Source of the DNA: Flavobacteriales bacterium
GTDB taxonomy: Bacteria > Bacteroidota > Bacteroidia > Flavobacteriales_C > GCA-002722245
DNA length: 50,151 nt
Assembly (NCBI GenBank): GCA_002722245.1
Contig: PBLA01000017.1
Location: 1 to 50,151, forward strand
Direction: 5' to 3'
Shown here: piece by piece, positions 1-50,151 of the stretch
How the letters are laid out: every line of letters begins with the position of its first letter
Numbering within the stretch: the stretch's first letter is position 1
Program-made: the position numbers and the translations under genes
Notes under the pieces: generated by a model
Databases searched by the model: none
Seen by the model: the letters and a program-made list of their open reading frames with translations, nothing else
Told to the model about the DNA's origin: nothing

Positions 1-469
1 ACCCCATTGGATTTTGATGTCAATGCTTTAGCAAAAATGTTAGGCCATGCGGTTGCTGATGCGTAACCTCTACCATGCACATCACCAGTGTAAATATTAT
101 CGCCAATGTTTACAGGAAAAACAGTCATTTTAATATCTACAACTCCTGAGGTTTGAACGGTGACTAATTGCCCAATTCCTCCTCCTATTTTCACAACACC
201 TATTACATCCGGGCTGTAATACAGGTTAGTTGTAGTTACCGATAATGGATTGTTTTTATCCAATATTACAATATCACCCGGTTCCAATACTTGATATGAA
301 CGGTTAGTAAGTTGAATATCCCCATTACTAGTTCCAGTGGTTCCATCTTGTCCTTTTAAAGAATTGATAAAATCCTCCTCTGTTCCAGTATTGCCTAAAT
401 CCAACCATATTTCATAGGCTGATTTTCCGTCTTGTCCATCTACTCCATTGGTTCCGTTCAGCGGAATCG
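1..469 (-). pseudogene. Collagen-like phage-type tail/neck fibre fragment, 5' truncated
   Basis: On the minus strand one frame is open from about 469 to the window start with no stop, and it continues beyond the window. The translation begins with Gly-X-Y repeats (NGTNGVDGQDGKSAYEIW), then a second short repeat (SLKGQDGTTGTSNGD), then a globular tail with segments such as EPGDIVILDK and NIGDNIYTGD. This resembles the C-terminal domain that follows collagen repeats in phage fibre proteins and bacterial collagen-like surface proteins. Two in-frame TAG codons lie just upstream of 480, and there is no start codon, so the 5' end is missing. It abuts a recombinase fragment that is also cut at its 5' end. 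The family assignment is by pattern only. It could also be a chromosomal collagen-like adhesin. Confidence 0.6.
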
Positions 470-481
470 ATTCGAGAGGAA

Positions 482-1534
482 ATGATTGCTACTAGAGACT
501 TTAAGATGAGTAAATCTAACTTCTTGAGAATGTTAAGAAAACAAGAGTATAGAGGTAAGATATACGTTGAGGAATACGGTGATATGCCAGCTGAACTTGT
601 TGAGGCTAAACATGAAGCTATCATAGATTCAAATACTTTTTTCAAAGTTCAGGAAGTACTCGACGGTAAGAGGTGGAATGGTATTAGTCCAAAGAAGAAA
701 AATATTAAGTTTCCACTTAGGAACTTTTTAATCTGTGATTGTTGCGGTAAACCTATGACTGCAAGTAGCTCTAAGGGTAGAAGTAAAAAGTACGATTACT
801 ACCATTGTCATGACAACACAAGAATTAAAAAGGAGGTAGCAGAAGAATTGTTTAACGATATGTTAAGTGATTTAACGATTTCTAAGGAGGTCTCAGCACT
901 GTACAAGATGATTTTAAAAGATGAGCTACAAAAGAATCAAAAGAGAGGTGTAAAGGAAGTACAGAGGCTTAAAGATGAACTGGAACAAAAGAAAATACAG
1001 TTAAAGAAAGTTGATGAGATGTTTTTAGAAATGACCTTAGAGAAAGAGGATTACAAGCGAATGACCACAACAATTAAGAATGATATCGATAGACTAGAGT
1101 CGAAACTAGAGGTTAATGCTCAGGATAAATTACCTGTAGCTGAACAACTCGATGGTGCGTTGGATTTGTTAGCTAGTTTAAAAGATGTGTTTATCAATGG
1201 TGATTACGACACTAAAAGAATACTGCTTGGTTCGATATTCAATGAAAAGCTTCATATTTCAAAAGAAAAATGTCGAACCGCTGAAAATAGTATGGTTGTT
1301 GAGCTACTTTCTAGAATTAACGGGCTAAATGAGAGCATAAAAAAAGGGACAGAATCGGAATTTTCCGATTTGTCCCCTTCTGTACCCGGGGCGGGACTTG
1401 AACCCGCACGGCCGCAGTGGCCACAGGATTTTAAGTCCTGCGTGTCTACCAATTCCACCACCCGGGCTTACCCGTTTTGGATTGTATTTCACATACCAAA
1501 GAACGTATTCTTTTGGGAGTGCAAATATACATAA
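482..1534 (+). CDS. Large serine recombinase, C-terminal part only (N-terminal catalytic domain missing)
   Basis: The 350-aa frame starts inside the recombinase domain (KMSKSNFLRMLRKQEYRGKI, about residues 9-28). It goes on to a zinc-ribbon-like region (Cys85, Cys87, Cys88 and Cys109; the usual second CxxC pair is incomplete) and a long coiled coil (about 145-205), the normal order in the C-terminal half of large serine recombinases. The N-terminal resolvase domain with the catalytic serine, about 150 residues, is absent. The frame stays open upstream of 482 but codes there for antisense of the collagen-like gene, so ATG 482 is only the first available start. From about 1339 the frame reads through a terminator hairpin and then antisense through tRNA-Leu, so authentic protein probably ends near 1340. 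It is probably a non-functional remnant of an element integrated at the tRNA. Confidence 0.7.
   Translation: MIATRDFKMSKSNFLRMLRKQEYRGKIYVEEYGDMPAELVEAKHEAIIDSNTFFKVQEVLDGKRWNGISPKKKNIKFPLRNFLICDCCGKPMTASSSKGRSKKYDYYHCHDNTRIKKEVAEELFNDMLSDLTISKEVSALYKMILKDELQKNQKRGVKEVQRLKDELEQKKIQLKKVDEMFLEMTLEKEDYKRMTTTIKNDIDRLESKLEVNAQDKLPVAEQLDGALDLLASLKDVFINGDYDTKRILLGSIFNEKLHISKEKCRTAENSMVVELLSRINGLNESIKKGTESEFSDLSPSVPGAGLEPARPQWPQDFKSCVSTNSTTRAYPFWIVFHIPKNVFFWECKYT
1339..1377 (-). terminator. Intrinsic terminator of tRNA-Leu
   Basis: On the minus strand a 14-15 bp hairpin (arms 1346-1360 and 1363-1377, tight loop, one bulged base) is followed by a run of T residues, starting 6 nt after the tRNA 3' end. 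The hairpin is GC-rich at its base (GGGGAC/GTCCC). It lies inside the apparent reading frame of the recombinase on the other strand, a sign that the last part of that frame is not protein-coding. Confidence 0.75.
1383..1467 (-). tRNA. tRNA-Leu (anticodon UAA)
   Basis: The minus strand folds as a type II tRNA. The acceptor is GCCCGGG at 1467-1461, pairing with CCCGGGT near 1384. The anticodon stem-loop CAGGACTTAAAATCCTG carries TAA. A long variable arm (TGGCCACTGCGGCC) and the T-loop GGTTCAAGTCC follow. The discriminator base is A at 1383 and CCA is not encoded. The length is 85 nt. The serine recombinase remnant lies directly beyond the 3' end, the usual position for an integrase of an element that uses a tRNA gene as attachment site. 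Confidence 0.95.
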
Positions 1535-1552
1535 AATTCGCATTTAGCAAAA
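1522..1552 (-). promoter_or_regulatory. Bacteroidota-type promoter of tRNA-Leu
   Basis: Reading the minus strand, TTTG (ending at 1548) is followed after 18 nt by TATATTTG (1529-1522). This matches the Bacteroidota sigma-A consensus TTTG-N19-TAnnTTTG. Transcription would begin near 1516, about 50 nt before the tRNA 5' end. Confidence 0.7.
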
Positions 1553-1644
1553 CATTCACATGATGTTTTAAAATCATTGTTTTTATTAAAAACAACATCA
1601 GTACGTTTATCCTATCAAATCAGCTTAAAAATAAATCCGATCAT

Positions 1645-4254
1645 TTATTCCAAAAATGATTTCGCACGCTCCAAGGCTTTTGTTATACCTTGAATATTTT
1701 TACCTCCAGCAGTAGCATAGAAAGCCTGGCCGCCTCCACCACCTTGAATTTCTTTTGCCAAATCACGAATAATTACTCCTGCATTCAATCCTTTATCCTT
1801 CACTAAATTTTCAGAGACAACTACAGTTAGATTCGGTTTCCCTTTTACTTCAGCCCCTAAAACCATAAACAAGTTTTGAACTTCAGATCGCATTTGAAAG
1901 GCTAAATCCTTAATTGACTCTGGAGAATCGAGATCAATTTTTGAGGCTAAAAAATTTACACCATTTACTTCAGAAACAGCAGATAATAAAATAGATTTTA
2001 ATTCTTTCGCTTTTGCTTTTAGCAAAACATCAACCTCTTTCTGAAGTAAAGAATTTTGTTGTAGAATACTCGCCACATGTTTCTTTACGTCCTTTGGATA
2101 CTTTAATAAAGCTCTAACCTCATCTAGCGTAGACAACTCATTATTTACAAATTCATCCGCTTTGGTAGAGGTAATTGCTTCTATTCGTCTGATACCAGCT
2201 GCAACAGCTGTTTCAGTGGTGAAAATAAACTTCCCTATCTGAGATGTAGATGGCACATGTGTTCCTCCGCACAATTCTATAGAGTCACCAAACTTAACTA
2301 CCCTTACCTTATCTCCATACTTCTCACCAAATAATGACATAGCCCCCTTAGCTTTAGCAGCTTCTAAAGATGATTCCCTGTCTTCATCTAAGGGATAATT
2401 CGCTCGAATTGCATCATTAACGAGATTTTCTATTTTTTGTAATTCCTCACTAGATACCTTTTGAAAATGAGAAAAATCAAATCTTAAATTTTTTTCATTA
2501 ACTAAAGATCCTTTCTGCTCAACATGTTCTCCTAGGACTTTTCTTAAAGCATGATGAACCAAATGAGTTGCAGAGTGATTTGCTTCAGTAGCGATCCTTT
2601 TAGCCTTATTTACAACGGCATTAAAGGTTACTGTTGGATTTGAAGGAAGTGAATTCATAAAATGAAGAATCACACCATTTTCTTTTTTCGTATCCTGAAC
2701 ACCAAACTTTTCTTCTCCGTCTATTAAAATCCCAGAATCACCAACTTGCCCCCCTCCTTCTGGATAAAAAGGTGTTTGATTTAATTCAACCTGATAAAGA
2801 TCTTTCCCCTTTACTTTAATACCGCGATACCTTAAAATTTTTGTTTCCGCTTCCAAGGCGTCATATCCAATAAATTGACCTTCTCCCTGATTAACAACAA
2901 TCCAATCCTCCACCTCAATAGCCGTTGCTTTTCTGGATCGCTCTTTTTGTTCTTCTAATGCCTTATGGAATCCATTTTGATCAACCTTTAAGCCCATTTC
3001 TCGGGCTAATAATTCCGTTAAATCAATAGGGAAACCAAAGGTATCTAACAATTCAAACGCAAAGGATCCCTCAATTTCATTTTTAGCAGTTGATGCATAA
3101 TGATTAAATTTCTGTATTCCTTTATCTAAAGTCCTTAAAAAGTTTTGCTCCTCTTCTTTTATAACTTTTGATGCTAGAACTTTTTGATTTTTTATTTCAG
3201 GAAAGAATTCTCCCATCTGATCCGCAAGAACATCAACTAATTTGTAAATAAAGGGTGATGAGATGTTTAATTTAGAGTACCCATATCTTACTGCTCTTCT
3301 CAAAATCCTTCTTATAACATACCCCGCTCCATTATTGGCAGGCATTTGCCCATCTGCAATAGCAAATGAAACTGCTCTTACGTGATCGGCAATTACTCGA
3401 ATAGCAATATCGGTTTCGCTTTTTTCTTCAGCCGTATATTGCACGCCGCTAAACTCTTCAATCTTGTTAATCAATGGAGTAAATACATCTGAATCATAAT
3501 TCGACTTTTTACCCTGAAGCACCATAGCCAAGCGTTCAAAACCCATACCGGTATCAACATGTCGAGCAGGAAGTTTTTGAAGTTCTCCAGAAGCCAATCT
3601 ATTGAACTCCATAAAAACCAGATTCCAGACTTCAATCACTTGTGGATGATCCATATTAACTAATGTGCTTCCATCCTGTTTCGCTTTTTCTTTTTCTGAT
3701 CGAATATCAACATGAATTTCACTACATGGACCACAGGGGCCAGTTGCCCCCATTTCCCAAAAATTATCTTTTTTATTGCCCTTTAAAATTCTGTTTTCTG
3801 GAACATGTTGTTTCCAAAAATCATACGCCTCTTGATCTACTTCAAGTCCTTCATCCTCAGCGCCTTCAAAAATGGTGACATACAGCCAATCCTTTTCAAT
3901 TTTGCATACCTCAGTAAGGTATTCCCAAGCCCAAGCAATGGCTTCTTTTTTGAAGTAATCGCCAAAACTCCAATTGCCCAACATTTCAAACATAGTATGA
4001 TGATAGGTATCTACCCCTACCTCCTCTAGGTCGTTATGTTTACCCGAAACACGCAAGCACTTTTGACTATTGCAAACTCTAGTTGACTTCACTTCTGCAT
4101 TACCAAGAAACATATCCTTAAATTGGTTCATCCCGGCATTGATAAACATGAGTGTTGGGTCATTTTTAACCACCATCGGAGACGAGGCCACAAAATCGTG
4201 TTCTTTACTTTTAAAAAATGCTAAAAAACTTTCTCGTATTTCTTTCGCTGTCAT
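1645..4254 (-). CDS. alaS: Alanine--tRNA ligase
   Basis: Alanyl-tRNA synthetase charges tRNA-Ala in the cytoplasm. The protein has the class II catalytic core at the N-terminus (NDPTLMFINAGMNQFKDMFL), GATGPCGPCSEIH near residue 170, the editing-domain zinc site NHSATHLVHHALR near 559 with CGGTHV near 662, and a C-terminal DHHA1/C-Ala domain with a GGGGGQAFYATAGG stretch near 838. With ATG 4254 as start the product is 869 aa and begins MTAKEIRESFLAFF, as in relatives. An upstream TTG at 4296 would add 14 residues without family support, and it overlaps the promoter of the divergent M23 gene. All the expected domains are complete. The arrangement alaS - M23 peptidase - MerR regulator is one I recall from other Bacteroidota. 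Confidence 0.97.
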   Translation of the reverse strand: MTAKEIRESFLAFFKSKEHDFVASSPMVVKNDPTLMFINAGMNQFKDMFLGNAEVKSTRVCNSQKCLRVSGKHNDLEEVGVDTYHHTMFEMLGNWSFGDYFKKEAIAWAWEYLTEVCKIEKDWLYVTIFEGAEDEGLEVDQEAYDFWKQHVPENRILKGNKKDNFWEMGATGPCGPCSEIHVDIRSEKEKAKQDGSTLVNMDHPQVIEVWNLVFMEFNRLASGELQKLPARHVDTGMGFERLAMVLQGKKSNYDSDVFTPLINKIEEFSGVQYTAEEKSETDIAIRVIADHVRAVSFAIADGQMPANNGAGYVIRRILRRAVRYGYSKLNISSPFIYKLVDVLADQMGEFFPEIKNQKVLASKVIKEEEQNFLRTLDKGIQKFNHYASTAKNEIEGSFAFELLDTFGFPIDLTELLAREMGLKVDQNGFHKALEEQKERSRKATAIEVEDWIVVNQGEGQFIGYDALEAETKILRYRGIKVKGKDLYQVELNQTPFYPEGGGQVGDSGILIDGEEKFGVQDTKKENGVILHFMNSLPSNPTVTFNAVVNKAKRIATEANHSATHLVHHALRKVLGEHVEQKGSLVNEKNLRFDFSHFQKVSSEELQKIENLVNDAIRANYPLDEDRESSLEAAKAKGAMSLFGEKYGDKVRVVKFGDSIELCGGTHVPSTSQIGKFIFTTETAVAAGIRRIEAITSTKADEFVNNELSTLDEVRALLKYPKDVKKHVASILQQNSLLQKEVDVLLKAKAKELKSILLSAVSEVNGVNFLASKIDLDSPESIKDLAFQMRSEVQNLFMVLGAEVKGKPNLTVVVSENLVKDKGLNAGVIIRDLAKEIQGGGGGQAFYATAGGKNIQGITKALERAKSFLE

Positions 4255-4296
4255 ACGTTTAGTATTTGAACTGTTATCCACCACAATAATCAACAA

Positions 4297-4327
4297 TTTG
4301 ACAACCTCAACTCTTTGGTTATCTTTG
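4297..4327 (+). promoter_or_regulatory. Promoter of the M23 peptidase gene
   Basis: TTTG (4297-4300) and TATCTTTG (4320-4327) are separated by 19 nt, a perfect match to the Bacteroidota consensus. The predicted transcription start near 4333 leaves a leader of about 36 nt before ATG 4369. The element overlaps the TTG-started extension of alaS on the other strand, which supports the shorter alaS. Confidence 0.75.
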
Positions 4328-4368
4328 CTTATTGCTCACTTTGATTTTAGTGGGCAAAGGTAATAAAT

Positions 4369-5340
4369 ATGGACAACACTAATTTTAAGTTTAACAAGAA
4401 AACCTTAGAGTACGAAAAGGTTGAAGTTTCATGGAGAGTACGTCTTAAAAAAGCAGGTCTTCATTTAGGGGTGTCTTTAAGTTTAGCCCTGTTAATCATT
4501 GTAGGTTCTTATCCTCTTGTTTCTCGTTATTCGGAAAAAGAAAAATTACAGGAAATTGAAAAACTTCAGACTGAGTATGATGCAATGAATCGAAAAGTTG
4601 AGGAAATTGCGTTGGAGCTTAATGTTTTAAAAATGAGAGATGATTCTGTTTATGCAGATATATTTGGTGTACCACCTGTATCTAAAACATTAAGAATTGG
4701 AGGAACTGGCGGAATCGATGAATTTGAAAACCTAAGAGGATATAGTAATTCTGAACTGATGTTAAAATCTGCTCAGTTAGTAAGAACACTTGAAAATCAA
4801 GTTAATATTCATAAAAAAGGGTTTGAACGAATTCATAAATTATCGAATACTAGGTCAAGTAAATTGGCTCATGTACCTGCTATTCAACCGATTCATAATC
4901 ATAATTTAATTCGAACCGCATCTGGATTTGGAATGCGATTACATCCAGTGTATAACGTTATGAAAATGCATTCTGGAATTGACTTCACGGCAAAAATTGG
5001 AACAGACATTAATGCCACAGGAGATGGTGTTGTAACATCAGTAAAAGTATCTCGAACAGGCTATGGTAAACATGTCATTATTGATCATGGTTTTGGCTAT
5101 AAAACACTGTATGCTCACTTAAGTGCATTCAAAGTAAGTAAAGGTCAAAAAGTTAAAAGGGGAGATATTATTGGAAAAGTAGGAAATACAGGAACCTCAA
5201 CTGGACCACATTTACATTACGAGGTAATTAGAAACAACAAAAAAATTGATCCTGCACACTTTTTCTTCAACGATCTTGATTACGAGCAATACCAAGAAAT
5301 GGTCAAAATTTCTACACAAATAAACACCTCCTTGGATTAA
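4369..5340 (+). CDS. M23 family metallopeptidase (peptidoglycan endopeptidase)
   Basis: This is a 323-aa membrane-anchored LytM-type protein. A cytoplasmic N-terminus of about 27 residues is followed by one membrane segment (about 28-48), a coiled coil (about 52-85), a linker and a C-terminal M23 domain (about 175-300). The zinc and catalytic residues are visible: HSGID gives His201 and Asp205, YAHLS gives His250, and HLHYE gives His281 and His283. The active site therefore looks intact, unlike degenerate NlpD/EnvC activators. It probably cleaves peptidoglycan cross-links in the periplasm during growth or division; this is inference from the family. It is transcribed divergently from alaS and is followed after 65 nt by a MerR-like gene. 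Confidence 0.92.
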   Translation: MDNTNFKFNKKTLEYEKVEVSWRVRLKKAGLHLGVSLSLALLIIVGSYPLVSRYSEKEKLQEIEKLQTEYDAMNRKVEEIALELNVLKMRDDSVYADIFGVPPVSKTLRIGGTGGIDEFENLRGYSNSELMLKSAQLVRTLENQVNIHKKGFERIHKLSNTRSSKLAHVPAIQPIHNHNLIRTASGFGMRLHPVYNVMKMHSGIDFTAKIGTDINATGDGVVTSVKVSRTGYGKHVIIDHGFGYKTLYAHLSAFKVSKGQKVKRGDIIGKVGNTGTSTGPHLHYEVIRNNKKIDPAHFFFNDLDYEQYQEMVKISTQINTSLD

Positions 5341-5351
5341 TTTTAAATGGG

Positions 5352-5384
5352 TTGCAGGATAGAATAGAAAAAATCATACTTTAG
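5352..5384 (+). promoter_or_regulatory. Possible promoter of the MerR-type gene
   Basis: TTG (5352-5354) and TACTTTAG (5377-5384), spaced 22 nt, resemble the Bacteroidota promoter. The last base pair of the -7 box and the spacing are off consensus. The gene could equally be read through from the M23 gene. Confidence 0.4.
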
Positions 5385-5405
5385 TAAATTAAACTCCTCT
5401 ATTTT

Positions 5406-5741
5406 ATGGCATTCAAGGAATATAACTCGCTTAAACTTTACTTTTCAATAGGAGAAGCAGCTGAAATTTTAGACGTAAATACATCCTTGATTCGATTTTG
5501 GGAAAAGGAATTCCCTATTTTAAAACCTAAAAAAAATAAAAAAGGTAATCGGCAATTCACGAAAGATGACATTGAAAATCTTAAAATGATTTATCATCTT
5601 GTTAAAGAAAGAGGATTTACCCTTCAAGGAGCAAAAGAAAAACTTAAGAAAGGGAAAGCAGCCACCAAAAAAGAGGTTGAAATTGTAGATTCATTGGAAA
5701 AAGTTAAACACTTTTTACTCGATTTGAAAAAAGAATTATAA
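5406..5741 (+). CDS. MerR family transcriptional regulator
   Basis: This small (111-aa) DNA-binding protein has an N-terminal MerR winged helix-turn-helix: YFSIGEAAEILDVNTSLIRFW (about 12-32), then the wing GNRQFTKDDIENLKMIY (about 47-63), then a short coiled dimerisation helix. There is no C-terminal effector domain and no cysteine pattern for metal sensing, so the ligand is unknown. The gene follows the M23 peptidase on the same strand. The ATG at 5406 matches the family start. Confidence 0.88.
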   Translation: MAFKEYNSLKLYFSIGEAAEILDVNTSLIRFWEKEFPILKPKKNKKGNRQFTKDDIENLKMIYHLVKERGFTLQGAKEKLKKGKAATKKEVEIVDSLEKVKHFLLDLKKEL

Positions 5742-5769
5742 GGACAGGCGTTGAATTGAGTATAATTTC

Positions 5770-6390
5770 TTAAAACAATCCATTAATTTCTGCATCAATT
5801 TTACTTACTACTTCTCCAAGATGTTCGGGATTGTCATTAAAATTATTTACATCTACATCTACAATAAGGAGCTTACCTTCCTTGTATTCACTAACCCAAG
5901 CTTCGTAGCGTTCGTTTAATCGATTTAAATAATCTAAACGTATCGAGGTTTCGTATTCTCTTCCTCTTTTTTGAATATTATTAACCAAATTAGGAACACT
6001 CGATCTTAAATAAATCAATAAATCCGGTGCTTTAATTAGACTATTGTTTAAATTGAATAAGCTTATGTAGTTATCAAAATCTCTCTTTGACATCAAATTC
6101 ATAGCGTGTAAATTAGGAGCAAAAATATAGGCATCCTCATAAATGGTTCTATCCATAATCACATCCTTTCCACCCTCTCTAAATTCCATAATTTTATTAA
6201 ACCTATTTTGTAAAAAATAGATTTGCAAATTAAAGGACCACCGCTGCATATCCTCATAAAAATCATTCAAATAAGGATTGTCCTCTGTATCTTCATAATG
6301 TGCTTCCCATCCATAATGTTTAGCCAATAATGAAGTTAAAGTTGTTTTTCCAGACCCAATGTTTCCAGCTACAGAAATCTGCATAATCAT
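5770..6390 (-). CDS. Deoxynucleoside kinase
   Basis: This is a 206-aa kinase of the deoxyadenosine/deoxyguanosine kinase type, which phosphorylates deoxynucleosides in the salvage pathway. It has the P-loop GNIGSGKTT (residues 9-17), the substrate and catalytic motif DVIMDRTIYEDA (about 75-86, corresponding to the E/DRS motif) and a lid-like RGREYE segment (about 138-143). The length is typical. Met3 could be the true start (MQISVAGN). It is the last gene of a minus-strand run, 52 nt after the propeller-like gene. The exact base specificity cannot be read from sequence alone. Confidence 0.9.
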   Translation of the reverse strand: MIMQISVAGNIGSGKTTLTSLLAKHYGWEAHYEDTEDNPYLNDFYEDMQRWSFNLQIYFLQNRFNKIMEFREGGKDVIMDRTIYEDAYIFAPNLHAMNLMSKRDFDNYISLFNLNNSLIKAPDLLIYLRSSVPNLVNNIQKRGREYETSIRLDYLNRLNERYEAWVSEYKEGKLLIVDVDVNNFNDNPEHLGEVVSKIDAEINGLF

Positions 6391-6442
6391 TCAAATTTTA
6401 AAACGCTAATGTAATTCTTCTAATTTCACCCGTGAGGGTTAC

Positions 6443-7225
6443 TTAGTTGCTAAGAACGTAAATATAAAGTTTTTCCTCTGTAAGTAGATATAATTGAGAC
6501 TTGTAATAAGCAAATTCTTTAATATTTTTTTGAGGAAGCACCATTTTCTCCTCTGTATGAAACATTAAATCATGGATAATTAAAGAATCTTGACTCAAAT
6601 AAAAAAGATTGTTTTTTTCAATGTAGAAGTTGCTTTTAATCTTTGTGCGAATCGATTGAATATAAGTTCCGAAAAAATCGAATTCCATTATCCCTTGAGT
6701 ACTGTCACACACAAAAACTCTGTCTCCTATTTCTTTCAATCGATGGGGAGCCCAAGATTTACCCGTAATATTGATCAGGTTTCCTGAGTTTGAGAGTAGT
6801 TCTAATTTACCACTCAATTTCTTCAATTCTTGCTGATCTTGATCAAAAACCCAAAAATTATTATCTCTTGAAACACCTAATGCAAGAACTAATGGCAACT
6901 CGGATTCATCTAGATTAATTTCACCAACCGATGGAGAAAGTGTCTTATCTAAAAATTGAATAGTATTTAATCCTTGATTAAAGGTTAATATCTTAAGTGA
7001 ATTTTGAAGAGATATAAAATCTACTTCAGCTGTTTTTTCATTGAAAATATAGGCAGTATCTAATTCAGGTGTTAGCTTAAGTAAGTGTTTATTTCTATTT
7101 GTAATAAATATATTACCGTGTTCATCTACTTCAATGGTACCGAAATCTCCTTTACATGAATTCGCTAAGTGCCAACTTTTAGATTGGGCTATAAATATAA
7201 GTAGTACTATTGTAATCCATTTCAT
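6443..7225 (-). CDS. Exported hypothetical protein, propeller-like repeats
   Basis: This 260-aa protein has an N-terminal signal sequence (MKWITIVLLIFIAQS). Short repeated strands follow of the type GTIEVDEHGNIFITNRNKHL, DNNFWVFDQDQQELKKL and DRVFVCDSTQGIMEFD, as in NHL or 6-bladed beta-propeller proteins. No catalytic motif is visible. Its start overlaps the stop of the GH3 gene by 4 nt, which suggests translational coupling. A periplasmic role linked to the GH3 protein or to the envelope is possible but not shown. Confidence 0.75.
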   Translation of the reverse strand: MKWITIVLLIFIAQSKSWHLANSCKGDFGTIEVDEHGNIFITNRNKHLLKLTPELDTAYIFNEKTAEVDFISLQNSLKILTFNQGLNTIQFLDKTLSPSVGEINLDESELPLVLALGVSRDNNFWVFDQDQQELKKLSGKLELLSNSGNLINITGKSWAPHRLKEIGDRVFVCDSTQGIMEFDFFGTYIQSIRTKIKSNFYIEKNNLFYLSQDSLIIHDLMFHTEEKMVLPQKNIKEFAYYKSQLYLLTEEKLYIYVLSN

Positions 7226-8727
7226 TTTGAAAATTTTAATACCTCTTCAACATATATTCTTGAATTATACAATTTAGGCACCTTATTTTGTCCACCTAAT
7301 TTATTTTTCGATTTCAACCAATTATAAAACGTTTTTTTCTTCACTATTCGAATTACAGGTAACTCTAAAACTAAATCTTGAAATCTTTTCGCTTCATAGT
7401 CCGAATTTAATACTTTCAATGTATTGTCAAGAACGTGTTTGAAATACTCTATATTATTTGGTTGTTGCTCAAATTCAATCACCCATTCATGAGCCCCTCC
7501 ATTTTTAGAAGTTCGAAAACAAGGAGCTACAGTCCACTCATTTACAACAGCGTTTGTTTTTTGGCAAGCTGTTTTCATTGCTTCCATCGCATTATCAATA
7601 ATTAATTCTTCACCAAATGCATTGATAAAATGCTTAATCCTACCTGTTAGTCTTATTCTAAATGGACTGAGTGAGGTAAACTCAACTGTGTCACCTAATT
7701 GATATCGCCACAATCCAGCATTAGTGGTAATTACAACAGCATAATGAATACCTAATTCAACCTCAGACAAAGAAATTGCATTGGGAAATTCATTATCCCA
7801 TTCTTCTTTAGGAATAAATTCATAGTAAATACCATAATCCAACATTAAAAGGAAATCACTTACGTTTTGTTCAAATTGAATGCCAAAGAATCCTTCACTT
7901 GCATTGTAGGTTTCTAAATAATTAAGTGTTGGAGAGAGCTCAGAAAATCTTTCCTTATAGGGTGAGAAGTCTACACCACCATGCATATATAATTCTAAAT
8001 TTGGCCAAACCTCATTTAAATTTTGTGCATTCGTTTTGGCCAATACTTTTTCAAACAATACCTGAGTCCAAGAAGGCACACCAGAAATAGAGGTGATATT
8101 CTCTCTAATGACTCTATCGGCCATTTGTTCAATTTTCTTTTCCCAATTATCCATTAGAATAATCTCTTTACTCGGTGCTTGTTGCCTTGTTACCCAATAA
8201 GGCAAGTTTGATATGAGTATTGCAGACAAATCGCCAGTATAACCACCTTTTACGTGAGGATTTATTTGACTACTACCACCCATCATTATTGTTTTTCCTG
8301 TAAACACCTCAGTATTTGGACACCATGAGCAAAATACAGAAAGCATATCTTTTCCTCCCTTGTAATGACAGTCGAAAAGAGAATCTTCACTCACAGGAAT
8401 AAATTTACTTTTATCCTGCGTTGTGCCAGAGGATTTCGCAAACCACTTAATTTCAGATGGCCACATAATATTTGAAAGACCTTTTTGAGTTCTTAGAATA
8501 TCATGTTTGATGGAATTATAATCCTGAATCGGTATTCTATTTTTAAAGTCAGCGTAGGAATCAATTTCATTAAAATGATATTTCCTTCCCCATTCAGTAT
8601 TTCTGGCCTTAGAAAGCAATGTATTTAAACATTCCTCTTGTACTTCAATAGGATACTTTATAAACAGTTCTATTTGATGGAACCGTTTTTTAAGACGCCA
8701 GGATATCAGTGAGTTTAAAATGGCCAT
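7222..8727 (-). CDS. GH3 auxin-responsive promoter family protein (acyl-adenylating enzyme)
   Basis: This 501-aa protein belongs to the GH3 branch of the ANL (adenylate-forming) superfamily. The ATP-binding motif SSGTTQDKSKFIPVS lies at residues 99-113. YNASEGFFGIQ (about 274) corresponds to the acyl/adenylate pocket, and GLWRYQLGDTVEFTSLSPF plus LTGRIKHFINAFGEEL corresponds to the hinge and C-terminal subdomain. Plant GH3 enzymes join amino acids to jasmonate or auxin. The substrate of the bacterial members is mostly unknown, and I do not infer hormone conjugation here. It lies 33 nt downstream of sppA, and its stop overlaps the next gene. Confidence 0.9.
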   Translation of the reverse strand: MAILNSLISWRLKKRFHQIELFIKYPIEVQEECLNTLLSKARNTEWGRKYHFNEIDSYADFKNRIPIQDYNSIKHDILRTQKGLSNIMWPSEIKWFAKSSGTTQDKSKFIPVSEDSLFDCHYKGGKDMLSVFCSWCPNTEVFTGKTIMMGGSSQINPHVKGGYTGDLSAILISNLPYWVTRQQAPSKEIILMDNWEKKIEQMADRVIRENITSISGVPSWTQVLFEKVLAKTNAQNLNEVWPNLELYMHGGVDFSPYKERFSELSPTLNYLETYNASEGFFGIQFEQNVSDFLLMLDYGIYYEFIPKEEWDNEFPNAISLSEVELGIHYAVVITTNAGLWRYQLGDTVEFTSLSPFRIRLTGRIKHFINAFGEELIIDNAMEAMKTACQKTNAVVNEWTVAPCFRTSKNGGAHEWVIEFEQQPNNIEYFKHVLDNTLKVLNSDYEAKRFQDLVLELPVIRIVKKKTFYNWLKSKNKLGGQNKVPKLYNSRIYVEEVLKFSK

Positions 8728-8760
8728 AAGACGAATAAACTCTAAAGTAAGCTATTTTAA

Positions 8761-10476
8761 TTAGTTAAGTTCCAGAAGAAACGGCAATCGCAGTTGAGGA
8801 CGCGAGAAATCTTGAATTAATCTAGGATTTTGGAGAATGTAATTATATTTAGTGAATGGAGCTGGCAAGGAAATTTCAGTTTTTTTAGAAAAACGATGAA
8901 CAATTTTCTCTACTCCAGAAAGTTCTTTTGGTAAATGGACTACTTGATATTTTTTTACTCCTGCCCGTTGTACAGCAAGTTCAACTGCATTATTTAAACC
9001 TCCTATCTCGTCAATTAGGCCATTTATTTTCGCTTGATTTCCTGTCCAAACTCTACCTTGAGCCAATTCTTCCACATTCTTTTTACTCATTCCTCTGGAA
9101 TCTTGTACACGTTGAATAAATGTTTCATATATCGATTGTATACCATATTTCATTCTTTGGTATTCTTTTTTACTTAAAGACCTATCAAATGCAGGAAAGT
9201 CACTAAGATCATTTGTTTTCACATTTTCAACTCTTACACCAAATGATTTGGCTAAATCTCCTGCGTTAAACATTAAACCAAAAACACCAATTGAACCTGT
9301 AATTGTATTTTTTTCGGCTAATATAGTATCTCCAGCTGATGCTAAATAGTATCCCCCTGACGCAGCAACATTACCCATACTTACCATAACAGGCATTTTA
9401 CGTTGAATACGTTTAATTTTTCTCCATAAAATCTCAGAGGCCAGTGCACTACCTCCAGGAGAGTTTATTCTCAACACCATTCCTTTAATGGAATCGTCTT
9501 TTAGAACATCATCAAATATCTTAGCGTATTTTGACAACGAAATATCTTTCTCTGAAATACCATCGACAATCGCCCCTTCTGCATTCACAACCACTATTTT
9601 GGCTTTGTTTCCTGAAAATGAATCTTCATATGTACTATTATACTGAGAAACATTTATGTAATTCGTCTTGTAACCAACAACTTTTTGAAGAATACTCAGT
9701 ACTTCATCTTCATATTTAATTCCATCAATTAATCTAAACTTTAATGCTTCCAGTGGCATGAGATAGCCGTAATTGTCTGCTATATCATTCAAAACTTGGG
9801 TTGTTATCTTTCGCTGTTTAGACACATCGTGTTTAATTTGAAACCAAATATCGTCAAGCATTTCTTTTACTTGAAAATGATTTTCAGCACTCATGGTATC
9901 TGAAATAAAAGGTTCAATAGCACTTTTGAATTTACCAACACGAATAGGTTCTGCCTTTACACCAAGCTTATTTAACATTGATTTAAAATACATGAGTTTA
10001 GCCCCTAAACCTTTCCATTCAACAAACGATAAATGATTAAGGTAAATTGAATCAGAGGAACATGCTAAATAATAACCAATTTGAGACATTCCTTCGGAGA
10101 AGACAATTACTTTTCGACCTGTTGATCGATATTCCTCGATTGTATTTTTTAAACTTAATACATTTGCTAAACTACCGTTTAACTCTCCAATCTCTAAGTA
10201 AATAGCTTTTATTCGATCATCATTCTTTGCATGTTGTATCGCCTTTTGAATTTCAAACAAACCATTTCCACAACGATCTGCATTGAAAAAATTAAATTCA
10301 GATGAGTTTGCTCTATCCACAAGATTTTGTTTGATTGAAACTTTAAGTACTGAGTTTTCTTTTACATCAATCTCCTCCCCGCTACTTACAACAACCACAA
10401 TAAATAAAACAACAGTTATAAAAGCAAACAAAACGAGACTTAATAGGTTCGTGAAAAGGTTTTTTAAAAATGACAT
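8761..10476 (-). CDS. sppA: Signal peptide peptidase SppA, 67K type
   Basis: This is a 571-aa membrane-bound serine protease that degrades cleaved signal peptides. One N-terminal membrane segment (about 8-31) precedes two tandem S49 domains, as in the long E. coli-type SppA. The catalytic dyad is conserved: Lys184 in GKFKSAIEPF, and Ser373 in NVAASGGYYLA. The substrate-groove motif LRINSPGGSALASE lies at about 335-348. It heads the minus-strand run sppA - GH3 - propeller protein - deoxynucleoside kinase, and it is divergent from folK with 73 nt between, a pairing I recall from other Bacteroidota. Confidence 0.95.
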   Translation of the reverse strand: MSFLKNLFTNLLSLVLFAFITVVLFIVVVVSSGEEIDVKENSVLKVSIKQNLVDRANSSEFNFFNADRCGNGLFEIQKAIQHAKNDDRIKAIYLEIGELNGSLANVLSLKNTIEEYRSTGRKVIVFSEGMSQIGYYLACSSDSIYLNHLSFVEWKGLGAKLMYFKSMLNKLGVKAEPIRVGKFKSAIEPFISDTMSAENHFQVKEMLDDIWFQIKHDVSKQRKITTQVLNDIADNYGYLMPLEALKFRLIDGIKYEDEVLSILQKVVGYKTNYINVSQYNSTYEDSFSGNKAKIVVVNAEGAIVDGISEKDISLSKYAKIFDDVLKDDSIKGMVLRINSPGGSALASEILWRKIKRIQRKMPVMVSMGNVAASGGYYLASAGDTILAEKNTITGSIGVFGLMFNAGDLAKSFGVRVENVKTNDLSDFPAFDRSLSKKEYQRMKYGIQSIYETFIQRVQDSRGMSKKNVEELAQGRVWTGNQAKINGLIDEIGGLNNAVELAVQRAGVKKYQVVHLPKELSGVEKIVHRFSKKTEISLPAPFTKYNYILQNPRLIQDFSRPQLRLPFLLELN

Positions 10477-10549
10477 GTTAAAAAATTTACTTAAAATTAA
10501 ACCTTTGGGCTTAACATATGACGTAAAATTACATGAACGGCTATTATAA

Positions 10550-11038
10550 ATGAACCATCAAGTATATTTAGGATTAGGATCTAATCTTGGAAATAAACTC
10601 GAAAATTTAAAATTTGCCTGTGACGCTCTTTTCCATAAAGATTGTTTACTATTAAAAAAGTCGTCTATTTATCAATCAGAGCCATGGGGGTTTTCATCAA
10701 ATGAACCTTTTTTAAATATGGCTGTACTTATTGAAACAAATTTGTCTGCAGAAAGTTTACTACAAAAGTGCAAACGAATTGAAAAAAAAATGGGGCGAAA
10801 ACCAAAAAAAGGAAACACTTACGAATCTCGTATTATTGACATCGATATTCTCTACTTTGATGACTTGACTATTAACAAAAACGATCTTTGTATTCCTCAT
10901 AAACATATATTAAATCGTTTATTTGTTTTAAAGCCATTAGTAGAAATCATGAATAAGGATAATAGGGATTATAAAGAACTTATAAACAACATGTTAAGAA
11001 TAGAAAAAAAAGAGAACTTAATTAAAATTAAATCGTAG
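10550..11038 (+). CDS. folK: 2-amino-4-hydroxy-6-hydroxymethyldihydropteridine diphosphokinase (HPPK)
   Basis: This 162-aa enzyme transfers pyrophosphate from ATP to the pterin in folate synthesis. The protein has the N-terminal VYLGLGSNLGNK, the pterin-binding SSIYQSEPWGF and the ATP/Mg motif SRIIDIDILYFDDL with its two aspartates. GRKPKKGNTYESR replaces the usual GR-x-R segment, which is slightly divergent. The length is typical. The ATG at 10550 has no Shine-Dalgarno sequence. The intergenic region with sppA must carry both promoters, but none is close to consensus. Confidence 0.94.
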   Translation: MNHQVYLGLGSNLGNKLENLKFACDALFHKDCLLLKKSSIYQSEPWGFSSNEPFLNMAVLIETNLSAESLLQKCKRIEKKMGRKPKKGNTYESRIIDIDILYFDDLTINKNDLCIPHKHILNRLFVLKPLVEIMNKDNRDYKELINNMLRIEKKENLIKIKS

Positions 11039-11167
11039 ATATTTTTCAACATTTCCAAATTAAAAGATTTGTTGATCAAACGGATAAATAAATGTTTAAC
11101 ATTTTGATGAATAGCTAAAATCTATTTATCATTGCACAAAATTAGAAAGCGTACTTATATTTATATT

Positions 11168-12628
11168 ATGAAAATTTCAAATTCAATTATTGGTTGCGGG
11201 TTAGCATTAGCATTAAGCGCTGGTGTCGTAAACGCTCAAGATGATCAGGCAGGTAACGAAAGTCTCCCTATCTGGATGGAAAATGTGTATTTAGGTGGTT
11301 CAATAGGAGCGACGACAACATTTACAGATGTTAAACAATACGATCTTTACCCTGTTCAAAGATATAGAAGGGAAATAGGTTTTGGTGGCGGTGGTTATCT
11401 TGGATACACCATTAATTCTGCATTCTCTGTTGAAGGTCACTTATATGGATTTGGAACAAACGGTACCAATAGACAAAACTATGAGTTTTTTAAAGGTGGT
11501 GGAATTGAACCTTCGTTAAATTTTAAAATGAATTTCACTAATCTCCTATTCACAGGTTCTGCAAGAGGAATCAGTAAATTTAATGTAAGTGGATATTTTG
11601 GCGCAGGTCTCCTTATGTTTAGATCACGGCTATTCGATCTTCACGAAGGTGAAATTGATCCGAGTGAAAAATCTTCAGTAGGTTTAAATGTTGGTTATGA
11701 GGCGGATTATGAAACTAAAGCGAGAAGAACAAGAGAGATTTCTATTCCACTAGGTCTTCAAGTTTCCTATGATATTGATCCACAAATTAGTGTCGTATTT
11801 GATCAAAGATTCGGTTTAGTTAACACGGATAAACTTGATGCAAAAATTAGTGGAGATTCTCCAGGAGAATTTTATTCTTATACCGCACTTGGTGTAAATT
11901 ATAAATTAACCGATAAATTATGGTTAAGACCTGAAGCTGAATTAAATGACAAGCTTGCACAAGTAGATTCTATTTTAGATGGCTTCCAAGACTCTGATAA
12001 TGATGGTGTAATGGATGCTTATGATAAAGACAATCAGACTCCAGAAGGCGCTAAAACTACAGGTGATGGTATGGCAATGGATACTGATGGTGATGGTATT
12101 GCTGACTACATTGACCAGGAAAGGTTATCCTTGTGTACTGAAGTTGATGAAAATGGTGTTGTTCTAGATAGTGATGGCGATAATGTACCGAACTGTAAAG
12201 ATGCTGAGCCTAATACACCAGAAGGAGCACAAGTTGATGTAAATGGAAAAGCAATTTCAACTATGCCTGGACTTGATGGATCAGGAGATTCAGGTGGAGA
12301 CGTTGGACTTCCATCCGTTTACTTTGCAACTGGATCATCAAAACTTGGATACAGTAACTATCCAGCACTTACTGAAGTTGCTAAATTCTTAAAGAATAAT
12401 AAAGAAGCTAATCTAACAGTAGTTGGACATACTGATGCAACTGGATCTGTTAACATCAACAAGAAGTTGGGTCAGAAAAGAGCTGAGACAGCAATTAATC
12501 ACTTAGTTAAAATTTATGGTATTGACAAGTCAAGATTGTCTGCGGTATCCGAAGGATCAACAAATTCAATTGCTGTAGGAAAAACAGCACGTGCTAACAG
12601 AAGAGTTGATTTTCTTTATGCAAAATAA
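11168..12628 (+). CDS. OmpA family protein with TSP3 repeats
   Basis: This is an outer-membrane protein that anchors the envelope to peptidoglycan. The chosen start is ATG 11168 because MKISNSIIGCGLALALSAG followed by NAQ is a normal signal peptide; an upstream TTG frame adds 12 residues without sense. Residues about 30-265 form an OmpA-like 8-strand beta-barrel. TSP3-like calcium-binding repeats follow (DSDNDGVMDAYDKD, DTDGDGIADYIDQE, DSDGDNVPNCKDAE). The C-terminal OmpA domain has TVVGHTDATGSVNINKKLG and the peptidoglycan-binding ARANRRVDF. A strong terminator follows the stop. It is monocistronic and probably abundant. Confidence 0.93.
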   Translation: MKISNSIIGCGLALALSAGVVNAQDDQAGNESLPIWMENVYLGGSIGATTTFTDVKQYDLYPVQRYRREIGFGGGGYLGYTINSAFSVEGHLYGFGTNGTNRQNYEFFKGGGIEPSLNFKMNFTNLLFTGSARGISKFNVSGYFGAGLLMFRSRLFDLHEGEIDPSEKSSVGLNVGYEADYETKARRTREISIPLGLQVSYDIDPQISVVFDQRFGLVNTDKLDAKISGDSPGEFYSYTALGVNYKLTDKLWLRPEAELNDKLAQVDSILDGFQDSDNDGVMDAYDKDNQTPEGAKTTGDGMAMDTDGDGIADYIDQERLSLCTEVDENGVVLDSDGDNVPNCKDAEPNTPEGAQVDVNGKAISTMPGLDGSGDSGGDVGLPSVYFATGSSKLGYSNYPALTEVAKFLKNNKEANLTVVGHTDATGSVNINKKLGQKRAETAINHLVKIYGIDKSRLSAVSEGSTNSIAVGKTARANRRVDFLYAK

Positions 12629-12648
12629 AATTAATTTTTAACCAATAA

Positions 12649-12680
12649 AAAACCCTCCAACAACAGGAGGGTTTTTTTAT
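12649..12680 (+). terminator. Intrinsic terminator of the OmpA gene
   Basis: A hairpin with stem AACCCTCC/GGAGGGTT extended by A/T pairs, and a 7-nt loop, ends in a run of seven T, 20 nt after the stop. The A-run on the left makes it usable in the minus direction for the convergent methyltransferase gene too, though that gene ends about 175 nt away. Confidence 0.85.
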
Positions 12681-12853
12681 GTCAAATACATATATATATT
12701 AAATCGACATCCAAAAAAGAGATCAATAAAAAAGTAATATAAACAAAAAGGCAAGTGGATAACGGTTTATTATTTAAGTAATAGAAAAGATATCCTTTAC
12801 TAAATAAGTAAATCCTAAAAGGTTATTCTATTTTTTGAGTATACATAAGAGGA

Positions 12854-13384
12854 TTATCTTGACAATAACTTAAAACTTTCCCAAATCGTTATACCGGCAC
12901 AAACGGCAACATTAAGTGAATGCTTAGTGCCATATTGAGGGAGTTCTACACATACATCACAGACATTTATTGTACCCTGCTCCACCCCAGATACCTCATT
13001 ACCAAAGATAAGAGCCAACCGATTAAATTCTTGTTCATGAATTTCTGTAATCGACACGGAACCTTCAGCTTGCTCTACAGCACATACAAAATAACCATTT
13101 TGTTTAAGTTCTTCTATCGCCTTTTGTGTATCATCAAAATATTTCCACGTAACAGATTCAGTCGCTCCTAGAGCAGATTTTTGAATTTCTCTATGTGGAG
13201 GTTTCCCTGTAATTCCAACAAGGTATATCGCCTCTACTTTATACGCATCACATGTTCGAAAAATAGTACCAACATTATTTAGACTTCGAATATTTTCCAA
13301 CACTACAATAATGGGCACTTTTTCCTGTTCCTTAAAATCAGAAATTGAAAGTCTATTCAATTCATCTATTTTTAATTTTCTCAT
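12854..13384 (-). CDS. SpoU/TrmH family RNA 2'-O-methyltransferase
   Basis: This 176-aa SPOUT-fold methyltransferase uses S-adenosylmethionine to methylate the ribose of tRNA or rRNA. The three family motifs are present: motif 1 is NIRSLNNVGTIFRTCDA (about 31-47), motif 2 is LALIFGNEVSGVEQG, and motif 3 is VELPQYGTKHSLNVAVCAGI with the knot residues. It is a minimal version without an N-terminal substrate-binding domain, so the target RNA position cannot be read. It is divergent from mutS (89 nt apart). Confidence 0.92.
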   Translation of the reverse strand: MRKLKIDELNRLSISDFKEQEKVPIIVVLENIRSLNNVGTIFRTCDAYKVEAIYLVGITGKPPHREIQKSALGATESVTWKYFDDTQKAIEELKQNGYFVCAVEQAEGSVSITEIHEQEFNRLALIFGNEVSGVEQGTINVCDVCVELPQYGTKHSLNVAVCAGITIWESFKLLSR

Positions 13385-13429
13385 CGCTCTGTTTTCAACA
13401 CCTGTGAATATCTATATATCATGGGGTTA

Positions 13430-13458
13430 TTGAACCCATTCCTCATTTCGTACCTTTA
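13430..13458 (+). promoter_or_regulatory. Promoter of mutS with an inverted repeat over the -33 box
   Basis: TTG (13430-13432) and TACCTTTA (13451-13458) are 18 nt apart, close to consensus. An inverted repeat GGGTT-ATTG-AACCC (13424-13437) covers the -33 element and could be a small operator or chance. Confidence 0.5.
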
Positions 13459-13473
13459 TTAAAATTAATTTTT

Positions 13474-16104
13474 GTGGCAAAAAAATCGCTAAAAGTAAAA
13501 GCTAAAGATACGCCTTTGATGCGTCAATACAATGAGATCAAATTAAAGTATCCTGATGCTATGCTCTTGTTTAGAGTTGGCGACTTTTACGAAACATTTA
13601 ATGAGGATGCCAGAAAAGCTTCCAAAATACTTGGGATTGTTTTAACAAAAAGAGCTAATGGAAGTTCAGATGATGCCTTAGCTGGATTTCCACATCATTC
13701 ACTAGATACCTATTTACCTAAATTAGTACGTGCAGGTATTCGAGTAGCCGTTTGCGACCAATTAGAAGACCCTAAAGCAACTAAAGGCATAGTAAAAAGA
13801 GGTGTTACCGATCTCGTCACTCCTGGAGTAGCTATGCATGATCACGTATTGGAAAGAAAAGAAAATAACTATCTTGCCGCTGTACACATTGAACGATCAA
13901 GAGCTGGAATTGCTTTTTTAGACATTTCAACAGGTGACTTTTTAGTATCCGAAGGATCGGTGGAGTATGTTAAAAAACTAATACACAATTTTTCTCCAAA
14001 CGAAGTATTATTTAACAAATCTAAATATAAGCAATTCATTGAATCCTTCGGTTCAAAATTTTATACCTACGGTGTCAATGAATGGGTTTTTAACTGCGAT
14101 TTTGCACTGGATAAAATAAAACAGCAATTCCATATTAAATCTTTAAAAGGTTTTGGTATTGAAAAAATGAATCTTGCTACCATTTCCTCAGGAGTAATTC
14201 TTCATTACCTCAATGAAAATCTAAATGCAAAAACGGATCATATTAAAGGAATTTCAAGAATAAATCAAGACGATTATGTTTGGTTAGATCAATTCACAAT
14301 TAAAAGTCTTGAATTAGTTTCTTCCGATCACAGTGATGCAACTACACTTCTAGATATTATCGATCAAACGATCACACCAATGGGTGGAAGAATGTTGAGG
14401 AAATGGACCATATTACCGTTGAAAGATCTTGAAATCATAAAACATCGTCATTTCTTTGTTGAACAGTTTGTTAAGGACGAGAAAACCGCTAATTCGATTC
14501 GAAGCATCCTTCAGAACTTTGGCGATATTGAACGAATTATCTCCAAAATTTCCGTAGGAAAAGTATCTCCAAAGGAATTATTGATTTTAAAAGAATCTAT
14601 CAAAGCGACGCATGAAATTGAAAATCTGATTCAAGGAAATAATGCGCTGCTGCAATTGATGAAACGCCTTTCACCTTTGCACGAAGTGGCCAAAAAAATT
14701 GAAACCGAAATTTACCCAGAAGCACCTGCAGTTATAGGTAAGGGTAGGCTCATTTCTGACGGTGTTAACTCGCAACTTGATGAATACAGAGCAATTGCCA
14801 CCAATGGAAAAGAATTGCTTCTCAACCTTCAAAAGAGGGAAATTGAAAAAACAAGCATTCCTTCATTAAAAATAGCTTTTAATAATGTGTTTGGTTATTA
14901 TTTGGAGGTGAGAAATACCCATAAAGATAAAGTTCCCAAAGAATGGATAAGAAAACAAACCTTAGTCAATGCAGAACGATATATCACACAAGAATTAAAA
15001 GAACTCGAAACCAAAATACTTTCCGCAGAAGAAAAAATTGGAATTATTGAATTAAAAGTTTTTAAGGAGGTTATTGAATCCATTTGTTTGTATTTACCAC
15101 AACTTCAATTAAATGCTGAAACAATTGCAGAATTGGATTGTTTATTAGGATTTGCCAAAATAGCTGCTGATTATAATTATTGTAAACCTGTCGTAGACGA
15201 TTCTCTTTCTATTGATATAAAAGAAGGAAGGCATCCCGTAATTGAGCATCGTTTACCACGAGATGAGAAATATGTAAGTAATGATGTTTATTTAGATAAT
15301 TCCTCTCAACAAATTATAATGGTTACAGGTCCAAATATGGCAGGGAAATCAGCTTTATTAAGACAAACAGCGTTAATTACCTTAATGGCTCAGATGGGTA
15401 GTTTTGTATCTGCATCTGAAGCTAAAATAGGATTTGTTGATCGCGTGTTTACGCGTGTTGGTGCTTCAGACAACATTTCTACAGGTGAATCAACTTTTAT
15501 GGTAGAAATGAATGAAACATCTAATATTCTTAATAATCTCTCCGAGAGAAGTTTAATTCTATTAGATGAAATTGGCCGAGGAACCAGCACTTATGATGGC
15601 GTTTCAATTGCATGGGCAATTAGTGAATACCTTCATGAATATCCGCTGTATAAACCTAAAACACTTTTTGCAACACATTATCATGAGTTGAACAAAATGA
15701 CGGAACAATTCACTAGAATAAAAAACTATAACGTTGCTGTAAAGGAAATTAACAACAAGGTGATTTTTATGAGAAAGTTAGTGAAGGGCGGCAGCCAACA
15801 CTCATTCGGTATTCATGTAGCAAAACTTGCAGGAATGCCCAATAAAGTTGTTGAAAGAGCTAATGAGGTACTTGGTGTATTAGAGCAAAATCAGAAATCC
15901 GATCGATCAAAAAACAACCCTTCTTCAAAGAAAAAGAACTCGAAAACAGCAAAAGATAAGCATGTTCAATTAAGTTTTTTTCAACTTGATGATCCTGTCT
16001 TAGAGCAAATCCGAGACGAAATAAAAGATCTTGACATCAATACCCTTACTCCAGTAGAGGCATTGATGAAGCTAAATGATATAAAAAAGTTTGTTGGAGG
16101 CTAA
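13474..16104 (+). CDS. mutS: DNA mismatch repair protein MutS
   Basis: This is an 876-aa mismatch-recognition ATPase. The start is GTG 13474, giving VAKKSLKVKAKDTPLMRQY, which aligns with the usual N-terminus; no ATG is better placed. The mismatch-reading Phe-X-Glu motif is in GDFYETF (Phe38, Glu40). The connector, lever and clamp domains follow. Walker A GPNMAGKSALLRQ is at residues 619-631, then ILLDEIGRGTSTYDG (Walker B and signature) and the helix-turn-helix ATHYHELN region. A Lys/Ser-rich linker precedes the C-terminal QLSFFQLDDP segment. It is complete. Confidence 0.98.
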   Translation: MAKKSLKVKAKDTPLMRQYNEIKLKYPDAMLLFRVGDFYETFNEDARKASKILGIVLTKRANGSSDDALAGFPHHSLDTYLPKLVRAGIRVAVCDQLEDPKATKGIVKRGVTDLVTPGVAMHDHVLERKENNYLAAVHIERSRAGIAFLDISTGDFLVSEGSVEYVKKLIHNFSPNEVLFNKSKYKQFIESFGSKFYTYGVNEWVFNCDFALDKIKQQFHIKSLKGFGIEKMNLATISSGVILHYLNENLNAKTDHIKGISRINQDDYVWLDQFTIKSLELVSSDHSDATTLLDIIDQTITPMGGRMLRKWTILPLKDLEIIKHRHFFVEQFVKDEKTANSIRSILQNFGDIERIISKISVGKVSPKELLILKESIKATHEIENLIQGNNALLQLMKRLSPLHEVAKKIETEIYPEAPAVIGKGRLISDGVNSQLDEYRAIATNGKELLLNLQKREIEKTSIPSLKIAFNNVFGYYLEVRNTHKDKVPKEWIRKQTLVNAERYITQELKELETKILSAEEKIGIIELKVFKEVIESICLYLPQLQLNAETIAELDCLLGFAKIAADYNYCKPVVDDSLSIDIKEGRHPVIEHRLPRDEKYVSNDVYLDNSSQQIIMVTGPNMAGKSALLRQTALITLMAQMGSFVSASEAKIGFVDRVFTRVGASDNISTGESTFMVEMNETSNILNNLSERSLILLDEIGRGTSTYDGVSIAWAISEYLHEYPLYKPKTLFATHYHELNKMTEQFTRIKNYNVAVKEINNKVIFMRKLVKGGSQHSFGIHVAKLAGMPNKVVERANEVLGVLEQNQKSDRSKNNPSSKKKNSKTAKDKHVQLSFFQLDDPVLEQIRDEIKDLDINTLTPVEALMKLNDIKKFVGG

Positions 16105-16115
16105 AAGCATATCAT

Positions 16116-17390
16116 TTATTTAATAATGAGAGGCTTAGATCGATTGTTAATTTTTAAGAAATAGAGGCCACTCTGAATAGTTGGAATGTTCAACTGACAT
16201 TTATGAGCACCTTTGTTTAATATCCCATATGAACTCGCATAAACCACTCTACCACTTCCATCAATTAAAGATATGTTCAAAGATGTCTCCCTATCAAGGG
16301 TGAAATTTAAATCAATAACATTAGTAGCTGGATTAGGGGATATGATGAACTCATTTAATTTGTGAGTATAATGATCTAATGATAAAGAATTGCTTGTGAG
16401 TTTGTAGTAGACAAAAAGATGTTCAATTACCCATGGATCCCATTGTAAAACTCCGGGTATCAAATATCCTAAATCAGTATTAGATGTAATTGTATGTTCC
16501 AGTACATCTGTATTCATAGTATACGTACAAAAACCTGCATCTCTTGCCCAAAGTTGTTTTGGACTCTTATTGTCTTCTTGTTCTCTAATTAGCGCAAAAA
16601 ATTCGTTGTACTTAGACAGTGTATCTGTTATTGGTGTCCAATCATATCCCGGTTGAAATCTTAAGTAAATTCCATACCGTTCTCCAGCGGCTACTGAATC
16701 ATTCACATCCAATAAGGCGGATCGGATGCTTAAATTTTCAGTAGAATCTCCATCCTCGTGCTCTAGTAAAACAGTATCAGTTCGAGCAATAAAAATTTCA
16801 TGTAACTTATTTTCTTTTGGCACCCCCCTGAATAACCGAATATGCGGAAACTCTCCTATCTCCATTTCTTGATTCCCATTAAAATCATAATACACTAAAT
16901 AATCATTTGAAAAATGCTTTAAGTAGTCTACAAAAAGTGTGTCAACGATTGTATCAGAAGTATTCCTTCTATACGCGTAAGGTATTTCTATTGAATCAAC
17001 AACAATATCTGCCCATTGATCCGACCATTCACTCGGTGTTAAAGACGGATTAATGTACTCCCCAATTCCATGAGTAAACGCATGGTATGGAAATCCAGTA
17101 AGTCTGTCAAATCCTGCTATAATTGTAGAATCAGGAAATAAACTCAAAACCACTAGGTCAACACCATCTTCATCACTCCCAAGGGATTCAATCTCTCCTA
17201 TCTCAGCTAAATTATCAGTTAAAGAGAACCAAGTCTCACCGTAATTTTTAAATCCAAAGGTATTAGAAGTGTAATTAATGTAGCGTTTATGATAAATTTT
17301 AGTTTTCGGTATACTAAAAACTATAGGATTTTGTGCCTGAACCAAAAAGCCTAAAAACACTAGAAAATTTAAAATAAGATTAGTTCTCAT
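16116..17390 (-). CDS. Secreted protein with T9SS type A sorting domain
   Basis: This 424-aa protein has an N-terminal signal peptide (MRTNLILNFLVFLGFLVQAQ) and a C-terminal sorting domain (about residues 345-424). The sorting domain starts IISPNPATNVIDLNF and ends GLYFLKINNRSKPLIIK, the pattern that sends proteins through the type IX secretion system. The central region has no recognised catalytic motif. It is rich in Asp and aromatic residues, with one Asp-rich DFNGNQEMEIGE loop that could bind calcium. It starts 16 nt downstream of the 1096-aa outer-membrane gene and is probably cotranscribed with it. Confidence 0.85.
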   Translation of the reverse strand: MRTNLILNFLVFLGFLVQAQNPIVFSIPKTKIYHKRYINYTSNTFGFKNYGETWFSLTDNLAEIGEIESLGSDEDGVDLVVLSLFPDSTIIAGFDRLTGFPYHAFTHGIGEYINPSLTPSEWSDQWADIVVDSIEIPYAYRRNTSDTIVDTLFVDYLKHFSNDYLVYYDFNGNQEMEIGEFPHIRLFRGVPKENKLHEIFIARTDTVLLEHEDGDSTENLSIRSALLDVNDSVAAGERYGIYLRFQPGYDWTPITDTLSKYNEFFALIREQEDNKSPKQLWARDAGFCTYTMNTDVLEHTITSNTDLGYLIPGVLQWDPWVIEHLFVYYKLTSNSLSLDHYTHKLNEFIISPNPATNVIDLNFTLDRETSLNISLIDGSGRVVYASSYGILNKGAHKCQLNIPTIQSGLYFLKINNRSKPLIIK

Positions 17391-17406
17391 TTCTTAAGTT
17401 ATTAAT

Positions 17407-20400
17407 TTAAAAATCAGCAGTCAAGGACAAATAAAATTGCCGTTCTTGTGGAATTCCATCTTCAATTCCCCAAGCCCAATCTGCACGGACAAAATAGCCG
17501 AAAATACTGGATCTTATTCCAAATCCACCTCCCCCTATTATAGGCTCTTTATTCGTCTTTAAACGTATTTCCCCTGTACGAGCCTCTTCCCCAATAACCA
17601 ACGTTTGTTGATTTAACGAATTATCCTCTGAAAACGGACTCGATCCAGACCAAGCAGTACCCACATCTGCAAATCCCACACATTGTAAATTATTTAAAAA
17701 ATCTGAAGAAAATGGTCTAGAAAACAAAAATTTCAATACTGGCCATCTAATTTCCGAATTTACAGCAATAAAAGAACTTCCGTTTCTAGCATTTTGAATA
17801 AAGCCTCTCATGTTGGTCGCTAAAGTTTGAAAAGCGTAGTTCCCATGCATTAATTTGCTCGGTTCTAGTTTTTGATTAAATTTTGGTAAAACCCAAGAAT
17901 CAACTCCGCCCATATAAAACATTAATCGCTGTGTACCTATTGAAGAACCACCTGCAAATCTATTTGCCCAAATTAATGACTTATAAATTTTTTTATATGT
18001 TCTTATATCAGCTCCAAAAGTAAGCATCCGGTTTTCAACCACAGGAACTTCCTGATAAAACTCAGTAAACAACTTACACCTTAATCCTGTAAGAAGATTA
18101 ACTCCTAATGATCGTGTATTATCAAAAACATAACTCACTCTTGCGGTAGGCCAAAACTGATGTGAAATGGGTGTTTTTAATAAATTAATGTTTTTACTCA
18201 AGGGAATACGTTGATCATACCTCACTGATATTGATGCAGATATTCTATCTACTATTGAAAAAGGATAGTCTAATCTATACACACCTTCATAAATGATGTT
18301 CTTCTCAACATTTGAAATATCATCCAAATCAGTATGGGTACTTCTATACAATAAGATTTGCTTATCTAATCTTTTTTTACGGTTAGCGTAACTTAAGAAA
18401 AATTCATGACTGTAAAAATCTGAAATTCGGAATCCTCCAGTAATGAGATGGTCCTCTAACAAATCGATAATAGAGTACTTCATAAAGCCATTCATTCCAG
18501 GCATGGGATAACTTGCTCCTCCTGAAAACCTTTGGTAGACAGGGTTTAAAAAACGATTATCCACATCTAATGATACTTCTGCAGTACGAAAGGACAATTC
18601 GTAATTTCTTTGTTTGGCGCGAGGAGCAAGCGAGTCAGATGTTGGAAAACCATTTATTTTCAATGGTTGGAAGGCTGTATTTGATGACTGTTTTACCACC
18701 TCGATCACAGAGTCATTGAACTGTTTATCCATTTCATCTCTAAAAATATAGTAATCTGTAAAAAGAAAATCAGGATCTTTTATCATTCTATTTTTAATGC
18801 TATCCACAGTCAAAATCTTTACATTATCCATGGAGCGAATCTTTGGGGTTGAGTCAACAGGATCAGAATTTAGAAAATTCATAAAATCTGTTGTTGATTG
18901 AACTTCAAGTGGTTTATTTACAATGGATGATATATGAATTCTATTTCTATCAATCGGCCTAAAAATCCTTACCCAATCTTTTCCATTTGAATGATGCCAC
19001 AAAATATTTGAGTTATAATTCGACATTGGTTGAACTTGAGCAAAGTACCGATAATGTATAGTTGTATCTACATGAGTAACTGCACTATCTATTTTTCCGC
19101 TCCACAAATTGTTGACACCATTTTGATCACTTAAATAGTGATAGGTATTTAAACCCATTGAATAAGGAGAATGTTCGTTAGCATGAGTAGTTGAGGAGAG
19201 TCTTAGTAAAACTTGATATTGAAACTTATAACTTTTTTTTGCGGAGTAATTGTACTGAAATAAGTCATAATTATGCGGATAAACATAATTCATATTTCCA
19301 TCTACTCTCATTGTATCGTTAATTCGATTACTTGAAAATATAATTTTACTGTCTTGATTCAGAAATATAGGATCTCTGTCATCATAGAAATCATTTGTGA
19401 TCTGCTCTTGAAATCGACTTAACACATCCAAAATATAAATATCTGTTTTTCCTTTAACCACAGCAGACAATGCAATTTTCTTTCCATTAGACGCATAATT
19501 CGCTTCTAATATTTTTTCAAGTTGAAATAGTTTGGATGTTGTTTTCTCGTGTGTTTTTGTATTATATGTCATCCAAATCATTTTTCCTTTTTGTTCAAAG
19601 AAAACAGTTAAGAGATCTCCTGAGGGATGCCATGCCAATACAGGAAAACTATGATCAGGAGGAAGATCGATCTTATGCCCTATTTTTAATACACATTTTT
19701 TTTTCTTTTTTTGAATATCGTATACGTATACTTTATGCTGACTGAGCTTGTGAGTAACAAGAGCTAAATGCGAGCCGCTCTTGTTTAATTTTGGTCGTTG
19801 ATAATCTCTTGACTTATAAGGACGTTTGAATACATTATTCTTCTCCGGATTTGTTTTTGATTGATTATCCAGCATAAAACGTGATTGAAAATACCCTTCC
19901 CAATCCTGTAATAAATTATCCACGCTTTTCCCTAAAACAAATAAAATACCATCCGAGTAGCTTCTGCTAATTTTAGACATGTATAATACATTCGAAACAG
20001 CCTCTTCACCATAGAAGTCAGCAATGTAATACCATACTGATCGTCCAGCGAGGACGGCCTCCCTTCCTCTTAACCAATTAAATTTTCCAAATTTACCCGA
20101 TTGAAAATGCGATTTAACCTCCCCTTCAATTTCTACACTCCATTTTTCAGTTAGGTATGCTGTTAATCCGTTATAAAACCAGTCAGGAAAGTTAATTAAA
20201 GCTTCATTTTTAAATTCATCTGTTCCATCACCAAAAATAATATTATCCAATAAAATTTGGGCAACACCATTTCTAATCTGTCGATCAAAATGTTGGTGAT
20301 CACCATCAAAAAATAAGAACACCTTATCGCCAATTATTCGAGCAAAACCACCCGGATTTAAATCTTCATCAGGATAATTCCCAATATTGCTCTCCCTAGA

Positions 20401-20697
20401 TTGATTTTGAGTATTATAAATAACAAATTGAATTTTTCCTTTAAATTGATATTCAAACTGAAACTCCAATTCCTTCAATTGCAATTGCGCAGAGCGGGCA
20501 GCATAATCTGCCAAATGCTTTCCGTCCTCGTAGAAATAAATATTAAAATGCTCATACTTATAGTGACTCCACAAATAGTCCGAAAACTGAACTCTATTTT
20601 TTCCAAAGTCCATTTTCGTCCCATTGTAAAATTGAGCATACACAACAGATGTGAAACCAATGAATAAAAAGGTGATTAATTGGACCCTAAACAACAT
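17407..20697 (-). CDS. Outer-membrane protein: degenerate peptidase-MA-like, TolB-like propeller and Omp85-like barrel
   Basis: The protein is 1096 aa with a signal peptide ending near YAQ (residue 21). Residues about 40-280 resemble the gluzincin-like peptidase MA region, with PDWFYNGLTAYLTEKW where active members have a conserved W-x-x-E-G-x-A-Y. The preceding helix reads RQIRNGVAQILLDN instead of HExxH, so catalysis is probably lost. Residues about 290-520 have PD40/TolB-like strands (RDYQRPKLNKSGSHLALVT, RDPIFLNQDSKIIFSSN). From about 730 to the end is a barrel with a NMRGF motif (compare the VRGF/IRGF of Omp85), GGGGFGIRSSIFGYFVRADW and a terminal Phe. A role in outer-membrane assembly or envelope scaffolding is inferred, not shown. 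Confidence 0.8.
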   Translation of the reverse strand: MLFRVQLITFLFIGFTSVVYAQFYNGTKMDFGKNRVQFSDYLWSHYKYEHFNIYFYEDGKHLADYAARSAQLQLKELEFQFEYQFKGKIQFVIYNTQNQSRESNIGNYPDEDLNPGGFARIIGDKVFLFFDGDHQHFDRQIRNGVAQILLDNIIFGDGTDEFKNEALINFPDWFYNGLTAYLTEKWSVEIEGEVKSHFQSGKFGKFNWLRGREAVLAGRSVWYYIADFYGEEAVSNVLYMSKISRSYSDGILFVLGKSVDNLLQDWEGYFQSRFMLDNQSKTNPEKNNVFKRPYKSRDYQRPKLNKSGSHLALVTHKLSQHKVYVYDIQKKKKKCVLKIGHKIDLPPDHSFPVLAWHPSGDLLTVFFEQKGKMIWMTYNTKTHEKTTSKLFQLEKILEANYASNGKKIALSAVVKGKTDIYILDVLSRFQEQITNDFYDDRDPIFLNQDSKIIFSSNRINDTMRVDGNMNYVYPHNYDLFQYNYSAKKSYKFQYQVLLRLSSTTHANEHSPYSMGLNTYHYLSDQNGVNNLWSGKIDSAVTHVDTTIHYRYFAQVQPMSNYNSNILWHHSNGKDWVRIFRPIDRNRIHISSIVNKPLEVQSTTDFMNFLNSDPVDSTPKIRSMDNVKILTVDSIKNRMIKDPDFLFTDYYIFRDEMDKQFNDSVIEVVKQSSNTAFQPLKINGFPTSDSLAPRAKQRNYELSFRTAEVSLDVDNRFLNPVYQRFSGGASYPMPGMNGFMKYSIIDLLEDHLITGGFRISDFYSHEFFLSYANRKKRLDKQILLYRSTHTDLDDISNVEKNIIYEGVYRLDYPFSIVDRISASISVRYDQRIPLSKNINLLKTPISHQFWPTARVSYVFDNTRSLGVNLLTGLRCKLFTEFYQEVPVVENRMLTFGADIRTYKKIYKSLIWANRFAGGSSIGTQRLMFYMGGVDSWVLPKFNQKLEPSKLMHGNYAFQTLATNMRGFIQNARNGSSFIAVNSEIRWPVLKFLFSRPFSSDFLNNLQCVGFADVGTAWSGSSPFSEDNSLNQQTLVIGEEARTGEIRLKTNKEPIIGGGGFGIRSSIFGYFVRADWAWGIEDGIPQERQFYLSLTADF

Positions 20698-20733
20698 AGA
20701 TTTTCCTAAAGTAACAAATAAGATTTATAATTA

Positions 20734-20768
20734 TTGTTACCATGAAGTATAATTAAGGGTTAACTTTG
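20734..20768 (+). promoter_or_regulatory. Possible promoter of the MBL-fold gene
   Basis: TAACTTTG (20761-20768) matches the -7 consensus exactly. TTG at 20734-20736 is 24 nt upstream, longer than usual. The -7 box ends only 4 nt before ATG 20773, so a transcript from it would be leaderless or nearly so. Confidence 0.4.
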
Positions 20769-20772
20769 TATC

Positions 20773-21435
20773 ATGATTACTATTGAGAAGTTTACTTTTA
20801 ACCCTTTTCAAGAAAACACATATATCCTATTCGATGAAACAAAAGAATGTGTCGTGATCGATCCTGGATGCTATGATCATGAAGAAAAGGATCGTTTATT
20901 GAAGTTCATAGAGGATCTTGAGCTAAAACCTGTACAATTATTAAACACACATTGTCACGTTGATCATATACTAGGCAACAATATTATTGCCAACCATTAT
21001 GATTTAAAATTAGCTGCACATAAATTAGAAAGACCTATATTGGAACATAGTCCTCTATGGGGCTATCAAAAATATGGAATCAAAGGTGATCAATCACCTG
21101 ACATTGAGATTTTTTTAGAGGAAGGCGATATTGTTGAATTTGGAAATTCTAAATTGGAAGTGATTTTTGTTCCCGGGCATTCCCCAGGACACATTGCTTT
21201 TGTTAACCACGAACAAAGATTTATAATTAATGGTGACGTGTTGTTCAAAGGTAGTTTCGGTCGAGATGATCTTCCTGGTGGTAATATTCAAGTACTTTCA
21301 AATAGCATACAAAATAAACTTTTTAAGTTCTCCGATGAATATATAGTTTATGCAGGTCATATGGGAGAAACAACAATTGGTCATGAAAGACATTCAAATC
21401 CAATACTTCAGTTTCCACCCTCAAAATCAATTTAA
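20773..21435 (+). CDS. MBL-fold metallo-hydrolase (glyoxalase II-like)
   Basis: This 220-aa binuclear metal hydrolase carries the signature NTHCHVDHILGN (HxHxDH), the later ligand PGHSPGHIAF, the bridging aspartate in FIINGDVLFKGSFGR, and the last His in YAGHMGETTIGHE. This arrangement fits the YcbL/glyoxalase II-like group that hydrolyses thioesters, although the C-terminal glutathione-binding domain of true glyoxalase II is missing. The substrate is therefore open. The stop lies 2 nt before the hemL start, so the two are cotranscribed. Confidence 0.9.
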   Translation: MITIEKFTFNPFQENTYILFDETKECVVIDPGCYDHEEKDRLLKFIEDLELKPVQLLNTHCHVDHILGNNIIANHYDLKLAAHKLERPILEHSPLWGYQKYGIKGDQSPDIEIFLEEGDIVEFGNSKLEVIFVPGHSPGHIAFVNHEQRFIINGDVLFKGSFGRDDLPGGNIQVLSNSIQNKLFKFSDEYIVYAGHMGETTIGHERHSNPILQFPPSKSI

Positions 21436-21437
21436 TT

Positions 21438-22745
21438 ATGAAAAGGACAAATTCTAACGCGCTTTATCAAATATCTTCACAATATTTTCCTGGCGGAGTT
21501 AACTCACCAGTAAGGGCTTTTCGAAGTGTAGATGGGACACCAATTTTTATTACAAAAGGTAATGGTGCTTATGTGACTGATGCCGATGATAACAACTATA
21601 TCGACTTTTGTGCTTCTTGGGGACCTTTAATTTTAGGCCATAATCATAAAAAAATAAAGGATGCCGTAATTGAAGCTGCCGAAAATGGACTTTCCTTTGG
21701 TGCCCCAACAATTCAAGAAAATGAACTTGCTGCTTTACTTATTAAAAATAACCGATTTGTTGAAAAAATTAGATTTGTAAGTTCTGGTACCGAGGCTGTA
21801 ATGAGTGCGATCCGTTTAGCAAGAGGATACACAAAACGAGATAAAATCATAAAATTTGAAGGGTGTTATCATGGCCATGCCGATCACTTACTGGTTAAAG
21901 CAGGAAGTGGTCTTGTTACATTCGGATCCTCTTCATCTGCTGGAGTTCCAGAGGCTATTGCAAAAGAAACATTAGTTCTACCGCTCAACAATAAAGAGGC
22001 GCTTATAAAGGCGTTTGAGGAGCATAAAGAAGAAGTAGCTTGCGTTATAATAGAGCCTGTACCTGCAAATAACGGCCTATTGTTACAAGACAAAGAATAC
22101 CTTGAGTTTGTCAAAAAAATTGCGCACGAGAATTGTGCACTTGTCATTTTCGACGAGGTAATTTCAGGATTCCGAGTTGGATTTGAGGGCGCCGCAGGAT
22201 ACTATGATATTCAGCCTGATATTATAACTTACGGAAAAATAATCGGAGGAGGAATACCTGCAGGCTGCTATGGTTCTTCCGCAAAAATAATGAGCTACAT
22301 TGCGCCAGATGGCGATGTTTATCAAGCGGGAACGTTAAGTGGAAATCCAATCGCCATGAGTGCTGGAAGAGCTGCGCTCACTGAATTATTAAAAGATGGG
22401 TTTTATGAAGATCAACAAGATCGTACGCAGAAGTTTGTAAATAAAATAAAACACCATATTGATCAAAAAGGCTATAACATACAAATTTCCACTATCGGCT
22501 CCATCTTTTGGATGGTATATGGAGATCAGCCTCAAATTCAATCTCCCGATCAAATCAGTAAGGATGCTAGTAAATATTTCAAGGCGATATTCTCTAAATT
22601 ATTACAAAAGGGAGTTTACCTGGGTCCATCAGGATTTGAAGTTGGTTTTGTAAGTGCTGCTCACTCTGATGAAATCTTAGATGAAGCGGCAAACAAAATT
22701 AACACCGCTCTGGATGAAGTAAATATTGAATATAATTTATCCTAA
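21438..22745 (+). CDS. hemL: Glutamate-1-semialdehyde 2,1-aminomutase
   Basis: This is a 435-aa PLP enzyme of the C5 haem pathway. It converts glutamate-1-semialdehyde to 5-aminolevulinate. It has FPGGVNSPVRAF near the N-terminus, the PLP-binding SSGTEAVMSAIRLARGYT, the aspartate motif VIFDEVISGFRVG and the Schiff-base Lys267 in TYGKIIGGGIPAG. The length is as expected. It follows the MBL gene by 2 nt and is followed by a strong terminator. Neighbouring haem genes are not in the window. Confidence 0.97.
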   Translation: MKRTNSNALYQISSQYFPGGVNSPVRAFRSVDGTPIFITKGNGAYVTDADDNNYIDFCASWGPLILGHNHKKIKDAVIEAAENGLSFGAPTIQENELAALLIKNNRFVEKIRFVSSGTEAVMSAIRLARGYTKRDKIIKFEGCYHGHADHLLVKAGSGLVTFGSSSSAGVPEAIAKETLVLPLNNKEALIKAFEEHKEEVACVIIEPVPANNGLLLQDKEYLEFVKKIAHENCALVIFDEVISGFRVGFEGAAGYYDIQPDIITYGKIIGGGIPAGCYGSSAKIMSYIAPDGDVYQAGTLSGNPIAMSAGRAALTELLKDGFYEDQQDRTQKFVNKIKHHIDQKGYNIQISTIGSIFWMVYGDQPQIQSPDQISKDASKYFKAIFSKLLQKGVYLGPSGFEVGFVSAAHSDEILDEAANKINTALDEVNIEYNLS

Positions 22746-22772
22746 TATAAATCCATTTGGAAAAGATTACAA

Positions 22773-22820
22773 AGAGTAAAATAAAAAGGCAACCTATTGG
22801 TTGCCTTTTTATTTTACTCT
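22773..22820. terminator. Bidirectional terminator, perfect 22-bp inverted repeat
   Basis: The arms 22773-22794 and 22799-22820 are perfect complements around a 4-nt loop. The core is GGCAACC/GGTTGCC flanked by A-run and T-run, so it can end transcription from hemL and also from the convergent PKD-repeat gene. Confidence 0.88.
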
Positions 22821-22846
22821 GATTATTTTATTTATAATCCTCTCTA

Positions 22847-22878
22847 AAGGGTGTTCAAATTTGAAGAGAACACCCCTT
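22847..22878 (-). terminator. Possible second hairpin after the PKD-repeat gene
   Basis: An 8-bp stem (GGGTGTTC at 22849-22856, GAACACCC at 22868-22875) with an 11-nt loop sits 10 nt past the stop of the minus-strand gene. The following T-run is poor, so it may be a 3'-end stabiliser rather than a terminator. Confidence 0.45.
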
Positions 22879-22887
22879 AAGAATAGA

Positions 22888-25800
22888 CTACTTTGAAACG
22901 ATAATTTTCTGTAAGTATTTCACTTTATCGTTTTTCACTTGGATCGTGTATATTCCTGATTCAAATTCTTCCAAATTTTGATCAATTCGCCCACCTCCAG
23001 TTTGAGTAATCGAATGAACAATGGCTCCTACATTATCGTAAATTTCAATAACATAATCAGTAGATAATCCAATTGGTAGATTATACGACACTATTCCAGT
23101 TGTTGGATTAGGATAGACCACTAAATCTCTCACAAAATAGCCCTCTCTATCCTCTATCGCTTTTACAATTGTACCATCCTCGGCTCCATCAAACTCTACC
23201 GTATCTCCCTCGGCAGTTACACCGCCTTCAGTAGTTAAAACGGCACCTACAGCATCCGACTCACCAATTGCAGTCACATTAATTCGAACTAACTCACCGT
23301 TACCGGTCAATTCCTGATGATCATTTCTACTCTCGGAAATATAAATCTGTCCCAAGTTTTCATTCTCAGTCCCAAAAGTAATTAGATCTTCATCTTCTGT
23401 TCCTAAGAAGGAATTAGAGAAATCATAATTAATAGAATTGTAGTCAAAGATTTCCGGATCTAAATCTATTTCAAATCCAATACCATACATAGTAACATCT
23501 AATGAATCAGGAATAGAAACGGTTAAAACAGCTGTTGCTCCGATATCAATATCATCAACATCCCAATCAATTGATAACTGATTTGCTGCATTTGCTCTTG
23601 GTTGCCAAGGGTGCGAATAAGCAAAGTTTTGCTCGATCACTCCAATGTCGTCTATATCAATAACACCATCACCATTGGCATCACCATGTTTATTATTTAC
23701 ATCTCCCCACAGTAAAGATGACCAGTCTTGGGACTCATGACCTCTCCATTCTGAACTCTCCTCAGATCGCTCTGGTCCCGTTTCACCATAGTGTAACCCA
23801 ATTGGTAAGATATCATAATGGTTAGCTTCTGTATCTAAGTTTGCGTCTCCAGGCCATACACATCCAATTAAACATTTTTGCTCTAAGGAGTTTCCTACTC
23901 TAATCTCTTTACAGAATGTTCGCTCACACCCCACGTCATTACTCACTGTTAAACACACAGGGTAAAAGCCTGTATCTGCATATGTATGTGAAGGATTAAA
24001 TTGAAACGATGTCACTTTATCTCCAAAATCCCAATTATAGCCTGTTATATTTCCTAATGATTTGTTATCAAAATGAGCTGTTGCTGTAACCGCATTTGCA
24101 TAGTAATCAAATTTAGCATGGCATGCGTTGGAAACATCTCCAACTGAGATCACCTCACATTTCGTTTCCTGTCCACCCGTATTATTTCTAACGGTTAAAC
24201 ACACTTCATAATAACCATCCTCTACATAATCATAAATCGGATCTTTACTTACTCCTGCAGAATCACCATCGCCAAAATCCCAATACCATTTACTTGGATT
24301 TCCTGTTGACTCATCCTTAAAATGAACCTTCCCATCAACTGGATCTAGGAAGTAGGAGAAATCTGCTTTGACATATTCATCAATCTGATCAACATTTCCA
24401 ATAACAGAAATCTGATCACAATAGGTGTTAAAGCACCCTGAAATAGAGTCAAAAACAGTTAAACAAACCTCGTATACCCCATCATTTTGATATGTATGAG
24501 AAGGAAAGGAATCATTTGAATTAAATCCATCATTGTAATCCCAAATCCATCCTGTAATATCTCCTTTGATTTGTGGTTCAAACTTAACTGTTCTTCCATC
24601 TGTATAGTATTCAAAATGGGCATCGCAATAATCTGTATTATCATCAATAATCGGAACTTCAACACAGAACTCATCTTGACAACCCGATAGCTCATCAAAC
24701 ACTGTTAAACAGGCTTTATATAACCCTCCGCTTGCAAAATCAACAGTTGGGTTTTCATTATAATTAACAGATCCATTATCAAACTTCCAGAAAGACTTGG
24801 TAAATGTTCCCGCTGATAAATTATTAAACGCCACCGTTGAACCATTTAATGGGAAAAACTCAAATTCGGCTTTACAATCAACAACATTTGTATCCCGCAA
24901 TAATTCAATGACCTCACAGTTATAATCATGACATCCTGAATTAGCATCATAAATCCCCATACAAACATTAAAGAATCCACCATGTGGGAATTCATGCTCA
25001 AGTTCACGATCACCTTCTGAAAAAGTTCCGTCACCAAACTCCCATTTTATATCTGTGTATTGTCCTTTCGAACTACTTTTAAATTTTACAAGAGAGTCAT
25101 TTATCGGAAAGAACTCAAATTTAGCATGACATTCTACTTCGTCTTTATCTTCTCCAATGGCAACCTCTTCTCTGTAAGAGTCTTGACAACCAGTCACACT
25201 ATCTCTTATCATTAATGAAACAGTGTAAACACCTTTACTAGAATATGAGCCTATTGGATCATTATGATCCGCGAACATCCCATTACCTAAATCCCAGTGA
25301 ATATGCGTATAACTCCCTTTAGAAGCATCTTTAAATTGAAGTTCACCATTAGCTAGAGGAATGTATTCAAATTTAGCCTCACAAAAAATGTCCTGTGTAT
25401 CTTTTTGAATGGTTATTGGCTTGCATATAGTAGCCTGACAACCAGAAATACTATCCCATGTGTGTAAACATACTTCATATACACCAGTCTCGGAATATTC
25501 ATGCGTTGCCGAAGAACCATCTGCATAATCTCCATCTCCAAATGACCAGTGCGCATGCGAATTATCCCCTATTGAAGTATTCTTCAAGGTGACCACTCCG
25601 TCTATTACAATATATTCAAAGTCAGCAAGACAATTTACATCTCCTGAATCCAATTGAATATTTACCTCTTCACAAATTGAGGACTGACATCCAGAAACAG
25701 TATCATGGATACTTAAACAAATGTAATAATATCCTGATTCAGCAAACTCATGGGTTGGCTCATTCTCATAGGACTGATTTCCATCACCAAAATCCCAATG

Positions 25801-28800
25801 GGCATGAGTGTATTCACCAATCGATTGGTTAATGGTATGCGCTATACCATTATCATCTATAAATCCATCCATTTTAGCCTGACAGTATATCGCTGAATCT
25901 CCATTTGGTGCAACTGCCACAGGCATACAAATTTGATCATGACACCCTGATTGCTCATCCTTTATAGACATACATACGTCATAATGACCAGGATTTTTAA
26001 ATGCATAACCAAACGACATCGTATTACTGAAATCACCATTTCCTAAATCCCAATAGATATCAGTGAAGTTCCCTACCGGTTTACCAAAAAACTCGAAACC
26101 TCCATTCTCTAATTGAATAAAATCAAACCGTGCACCACAGAAAACATCTTGGGTATCTTTCTGAATGGTAATTAGCTTACACACAGATGCTTGACATCCT
26201 GAAATACTATCCCAAATATCCAAACAAATCTCATACACCCCAGTACCATCAAATATATGATTGGATTGATTTCCATCAGCATAACGACCATCACCAAAAG
26301 ACCAATGACTATTTGTATATTGACCAATTGACGTATTTTCAACTTTTACTTCATCTCCAATAGTCACATAATTAAATTCAGCTGAACAGTTTATATCATT
26401 GGAGTCCAATTGAATATTTACCTCATCACAAGTTTTAGAGTGACATCCAGATCCTTCATCAAAAATACTTAGACAAATGTTATAGATCCCTGAACGTTCA
26501 AAAATATGTGAAGGCGCATTTTCTTTTGTTTGATATCCATCACCAAAATTCCATAAAACATCTGTGTAATCACCAATAGATAAATTAGTCACATAAGCCA
26601 CACCATCATCCCCTAAATATCCATCCATTTTGGCTTCACAATACACCACATTTGTGTCATCTGGAAACACAACAACTTTTTGACAAAACTGATCTTGACA
26701 ACCTGAAATTGAATCAAAAATTGCCATACAAACTTCGTAATGTCCTGGACTTGCATACTGATATGAAAAGGTTTCTTTATCGTTTATTTTACCATCACCT
26801 AAACTAAAATGAATATTGGTGAAGGCACCCGTTGCTCTTGAACTGAAAACAACCTCGCGATTTTCCTTGAGGAAAAAATCAAAGTCAGCTCTACAATTTA
26901 CCACATTAGAATCTACAATTTCTACAACCTTACATCGTGAATTGAAACATTGCGAAGCGGAATCAAACACACTTAAACAAACCTCATAATGACCAGAACC
27001 TGGGAACTCAAATTCAACCTCATTTCCAATTTTGGTTTCCAAACCATCAAGAAATTCCCACTTAACCTCAGAAAAATTTCCATGAGAATGATTCGCAAAA
27101 ACAAATTTCTTCTCTCCAACTGGGAAAAAATCAAAATCAGCATGGCAGATAACATCCTCTGGGTTTGCTAAAATTGTTACTGACTTACACAACTCTGAAA
27201 CGCATCCCGTTTCTGGATTAGCAACACGAATACACACATCATATACTCCCGAAACATCATATGGATGCGTCGGATCATACTCTTCGGATTCTTTTCCATC
27301 ACCAAAAATATATTTCAAAACAGTATAATTCCCTTGAGAAGTGTTGGTAAAACTCACTGAATTTCCATCAATATGATAATCAAAATTAGCATAACAGTTA
27401 TTTTCTTCACTGCTTCCTTCATCACCCTGAATAAAGATAGGCGCACATTTTGAAGTTTGACATCCCGAAGAGGGATCATAAGCTGTTACACAAACATTCT
27501 TGTACCCCACTTTTTCAAAATGATGAATAGGATTTTTTTTGTCGGACTGCAGACCATCACCAAATTGCCAAAAACCTTCATTTAAATTGGTTGTTCCGGA
27601 AAGCGCAAACTGAACTCTTGAAGGATTCATAGGATCCACAACATGTGTAAAGGACACATTACATGTTCCTTCCTGACCAGCAAAAACAGTTAACTTTGCC
27701 GTATCAGCACATCCTTCTCCATGTACATACAAAGATACATGGTGCTCTCCATCATTTTGAAATTCAACACCTACCTCCGGACCATAGTAAGGCTCTCCTT
27801 TTATTTCCCAGGTATTGCTTAAGTATTGACCATCCGCTGAAGCTGATCGGGATTTAAAGGTGAATTTCCTTGAGTTCGATGAATCTTTTTCTGCCCATAT
27901 CGTAGCTAAACAACCATGAATTGGAACCAATGGTTCTCCGTGTTGACCATGATCATCTTCTCCTCCATTACTGTTTTCAATAACAACATCAACAGTTTGA
28001 CAATAAGAGTCTTCACAACCTCCTTCAGTTTCGATTGTTAAACATACAGTTTTAATCCCATCATTAGAATACTGATGTTCGAACGAATTATCAGTATAAG
28101 TTGATCCGTCTCCTGCAGTAAAGCTCAATGAAATAATAGCATCATCACTACCAGCACTTGAATAATCAGTAAATGAATACGTTGAACCATCAGGTGAATT
28201 GTTATAAAATTCAAATGCTGCCTGACAATTTTGACCAGAAGATTCTCCTGAAACAGATATGGAATCACAAAATTGAGCCTCACATCCATTATGAGAAGTA
28301 ATTGTTAAACATACTGGATATGTCTCGCTATGATCATATTGCTTTATTGGATTTTGTTGCACAGACTCAGTACCATCTCCAAAATTCCAATTCCAATACT
28401 GAACTTCTGACTCTGCACTCGATTGATCTTCAAAATGAACTTCTAAGCCATCAGCCGAATCTACATTATACTGAAAATAAGCGCTGCAGTTTTCTCCGCC
28501 ACTTTGATTTGATATGTGAACATCACTACAATAAGAATCTGTACAACCTGCTTCTGTTGTAATGGATAAACAAACATTATAGGTTCCTGGTGGTCCGAAA
28601 TCTTTAGAAGGATCCTTTTCAAAAGAAGTTGTTCCATCGCCAAAATCCCAATTCCAATTTACAATGGGATCGGTATTCGTAGAAGATAAATCTGTAAAGA
28701 TTACCCTGTTTGGACTACCCTCTTCATAACTATGAGAAAAATTAGTAATACAGTTACCATTTTCTATGGATATTACAATTTGACCAGAAATTGAATCCGC

Positions 28801-29079
28801 ACAATTATTTGCTCCAAAAACAAACAATTGGTAATTGTATGTACCTTCTTTTTCGAAGGTAAAATCAGTATTGCTTCTAATAGTGTCTGTGTGTAAATTA
28901 CCTATTCGCCATTCAAAAGAGTTATACTCCTGAGAATGATTGATAAAATAATACTTTAATGGATTTTGTGAATCTTTTTGATGTTCTGCAATGGCTTTAC
29001 ATTGACCAAATGAATTCAGTGTACATGCAACGAAAAAAAGCATAAAACACCATACCCAATTAGGAAGGTTTTTGTTCAT
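22888..29079 (-). CDS. Giant multi-PKD surface protein with dockerin-like and cohesin-like segments and T9SS sorting domain
   Basis: This 2063-aa secreted protein has a signal peptide to about residue 25 (CTLNSFGQ). About 20 PKD-type modules of 80-90 residues follow (to about 1735), most with a WxFGDG core and a VCLTVxDxxSGC-type end. Next come a dockerin-like segment GDANLDTEANHYDILPIG (about 1740), a second calcium loop GDANGDGVIDIDDIGVIEQN (about 1800) and a cohesin-like beta domain (about 1835-1960, starting TAVLTVSIPDSLDVTMYGIG). The C-terminal sorting domain (VVYPNPTTGIVSYNLP to LQKIIVSK, about 1985-2063) marks it as a T9SS cargo attached to the cell surface. No enzyme domain is seen, so adhesion or matrix formation is the likely role. 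Some modules (5, 8) have lost the FGDG motif. Confidence 0.92.
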   Translation of the reverse strand: MNKNLPNWVWCFMLFFVACTLNSFGQCKAIAEHQKDSQNPLKYYFINHSQEYNSFEWRIGNLHTDTIRSNTDFTFEKEGTYNYQLFVFGANNCADSISGQIVISIENGNCITNFSHSYEEGSPNRVIFTDLSSTNTDPIVNWNWDFGDGTTSFEKDPSKDFGPPGTYNVCLSITTEAGCTDSYCSDVHISNQSGGENCSAYFQYNVDSADGLEVHFEDQSSAESEVQYWNWNFGDGTESVQQNPIKQYDHSETYPVCLTITSHNGCEAQFCDSISVSGESSGQNCQAAFEFYNNSPDGSTYSFTDYSSAGSDDAIISLSFTAGDGSTYTDNSFEHQYSNDGIKTVCLTIETEGGCEDSYCQTVDVVIENSNGGEDDHGQHGEPLVPIHGCLATIWAEKDSSNSRKFTFKSRSASADGQYLSNTWEIKGEPYYGPEVGVEFQNDGEHHVSLYVHGEGCADTAKLTVFAGQEGTCNVSFTHVVDPMNPSRVQFALSGTTNLNEGFWQFGDGLQSDKKNPIHHFEKVGYKNVCVTAYDPSSGCQTSKCAPIFIQGDEGSSEENNCYANFDYHIDGNSVSFTNTSQGNYTVLKYIFGDGKESEEYDPTHPYDVSGVYDVCIRVANPETGCVSELCKSVTILANPEDVICHADFDFFPVGEKKFVFANHSHGNFSEVKWEFLDGLETKIGNEVEFEFPGSGHYEVCLSVFDSASQCFNSRCKVVEIVDSNVVNCRADFDFFLKENREVVFSSRATGAFTNIHFSLGDGKINDKETFSYQYASPGHYEVCMAIFDSISGCQDQFCQKVVVFPDDTNVVYCEAKMDGYLGDDGVAYVTNLSIGDYTDVLWNFGDGYQTKENAPSHIFERSGIYNICLSIFDEGSGCHSKTCDEVNIQLDSNDINCSAEFNYVTIGDEVKVENTSIGQYTNSHWSFGDGRYADGNQSNHIFDGTGVYEICLDIWDSISGCQASVCKLITIQKDTQDVFCGARFDFIQLENGGFEFFGKPVGNFTDIYWDLGNGDFSNTMSFGYAFKNPGHYDVCMSIKDEQSGCHDQICMPVAVAPNGDSAIYCQAKMDGFIDDNGIAHTINQSIGEYTHAHWDFGDGNQSYENEPTHEFAESGYYYICLSIHDTVSGCQSSICEEVNIQLDSGDVNCLADFEYIVIDGVVTLKNTSIGDNSHAHWSFGDGDYADGSSATHEYSETGVYEVCLHTWDSISGCQATICKPITIQKDTQDIFCEAKFEYIPLANGELQFKDASKGSYTHIHWDLGNGMFADHNDPIGSYSSKGVYTVSLMIRDSVTGCQDSYREEVAIGEDKDEVECHAKFEFFPINDSLVKFKSSSKGQYTDIKWEFGDGTFSEGDRELEHEFPHGGFFNVCMGIYDANSGCHDYNCEVIELLRDTNVVDCKAEFEFFPLNGSTVAFNNLSAGTFTKSFWKFDNGSVNYNENPTVDFASGGLYKACLTVFDELSGCQDEFCVEVPIIDDNTDYCDAHFEYYTDGRTVKFEPQIKGDITGWIWDYNDGFNSNDSFPSHTYQNDGVYEVCLTVFDSISGCFNTYCDQISVIGNVDQIDEYVKADFSYFLDPVDGKVHFKDESTGNPSKWYWDFGDGDSAGVSKDPIYDYVEDGYYEVCLTVRNNTGGQETKCEVISVGDVSNACHAKFDYYANAVTATAHFDNKSLGNITGYNWDFGDKVTSFQFNPSHTYADTGFYPVCLTVSNDVGCERTFCKEIRVGNSLEQKCLIGCVWPGDANLDTEANHYDILPIGLHYGETGPERSEESSEWRGHESQDWSSLLWGDVNNKHGDANGDGVIDIDDIGVIEQNFAYSHPWQPRANAANQLSIDWDVDDIDIGATAVLTVSIPDSLDVTMYGIGFEIDLDPEIFDYNSINYDFSNSFLGTEDEDLITFGTENENLGQIYISESRNDHQELTGNGELVRINVTAIGESDAVGAVLTTEGGVTAEGDTVEFDGAEDGTIVKAIEDREGYFVRDLVVYPNPTTGIVSYNLPIGLSTDYVIEIYDNVGAIVHSITQTGGGRIDQNLEEFESGIYTIQVKNDKVKYLQKIIVSK
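23896..28996 (-). repeat. Array of about 20 PKD modules
   Basis: Tandem 80-90 codon modules inside the 2063-aa gene. I counted 20 by their FGDG-like cores and by the recurrent pattern of one Cys near the module start (xCxAxFxF), VCL, GC and a final C. The modules differ enough that the array is old, apart from a recent three-module duplication noted separately. Confidence 0.85.
25387..26904 (-). repeat. Duplicated three-module block inside the PKD array
   Basis: Modules 9-11 (26139-26904) and 12-14 (25387-26138) are two copies of a block of about 755 nt. Corresponding parts are nearly the same, e.g. YCEAKMDGYLGDDG against YCQAKMDGFIDDNG, VNIQLDSNDINC against VNIQLDSGDVNC, and ITIQKDTQD at the end of both. 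DNA similarity is plain by eye in several stretches. Boundaries are approximate. Confidence 0.75.
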
Positions 29080-29106
29080 AAGTAGTTAATTTTGAGTTGT
29101 TCGGCC

Positions 29107-29140
29107 TAAAAATACGATATTACACCTAAGAAGTTTCCAA
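29107..29140 (-). promoter_or_regulatory. Possible promoter of the PKD-repeat gene
   Basis: On the minus strand TTG (29140-29138) and TATTTTTA (29114-29107) are 23 nt apart, resembling the consensus with one mismatch in the -7 box. The rest of the 186-nt gap to the divergent OmpA-fusion gene is AT-rich with no other clear signal. Confidence 0.35.
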
Positions 29141-29265
29141 TAAAATAGACAAACTACATGAAAAATCAGATGAATTTAGTTTTTCCGTCTTTGAAAATGC
29201 GAAACCATTTAAGTCTTAATTCTGTAAAACTCTAAAAATTTTTCGTTGTAATCACTCCACACTAT

Positions 29266-31665
29266 TTGAAAGAAACACTACTAATATCAATACTTTTGAC
29301 GTTCGGCACCCTTACTTTTGGACAATTTATTGAAGGGTACGCCACGAGCAATTATGCTGGGGTAAATGGGATAAATTTCAACCCTGCAAGTATTGTTGAT
29401 TCTCGGACAAAATTGGATATAAATTTCTTTTCATTATCTACCACAATAGATAATAATTTCCTTGGTTTAACAACCAACTTTCCTAATCCGCTTGATAGCA
29501 CGCTATTTGAAATCGCCATTTTAAATAATAACGGCCAACCCAAAAATGCTTTTATGAATCTTGATATTCTGGGTCCATCCGCCCTTTATACCATCGATGA
29601 AAATAAGAGCATCGGTTTTACATCTCAATATCGTTCATTAGCTAATTTTAAAGATGTAGATGAGGGGTTTGCAAATTTATACTATGATCGATATCGATCC
29701 CCCCAATTCATTAATCAAGAAATAGTGACCGAAAACATGCAATTTTCAACGGCGACATGGAATGAATACGGTTTAGTTTATGGACAAGAAATATATCGCC
29801 ATCGCCATCATTGGTTTAGTTTAGGGGGGAAAATAAAACTCACACAAGGACTTCAGTGTGCTGGTATAGATCTTGAAAATGTTTCATTTCAATTAAACCC
29901 TGATTCCTCCTTGACCATTGCAGGTGAAAACATAACTTTTGTTACCTCATCAAATCTTAATCTTGGATGGCAAAATAACTTATCCAAGTTTAACGGAATT
30001 GGTGTTGGAATGGATTTAGGTTTTAATTATGAATGGAGAGCACAGCCCGACTCAAACACCTACGAAATGAATGGTGTTTTGCGCGCCTCTCAAGAGATAA
30101 GCAAACATAAATTAAGAATAGGTTTTACCCTATCAGATATTGGGTTTGTTAAATTTAAATCAGAAAATAATGGAAGGTTCAATGCAATTATGGATAATCT
30201 AAATGTACTTAACTACGATTTAACGCGCTTGCATGGCTTTGAACAAATCATTTCAGAAAATTTTGACGTCAATAATAGTTCTGACTCCTATTCTATGCCT
30301 CTACCTACTGCCATGAGTGCACAAATTGATTACAATATACACAAAGGTTTTTACCTTAATACTACAGCTTTTTATGCCGTTAATCGCAAACAGCCTCTAG
30401 GGATTAACTATTCAAGTAGAATAACTATTACGCCAAGATGGGACTGGAGATGGATGGGAATATACGCTCCCTTAAGTTTGACATCTCAAGGTAATCAACA
30501 CTTCGGAATAAATATGATGATTGGACCTTTTATTATTGGCACTCGCGATCTTGGAACCTTTTTATGGAAGGATAGCAATTTCTTTGGCAATATTCATATA
30601 GGTGTAAAAGTGACCTCGTTACATTTCCGTCCCTCAGACATGGACAATGATGGAGTTTCAGATGAACAGGATGAATGCCCAAAATCACCAGGTATTTGGT
30701 TATTTAAAGGATGTCCGGACTCTGATGGGGATAGCATTCCGGATAAACATGATCAATGTCCCGAATTAGCAGGATTAAAAATCTTTACGGGATGTCCTGA
30801 TACAGATGGCGATATGGTTGCCGACATTCATGATCATTGTCCCACTGTTGCCGGTATAAAAGATTTTAAAGGTTGTCCGGACTCTGATGGAGATGGAATT
30901 ACAGATGCTGAAGATAATTGCCCATTCAAAATTGGATTAGCGATTTTTCACGGTTGTCCCGATTCAGATGGTGATAGTATTATTGATCGCAGAGATGCTT
31001 GTCCCGATTTAATGGGTAAAGAGGAACATTTAGGTTGTCCCGATTCAGATAAAGATGGTTTATATAATTACGAAGATAGTTGTGTGTTTACAGCTGGACC
31101 TCAAGAAAATAACGGGTGTCCCTATCAGGATATTGATGGAGATGGGATTCTTGACAATAAGGACAAATGTCCAAATCAATTCGGACCAAAAATAAATAAG
31201 GGATGTCCTCTCAAAGATCAAGATTATGATGGGATTTTTGACCGTTTAGATCATTGCCCGCAAACACCTGGTGACTCATCAAATGGTGGATGTCCAGTCC
31301 TAGAAGAAGAAGAGGAAGAAATTATTGAATTTGCGTTTAAGAATCTTGAATTCGAGACTGGAAAATCCATTATAAAACCTGAATCTTTTCCTTCTCTTGA
31401 TGCTCTTGCTGAACTGTTAAACACAAAAAATACATGGAGGTTAATATTAAAAGGTCACACCGATAGTATAGGAGATGCTCAGATCAATTTAGTGCTTTCG
31501 AAAAAAAGGGTAGAGCAAACAAAAACTTACCTTATCGGAAAGGGGGTGATAAAAAATAAAATTATCACTCAATTTTTTGGAGAAACGCAGCCTATCGCAC
31601 CGAATACAACTGATTTAGGAAGACAAAAAAACAGACGAGTAGAAATGGAAATTACATTTAATTAA
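29266..31665 (+). CDS. DUF5723 outer-membrane barrel fused to TSP3 repeats and OmpA domain
   Basis: The protein is 799 aa. The only workable start is TTG 29266, which directly gives a signal peptide (MKETLLISILLTFGTLTFGQ); there is no in-frame ATG upstream. Residues about 21-455 match the DUF5723 family (TSNYAGVNGINFNPASIVDS), a predicted outer-membrane barrel. Eight TSP3-type calcium-binding repeats follow (residues 458-678, each ending GCPD or similar), then an acidic EEEEEEII stretch. A C-terminal OmpA domain (about 690-799) carries LILKGHTDSIGDAQINLVLS and GRQKNRRVEMEI. It probably links outer membrane and peptidoglycan. Its exact function is unknown. Confidence 0.88.
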   Translation: MKETLLISILLTFGTLTFGQFIEGYATSNYAGVNGINFNPASIVDSRTKLDINFFSLSTTIDNNFLGLTTNFPNPLDSTLFEIAILNNNGQPKNAFMNLDILGPSALYTIDENKSIGFTSQYRSLANFKDVDEGFANLYYDRYRSPQFINQEIVTENMQFSTATWNEYGLVYGQEIYRHRHHWFSLGGKIKLTQGLQCAGIDLENVSFQLNPDSSLTIAGENITFVTSSNLNLGWQNNLSKFNGIGVGMDLGFNYEWRAQPDSNTYEMNGVLRASQEISKHKLRIGFTLSDIGFVKFKSENNGRFNAIMDNLNVLNYDLTRLHGFEQIISENFDVNNSSDSYSMPLPTAMSAQIDYNIHKGFYLNTTAFYAVNRKQPLGINYSSRITITPRWDWRWMGIYAPLSLTSQGNQHFGINMMIGPFIIGTRDLGTFLWKDSNFFGNIHIGVKVTSLHFRPSDMDNDGVSDEQDECPKSPGIWLFKGCPDSDGDSIPDKHDQCPELAGLKIFTGCPDTDGDMVADIHDHCPTVAGIKDFKGCPDSDGDGITDAEDNCPFKIGLAIFHGCPDSDGDSIIDRRDACPDLMGKEEHLGCPDSDKDGLYNYEDSCVFTAGPQENNGCPYQDIDGDGILDNKDKCPNQFGPKINKGCPLKDQDYDGIFDRLDHCPQTPGDSSNGGCPVLEEEEEEIIEFAFKNLEFETGKSIIKPESFPSLDALAELLNTKNTWRLILKGHTDSIGDAQINLVLSKKRVEQTKTYLIGKGVIKNKIITQFFGETQPIAPNTTDLGRQKNRRVEMEITFN
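30637..31299 (+). repeat. Eight TSP3-like repeats
   Basis: Eight consecutive units of 27-29 codons of the form DxDxDGxxDxxDxCPxxxG, each closing with GCPD, GCPY, GCPL or GCPV, inside the DUF5723-OmpA fusion. They are expected to bind calcium and to form a rigid rod in the periplasm. Confidence 0.85.
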
Positions 31666-31696
31666 ATGATTTTTATTTTAAAAATACAGGTTTGAA

Positions 31697-31728
31697 TTGC
31701 ATTTAGTCCGTTAACTCGTTTAATTTTG
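31697..31728 (+). promoter_or_regulatory. Promoter of the cobalamin adenosyltransferase gene
   Basis: TTG (31697-31699) and TAATTTTG (31721-31728) are 21 nt apart, a good consensus match. The -7 box ends 6 nt before ATG 31735, so the transcript should start at or next to the start codon. Confidence 0.6.
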
Positions 31729-31734
31729 TTTTCT

Positions 31735-32283
31735 ATGAAAATTTATACCAAAACAGGGGATAGTGGAGAAACATCCTTACTTGGAGGCACGAGAGTTTCT
31801 AAAGCTGAACTTCAAATTGAATCATATGGAACAGTAGATGAATTGAATGCCTATATTGGATTAATAAGAGATCAAATTACTCAGGACTCTATTTATCTGG
31901 AATTAATTGAAATCCAAGATCGATTATTTACAATTGGTTCTCATCTTGCAAATGATCAGGAAAAAAGTAAAATTAAGCTACCTAATATAGTTGAGGAAGA
32001 TATTGAGCGTCTTGAAAAACAAATTGACACCATGAATCATTTGATTCCTCCTATGCGCGCTTTTATTTTACCTGGTGGACATACTCACGTTTCGCATTTA
32101 CATATCGCACGTTGCATTTGTAGAAGAGCTGAACGTAAAATAGTTCAACTCAACCATAAATGGGAAATTGATCCATCAATTTTAAAATACATGAATCGAC
32201 TATCTGATTATCTTTTTGTGTTAAGTAGAAAACTGAGTAAAGATTTAGGAGTTAAGGAAATTGAATGGCAGCCTCGAAAATAA
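31735..32283 (+). CDS. Cob(I)yrinic acid a,c-diamide adenosyltransferase, PduO type
   Basis: The 182-aa enzyme transfers the adenosyl group of ATP to cob(I)alamin, forming coenzyme B12. It has the N-terminal ATP motif IYTKTGDSGETSLLGG and the conserved RCICRRAERKIV helix, and it is a helical bundle of normal PduO length. The start chosen is ATG 31735 (MKIYTKTGD); a TTG nine bases upstream lies within the -7 box. B12-dependent partners such as methylmalonyl-CoA mutase are not in the window. Confidence 0.94.
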   Translation: MKIYTKTGDSGETSLLGGTRVSKAELQIESYGTVDELNAYIGLIRDQITQDSIYLELIEIQDRLFTIGSHLANDQEKSKIKLPNIVEEDIERLEKQIDTMNHLIPPMRAFILPGGHTHVSHLHIARCICRRAERKIVQLNHKWEIDPSILKYMNRLSDYLFVLSRKLSKDLGVKEIEWQPRK

Positions 32284-32346
32284 TTTATCCTTATTTCTGA
32301 ATCGTAATCAAAGGACTTTTAACTACTTTTAATCACTGTTTATTCT

Positions 32347-34155
32347 GTGCATCATCTTTTCATCATATTGATTTGTGTAGCGTTTATTAAAGGCTACTCA
32401 TCAAATGAACATAGAAATGATTTAGATTCTATCATTCGTTTACCTTTGGATACCGTTAAACACGCTGTTTCCAAATCGAATCCATTAGATTTCGTGGATT
32501 CGACTTTAGTTCATATTACCTTACTTGACCCTGAAGAGGATTTATTCACTCCCTCTTTTTTTGCTGTTAACTCTGGTTTATACAAATTTCCTATTATTCT
32601 TGATGTGGACGATTATGGATGGGTGTCAAAAAATGTAATGGTCAACCATCAAGAGTTATTTTTTGAGAAAGACACAACTCCCAGGCTAACTGCTGAATAT
32701 GATCACGGTTATCCCTCTACCCATTGGTTCAATGCGGTTTTTAATCGAAATATTGGCTCATCTATGCTTTATTCATCTTTTACGAGAAGAGCATCTGAAC
32801 CACTGTTCGATAATACGAGAGCAACTCGAAGTAATTTCTCTATTGGTTCACACATCCCTCTACGAGAACATGTTAACATTACAATGAGTTATTTTAGAAA
32901 TGAGGCTTTCATTGAAGAAAACGGAGGTATCTCTAATATAGATTCTATTGCTACCGTTGAATTATTTGACGCTTCCACGCTTTTATCTAATTTGACGACA
33001 GCTAAAAATAATATCTTTAATCAAAAGGCTGTTATTTTACAAGAAATCACGCTCCAAACCTGGCAAAAAGATAGTGTACTTCCCAACAAAAGCAGACTAA
33101 TATTTTCTCTTGAATCTTCCATCTCTGAAAACAGATATAGTTTTGAATTAAATGAGGCGGATATTGATGGTGAATTTTTCTCTGAAGCATTACTTGATAC
33201 AACTCAGACCTTCGACTCAATAGGATTTAAAAAAATTGAAATCAATCCAGAACTAAAATTCAGCAGTAGCTTAAATAAGTTTTTTTCTATAGGCCTCCAT
33301 AAACAACAACATGATAAAGCACTTTTAAATAATTCATTTGTTTATTTCAAGTTATCAAATCTTTTAAAAGGTAAGTTATTTCTGATATCTGGAAAGTATT
33401 ATTTTGAAAATTATTGGACCGGAAATTACGATCTATCATTAGATACGGACTGGGGTTTAAATAATAAACGAAAAAAGAGTAACAGGAAAATTAATGTTTT
33501 TTCCCAACTTAACTATAAAGAACAACTTCCTTCTTATTTATTTCTAAACTATTTCGGGAATCATTTTAGTTGGAATAATGATTTTAATCCCATTCAAAAA
33601 CTCACATTTAAAACTGTTTTTGATTTCCCCAATATTGTTAGTAAAGTAGATTTTAACTACCAAAACATTCAAAATTACATCTATTTAAACGACCAAAGCA
33701 CTCCACAACAATCGCCCGAAAACATCCACATTGGTAAAGTTCATCTTAAAAATAAAATAGGTAATAAATGGGTTTCCCTTTATAATGGTATAGGTTTTCA
33801 ATGGGCTTCTTCGGATGTGATACGAATTCCACATTTATTTTGTAGAAATTCACTCGTTTTTAATTTTAATTACCATCATGTTCCTTTTTCATTCGGAACA
33901 ACATTTAATTTTTTCTCTAAATATAAAGGACTTAATTACAACCCTGCGATTCGACACTATCATCTGGGTAAACAGGAGGTTGGTGGAACTCCTGTGATAG
34001 ATTGGTTTATGGCTGCACGTCTAGGACCGGCTGATTTATACATAAAGTATGACAACTCTTTTTATCATTTCAATCGAAATTTATTTTTAGGTGAGTCATA
34101 TCCTATTTACAAATCATATTTGAGATTTGGTTTAAAATGGAATCTTTTAAATTAA
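32347..34155 (+). CDS. Putative porin (beta-barrel outer-membrane protein)
   Basis: This 602-aa protein starts at GTG 32347 and has a signal-peptide-like N-terminus (HHLFIILICVAFIKGYSS). Most of the rest alternates polar and hydrophobic or aromatic residues, as in a large beta-barrel (e.g. RSNFSIGSHIPLREHVNITM), and it ends LRFGLKWNLLN. Length and pattern fit the Bacteroidota putative porin family (Pfam Porin_10, from memory). Its substrate is unknown. It starts 63 nt after the adenosyltransferase gene, possibly in the same transcript. Confidence 0.75.
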   Translation: MHHLFIILICVAFIKGYSSNEHRNDLDSIIRLPLDTVKHAVSKSNPLDFVDSTLVHITLLDPEEDLFTPSFFAVNSGLYKFPIILDVDDYGWVSKNVMVNHQELFFEKDTTPRLTAEYDHGYPSTHWFNAVFNRNIGSSMLYSSFTRRASEPLFDNTRATRSNFSIGSHIPLREHVNITMSYFRNEAFIEENGGISNIDSIATVELFDASTLLSNLTTAKNNIFNQKAVILQEITLQTWQKDSVLPNKSRLIFSLESSISENRYSFELNEADIDGEFFSEALLDTTQTFDSIGFKKIEINPELKFSSSLNKFFSIGLHKQQHDKALLNNSFVYFKLSNLLKGKLFLISGKYYFENYWTGNYDLSLDTDWGLNNKRKKSNRKINVFSQLNYKEQLPSYLFLNYFGNHFSWNNDFNPIQKLTFKTVFDFPNIVSKVDFNYQNIQNYIYLNDQSTPQQSPENIHIGKVHLKNKIGNKWVSLYNGIGFQWASSDVIRIPHLFCRNSLVFNFNYHHVPFSFGTTFNFFSKYKGLNYNPAIRHYHLGKQEVGGTPVIDWFMAARLGPADLYIKYDNSFYHFNRNLFLGESYPIYKSYLRFGLKWNLLN

Positions 34156-34178
34156 CTTAACAAAAAAACGCACACTCC

Positions 34179-34655
34179 TTACTTATCTTTCCACTCCGAA
34201 AAGGGATACTTCTGTAGATTCACATTAAAATATCGTTCGTCTTGACTTACTTCTTGGCCTATCCATTCTGGCTTTTGAAACCTTTCATCCTCAGAAGTGA
34301 GCTCAATTTCTGCCAGTATTAATCCCTGATTTGAACCACTAAAAACATCAACTTCCCAGCACTTTCCCTGAAACAAAATTTCAAATCTCTCTTTCTCAAT
34401 AGTTGGTCCTCCCATAGTTTGAATAAGTGAAATTGCATCATGAATCGGTATTTGATATTCAAATTCCAGTCGAGAAATTCCACGGCCCTTATTTTTTATA
34501 GTTAAAAAAGCGTTCTTCCCTTTTATTCTTATACGAACAACTTTTTGATCCTCTTCTAAAATATAGGCTTGTTTAAGGTGAGAGGGTTTCGGTTTATAAA
34601 TATCTTTCCAAACGTCTTTTTTTACTAAAAACTTACGCTCAATTTCAACAGCCAT
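34179..34655 (-). CDS. CYTH domain protein (triphosphate tunnel metalloenzyme family)
   Basis: The 158-aa protein begins with the signature EIERKFLV (ExExK, residues 4-11), followed by the tunnel strands KVVRIRIKGKNAFLTIKNK, SRLEFEYQI and WEVDVFSGSNQGLILAEIEL. These charged residues line the triphosphate tunnel. Small bacterial CYTH proteins usually hydrolyse inorganic triphosphate or have an unknown phosphate substrate. The start codon is 1 nt after the porU2 stop, so it is cotranscribed with that gene. No functional link to secretion is known to me. Confidence 0.92.
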   Translation of the reverse strand: MAVEIERKFLVKKDVWKDIYKPKPSHLKQAYILEEDQKVVRIRIKGKNAFLTIKNKGRGISRLEFEYQIPIHDAISLIQTMGGPTIEKERFEILFQGKCWEVDVFSGSNQGLILAEIELTSEDERFQKPEWIGQEVSQDERYFNVNLQKYPFSEWKDK

Positions 34656-34656
34656 A

Positions 34657-37600
34657 CTACCTTAAAATATACAATTTCCCAATTCCGTTTTTGAAGTATT
34701 TACTTGACAATGTAGTACCATCTTGGGCGGAAGAAACCTCCTCCTCTCTTCTTTTAATTTCAACTCCGTCTATTTGTGTCTGAACTTTATATAAGTATAC
34801 TCCATTGGCAAGTTTATCTCCATAATTATCTGTCCCATCCCATGCATATTCAGTAATATTTCGTCCTATATTTATTGGACCTAATTCATCTTGCGTGATT
34901 TCTTTTACAACCTTCCCATTAATGGTCATAATTTGAATAAACATCTGGTCAGGAATCTCGGTACCAGTTAATGTAAATACAAATCTTGTGGACGTAGAAA
35001 ATGGATTGGGATAATTAATCAATTGGCTAATGCTTGATTCTGTGACAATCGAAAAAGAGATACTGTAATCAAATGCCCCATTTCCATCTCCTGATGTATT
35101 TCGTGATTTATCAATCGCCATTACGCGTAATTCATGAACACCATCCTGTTTGAAATCTCCTTGCAAAGTGATTTTACACTTATTTTTTGGAAGTTCAGCA
35201 GGAGTAAAAATATATTCAGTTGGATCTAACAACACCAAAGAATCTTCATTCATTGAACTGGGATAATTTATAAATACCTGAAGTAAGGAGGCATCGTCAA
35301 GTGCTAAAAATTGATTCTCATCATTCAAGGTAATCACAATTTCGGATTGAGGGTTTACAATATCTCCATTTAAAATGCGTACTCCGTCAAACGTGACATC
35401 AAGTAAAGGATTCAATTCATCCTCATGAACACGGAATGAATGCAAATACGAATTATTAAAATGATGTTGTTCCAATTGCCATGGATTTGGACCAGTAAAT
35501 GGATTGATCTCATACCAAAGACTGTTTTCTCCAATTAAATCAGTAGTTTTTACAATCACTGTATCATAAATCACCTCGCCAGGCTGAAGCGCTTTTTTGT
35601 ATTTGTAAGAAATTGGAAAATATTGAAATTCATGATTAATCACCTGATAACTTACTTGTAAAGAATCCATCGGCACTCTCGATATATTTTCGATAGCTGT
35701 GATGAAAAATAAGTCCTCTCCTTGTTGAACAGAATCGATTAACGTATATCCAGATAGTTTTAATGGATTGATAGCAGCATCTGGAATTTCATCATAAGTA
35801 ACTTGCCAACGAGCAATTTTATCGGGCGTCCTTAAAGAATCGTCTGCGAAAAAGGATTCTAACTTAAGATAAGGGTAGGAAGAAACACCTTCATAATCAC
35901 CCAGATTTAAATCCTCTCCTTCTCCTGTAAGGCTGTCCAATATTAATGTTTGGTTTCCATCAATATCTACACCATAAACACTTATTCTGGCTGAATCTTT
36001 TACGTTATTTTCTTCACTCGCCTGCAAGTCCCAATGGATGGAACTCCATGCTTTCCCTGGCCCGATAAGGGGAGTGGTAACCTTACCATTCCACCATGAA
36101 TTCCGCATTTTACCTTCAAGATTTATATAATCCAATCCGTCTAGAGAAAAGCTTTCTATAACAGAACCTGGGTCACCCTTTTTAAAGAATAAGATATATG
36201 GATAATTATCGGGATAATTCTTTAAAGAATCTACGCTCGCCCCAATTTCTGTAAACATTTCTTCATACCGATCAGAAATGGGTTGGCCAGTAAAATAACT
36301 GGAGCAATAATTCCCCCTAAATGTGTAAAACAACATATAATTACTATCTGGAACATCTTCATAAAAGGACATTAAACTGTCTAATCCAACATTTCCATGA
36401 ACAAAGTAAAAATTATAATGATTCCATTCTGGAATAGATCTATTTGCTTGAAAGTTCACGTGACCATAATCGCCGTGTTCCAAAGAGTGCCATGGCTCCA
36501 AGGAGTAACGATCGATTACTGCCACAAAAAACATCCTGGACCAATAGCTCGACTCGTAACATTTTAATGTGCCATCAATTTCGTATTTAGTCTGCTGACG
36601 CTGAACCCATCCACCACTTAAATGGGTACGTGCTTTAATGGTTTTAACCTGCTCTATAAAATCAAGCGTTTTCAAATCCTCATTAAAATCAATGAATAGA
36701 AATTCGTTTTTCCCTAACTGATTAAATTGTGCTTGACCCCAACCTGTTTTGTCATTAACAAATTGAAAGGAGCTATTAACCCATTTAAATCCGCCATTGT
36801 TACTTGAGTCTGCGCTAACTCGCCAATAAAAAACTCTTGGTGTGGAAATAAAAGAAATTGTGTCAAAACGGTTATAAAAATCAGCAAGTTTTAAAGATTT
36901 ATTAGGATCCCACTCAAGAACTCCACCATAACTTTCTATGACCTCTTCTGTTAATATTGGACTATCAAAAGTACTAGAGGTGTCTATTTGAAAAAAGTAT
37001 GTAGTCAAATCAGAATAAGGTGACCCTGTGGATGCTTTTAGCACCGAATTATAATTGGGGACGATGGCAAATTCATAGGGAAATATTGGCAATACATTAC
37101 TTGAATTAATAAATATCTCCACCTCAACAATATTGTTCAATTCATTCAACTCATCTACTTGGCTCAAGCCATCTACACGAATCGTAAATTTATTCATCCC
37201 TACACCATTTATTTTGTCCACAGGCAAACGCATATGAATTTCATTACGAAAAGAATTATTTACCAATTGGAATACATATGTAGTATCTATCTGAATTACT
37301 CCTGGGAATGCTCTAGAAATAAATACTGAGAATGTATCTCCTTGTACCTTTCCTATATTATTAATTTGCAAATTCAAATCAAATGAGTCTAGATTCGAAG
37401 ATATGTTTTCGGGACTAAATATTACATTAGGTTTTGATAATTCAACATCTCCATAAATCGTAAAATCGGGTTTCTCTTGAGTATTTAAAACAATAGCAGG
37501 ATCGCAGTGAAGTGTCATATACATCGCGACATCCCGATTAAGTACATTCGTTGAATCTTGCATATCTCGAATCGTTTGCTGTATGATTTTACCCAATGGC

Positions 37601-39783
37601 CAGCCATAAAAGTCAGTACTTAAGTTTCTATAAAATTCTCTAGAGTACCTGGACAAGTAGGTGGGAACACCCAGTGATGACGATCCTAAAAACCCGATAG
37701 CTCCTTTATTCTCTGATAACACAAATCGCTCACTACCACTGGTTGTTAACGTACTGTGAACATTACCAATCAAACACGAATTAGCAATAATAAAAGGATA
37801 CCTGCCTGTATTGTCATAATTTTCAGGCTCATCAATACTTTGATCAAAATTATTTGAATACGCATGACCAAAAAATGTCATTAAACTCACTCCTTGATTA
37901 ATTAAACTTTTTACTGAATCTGATAAATTTAATTGAAGAGGGTCTGATGAATTCTTTAAAAAAGTATGGACATAACCACCAAAGAAAGAATCTTCAATCA
38001 ATTCTTCATATTCCATAAGATAATTCCTAAAACTCTCTTGTTCACTTTCTGAATCTCCCCCACCAAAATGGAGCACTTGTTTCATCCAATCATCTATAAC
38101 AGCGGACTCGTATTCTTTCACTTTATTTAAATAGTCCAGCAACTGACTATTATTGTTTACAGCTAGTCGACCAGTTGCTATTGCAGGATCGAGAACGGTT
38201 CCAGGTTTTAATCCGGCAGTAAATCCAGCATCGGCCCCTATTACGCCCCAGGTAGGTACAATATTATGTTCAAACAAACTTCCAAATCTTGCCCCATTAT
38301 TGTTCATGGAGATCGATTTCCCACACAAAAACATATAGGTAGGATCATACCCCCAATAATTGAGAATCGCATCAGCATAATTCCGAATAGCCATTGGGTG
38401 TTTACGTATACCGTAGGAAAATTGATCATACAATTGTTCCACATCACTCACAATCGTTCTTAAACCACTGGAATCTCGATATACTGCATATTCATTGGCT
38501 GCATCTAATATTGAAGATCCTGTTATCAATAAATAATCTACTCCTCCTTTTTCTTCAATAAGTTGATTGAAATTAATAAATCGTGAAGATCCTGAACTGA
38601 CGGATTCCAAACCGGTAATAGACTTTATAGATGCCTCTGTGGTTAATAAACACTTGCGCTCGGTATTTGAGTTGGGAACATAGGCATAATATTTACCATA
38701 TTTAGGAACAACCTGAATTTTTCTTCCCGACGTTAAGTCATAGAGCCGAGGTGTAGAATTGAGGTCATTAAAATTTTTAATCTCAATCAAATCTTTCTCC
38801 TCATCCACCTTAGGCAAGCGCATCATAATATTACTTTGATTATCAAAATTAAATTCTTTCGCATACCTAAAATGAATGTAAGCAATACCAACTTTATCCT
38901 TTGGTTTATCTTCAGGTGAAGTACTTTGAAATGTCACAGTCGTATTGTCTTCTATCCAATTAATCGGAAGATCTCGAGTGATCTGCACAGATTTTCTATC
39001 AGTAAAAAAATCCTGATAAATCAAACTATCATTCACATCAACCTCAAAATAATGCGTTTCAAAACCCATTCCGAAGATTTTCGTTTTAATCCACCCTGTG
39101 GGGCCCATTGAATATTTATGAGGTGTACTTATACTGTATGATTTAAACTCCGTACTTGATAGTCGCCAAAGATACCTTCCTTCTCCTTCAGAATACTCTG
39201 GAACAGCATATCCAAATTGAGTGGTTTGACCTAGATTAAATCTTGAATGCTTTGAACTTATGTGCTCTTTCGGATCATACGTATAAACGATTTCTTCCCA
39301 ATAATAGGGCATTGGAGGATTGGCAGTCGTATCAATACTAATATCAAACTCTTCAATTATTCTTGCATTATCGAGACTATTGTTCCATGTTAAAAAATAA
39401 TATGCGGTATCACTAAACATACTCACATGGGGATTCAAATTGTGCGCTGAATCAGAAAATAAAGTATGGTCATACCATCCTGTATTGGTTTCTCCGTAAA
39501 ATTCAATATAGTCACCTGGATCAAAGACTCCATTATCGTCACCTGAAATAAATATAGGTACTTCAACTCCTCTGGAAAACAACTGGGTTTTTCTTGGATC
39601 AAATGCCGTATCAGAAATATTTACACCGGCATTCAACAACTGCTGATATTCAATCCTATACATTCCATCACTAGCAATGGGAAACTTAAAATAGCTCTGA
39701 TCATATTTTATCCAGTCATTAGCGGTTTGTGCATGTGAAAAAACAGCCAATAACATTAAACAATATGTAAGAACTTGTTTCAT
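34657..39783 (-). CDS. porU2: Putative type IX secretion system sortase PorU2 (C25 family)
   Basis: This 1708-aa secreted protein has a signal peptide (MKQVLTYCLMLLAVFSHAQ). It carries a gingipain-type C25 peptidase domain with the catalytic His in MTFFGHAYSNN (about 637) and Cys in FIIANSCLIGN (about 668). A long region of Ig-like and CARDB-like beta domains follows. It ends in a FlgD-like/C-terminal domain INYPNPFSTSTRFVFTL to GIGKLYILR. PorU cleaves the sorting domain and attaches cargo to the surface; the longer PorU2 form is a paralogue whose separate role is unclear. It overlaps the porV2 gene by 4 nt, which fits the PorU-PorV partnership. Confidence 0.9.
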   Translation of the reverse strand: MKQVLTYCLMLLAVFSHAQTANDWIKYDQSYFKFPIASDGMYRIEYQQLLNAGVNISDTAFDPRKTQLFSRGVEVPIFISGDDNGVFDPGDYIEFYGETNTGWYDHTLFSDSAHNLNPHVSMFSDTAYYFLTWNNSLDNARIIEEFDISIDTTANPPMPYYWEEIVYTYDPKEHISSKHSRFNLGQTTQFGYAVPEYSEGEGRYLWRLSSTEFKSYSISTPHKYSMGPTGWIKTKIFGMGFETHYFEVDVNDSLIYQDFFTDRKSVQITRDLPINWIEDNTTVTFQSTSPEDKPKDKVGIAYIHFRYAKEFNFDNQSNIMMRLPKVDEEKDLIEIKNFNDLNSTPRLYDLTSGRKIQVVPKYGKYYAYVPNSNTERKCLLTTEASIKSITGLESVSSGSSRFINFNQLIEEKGGVDYLLITGSSILDAANEYAVYRDSSGLRTIVSDVEQLYDQFSYGIRKHPMAIRNYADAILNYWGYDPTYMFLCGKSISMNNNGARFGSLFEHNIVPTWGVIGADAGFTAGLKPGTVLDPAIATGRLAVNNNSQLLDYLNKVKEYESAVIDDWMKQVLHFGGGDSESEQESFRNYLMEYEELIEDSFFGGYVHTFLKNSSDPLQLNLSDSVKSLINQGVSLMTFFGHAYSNNFDQSIDEPENYDNTGRYPFIIANSCLIGNVHSTLTTSGSERFVLSENKGAIGFLGSSSLGVPTYLSRYSREFYRNLSTDFYGWPLGKIIQQTIRDMQDSTNVLNRDVAMYMTLHCDPAIVLNTQEKPDFTIYGDVELSKPNVIFSPENISSNLDSFDLNLQINNIGKVQGDTFSVFISRAFPGVIQIDTTYVFQLVNNSFRNEIHMRLPVDKINGVGMNKFTIRVDGLSQVDELNELNNIVEVEIFINSSNVLPIFPYEFAIVPNYNSVLKASTGSPYSDLTTYFFQIDTSSTFDSPILTEEVIESYGGVLEWDPNKSLKLADFYNRFDTISFISTPRVFYWRVSADSSNNGGFKWVNSSFQFVNDKTGWGQAQFNQLGKNEFLFIDFNEDLKTLDFIEQVKTIKARTHLSGGWVQRQQTKYEIDGTLKCYESSYWSRMFFVAVIDRYSLEPWHSLEHGDYGHVNFQANRSIPEWNHYNFYFVHGNVGLDSLMSFYEDVPDSNYMLFYTFRGNYCSSYFTGQPISDRYEEMFTEIGASVDSLKNYPDNYPYILFFKKGDPGSVIESFSLDGLDYINLEGKMRNSWWNGKVTTPLIGPGKAWSSIHWDLQASEENNVKDSARISVYGVDIDGNQTLILDSLTGEGEDLNLGDYEGVSSYPYLKLESFFADDSLRTPDKIARWQVTYDEIPDAAINPLKLSGYTLIDSVQQGEDLFFITAIENISRVPMDSLQVSYQVINHEFQYFPISYKYKKALQPGEVIYDTVIVKTTDLIGENSLWYEINPFTGPNPWQLEQHHFNNSYLHSFRVHEDELNPLLDVTFDGVRILNGDIVNPQSEIVITLNDENQFLALDDASLLQVFINYPSSMNEDSLVLLDPTEYIFTPAELPKNKCKITLQGDFKQDGVHELRVMAIDKSRNTSGDGNGAFDYSISFSIVTESSISQLINYPNPFSTSTRFVFTLTGTEIPDQMFIQIMTINGKVVKEITQDELGPINIGRNITEYAWDGTDNYGDKLANGVYLYKVQTQIDGVEIKRREEEVSSAQDGTTLSSKYFKNGIGKLYILR

Positions 39784-40841
39784 TTTCTTTTGTTTATTCC
39801 AAATCTTATTGAAAAAGAATTCGCATAGAACCCAGTACTACCACCAATATTTGTTAACGCATAATCCAGCGCTACTTTATTTAATTTAATACCTCCTCCC
39901 AAAGAAGGACTACTATACCATTTCTCTTCTCCATCAATGGTAGCAGCCCTTTGAAAACCGTTGATACCAATTCTCAAAAAAGCGATTTTTTTATAACTCG
40001 CTTCTAGGCCCATTCTGGGATCAATACTTGCAAAATCTGACCGAATAAGTGTATTTCTTTTCCCATCAAATGTAGTTGATAAATTGAGCTCAGAGTATAC
40101 TTCAAATTTATCTGAAAATTCATACATGTAACCAACTCCAAAAACAGCTTGAGGAACTGTAATTTCTAAGGAATTTTGTGGTATCTCATTTCCTGTTAAG
40201 GTAAATACTTCATTCAATTCATCACTATTAAAATACCAAGCATTCCAAGTCCCAGTTATATCCCTCAAATTAACGCCAAATTTTATTTTTTCTAATTCGT
40301 AAAGGGCAGATAAATCTAAACCAAATCCAACAGCGTTTGCAAATTCGCCCACTCGTCTTCGGATAATTTTAACGGTTCCGCCTACAGACAGCGGATCAAA
40401 TTGTGTCTTTTTTGCATAATGAAACAAAAATGCATTATCTACACTAGAAAAACTTTCGATTCGATCGTAATTAATATCCCCATTGGCATCAATTAAATTT
40501 CGTGTATCGGGTATATCTTCTACACCCGTTCGAATGTAAGAAAACCCTGCCGATGAACTTTCATCAATTTTAAATCCTAAACCACCGTAATTATAACTGG
40601 CTACTCCTGCAAACAAATTACTTCGTTGTGCACCAATCTCAATATTATTTTCCAAATGAAGAAGGCTTGCGGGATTCCAGTATCCTGCAGTAACATCATT
40701 TGAACTAGCAACAACGGCATTTCCCATCCCAGCTGATCGAACACCCACTCCTATATTTAAGAATTCATTGCTGTACTTCACTTGACCATACCCGATCTGA
40801 GAAATAATTAGAAATAATAATAGAAAGGTTGCCTTAAACAC
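39780..40841 (-). CDS. porV2: Putative type IX secretion system outer-membrane protein PorV2
   Basis: This 353-aa FadL-like/PorV-family barrel has a signal peptide (FLLLFLIISQIGYGQ) and the typical opening FLNIGVGVRSAGMGNAVVAS-SNDVTAGYWNPASLL. It ends in a strand SFSIRFGINKRK. PorV shuttles cargo from the translocon to PorU. Together with the downstream porU2 it makes a porV2-porU2 pair. The start appears to be GTG 40841; no in-frame ATG gives a signal peptide. The usual porV/porU pair and the translocon genes are not in this window. Confidence 0.87.
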   Translation of the reverse strand: MFKATFLLLFLIISQIGYGQVKYSNEFLNIGVGVRSAGMGNAVVASSNDVTAGYWNPASLLHLENNIEIGAQRSNLFAGVASYNYGGLGFKIDESSSAGFSYIRTGVEDIPDTRNLIDANGDINYDRIESFSSVDNAFLFHYAKKTQFDPLSVGGTVKIIRRRVGEFANAVGFGLDLSALYELEKIKFGVNLRDITGTWNAWYFNSDELNEVFTLTGNEIPQNSLEITVPQAVFGVGYMYEFSDKFEVYSELNLSTTFDGKRNTLIRSDFASIDPRMGLEASYKKIAFLRIGINGFQRAATIDGEEKWYSSPSLGGGIKLNKVALDYALTNIGGSTGFYANSFSIRFGINKRK

Positions 40842-41153
40842 AATGTATCAATTTAAATGTTAAAAATACATAAAACTATCAGCTATGTAACGGTTTTTTT
40901 TCTCTTCTATTGTTTTGATTTCTTTGAACCAAAAGGTAATTAATAATACAAATTAAAAAAGGTGAATAAACTCCTGAAAATTCAAATATTAATATGTCTG
41001 TTTTTTAAACAAGGTTAATAATCACCAATTAACTTATAAACAAGTATTTACAACTAGAAATTCATCTTATTAAACCAAAAAAAGAGTTTGATAGAAGTGT
41101 AAATTTTGTACTTAAATCTTAAGTATATTTGCATTTGTAAAATTTGAGCAATT
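40842..41153. other. 312-nt intergenic region between divergent porV2 and pssA
   Basis: This stretch is strongly AT-rich and has no credible open frame, tRNA or small RNA that I can recognise. Near its left end the minus strand has TACATTGT as a weak -7 box for porV2. A GTTAAT-N8-ATTAAC inverted repeat lies in the middle. A -7 box for pssA is near its right end. Confidence 0.5.
41105..41131 (+). promoter_or_regulatory. Probable promoter of the pssA-MBOAT-SGNH operon
   Basis: TATATTTG (41124-41131) is a perfect -7 box 22 nt before TTG 41154. The nearest TTTG (41105-41108) is only 15 nt upstream, shorter than consensus. Confidence 0.45.
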
Positions 41154-41885
41154 TTGAAATCCATTATACCAAACTTCCTTACATCATTAAACTTATTTTG
41201 TGGATGTATAGCAGTACTTTCTTTTTTAAACCATTACTATTTTACGGGTATTTTGCTTGTATTACTCTCTGCAACAGCAGACTTTTTTGATGGTTTTGTA
41301 GCTCGATTAATGAATGTTCAATCTGAACTTGGAAAAGAATTAGATTCCTTGGCTGATATGATTTCTTTTGGCTTCGTACCTGGAACGCTTATTTATGTTG
41401 CTTTTTTAAACAATTCCTCGTTTTCATCATTCGCGGAACTACTTGAAAACCAATATTATTTACCCTTTATAGGCTTTATAATTACTGTTTTTTCAGGTGT
41501 TAGGCTTGCAAAATTTAATATTGATAAAAGACAGAGTCAATCTTTCATTGGACTTCCAACACCTGCCAACACATTATTTTTTCTAACTATCCCTTTGACT
41601 TGGGTGTATGGGGAAGAAAATGAATTTGTAAATGAAATGATTAATAATAACTACATTTTGACTTTACTAACCCTCCTTTTTTCATTTTTACTCATTGCAG
41701 AACTTCCCTTAATTGCATTAAAATTTAATGGATTTAATTTAAAAAATAATCGATACAGATACCTTCTAATCTCCTCAGGAATAGTTTTCGTAATACTTTT
41801 TGGTCACTTATCAATCCCACTGATTTTAGTTAGTTATATCTGCATTAGTTGTTTAGAGCATTTTTTGACAAAAGCAAAAACATAA
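41154..41885 (+). CDS. pssA: CDP-diacylglycerol--serine O-phosphatidyltransferase
   Basis: This 243-aa integral membrane enzyme makes phosphatidylserine, the precursor of phosphatidylethanolamine. The complete CDP-alcohol phosphatidyltransferase motif DG-x2-AR-x8-G-x3-D-x3-D is present (DGFVARLMNVQ, then G, D and D at the expected spacing, about residues 46-68). About six to eight membrane segments follow. The start is TTG 41154, giving KSIIPNFLTSLNLFCGCIAV, which aligns with the normal start; no ATG is nearby. The stop codon touches the MBOAT start (TAA then ATG), so the two are tightly coupled. Confidence 0.93.
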   Translation: MKSIIPNFLTSLNLFCGCIAVLSFLNHYYFTGILLVLLSATADFFDGFVARLMNVQSELGKELDSLADMISFGFVPGTLIYVAFLNNSSFSSFAELLENQYYLPFIGFIITVFSGVRLAKFNIDKRQSQSFIGLPTPANTLFFLTIPLTWVYGEENEFVNEMINNNYILTLLTLLFSFLLIAELPLIALKFNGFNLKNNRYRYLLISSGIVFVILFGHLSIPLILVSYICISCLEHFLTKAKT

Positions 41886-43214
41886 ATGGAAATTATCTCC
41901 GTAAAGTATTTACTTTATGTTCTCCTTTTTTTGATCACATTTCAATTACTCAATACCAAATACAGGTCATATTGGGTACTTGGATTCAGTCTCTTTTTTT
42001 ATGGATCAATTTCTCATATTCTCCTTTTAGCATTACTAATTTCAATTGGATTTAATTACTGGATTACCTATACTAAGTTTAAATTCAAAAACAGTATTGC
42101 AATCATATTTAACACATTACTTCTTTTTAGTTTTAAATGGAGTCCATCCAACTTTATACTGCCAATTGGTATTTCATTTTTCACTTTTCAAGCTCTAAGT
42201 TTTGTGTTTGATCAATCTAACTCAAAACCTGTAACGATTATCCAATTTGCGAATTACCTGTCATTTTTCCCGCAATTAATTGCTGGGCCTATTGAAACGT
42301 ATGATCATTTAGCGCCTCAATTAACCTTATTGAAACCCATTCAAAGAACGCATTTTTTTCCGGGAATTAGTTTAGCCTTAAAAGGATTAGTATTCAAATT
42401 TGTTATCGCCAATAGATGCGGAATCATTGTTAAAAGCTTCTATGACGAAATTTCTTATTTTGATGGTTGGATGCTTCTTTTGGCAAATACATTATTTACA
42501 TTTCAAATTCTACTTGATTTTTCTGGATACTGTTTACTTGCCAGAGGAATAGCTAAAATCATGGGCGTAGAGTTGAGTAAAAACTTTTTTTCACCTTACT
42601 TATCCTCCTCCCTATCTGACTTTTGGAAAAGATGGCATACAACCTTACATATTTGGTTTAAAAACTATGTTTTTAAACCCCTAATAATCAAGTACTCCTT
42701 TTGGAAAGTTGCTGGAATTATTTTTCTGATTTCGAGTCTTTGGCACGGTTTGAAAATAAATTTTTTGATTTGGGGTATGACCTGCTTTGTTCTTTTACTA
42801 ATGGATAAATACCTTATACAAAAATTTATACGCTCAAAAAAAATCACATGGTTTATAACATTTTGCTGTGTTTCTCTAAGTTGGATTCCATTTCGAATAT
42901 CCGATTTCAATGCACTACTTAATTTATCATGGAATTTGAATGATTTTCTTCTCTTTGTAAAGGACCATCATTACGTCATTTTTAATGACTTCATGAATAA
43001 CATTTCAAGTACTTGCGAATATGCAGGAAAAAATTTAGGCATTACCTTTCTCGACTTTTACATTATGACTTTAAGTTTAATTACTTTTTGTGTTTGTTCA
43101 ATAATTTTTAAATCAAAAATCATACATAACCTCTATACGTCCTTTATTTTCTTTTTACTTCTCTGTTTTTTAGGATTCGATAATTCAACACCATTTATAT
43201 ACTTCCAATTTTAA
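41886..43214 (+). CDS. MBOAT family membrane O-acyltransferase (AlgI-like)
   Basis: This 442-aa polytopic protein has about ten or more membrane helices. It carries the MBOAT landmarks PIGISFFTFQALSFVFD (about 93-109), FFPQLIAGPI, DFSGYCLLARGIAKIMG, SLSDFWKRWHTTLHIWF and the catalytic His287 in SSLWHGLK. AlgI, PatA and DltB relatives move acyl groups across the membrane to polysaccharide, peptidoglycan or teichoic acid. The acceptor here is unknown. It sits between pssA (no gap) and an SGNH-like gene (1-nt overlap), so the three probably form one transcription unit. Confidence 0.9.
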   Translation: MEIISVKYLLYVLLFLITFQLLNTKYRSYWVLGFSLFFYGSISHILLLALLISIGFNYWITYTKFKFKNSIAIIFNTLLLFSFKWSPSNFILPIGISFFTFQALSFVFDQSNSKPVTIIQFANYLSFFPQLIAGPIETYDHLAPQLTLLKPIQRTHFFPGISLALKGLVFKFVIANRCGIIVKSFYDEISYFDGWMLLLANTLFTFQILLDFSGYCLLARGIAKIMGVELSKNFFSPYLSSSLSDFWKRWHTTLHIWFKNYVFKPLIIKYSFWKVAGIIFLISSLWHGLKINFLIWGMTCFVLLLMDKYLIQKFIRSKKITWFITFCCVSLSWIPFRISDFNALLNLSWNLNDFLLFVKDHHYVIFNDFMNNISSTCEYAGKNLGITFLDFYIMTLSLITFCVCSIIFKSKIIHNLYTSFIFFLLLCFLGFDNSTPFIYFQF

Positions 43215-44056
43215 TGAAATTCTGGTTCTCTATATTTTGTTTTGTTCTTGTTGTTTATGCGGGCAATCCGATTAGAGATTGTTTGAACGAACAAATTATT
43301 AAGCAGTCAAAAGGAACGAATTATTACAAAATAAATAGAGCACTTCAAGATACCACTCAAATTAGTATTTGGGGAAATTCAACCGCCTTCATGAGTTTTG
43401 ATGCAGGAATGATTGAAAAAAAAACCCAACGTTCCTGCTATAATTATGGGATTGAAGGTGCTTTTTACAATGAACTTATCCATTTAGAGTACTTTAATCA
43501 AAATAACACAGGCAAACATATCATTTGGATTCTTAATCCCTTTGAATTTTTACGTCATCAAAACTCTAAAATTAATATCATTGATCATTATTTACCTTTT
43601 TCCCATACAAATATTGAGCATCATCAATTGCAAAAAAATGGTTTTTCTTTTCTTAAGTATTTTGGCTGGAATACAATCTTCCGAATGAATGCTGAACATT
43701 GGAAACTAATCCTTGGTGGGAAAAATAAAGTGAATTTTGATCAACACGGAAACATACAATTTGAGCAAGATTTCAAACATGAAAATGCCTTTTATCAAGA
43801 CTCGCTAAAATACTCTTTAGATAAAATAAAGGAAATAAACGCGCTCATAAAATCCATAAATAAAAACAATCAATTAACACTTGTAATCCCTCCAAACCTT
43901 ACTCATCAAGATTTCAATTCTTTTATTAAACAGATCACGCATCCAATTATTGATTTCTCTAACTTTTTTACTGATCAATCGAGTTTTCAAGACCACATCC
44001 ATATTAGACCTAATAAAATGGGTGTGCTAACTACACAGTTAATCAGAAAATTTTAA
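43214..44056 (+). CDS. SGNH/DltD-like exported protein, partner of MBOAT
   Basis: The 280-aa protein has one N-terminal membrane or signal segment (KFWFSIFCFVLVVYAG). SGNH-type landmarks are visible: block I IWGNSTAFMSFDAGMIE with candidate nucleophile Ser56, CYNYGIEGAFYNELI as the second block, and FQDHIHIRPNKMG near the C-terminus with Asp260 and His263 (DxxH). Such proteins often take the acyl group from an MBOAT and transfer it to an extracellular acceptor (DltD, AlgX, PatB type). ATG 43214 overlaps the MBOAT stop by one base. It lies convergent with lptB, 6 nt apart. Confidence 0.72.
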   Translation: MKFWFSIFCFVLVVYAGNPIRDCLNEQIIKQSKGTNYYKINRALQDTTQISIWGNSTAFMSFDAGMIEKKTQRSCYNYGIEGAFYNELIHLEYFNQNNTGKHIIWILNPFEFLRHQNSKINIIDHYLPFSHTNIEHHQLQKNGFSFLKYFGWNTIFRMNAEHWKLILGGKNKVNFDQHGNIQFEQDFKHENAFYQDSLKYSLDKIKEINALIKSINKNNQLTLVIPPNLTHQDFNSFIKQITHPIIDFSNFFTDQSSFQDHIHIRPNKMGVLTTQLIRKF

Positions 44057-44062
44057 TGCTCT

Positions 44063-44791
44063 TTAAGATTTTCTCAACTTAAAATTTTGACCAAGATAAA
44101 CTCTTCTTACTTGTTCATCCTCTGCCAACTCTTCTGCTGTGCCCGTTTTTAATATACTTCCCTCAAAAAGAAGATTTGCCCGATCTACAATATGAAGTGT
44201 TTCTTGAACATTATGGTCGGTAATCAAAATCCCAATATTTTTCTTCTTGAGTTTTGAAACAATATCTTGAATATCCTCTACTGCAATAGGATCAACACCA
44301 GCAAATGGTTCATCTAATAAAATAAATTTTGGATCAACAGTTAAACAGCGAGCAATTTCAATTCTTCTTTTCTCTCCACCTGATAAAACCTCTCCTAAGT
44401 TTTTTCGGACATGCTGAAGACCAAATTCATCCAATAACCCTTCCAATTTTGCCTCTTGCGCCTCTTTGGATAAATCAGTCATTTCTAAGATAGCTTTGAG
44501 ATTATCCTCAACCGTAAGTTTTCTAAAAACAGAAACCTCTTGAGGAAGATATGCGATCCCTAATTGCGCCCTTTTAAACATTGGAACTCGGGTAATGTTC
44601 AGATCGTCAAGATAAACTGCTCCTGAGTCGGGCTGAATAAACCCTACAATCTGATAAAAAGAGGTTGTTTTACCAGCACCATTTGGTCCTAATAGGCCAA
44701 CAATTTCACCTTGATTAACTTCAACCGAAACACCATTAACAACTTTCCTTCCTTTGTAGATCTTAACTAAATTCTCCGTCCGTAATTTCAT
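44063..44791 (-). CDS. lptB: LPS export ABC transporter ATP-binding protein LptB
   Basis: This 242-aa ATPase drives LptFG to extract lipopolysaccharide from the inner membrane. Walker A is [12 protein letters not shown] (from residue 35), the Q-loop region is [19 protein letters not shown], the signature is [15 protein letters not shown], Walker B is [13 protein letters not shown] and the switch is [10 protein letters not shown]. These sequences are characteristic of LptB rather than other ABC ATPases. It overlaps the tatC stop by 4 nt. The order kdsD-tatC-lptB is one I recall from other Bacteroidota. Confidence 0.96.
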
Positions 44792-45636
44792 ATTTCACGT
44801 CTTTTATTTACTGATTTAGAAATGAAAATTGACAATTCATAAAGAATCACAATCGGTATTGCAACAATGATTTGACTAACCACGTCTGGAGGGGTTATGA
44901 TTGCAGCAATCACCAAGGTTGCGACAAAAGAATGCTTTCTATATTTCTTCATCCCATCTGGAGAAACAATACCTGCTTTTGAAAGGAAATAAACCAATAC
45001 AGGAAGTTCAAACATCACACCTGCTGCTAAAGTAGTTGAGGCTACAATCCCCATGAAACTGTTCATAGGAAAATAATCTAATGTATCCGTCCCTAACTCA
45101 AATCCTATTAAAAAATGAACACTCAGTGGATTAATAATAAAATACCCAAACAAGATACCACAGGCAAATAAGAGCGACGAGAAAAAAACCAATCCTTTCG
45201 CACTTTTTTTCTCTTTTGGATACAGCGCGGGCTTCAAAAATCGCCAAAACTCCCATAATATATATGGAAATCCAATAATCAGTGCACCAATTAAAGCCAC
45301 TAACATAGCCGTCATGAATTTTCCTGTCACTTTACCCGGTAAAAATTTAGGATCAATAGGATCAAAACACATCACGTCCGAATCGATAAAATTTGGCCAT
45401 ATACTATTCAGATATTGAGAGGTTTCACAAAATTTAACATATGTCCAAAAATCCATTTCCTTCGAGGACATTACAATGTGCTCAAACACAAAATCACGAT
45501 AGATGTATACTACACATGCAAGAATAAATAAAACAATAACAATGCGCATTAGCACCCATCGAAGAACCTCCAAATGTTCCAAAAAAGACATTTGATTATT
45601 TTTGTTTCCTGGGTTTGGTCCTGAGTAATCCGACAT
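44788..45636 (-). CDS. tatC: Sec-independent protein translocase subunit TatC
   Basis: This 282-aa six-helix membrane protein is the twin-arginine signal receptor of the Tat pathway. The N-terminus has the conserved [12 protein letters not shown] segment, the first periplasmic loop is extended ([13 protein letters not shown]), and [21 protein letters not shown] contains the conserved cytoplasmic Glu region. [18 protein letters not shown] and [12 protein letters not shown] follow near the C-terminus. It starts 5 nt after the kdsD stop and overlaps lptB. No tatA/B gene is in the window. Confidence 0.96.
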
Positions 45637-45641
45637 GCTAT

Positions 45642-46613
45642 CTATTCTGAAATCCCCTCTTTAATTAAATCATGTAAATGAACCATTCCTTTATAGGAAT
45701 GATGTTCGTCCACAATAACTATTTGAGTAATATTTTCCTTTTTAATCACCTGCATAGCATCATTGGCCAAAGTTCCAATTTTTAAAGACACAGGGTGTTT
45801 TCCCATAATGTCTTTTGCCGAAACACTTTTTAGATCTTTTACTTGCTCAATCATTCTACGAATATCTCCATCTGTGATAATACCTATTACCTTTTCTCCA
45901 TCAACAACAGCCGTCGCTCCTAATCTTTTAGAGGACATTTCGTATATGATTTCATTTATCCCAGCCTCTTTACTTACTTGAGGCTTTGCATTAGCTTCTA
46001 TGATATCATCTACCTTCAAATAGAACATCCTACCTAGAGCACCTCCAGGATGAGATTTAGCAAAATCAACACTCGTAAAACCTCTCATATTAATCAATGC
46101 AACCGCAAGAGCATCACCTAGAGCCATTTGAGCAGTTGTACTACTGGTTGGCGCTAAGTTGTTTGAACAAGCCTCTCGTTCAACTCTGCAGAGCAATAAC
46201 CAATCTGATTTTTTACCTAAATCACTATCCGCATTACCCACAATACCAACAACCTTATTTCCTCTTGACTTAATAAAAGGTAAAAGTGATTTTATTTCAG
46301 GACTATTTCCGGAATTACTTAATATCATCACAATATCATCAGACTGAACGATCCCTAAATCACCATGAATTGCGTCTGCCGCATGCATAAATACAGAAGG
46401 TGTTCCTGTACTATTAAACGTGGCTACAATTTTATGGGCAACATTAGCACTTTTACCAATACCACTGATAACAATTCTACCCTTACATTCATATATAGCT
46501 CTTGTGGCCTTTGAAAAATCCTCTGTGATTAAAGGAATAAGACCATGGAGACTCTCTGCTTCAATTCGAAGTGTTTCTTTGGCCGAATCTAATATCTCTT
46601 TGTCAGATAACAA
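45642..46613 (-). CDS. kdsD: D-arabinose 5-phosphate isomerase (KpsF/GutQ family)
   Basis: This 323-aa enzyme makes arabinose-5-phosphate for Kdo, the inner sugar of LPS. It has an N-terminal SIS domain (GRIVISGIGKSANVAHKIVAT, ILSNSGNSPEIKSLLP), the HPGGALGR motif and two C-terminal CBS domains. The start is TTG 46613: an in-frame TAA lies two codons upstream and the next ATG is far inside the SIS domain. The first codon lies in a palindrome TAACAATTGTTA. It leads the kdsD-tatC-lptB operon and is divergent from recQ, fitting LPS supply and export. Confidence 0.93.
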   Translation of the reverse strand: MLSDKEILDSAKETLRIEAESLHGLIPLITEDFSKATRAIYECKGRIVISGIGKSANVAHKIVATFNSTGTPSVFMHAADAIHGDLGIVQSDDIVMILSNSGNSPEIKSLLPFIKSRGNKVVGIVGNADSDLGKKSDWLLLCRVEREACSNNLAPTSSTTAQMALGDALAVALINMRGFTSVDFAKSHPGGALGRMFYLKVDDIIEANAKPQVSKEAGINEIIYEMSSKRLGATAVVDGEKVIGIITDGDIRRMIEQVKDLKSVSAKDIMGKHPVSLKIGTLANDAMQVIKKENITQIVIVDEHHSYKGMVHLHDLIKEGISE

Positions 46614-46730
46614 TTGTTAATAAATATTTAGGCGTTTACTAGGTTTAACAACCATTCAGGAGTTAACTTAAATAAACATTATTAAATGTACACTACAAAA
46701 TTATTGAAAATTAACGACTAAAAGTACTTA

Positions 46731-48920
46731 ATGGAGATTATTGAAAGCTCAGCTGCTTCAGCCCTTAAAAAATATTTTGGGTTTGACTCCTTTAGGGGAC
46801 GTCAAGAGGAAGTGATAAACTCCTTAATATCGGGTAACCATACTTTTGTGATTATGCCAACTGGAGGAGGAAAGTCTTTATGCTATCAACTCCCTGCTCT
46901 CATGTGCAAAGGTACTTCGCTTGTCATTTCACCGCTAATTGCGCTCATGAAAAATCAAGTTGATGCAATTAGAGGATATTGCTCAGATGACTCAATTGCA
47001 CATTACTTGAATTCTTCATTAACTAAAACCGAATCAGATTTTGTTAAAAACGATGTAAAAACAGGTAAAACCAAACTTTTGTATGTCGCCCCTGAATCAT
47101 TGACAAAACCTCAGAATATTGAATTTTTAAAAGGGATTAATATTTCTTTTGTAGCAGTTGATGAAGCTCATTGCATTTCAGAGTGGGGACATGATTTCCG
47201 TCCAGAGTACCGTCGTTTAAGAAGTATCGTTGAGAATATAAACAACGTACCAATCATAGCATTAACGGCCACAGCAACACCAAAAGTTCAAGCAGATATT
47301 CAAAAAAACTTGGGGATGATGGATGCGTCGGTTTTCTTAGACTCATTTAATCGCGAAAACTTATTTTATGAAGTACGTCCTAAGTTTAATTTAGAAAAAG
47401 AAATCATACAATTCATTAAACAACGAGAGGGGAAATCAGGTATTATTTATTGTTTAAGTCGTAAAAAAGTAGAAGAAGTATCCGAATTCCTTCAAGTTAA
47501 CGGAATCAAGTCATTACCATACCACGCCGGATTAGAACCATCGATTAGAGCAAAACATCAAGATGCTTTTCTAATGGAAGATATTGATGTAATTGTAGCC
47601 ACAATTGCTTTCGGAATGGGGATTGACAAGCCGGATATTAGGTTTGTTATCCATCATGATATACCGAAAAGTATTGAAGGATATTATCAAGAAACAGGAA
47701 GAGCTGGAAGAGATGGAGGAGAAGGCCACTGCATAGCCTTTTATGCATATAAAGATATCGAGAAACTCGAAAAATTTTTAATAGGGAAACCATTGTCTGA
47801 ACAAGAAGTAGGAAGACAACTTCTCCATGAAATGGTCTCTTATTCAGAATCTGCCGTTTGCCGTCGAAAAATGCTCCTGAACTATTTTGGAGAGGAATAT
47901 GATGAGAAAAAATGTAACAAAGAATGCGATAACTGCCTTCAACCAAAAGAAAAATTTGAAGGTAAAGAGTTTATTGTGCACTTATTAAGCACAATGAAAG
48001 CGTTGAATAAAAAACAAAAATTTGACGCAAAATTTTTGACTAACTTTTTAACTGGTATACATTCTACAAAAATTATAGAATACGGAGCGGAACATCATGA
48101 TAGATTTGGTGATGATTTAGAAAAAGATGAAAAGTTTTGGAATGCTGTTATCAGACAATGCATCGTCCATGGTTTAATTGATAAAGAAATTGAAACCTAT
48201 GGAACATTAAAATGTGCCACAAAAGGTAATGAATTTCTAACATCTCCTTATAGCTTCATGCTTACTCAAAATCATGACTATGACAAAACACCAACTAATT
48301 TAAATATTGGAAAACACACTAAATCAACCATTGACACAACATTAGTGGCTATTCTAAAGGATTTAAGAAGACAGGTTGCTCAACAAAAAAAAGTACCTCC
48401 CTTTGTTGTATTTCAAGATCCATCTATTGATGACATGGCAATTAACTATCCATGTACAACAGAAGAACTAAAAAATATTATTGGAGTTGGCACGGGTAAA
48501 GCTTTAAAGTATGGAAAAGCGTTCATTGATACCATTTCATCCTATGTAAAAGAAAACAACATCGAACGTCCTCAAGATTTTGTTGTAAAATCAACAGTAA
48601 ATAAATCCGGATTAAAAGTTCACATAATACAAAGTATAGACAGAAAAATTCCACTTGATGTGATTGCAGAATCAAAAGGAAAATCAATGAATGAAATCAT
48701 TGAAGAAATAGAAGCAATCGTTTTTAGTGGAACAAAATTAAATCTTGATTATTTCATTGATGAAATGTTGGATGAAGATCAACAAGATGAAATTTTTGAA
48801 TATTTTCAAGAATCAGAAACAGATTGTATACAAACTGCACAGGAAGAATTTGATGGTGAATACGAAGAAGAAGAACTTCGATTCATTAGAATCAAATTTT
48901 TAAGTGATCTAGCAAATTAA
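46731..48920 (+). CDS. recQ: ATP-dependent DNA helicase RecQ
   Basis: This 729-aa 3'-5' helicase has a complete core. It has the Q-motif region FRGRQEEVINSLISG, Walker A MPTGGGKSLCYQLP (Lys48), DEAH at 144-147 followed by the aromatic-rich CISEWGHDFRPEYRRL, motif IV-VI sequences IIYCLSRKKVEE and YYQETGRAGRDG, and the zinc-binding cysteines CRRKMLLNYFGEE to CNKECDNC. Winged-helix and HRDC domains follow (FVVFQDPSIDDMAINYP). The C-terminal tail of about 110 residues is acidic. The last 4 nt overlap the convergent membrane-protein gene. Confidence 0.97.
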   Translation: MEIIESSAASALKKYFGFDSFRGRQEEVINSLISGNHTFVIMPTGGGKSLCYQLPALMCKGTSLVISPLIALMKNQVDAIRGYCSDDSIAHYLNSSLTKTESDFVKNDVKTGKTKLLYVAPESLTKPQNIEFLKGINISFVAVDEAHCISEWGHDFRPEYRRLRSIVENINNVPIIALTATATPKVQADIQKNLGMMDASVFLDSFNRENLFYEVRPKFNLEKEIIQFIKQREGKSGIIYCLSRKKVEEVSEFLQVNGIKSLPYHAGLEPSIRAKHQDAFLMEDIDVIVATIAFGMGIDKPDIRFVIHHDIPKSIEGYYQETGRAGRDGGEGHCIAFYAYKDIEKLEKFLIGKPLSEQEVGRQLLHEMVSYSESAVCRRKMLLNYFGEEYDEKKCNKECDNCLQPKEKFEGKEFIVHLLSTMKALNKKQKFDAKFLTNFLTGIHSTKIIEYGAEHHDRFGDDLEKDEKFWNAVIRQCIVHGLIDKEIETYGTLKCATKGNEFLTSPYSFMLTQNHDYDKTPTNLNIGKHTKSTIDTTLVAILKDLRRQVAQQKKVPPFVVFQDPSIDDMAINYPCTTEELKNIIGVGTGKALKYGKAFIDTISSYVKENNIERPQDFVVKSTVNKSGLKVHIIQSIDRKIPLDVIAESKGKSMNEIIEEIEAIVFSGTKLNLDYFIDEMLDEDQQDEIFEYFQESETDCIQTAQEEFDGEYEEEELRFIRIKFLSDLAN

Positions 48921-49633
48921 TTTCTAGACTCCCGTTTAATTTTCACTCCTGATAACGTGATTTCTATAACAGGAAACACCATAAATAAAACGAAGAGTAA
49001 TAAATTTAATAAGTGGTATGGAAACAAAATTCGATTAATTGATTTAGTCACAATACGATCTATAGATAAAAAAAGATCGCTATGATATCGATCAATATTT
49101 CCACTCGCAATGGTCAATAACGCACCCCTAAATTTGTCGTCATCAGTACCGATGTACTCACTAGTATTGGAAATAAATTTATCGGTAGCAAAATCAACCG
49201 CATAATTTAGCACAGAAGAGCTAATTTCATTTTGGATATAGGAAAAATCATGTTGGCCATTATTTAGAAAATCATTTATAAATTCACTTTTTGTCATAGA
49301 ATCTTTTAACGAATCTAGAGATTGCGTAATGTAGTTATCAAATGCAGGATAGGTAATTTCCTTTATTGTATGAACAGTGACCGCTGAAACAGCCAAAGCA
49401 TCTTGCTCTACGTTACGTAAGAGTCCATAGCAACCAAAGGAAAATCCGAATACAGAAGGAATTCCAAAAAAATAAGTTGCAACAATGAATTTAAGCAACC
49501 GATTTTTTCGCTTTAGGTACCCTTTTCTTTTTAAAATAAATAATCCAATTAACCCTATAATAAAGCCAATAACCCACCAAAGAAAAGTAGAAAACAGCGA
49601 CTCTAATAAATGACTGAAGATAAAATCAAACAT
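48917..49633 (-). CDS. Membrane protein of unknown function
   Basis: This 238-aa protein has two hydrophobic segments near the N-terminus (TFLWWVIGFIIGLIGLFIL, then IVATYFFGIPSVFGFSFGCY) and one near the C-terminus (LLNLLLFVLFMVFPVIEITL). A soluble region of about 110 residues between them is rich in Asp, Ser and Asn. It begins at ATG 49633 and its stop overlaps the 3' end of recQ. I recognise no family motif. It is apparently monocistronic, with a weak promoter at best. Confidence 0.7.
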   Translation of the reverse strand: MFDFIFSHLLESLFSTFLWWVIGFIIGLIGLFILKRKGYLKRKNRLLKFIVATYFFGIPSVFGFSFGCYGLLRNVEQDALAVSAVTVHTIKEITYPAFDNYITQSLDSLKDSMTKSEFINDFLNNGQHDFSYIQNEISSSVLNYAVDFATDKFISNTSEYIGTDDDKFRGALLTIASGNIDRYHSDLFLSIDRIVTKSINRILFPYHLLNLLLFVLFMVFPVIEITLSGVKIKRESRN

Positions 49634-49762
49634 ACACGTTCTTATAAAAGCTAAAACTAGGAAAATAAAGAAAAGAGAAGGCTAATCAATAACAAAATTT
49701 AATAAATGACCGGGAATGATAAGATAGACAAAGAAAATAGGACCTCATTAAATAAACTTGTA

Positions 49763-49779
49763 AACCGAACGGTTCGGTT
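49763..49779. other. 17-bp perfect palindrome
   Basis: AACCGAAC-G-GTTCGGTT, with 8-bp arms around one base, lies 130 nt upstream of the membrane-protein gene and about 60 nt past the 5S rRNA 3' end. It could be a regulator operator or part of an rRNA operon end; it has no T-run. Confidence 0.5.
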
Positions 49780-49796
49780 GGATATAAAGATTAGGC

Positions 49797-49838
49797 AAAA
49801 AAAAAGCCTCATGTCTAAGACACAAGGCTTAAAAAAAA
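49797..49838 (-). terminator. Terminator of the rRNA operon
   Basis: On the minus strand, directly after 5S rRNA, a hairpin with outer stem AAGCCT/AGGCTT and inner TGTGTC/GACATG pairing with a small loop is followed by a long T-run. Confidence 0.85.
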
Positions 49839-49940
<102 letters not shown>

Positions 49941-50029
49941 AAAATCATTGATCCGTTTTTGCGGATACTAATATTTTAAAAAACATATCGAAAAAAGAAG
50001 AAGTGAAATACGAATTTATGTCGATCGAT
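49941..50029 (-). other. 23S-5S spacer of the rRNA operon
   Basis: An AT-rich spacer of about 90 nt with a small stem ATCCG/CGGAT (49951-49966) just upstream of 5S. It is the likely site of processing between 23S and 5S RNA. No tRNA gene is present in it. Confidence 0.6.
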
Positions 50030-50151
50030 AAGAAAGCCGTTCAGGTAATTAGTAATGCTCGACTTTGGTGTTACCACCTTTACATCTGCATCCTATCAAC
50101 GTTGTCGTCTACAACGACCTTCAAGGGAATTCTCATCTTGTGGCGAGTTTC
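50030..50151 (-). rRNA. rrl: 23S ribosomal RNA, 3' end (partial)
   Basis: The minus strand from the window edge reads GAAACTCGCCACAAGATGAG, then AATTCCCTTGAAGGTCGTTG, GATAGGATGCAGATGTAAAG and GTCGAGCATTACTAATTACC. These are conserved sequences of the last 150 nt of 23S rRNA. The 3' end is placed only approximately. The rest of the gene lies outside the window. Confidence 0.92.

Follow-up and report, generated by a model that had tools for sequence, protein, structure and literature searches.

Comparison with described acylation systems

In the part of PMC12148441 that is available, PatA-PatB is described as an MBOAT protein with a C-terminal F-x-Y-x-x-F motif that works with a separate membrane-anchored SGNH protein and without DltA/DltC-type loading. 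The same excerpt describes the motif and its acyl-shuttle role for both PatA and DltX, with biochemical proof in PatA, and places AlgI-AlgJ/X (alginate) and WssH-I (cellulose) in the MBOAT-SGNH type with a fused hexapeptide. The standalone AT3 acyltransferases (PF01757) are of an unrelated fold and family, and one such protein and an MBOAT are called functionally interchangeable in the accessible portion of PMC9833829.

We found an MBOAT-SGNH pair directly downstream of pssA in a contig of a Flavobacteriales bacterium (GCA_002722245.1, PBLA01000017.1); the window, that is, the whole stretch of DNA analysed, comprises 50,151 nucleotides. The pair shares with PatA-PatB the C-terminal motif, the separate SGNH protein and, probably, the lack of DltA/DltC-type loading. 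In contrast to PatA-PatB, the pair lies beside pssA, there is no Ape1 esterase gene next to the trio, whose flanking genes are porV2 and lptB on the opposite strand, and the SGNH protein has Gly instead of Ser or Asn at the presumed block II. Similarity to DltB-DltD was also evident: no solved fold came closer to the MBOAT than DltB, Foldseek ranked DltD first for the SGNH protein, and the same two histidines were present. However, the window MBOAT reached 113.6 bits against TIGR04091, compared with a cut-off of 375, and its shuttle peptide is fused to the MBOAT rather than located on a separate DltX. DltA (TIGR01734) exceeded its cut-off in none of 11 genomes, of which G001, G003 and G026 are only 74-84% complete; the weaker matches in 10 of the 11 are presumably other AMP-binding or NRPS frames. 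To our knowledge, Bacteroidota make LPS and not teichoic acid. The fused hexapeptide is shared with AlgI-AlgJ/X and WssH-I, but a Pfam scan of 18 window proteins showed no alginate or cellulose genes. The AT3 proteins, despite their unrelated fold, fill this position next to pssA in other genomes. The enzyme pair is of a known kind; no report of pssA-linked acyltransferases or of a recurrent slot was found in the literature searched, which was thin on subscription papers.

Organization of the trio

The pssA gene (41154..41885, + strand; TTG start, 243 aa) encodes a CDP-alcohol phosphatidyltransferase of the phosphatidylserine synthase type (PF01066, 7.6e-21). Its score against the pssA equivalog TIGR00473 was 105 bits, just below the cut-off of 107, and a pssA homologue was found in 60 of 60 genomes. 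The DltB/AlgI/PatA-like MBOAT gene (41886..43214, +; 442 aa; PF03062, 5.6e-22) follows without a gap and overlaps by one base, in a TAATG, with the gene of the DltD/PatB-like SGNH-fold protein (43214..44056, +; 280 aa). The open reading frames thus confirm the trio with its zero gap and one-base overlap as originally predicted. The order recurs in G002 and G003, which are different species within the genus, with gaps of zero to three bases and one-base overlaps, which indicates that the trio is not an assembly accident. Upstream of pssA, a conserved putative promoter block (41111..41131, +) ends in TATATTTG; it is near-identical in G000, G002 and G003 and is not present in G001. The promoter consensus of Bacteroidota is TAnnTTTG. 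Probably, pssA is co-transcribed with the MBOAT and SGNH genes. The GC content over 40-44 kb was 0.30-0.31, compared with 0.31-0.38 in the rest of the window.

Structural features of the MBOAT and SGNH proteins

Among PDB sequences, the MBOAT matched DltB (6bug) at 1.7e-17. Its AF2 model (pLDDT 84.9) likewise gave 6bug as the top Foldseek match at 7.5e-11, with LPCAT3 behind it at 1.5e-5. The presumed catalytic His287 in the WHG motif (codon 42744..42746, +), His251 (42636..42638, +), which by alignment would occupy the position of the second active-site histidine of DltB, and the C-terminal hexapeptide FIYFQF, which fits the acyl-shuttle motif F-x-Y-x-x-F (43194..43211, +; Tyr439 at 43200-43202), were each conserved in 45 of 45 aligned MBOATs. 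These 45 are the best match per fetched locus, and the truncated duplicates L030 and L035 were excluded.

The SGNH protein was not identified by sequence alone: as a single sequence it had no Pfam or NCBIfam match above cut-off. A profile of 18 SGNH rows retrieved 26 PDB sequences at E values up to 10, many presumably by chance, the best being acylhydrolases (0.006) and DltD (0.023). Structure prediction, which had been suggested as a check, gave an SGNH fold: the AF2 model (pLDDT 86.9) had DltD 6pfx as its top Foldseek match (1.2e-4), and VIA aligned it with DltD 3bma (Z 10.8; 231 residues, rmsd 5.3) and PatB 7trr (Z 10.6; 154 residues, rmsd 2.8). On the basis of the model, the protein is of the DltD/PatB/OatA fold. 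The presumed nucleophile Ser56 (codon 43379..43381, +) was invariant in 18 of 18 SGNH rows. In the D-x-x-H segment Asp260-His-Ile-His263 (43991..44002, +), His263 was found in all 18 rows, and position 260 was Asp in 15 and Asn in three. His287 of the MBOAT and Ser56, Asp260 and His263 of the SGNH protein, all named in the original prediction, are present in the sequence. The model also contains an N-terminal helix at residues 2-30, presumably a membrane anchor.

Genomic neighbourhood

Upstream of the trio lie porV2 (39780..40841, - strand; NF052325, 430 bits, above cut-off), encoding an outer-membrane protein of the type IX attachment system, and a peptidase C25 gene (34657..39783, -; PF01364, 3.6e-60), which we call porU type from its family and its position beside porV2. 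The window holds a T9SS attachment locus of porV-type and porU-type genes, to which the neighbours of the trio and not the pair itself belong, and Por_Secre_tail was above cut-off in two window proteins. On the other side, convergent with the SGNH gene, are lptB for the LPS export ATPase (44063..44791, -; TIGR04406, 365 bits), tatC (44788..45636, -; TIGR00945, 149 bits) and a kpsF/kdsD-like arabinose-5-phosphate isomerase gene (45642..46613, -; TIGR00393, 298 bits), all above cut-off. Both lptB and kpsF/kdsD serve LPS by known pathways. The earlier statement that no polysaccharide genes are nearby was thus misleading, as the 3' end of lptB is 6 bases past the SGNH stop and kpsF/kdsD starts 1.6 kb from it. 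We regard porU-porV2, pssA and lptB-tatC as a conserved envelope block.

Distribution within the genus and class

Close orthologues of the MBOAT were present in three of 395 genomes of the class, all within the window genus, and all three adjoin pssA. Neither G001 (74% complete) nor G004 (100%), both members of the genus, had a close MBOAT orthologue, and in them pssA runs directly into lptB; in the five sister-genus genomes examined, pssA lies beside porV2 without the pair. Judging from these genomes, the block can do without the pair. Only one side of pssA is visible in G006, whose contig ends about 0.5 kb past the gene, and in G004, whose contig ends just before it. The three close orthologues were not mostly beside capsule genes, a location that had been named as contrary to the prediction; their nearest paralogue pairs in the genus, inspected in two places, both sit among polysaccharide genes. 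The other doubt raised, that pssA might be adjacent only here, holds for close MBOAT orthologues but not for acyltransferases in general, as described below.

Acyltransferases recur beside pssA

Across genera, an MBOAT or unrelated AT3 gene was located within 1.5 kb of pssA in 18 of 99, where about 0.4 would be expected; each genus was counted once, which removed nine further species from this table. This recurrence indicates that acylation genes do not lie next to pssA by mere chance at this one locus. Counted by region, 20 acyltransferase genes lay within 1.5 kb of pssA in 108 regions, compared with one at 1.5-9 kb, while genome density predicts about 0.42 and 1.9, respectively; L116, which gave no ORF for pssA, is not among these regions. 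Of 584 porV2 loci in a contig scan from which records close to the window genome may be missing, 80 were kept, with a top identity of 53% compared with 74-75% for genus members.

Among the 18 genera with a slot acyltransferase, 16 had porV2 nearby. By genus and uncorrected for relatedness, an acyltransferase was present at 16 of 38 pssA loci with porV2 and at two of 61 without it; this association may partly reflect lineages that retain an old gene order. AT3 genes occupied the slot in 11 of the 108 regions, and the count was the same whether the profile was built from three slot proteins or made wider. All 11 are on the pssA strand, and 10 overlap pssA or lie within 8 bases of it, the overlaps being upper bounds measured on the longest ORF; in two genera (L083 and L137) the slot AT3 occurs without porV2 nearby. 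A search of the window genome for PF01757 found nothing at 1e-5. Across families, MBOAT and AT3 seem able to take each other's place. One MBOAT clade has the pair running into porV2-porU and away from pssA, and L242 has the order MBOAT-SGNH-porV2-porU with pssA absent from its 13.8 kb.

Of 92 porV2-pssA gaps, 60 lacked any gene of at least 100 aa; the list of gaps includes L210 and L237 (duplicates of L077 and L079) and the doubtful porV2 loci L161 and L190. Other cargo in the gap was varied, for example a cation efflux gene in L114. Ten slot proteins of 447-549 aa, and L074 from outside the gap, had no Pfam match.

Proposed function and alternative explanations

We propose, with a probability of about 0.58, that the MBOAT-SGNH pair is a transmembrane relay of the PatAB/AlgI/Dlt type that O-acylates an envelope glycan, most likely LPS or the LPS-type anchor of PorU, and that pssA is a neighbour and not a chemical partner. 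The catalytic residues of both proteins, the C-terminal shuttle motif and the SGNH fold support the predicted envelope-acylation module. The glycan reading also draws on the conserved tight spacing and promoter-like block in the genus, the excess of two unrelated acyltransferase families close to pssA, their concentration at loci with porV2, the flanking LPS genes and the two paralogue pairs among polysaccharide genes. A cytoplasmic CoA donor would supply an acyl group, most likely acetyl, which His287 would help to transfer to Tyr439 in the FIYFQF motif; a CoA donor fits the finding that DltA was not over cut-off in any of the 11 genomes. From Tyr439, the acyl group would pass to Ser56 of the putatively membrane-anchored SGNH protein and then to a hydroxyl on an envelope glycan; the likeliest candidate would be LPS, or else the glycan of LPS type linked by PorU to secreted proteins. 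The pssA product would stay outside this chemistry as a member of the envelope block. Several observations count against this proposal: the pair is missing from some genomes of the genus and its sister genus that keep the block, it shares its strand with pssA and not with porV2-porU, the association with porV2 may partly stem from old gene order, all 11 slot AT3 genes share the pssA strand, in two genera without porV2 nearby, and the homologous pair of L111 has no polysaccharide genes around it by eye.

A narrower proposal, that the slot enzymes (the pair, the AT3 proteins and the other MBOATs) prepare the PorU anchor by O-acylating or, in a Dlt-like manner, O-aminoacylating an LPS sugar, is very improbable. 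The available part of PMC11969387 describes PorU acceptors of three species whose terminus is a sugar-bound amino acid and calls the pathway that adds alanine to the acceptor in Prevotella intermedia unknown; a Dlt-like relay encoded with porU and porV2 could in principle provide such an amine. However, the described amino acids are N-linked and not esters, and the DltA result also speaks against aminoacylation.

The gene order itself could suggest a different acceptor, namely the head group of a phospholipid, an amino- or serine-lipid, or a lipid-linked sugar to whose synthesis pssA contributes, as the original prediction had hinted. The tight coupling of the trio in three species, the position of the slot AT3 genes on the pssA strand, twice without porV2, and the presence of lysophospholipid acyltransferases such as LPCAT3 among MBOAT folds are consistent with this idea. 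Nevertheless, we consider it quite unlikely, because DltB ranks ahead of LPCAT3 in the structure search, pssA loci that lack porV2 show the linkage far less often, LPS genes flank the trio, and in the porV2-linked clade the pair points to porV2-porU rather than pssA, with pssA absent from the locus in L242; moreover, the shuttle motif and SGNH partner mark the polymer-acylating kind in the accessible text of PMC12148441. Peptidoglycan is an unlikely acceptor as well. If a true PatAB equivalent had come to lie here by chance, this would explain the motif, the architecture and the match of PatB structures to the SGNH model (VIA Z 10.2-10.6), but none of the named genes on either side of the trio is an O-acetyl-peptidoglycan esterase gene, the pair is patchy within one genus, and the presumed block II residue, Gly79, was Gly in 18 of 18 SGNH rows, compared with the Ser or Asn given for PatB in the available part of PMC12148441.

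Finally, the position may say nothing about function if a surface-polysaccharide acylation pair was gained horizontally and merely settled in a permissive slot. The presence and absence of the pair within the genus, the somewhat low GC content of its region, the varied other cargo and the many porV2-pssA gaps without a sizeable gene all favour such hitchhiking, yet it appears rather unlikely given that two unrelated acyltransferase families exceed the density expectation by far and that the coupling is operon-like in both the window genus and the porV2-linked clade. If hitchhiking alone were at work, the locus would still illustrate neatly how a single chromosomal slot can acquire envelope-modifying genes over and over. 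A functional slot would help to tell from genomes which envelope glycan carries O-acyl groups in a large, mostly uncultured group of Bacteroidota, and would connect glycan O-acylation with the anchoring locus for secreted proteins. The glycan relay reading is testable, as one genus offers otherwise syntenic species with and without the pair.

Phylogenetic relationships of the slot acyltransferases

In MBOAT trees, which were quick and contained long branches (L082 and the L093/L098/L099 group), the porV2-linked MBOATs formed one clade of seven (SH-aLRT 100) and those of the window genus another of three (100), and the two were drawn apart; joining them was not rejected by the AU test (p 0.358). 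The MBOAT part of L092 lies far along the protein, with WHG at 778, and a tree without this row kept both clades. For the SGNH partners, hhalign related the window-genus profile to the porV2-linked family with an E value of 3.3e-7 and a probability of 93 (three rows against seven). The AT3 tree required four changes of slot label among 32 rows, at least three of them forced by starred branches, and the AT3 slot has thus probably undergone several recruitments or losses.

Gene arrangement of the trio

The trio was located at the window end on the plus strand and comprised pssA (41154-41885; PF01066; TIGR00473 score of 105 against a cut-off of 107), the MBOAT gene (41886-43214; PF03062), which follows pssA without a gap, and a small gene of SGNH type (43214-44056), which overlaps the MBOAT gene in the sequence TAATG. 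The arrangement stated in the original prediction was thus confirmed. On the opposite strand, porV2 and a C25 peptidase of the porU type lie to the left of the trio, and lptB, tatC and kpsF/kdsD to the right; the earlier statement that no polysaccharide genes are nearby leaves two LPS genes out of account. Type IX cargo is also encoded within the window, namely Por_Secre_tail proteins at 22888-29079 and 16116-17390, one of which has 2063 residues and many PKD domains. Near the left contig end, the frame at 482-1534 encodes a serine-recombinase-type C-terminal part (PF07508, PF13408) and may be a truncated mobile-element gene.

Predicted structures and catalytic residues

The sole PDB sequence matches of the MBOAT protein were two DltB sequences (1.4e-17 and 1.7e-17), and DltB 6bug was the top structural match (7.5e-11) of its model (14 rows, mean pLDDT 84.9). 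The predicted intact His287 was found in a WHG motif and, like His251 farther upstream, was histidine in all 45 aligned MBOATs. Judged from the PDB sequence alignment, His251 and His287 would be the counterparts of DltB His289 and His336, active residues situated at the extracellular face according to PMC11035591. Position 439 was tyrosine in 45 of 45 MBOATs, within a C-terminal F-x-Y-x-x-F; this shuttle peptide (residues 435-442) forms the low-confidence tail of the model. PMC12148441 describes F-x-Y-x-x-F as an acyl-shuttle motif, in which the PatA tyrosine is auto-acetylated from acetyl-CoA and the acetyl is passed to a PatB serine. The three window-genus MBOATs were 21 residues shorter at about 84-93 than five other slot MBOATs (34 shorter than that of locus L082); at 337-392, a region modelled with a short hairpin, they were about 20 residues longer.

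As a single sequence, the SGNH protein gave no significant family match and none among PDB sequences. Across 18 aligned rows, Gly54, Ser56, Asn77, Gly79, Pro227 and His263 were invariant and position 260 was Asp in 15 and Asn in 3, in agreement with the predicted Ser56 and Asp260/His263. In a Foldseek search, the AF2 model (18 rows, mean pLDDT 86.9, N-terminal helix 2-30) matched two DltD structures (1.2e-4 and 1.6e-4), the sole matches at E <= 0.001. VIA gave Z-scores of 11.4 for sialate O-acetylesterase (162 aligned, rmsd 3.3), 10.8 for DltD 3bma (231 aligned, rmsd 5.3) and 10.6 for PatB 7trr (154 aligned, rmsd 2.8); rows at most one Z unit apart count as tied, and therefore the SGNH fold can be named, its subfamily not.

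DltA was above its cut-off in none of 11 genomes, which argues for CoA as the probable acyl donor of the pair. The window's genome does have a DltA-like AMP-binding frame (G000:C7:46556-47533; about 466 residues), but it scores far under that cut-off; it is conserved across four members of the genus, some carrying the pair and some lacking it.

The window's genome encodes four MBOATs. Of the genus paralogue pairs, the two closest that were inspected (L094, L095) lie beside a flippase-like polysaccharide gene, glycosyltransferases and a UDP-GlcNAc 2-epimerase, and a homologous pair (L111) lies among genes resembling, by eye, respiratory-complex genes. The same genome contains a 933-residue protein with an MBOAT region and a C-terminal FIYFQF (G000:C23, L092:8452-11253), and comparable long open frames (932-974 residues) are present in eight further genomes within the family.

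Distribution and genomic context

Of 395 class genomes, 3 encode an orthologue of the window MBOAT (E <= 1e-55). These three, one of which is the window's own, belong to a single genus and share the gene order pssA-MBOAT-SGNH. The genus members G001 (74% complete) and G004 (100%) had no MBOAT orthologue at this threshold; in both, lptB directly follows pssA, the porV2 side of G004 being off the contig. In five sister-genus genomes, porV2 adjoins pssA without the pair, the contig of one (G006) stopping just past pssA. A short block upstream of pssA, ending TATATTTG, was near-identical across the three pair-bearing species and different in G001. One trio-bearing member (G003, L074:5115-6503) encodes, between the SGNH gene and lptB, a 462-residue polytopic protein that is glycosyltransferase-like by eye, had no Pfam match and does not occur in the other two.

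The pssA neighbourhoods covered all 100 genera (out of 103) in which pssA was matched, and further species of three genera; pssA was usable in 108 of 109 regions (exception, L116). Within 1.5 kb of pssA, 20 acyltransferase genes (9 MBOAT, 11 AT3) were found in 315 kb, compared with 1 in 1453 kb at 1.5-9 kb; about 0.42 and 1.9, respectively, would be expected given 352 MBOAT and 388 AT3 matches across 159 whole genomes, with a mean size of 3.5 Mb assumed. By genus, 18 of 99 had a nearby acyltransferase, spread over 14 family labels. Because the genera are not independent, the small probabilities computed for these counts are not to be taken literally, but shared descent alone would hardly explain why two unrelated enzyme families occupy a single slot.

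Where porV2 lay within 7 kb, 16 of 38 pssA loci had an acyltransferase; where it did not, 2 of 61 had one (uncorrected for relatedness). At L077-L081 the pair diverges from pssA and is followed by porV2-porU: in L077-L080 the spacing is at most about 50 bases or the genes overlap slightly, and in L081 it is about 150 bases. These five MBOATs form one clade (support 100) with those of L242 and L251, and L242 carries MBOAT-SGNH-porV2-porU without pssA in 13.8 kb. All 11 AT3 genes lie on the pssA strand, 10 of them either overlapping pssA (3-40 bases) or no more than 8 bases away from it, and two genera have AT3 slot genes without porV2 nearby. The orientations are therefore split, with the MBOAT clade directed toward porV2-porU, and the AT3 genes and window pair toward pssA.

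Taken together, the MBOAT-SGNH pair is a standard-looking acyl relay, for which we infer both acceptor and acyl group, and it probably acts on an envelope glycan. The envelope part of the proposed lipid- or envelope-acylation module is thereby retained as probable; the linkage to pssA is genuine within the genus and belongs to the wider recurrence, but it is better read as a link to the porU-porV2-pssA-lptB block than to a phospholipid product. In a novel reading of low probability, slot enzymes would prepare the LPS-type anchor of secreted proteins. PMC11969387 describes PorU as joining these proteins to an amino acid carried by an LPS sugar, and according to PMC5562754 PorV had earlier proved essential for the deacylation of lipid A; both are background to such a reading and not evidence for it.

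Among the porV2-pssA gaps, 60 of 92 were without any gene of at least 100 residues; other gap genes included a GT2, a methyltransferase-like gene and unnamed polytopic proteins. A polytopic membrane protein family of 478-500 residues without a Pfam match, recurrent in the porV2-pssA interval (L191:1927-3429, L081:8793-10277, L089:7375-8829, L195:5554-6990 and L197:8356-9846; about 26-61% identical by BLAST) is possibly glycan-related.
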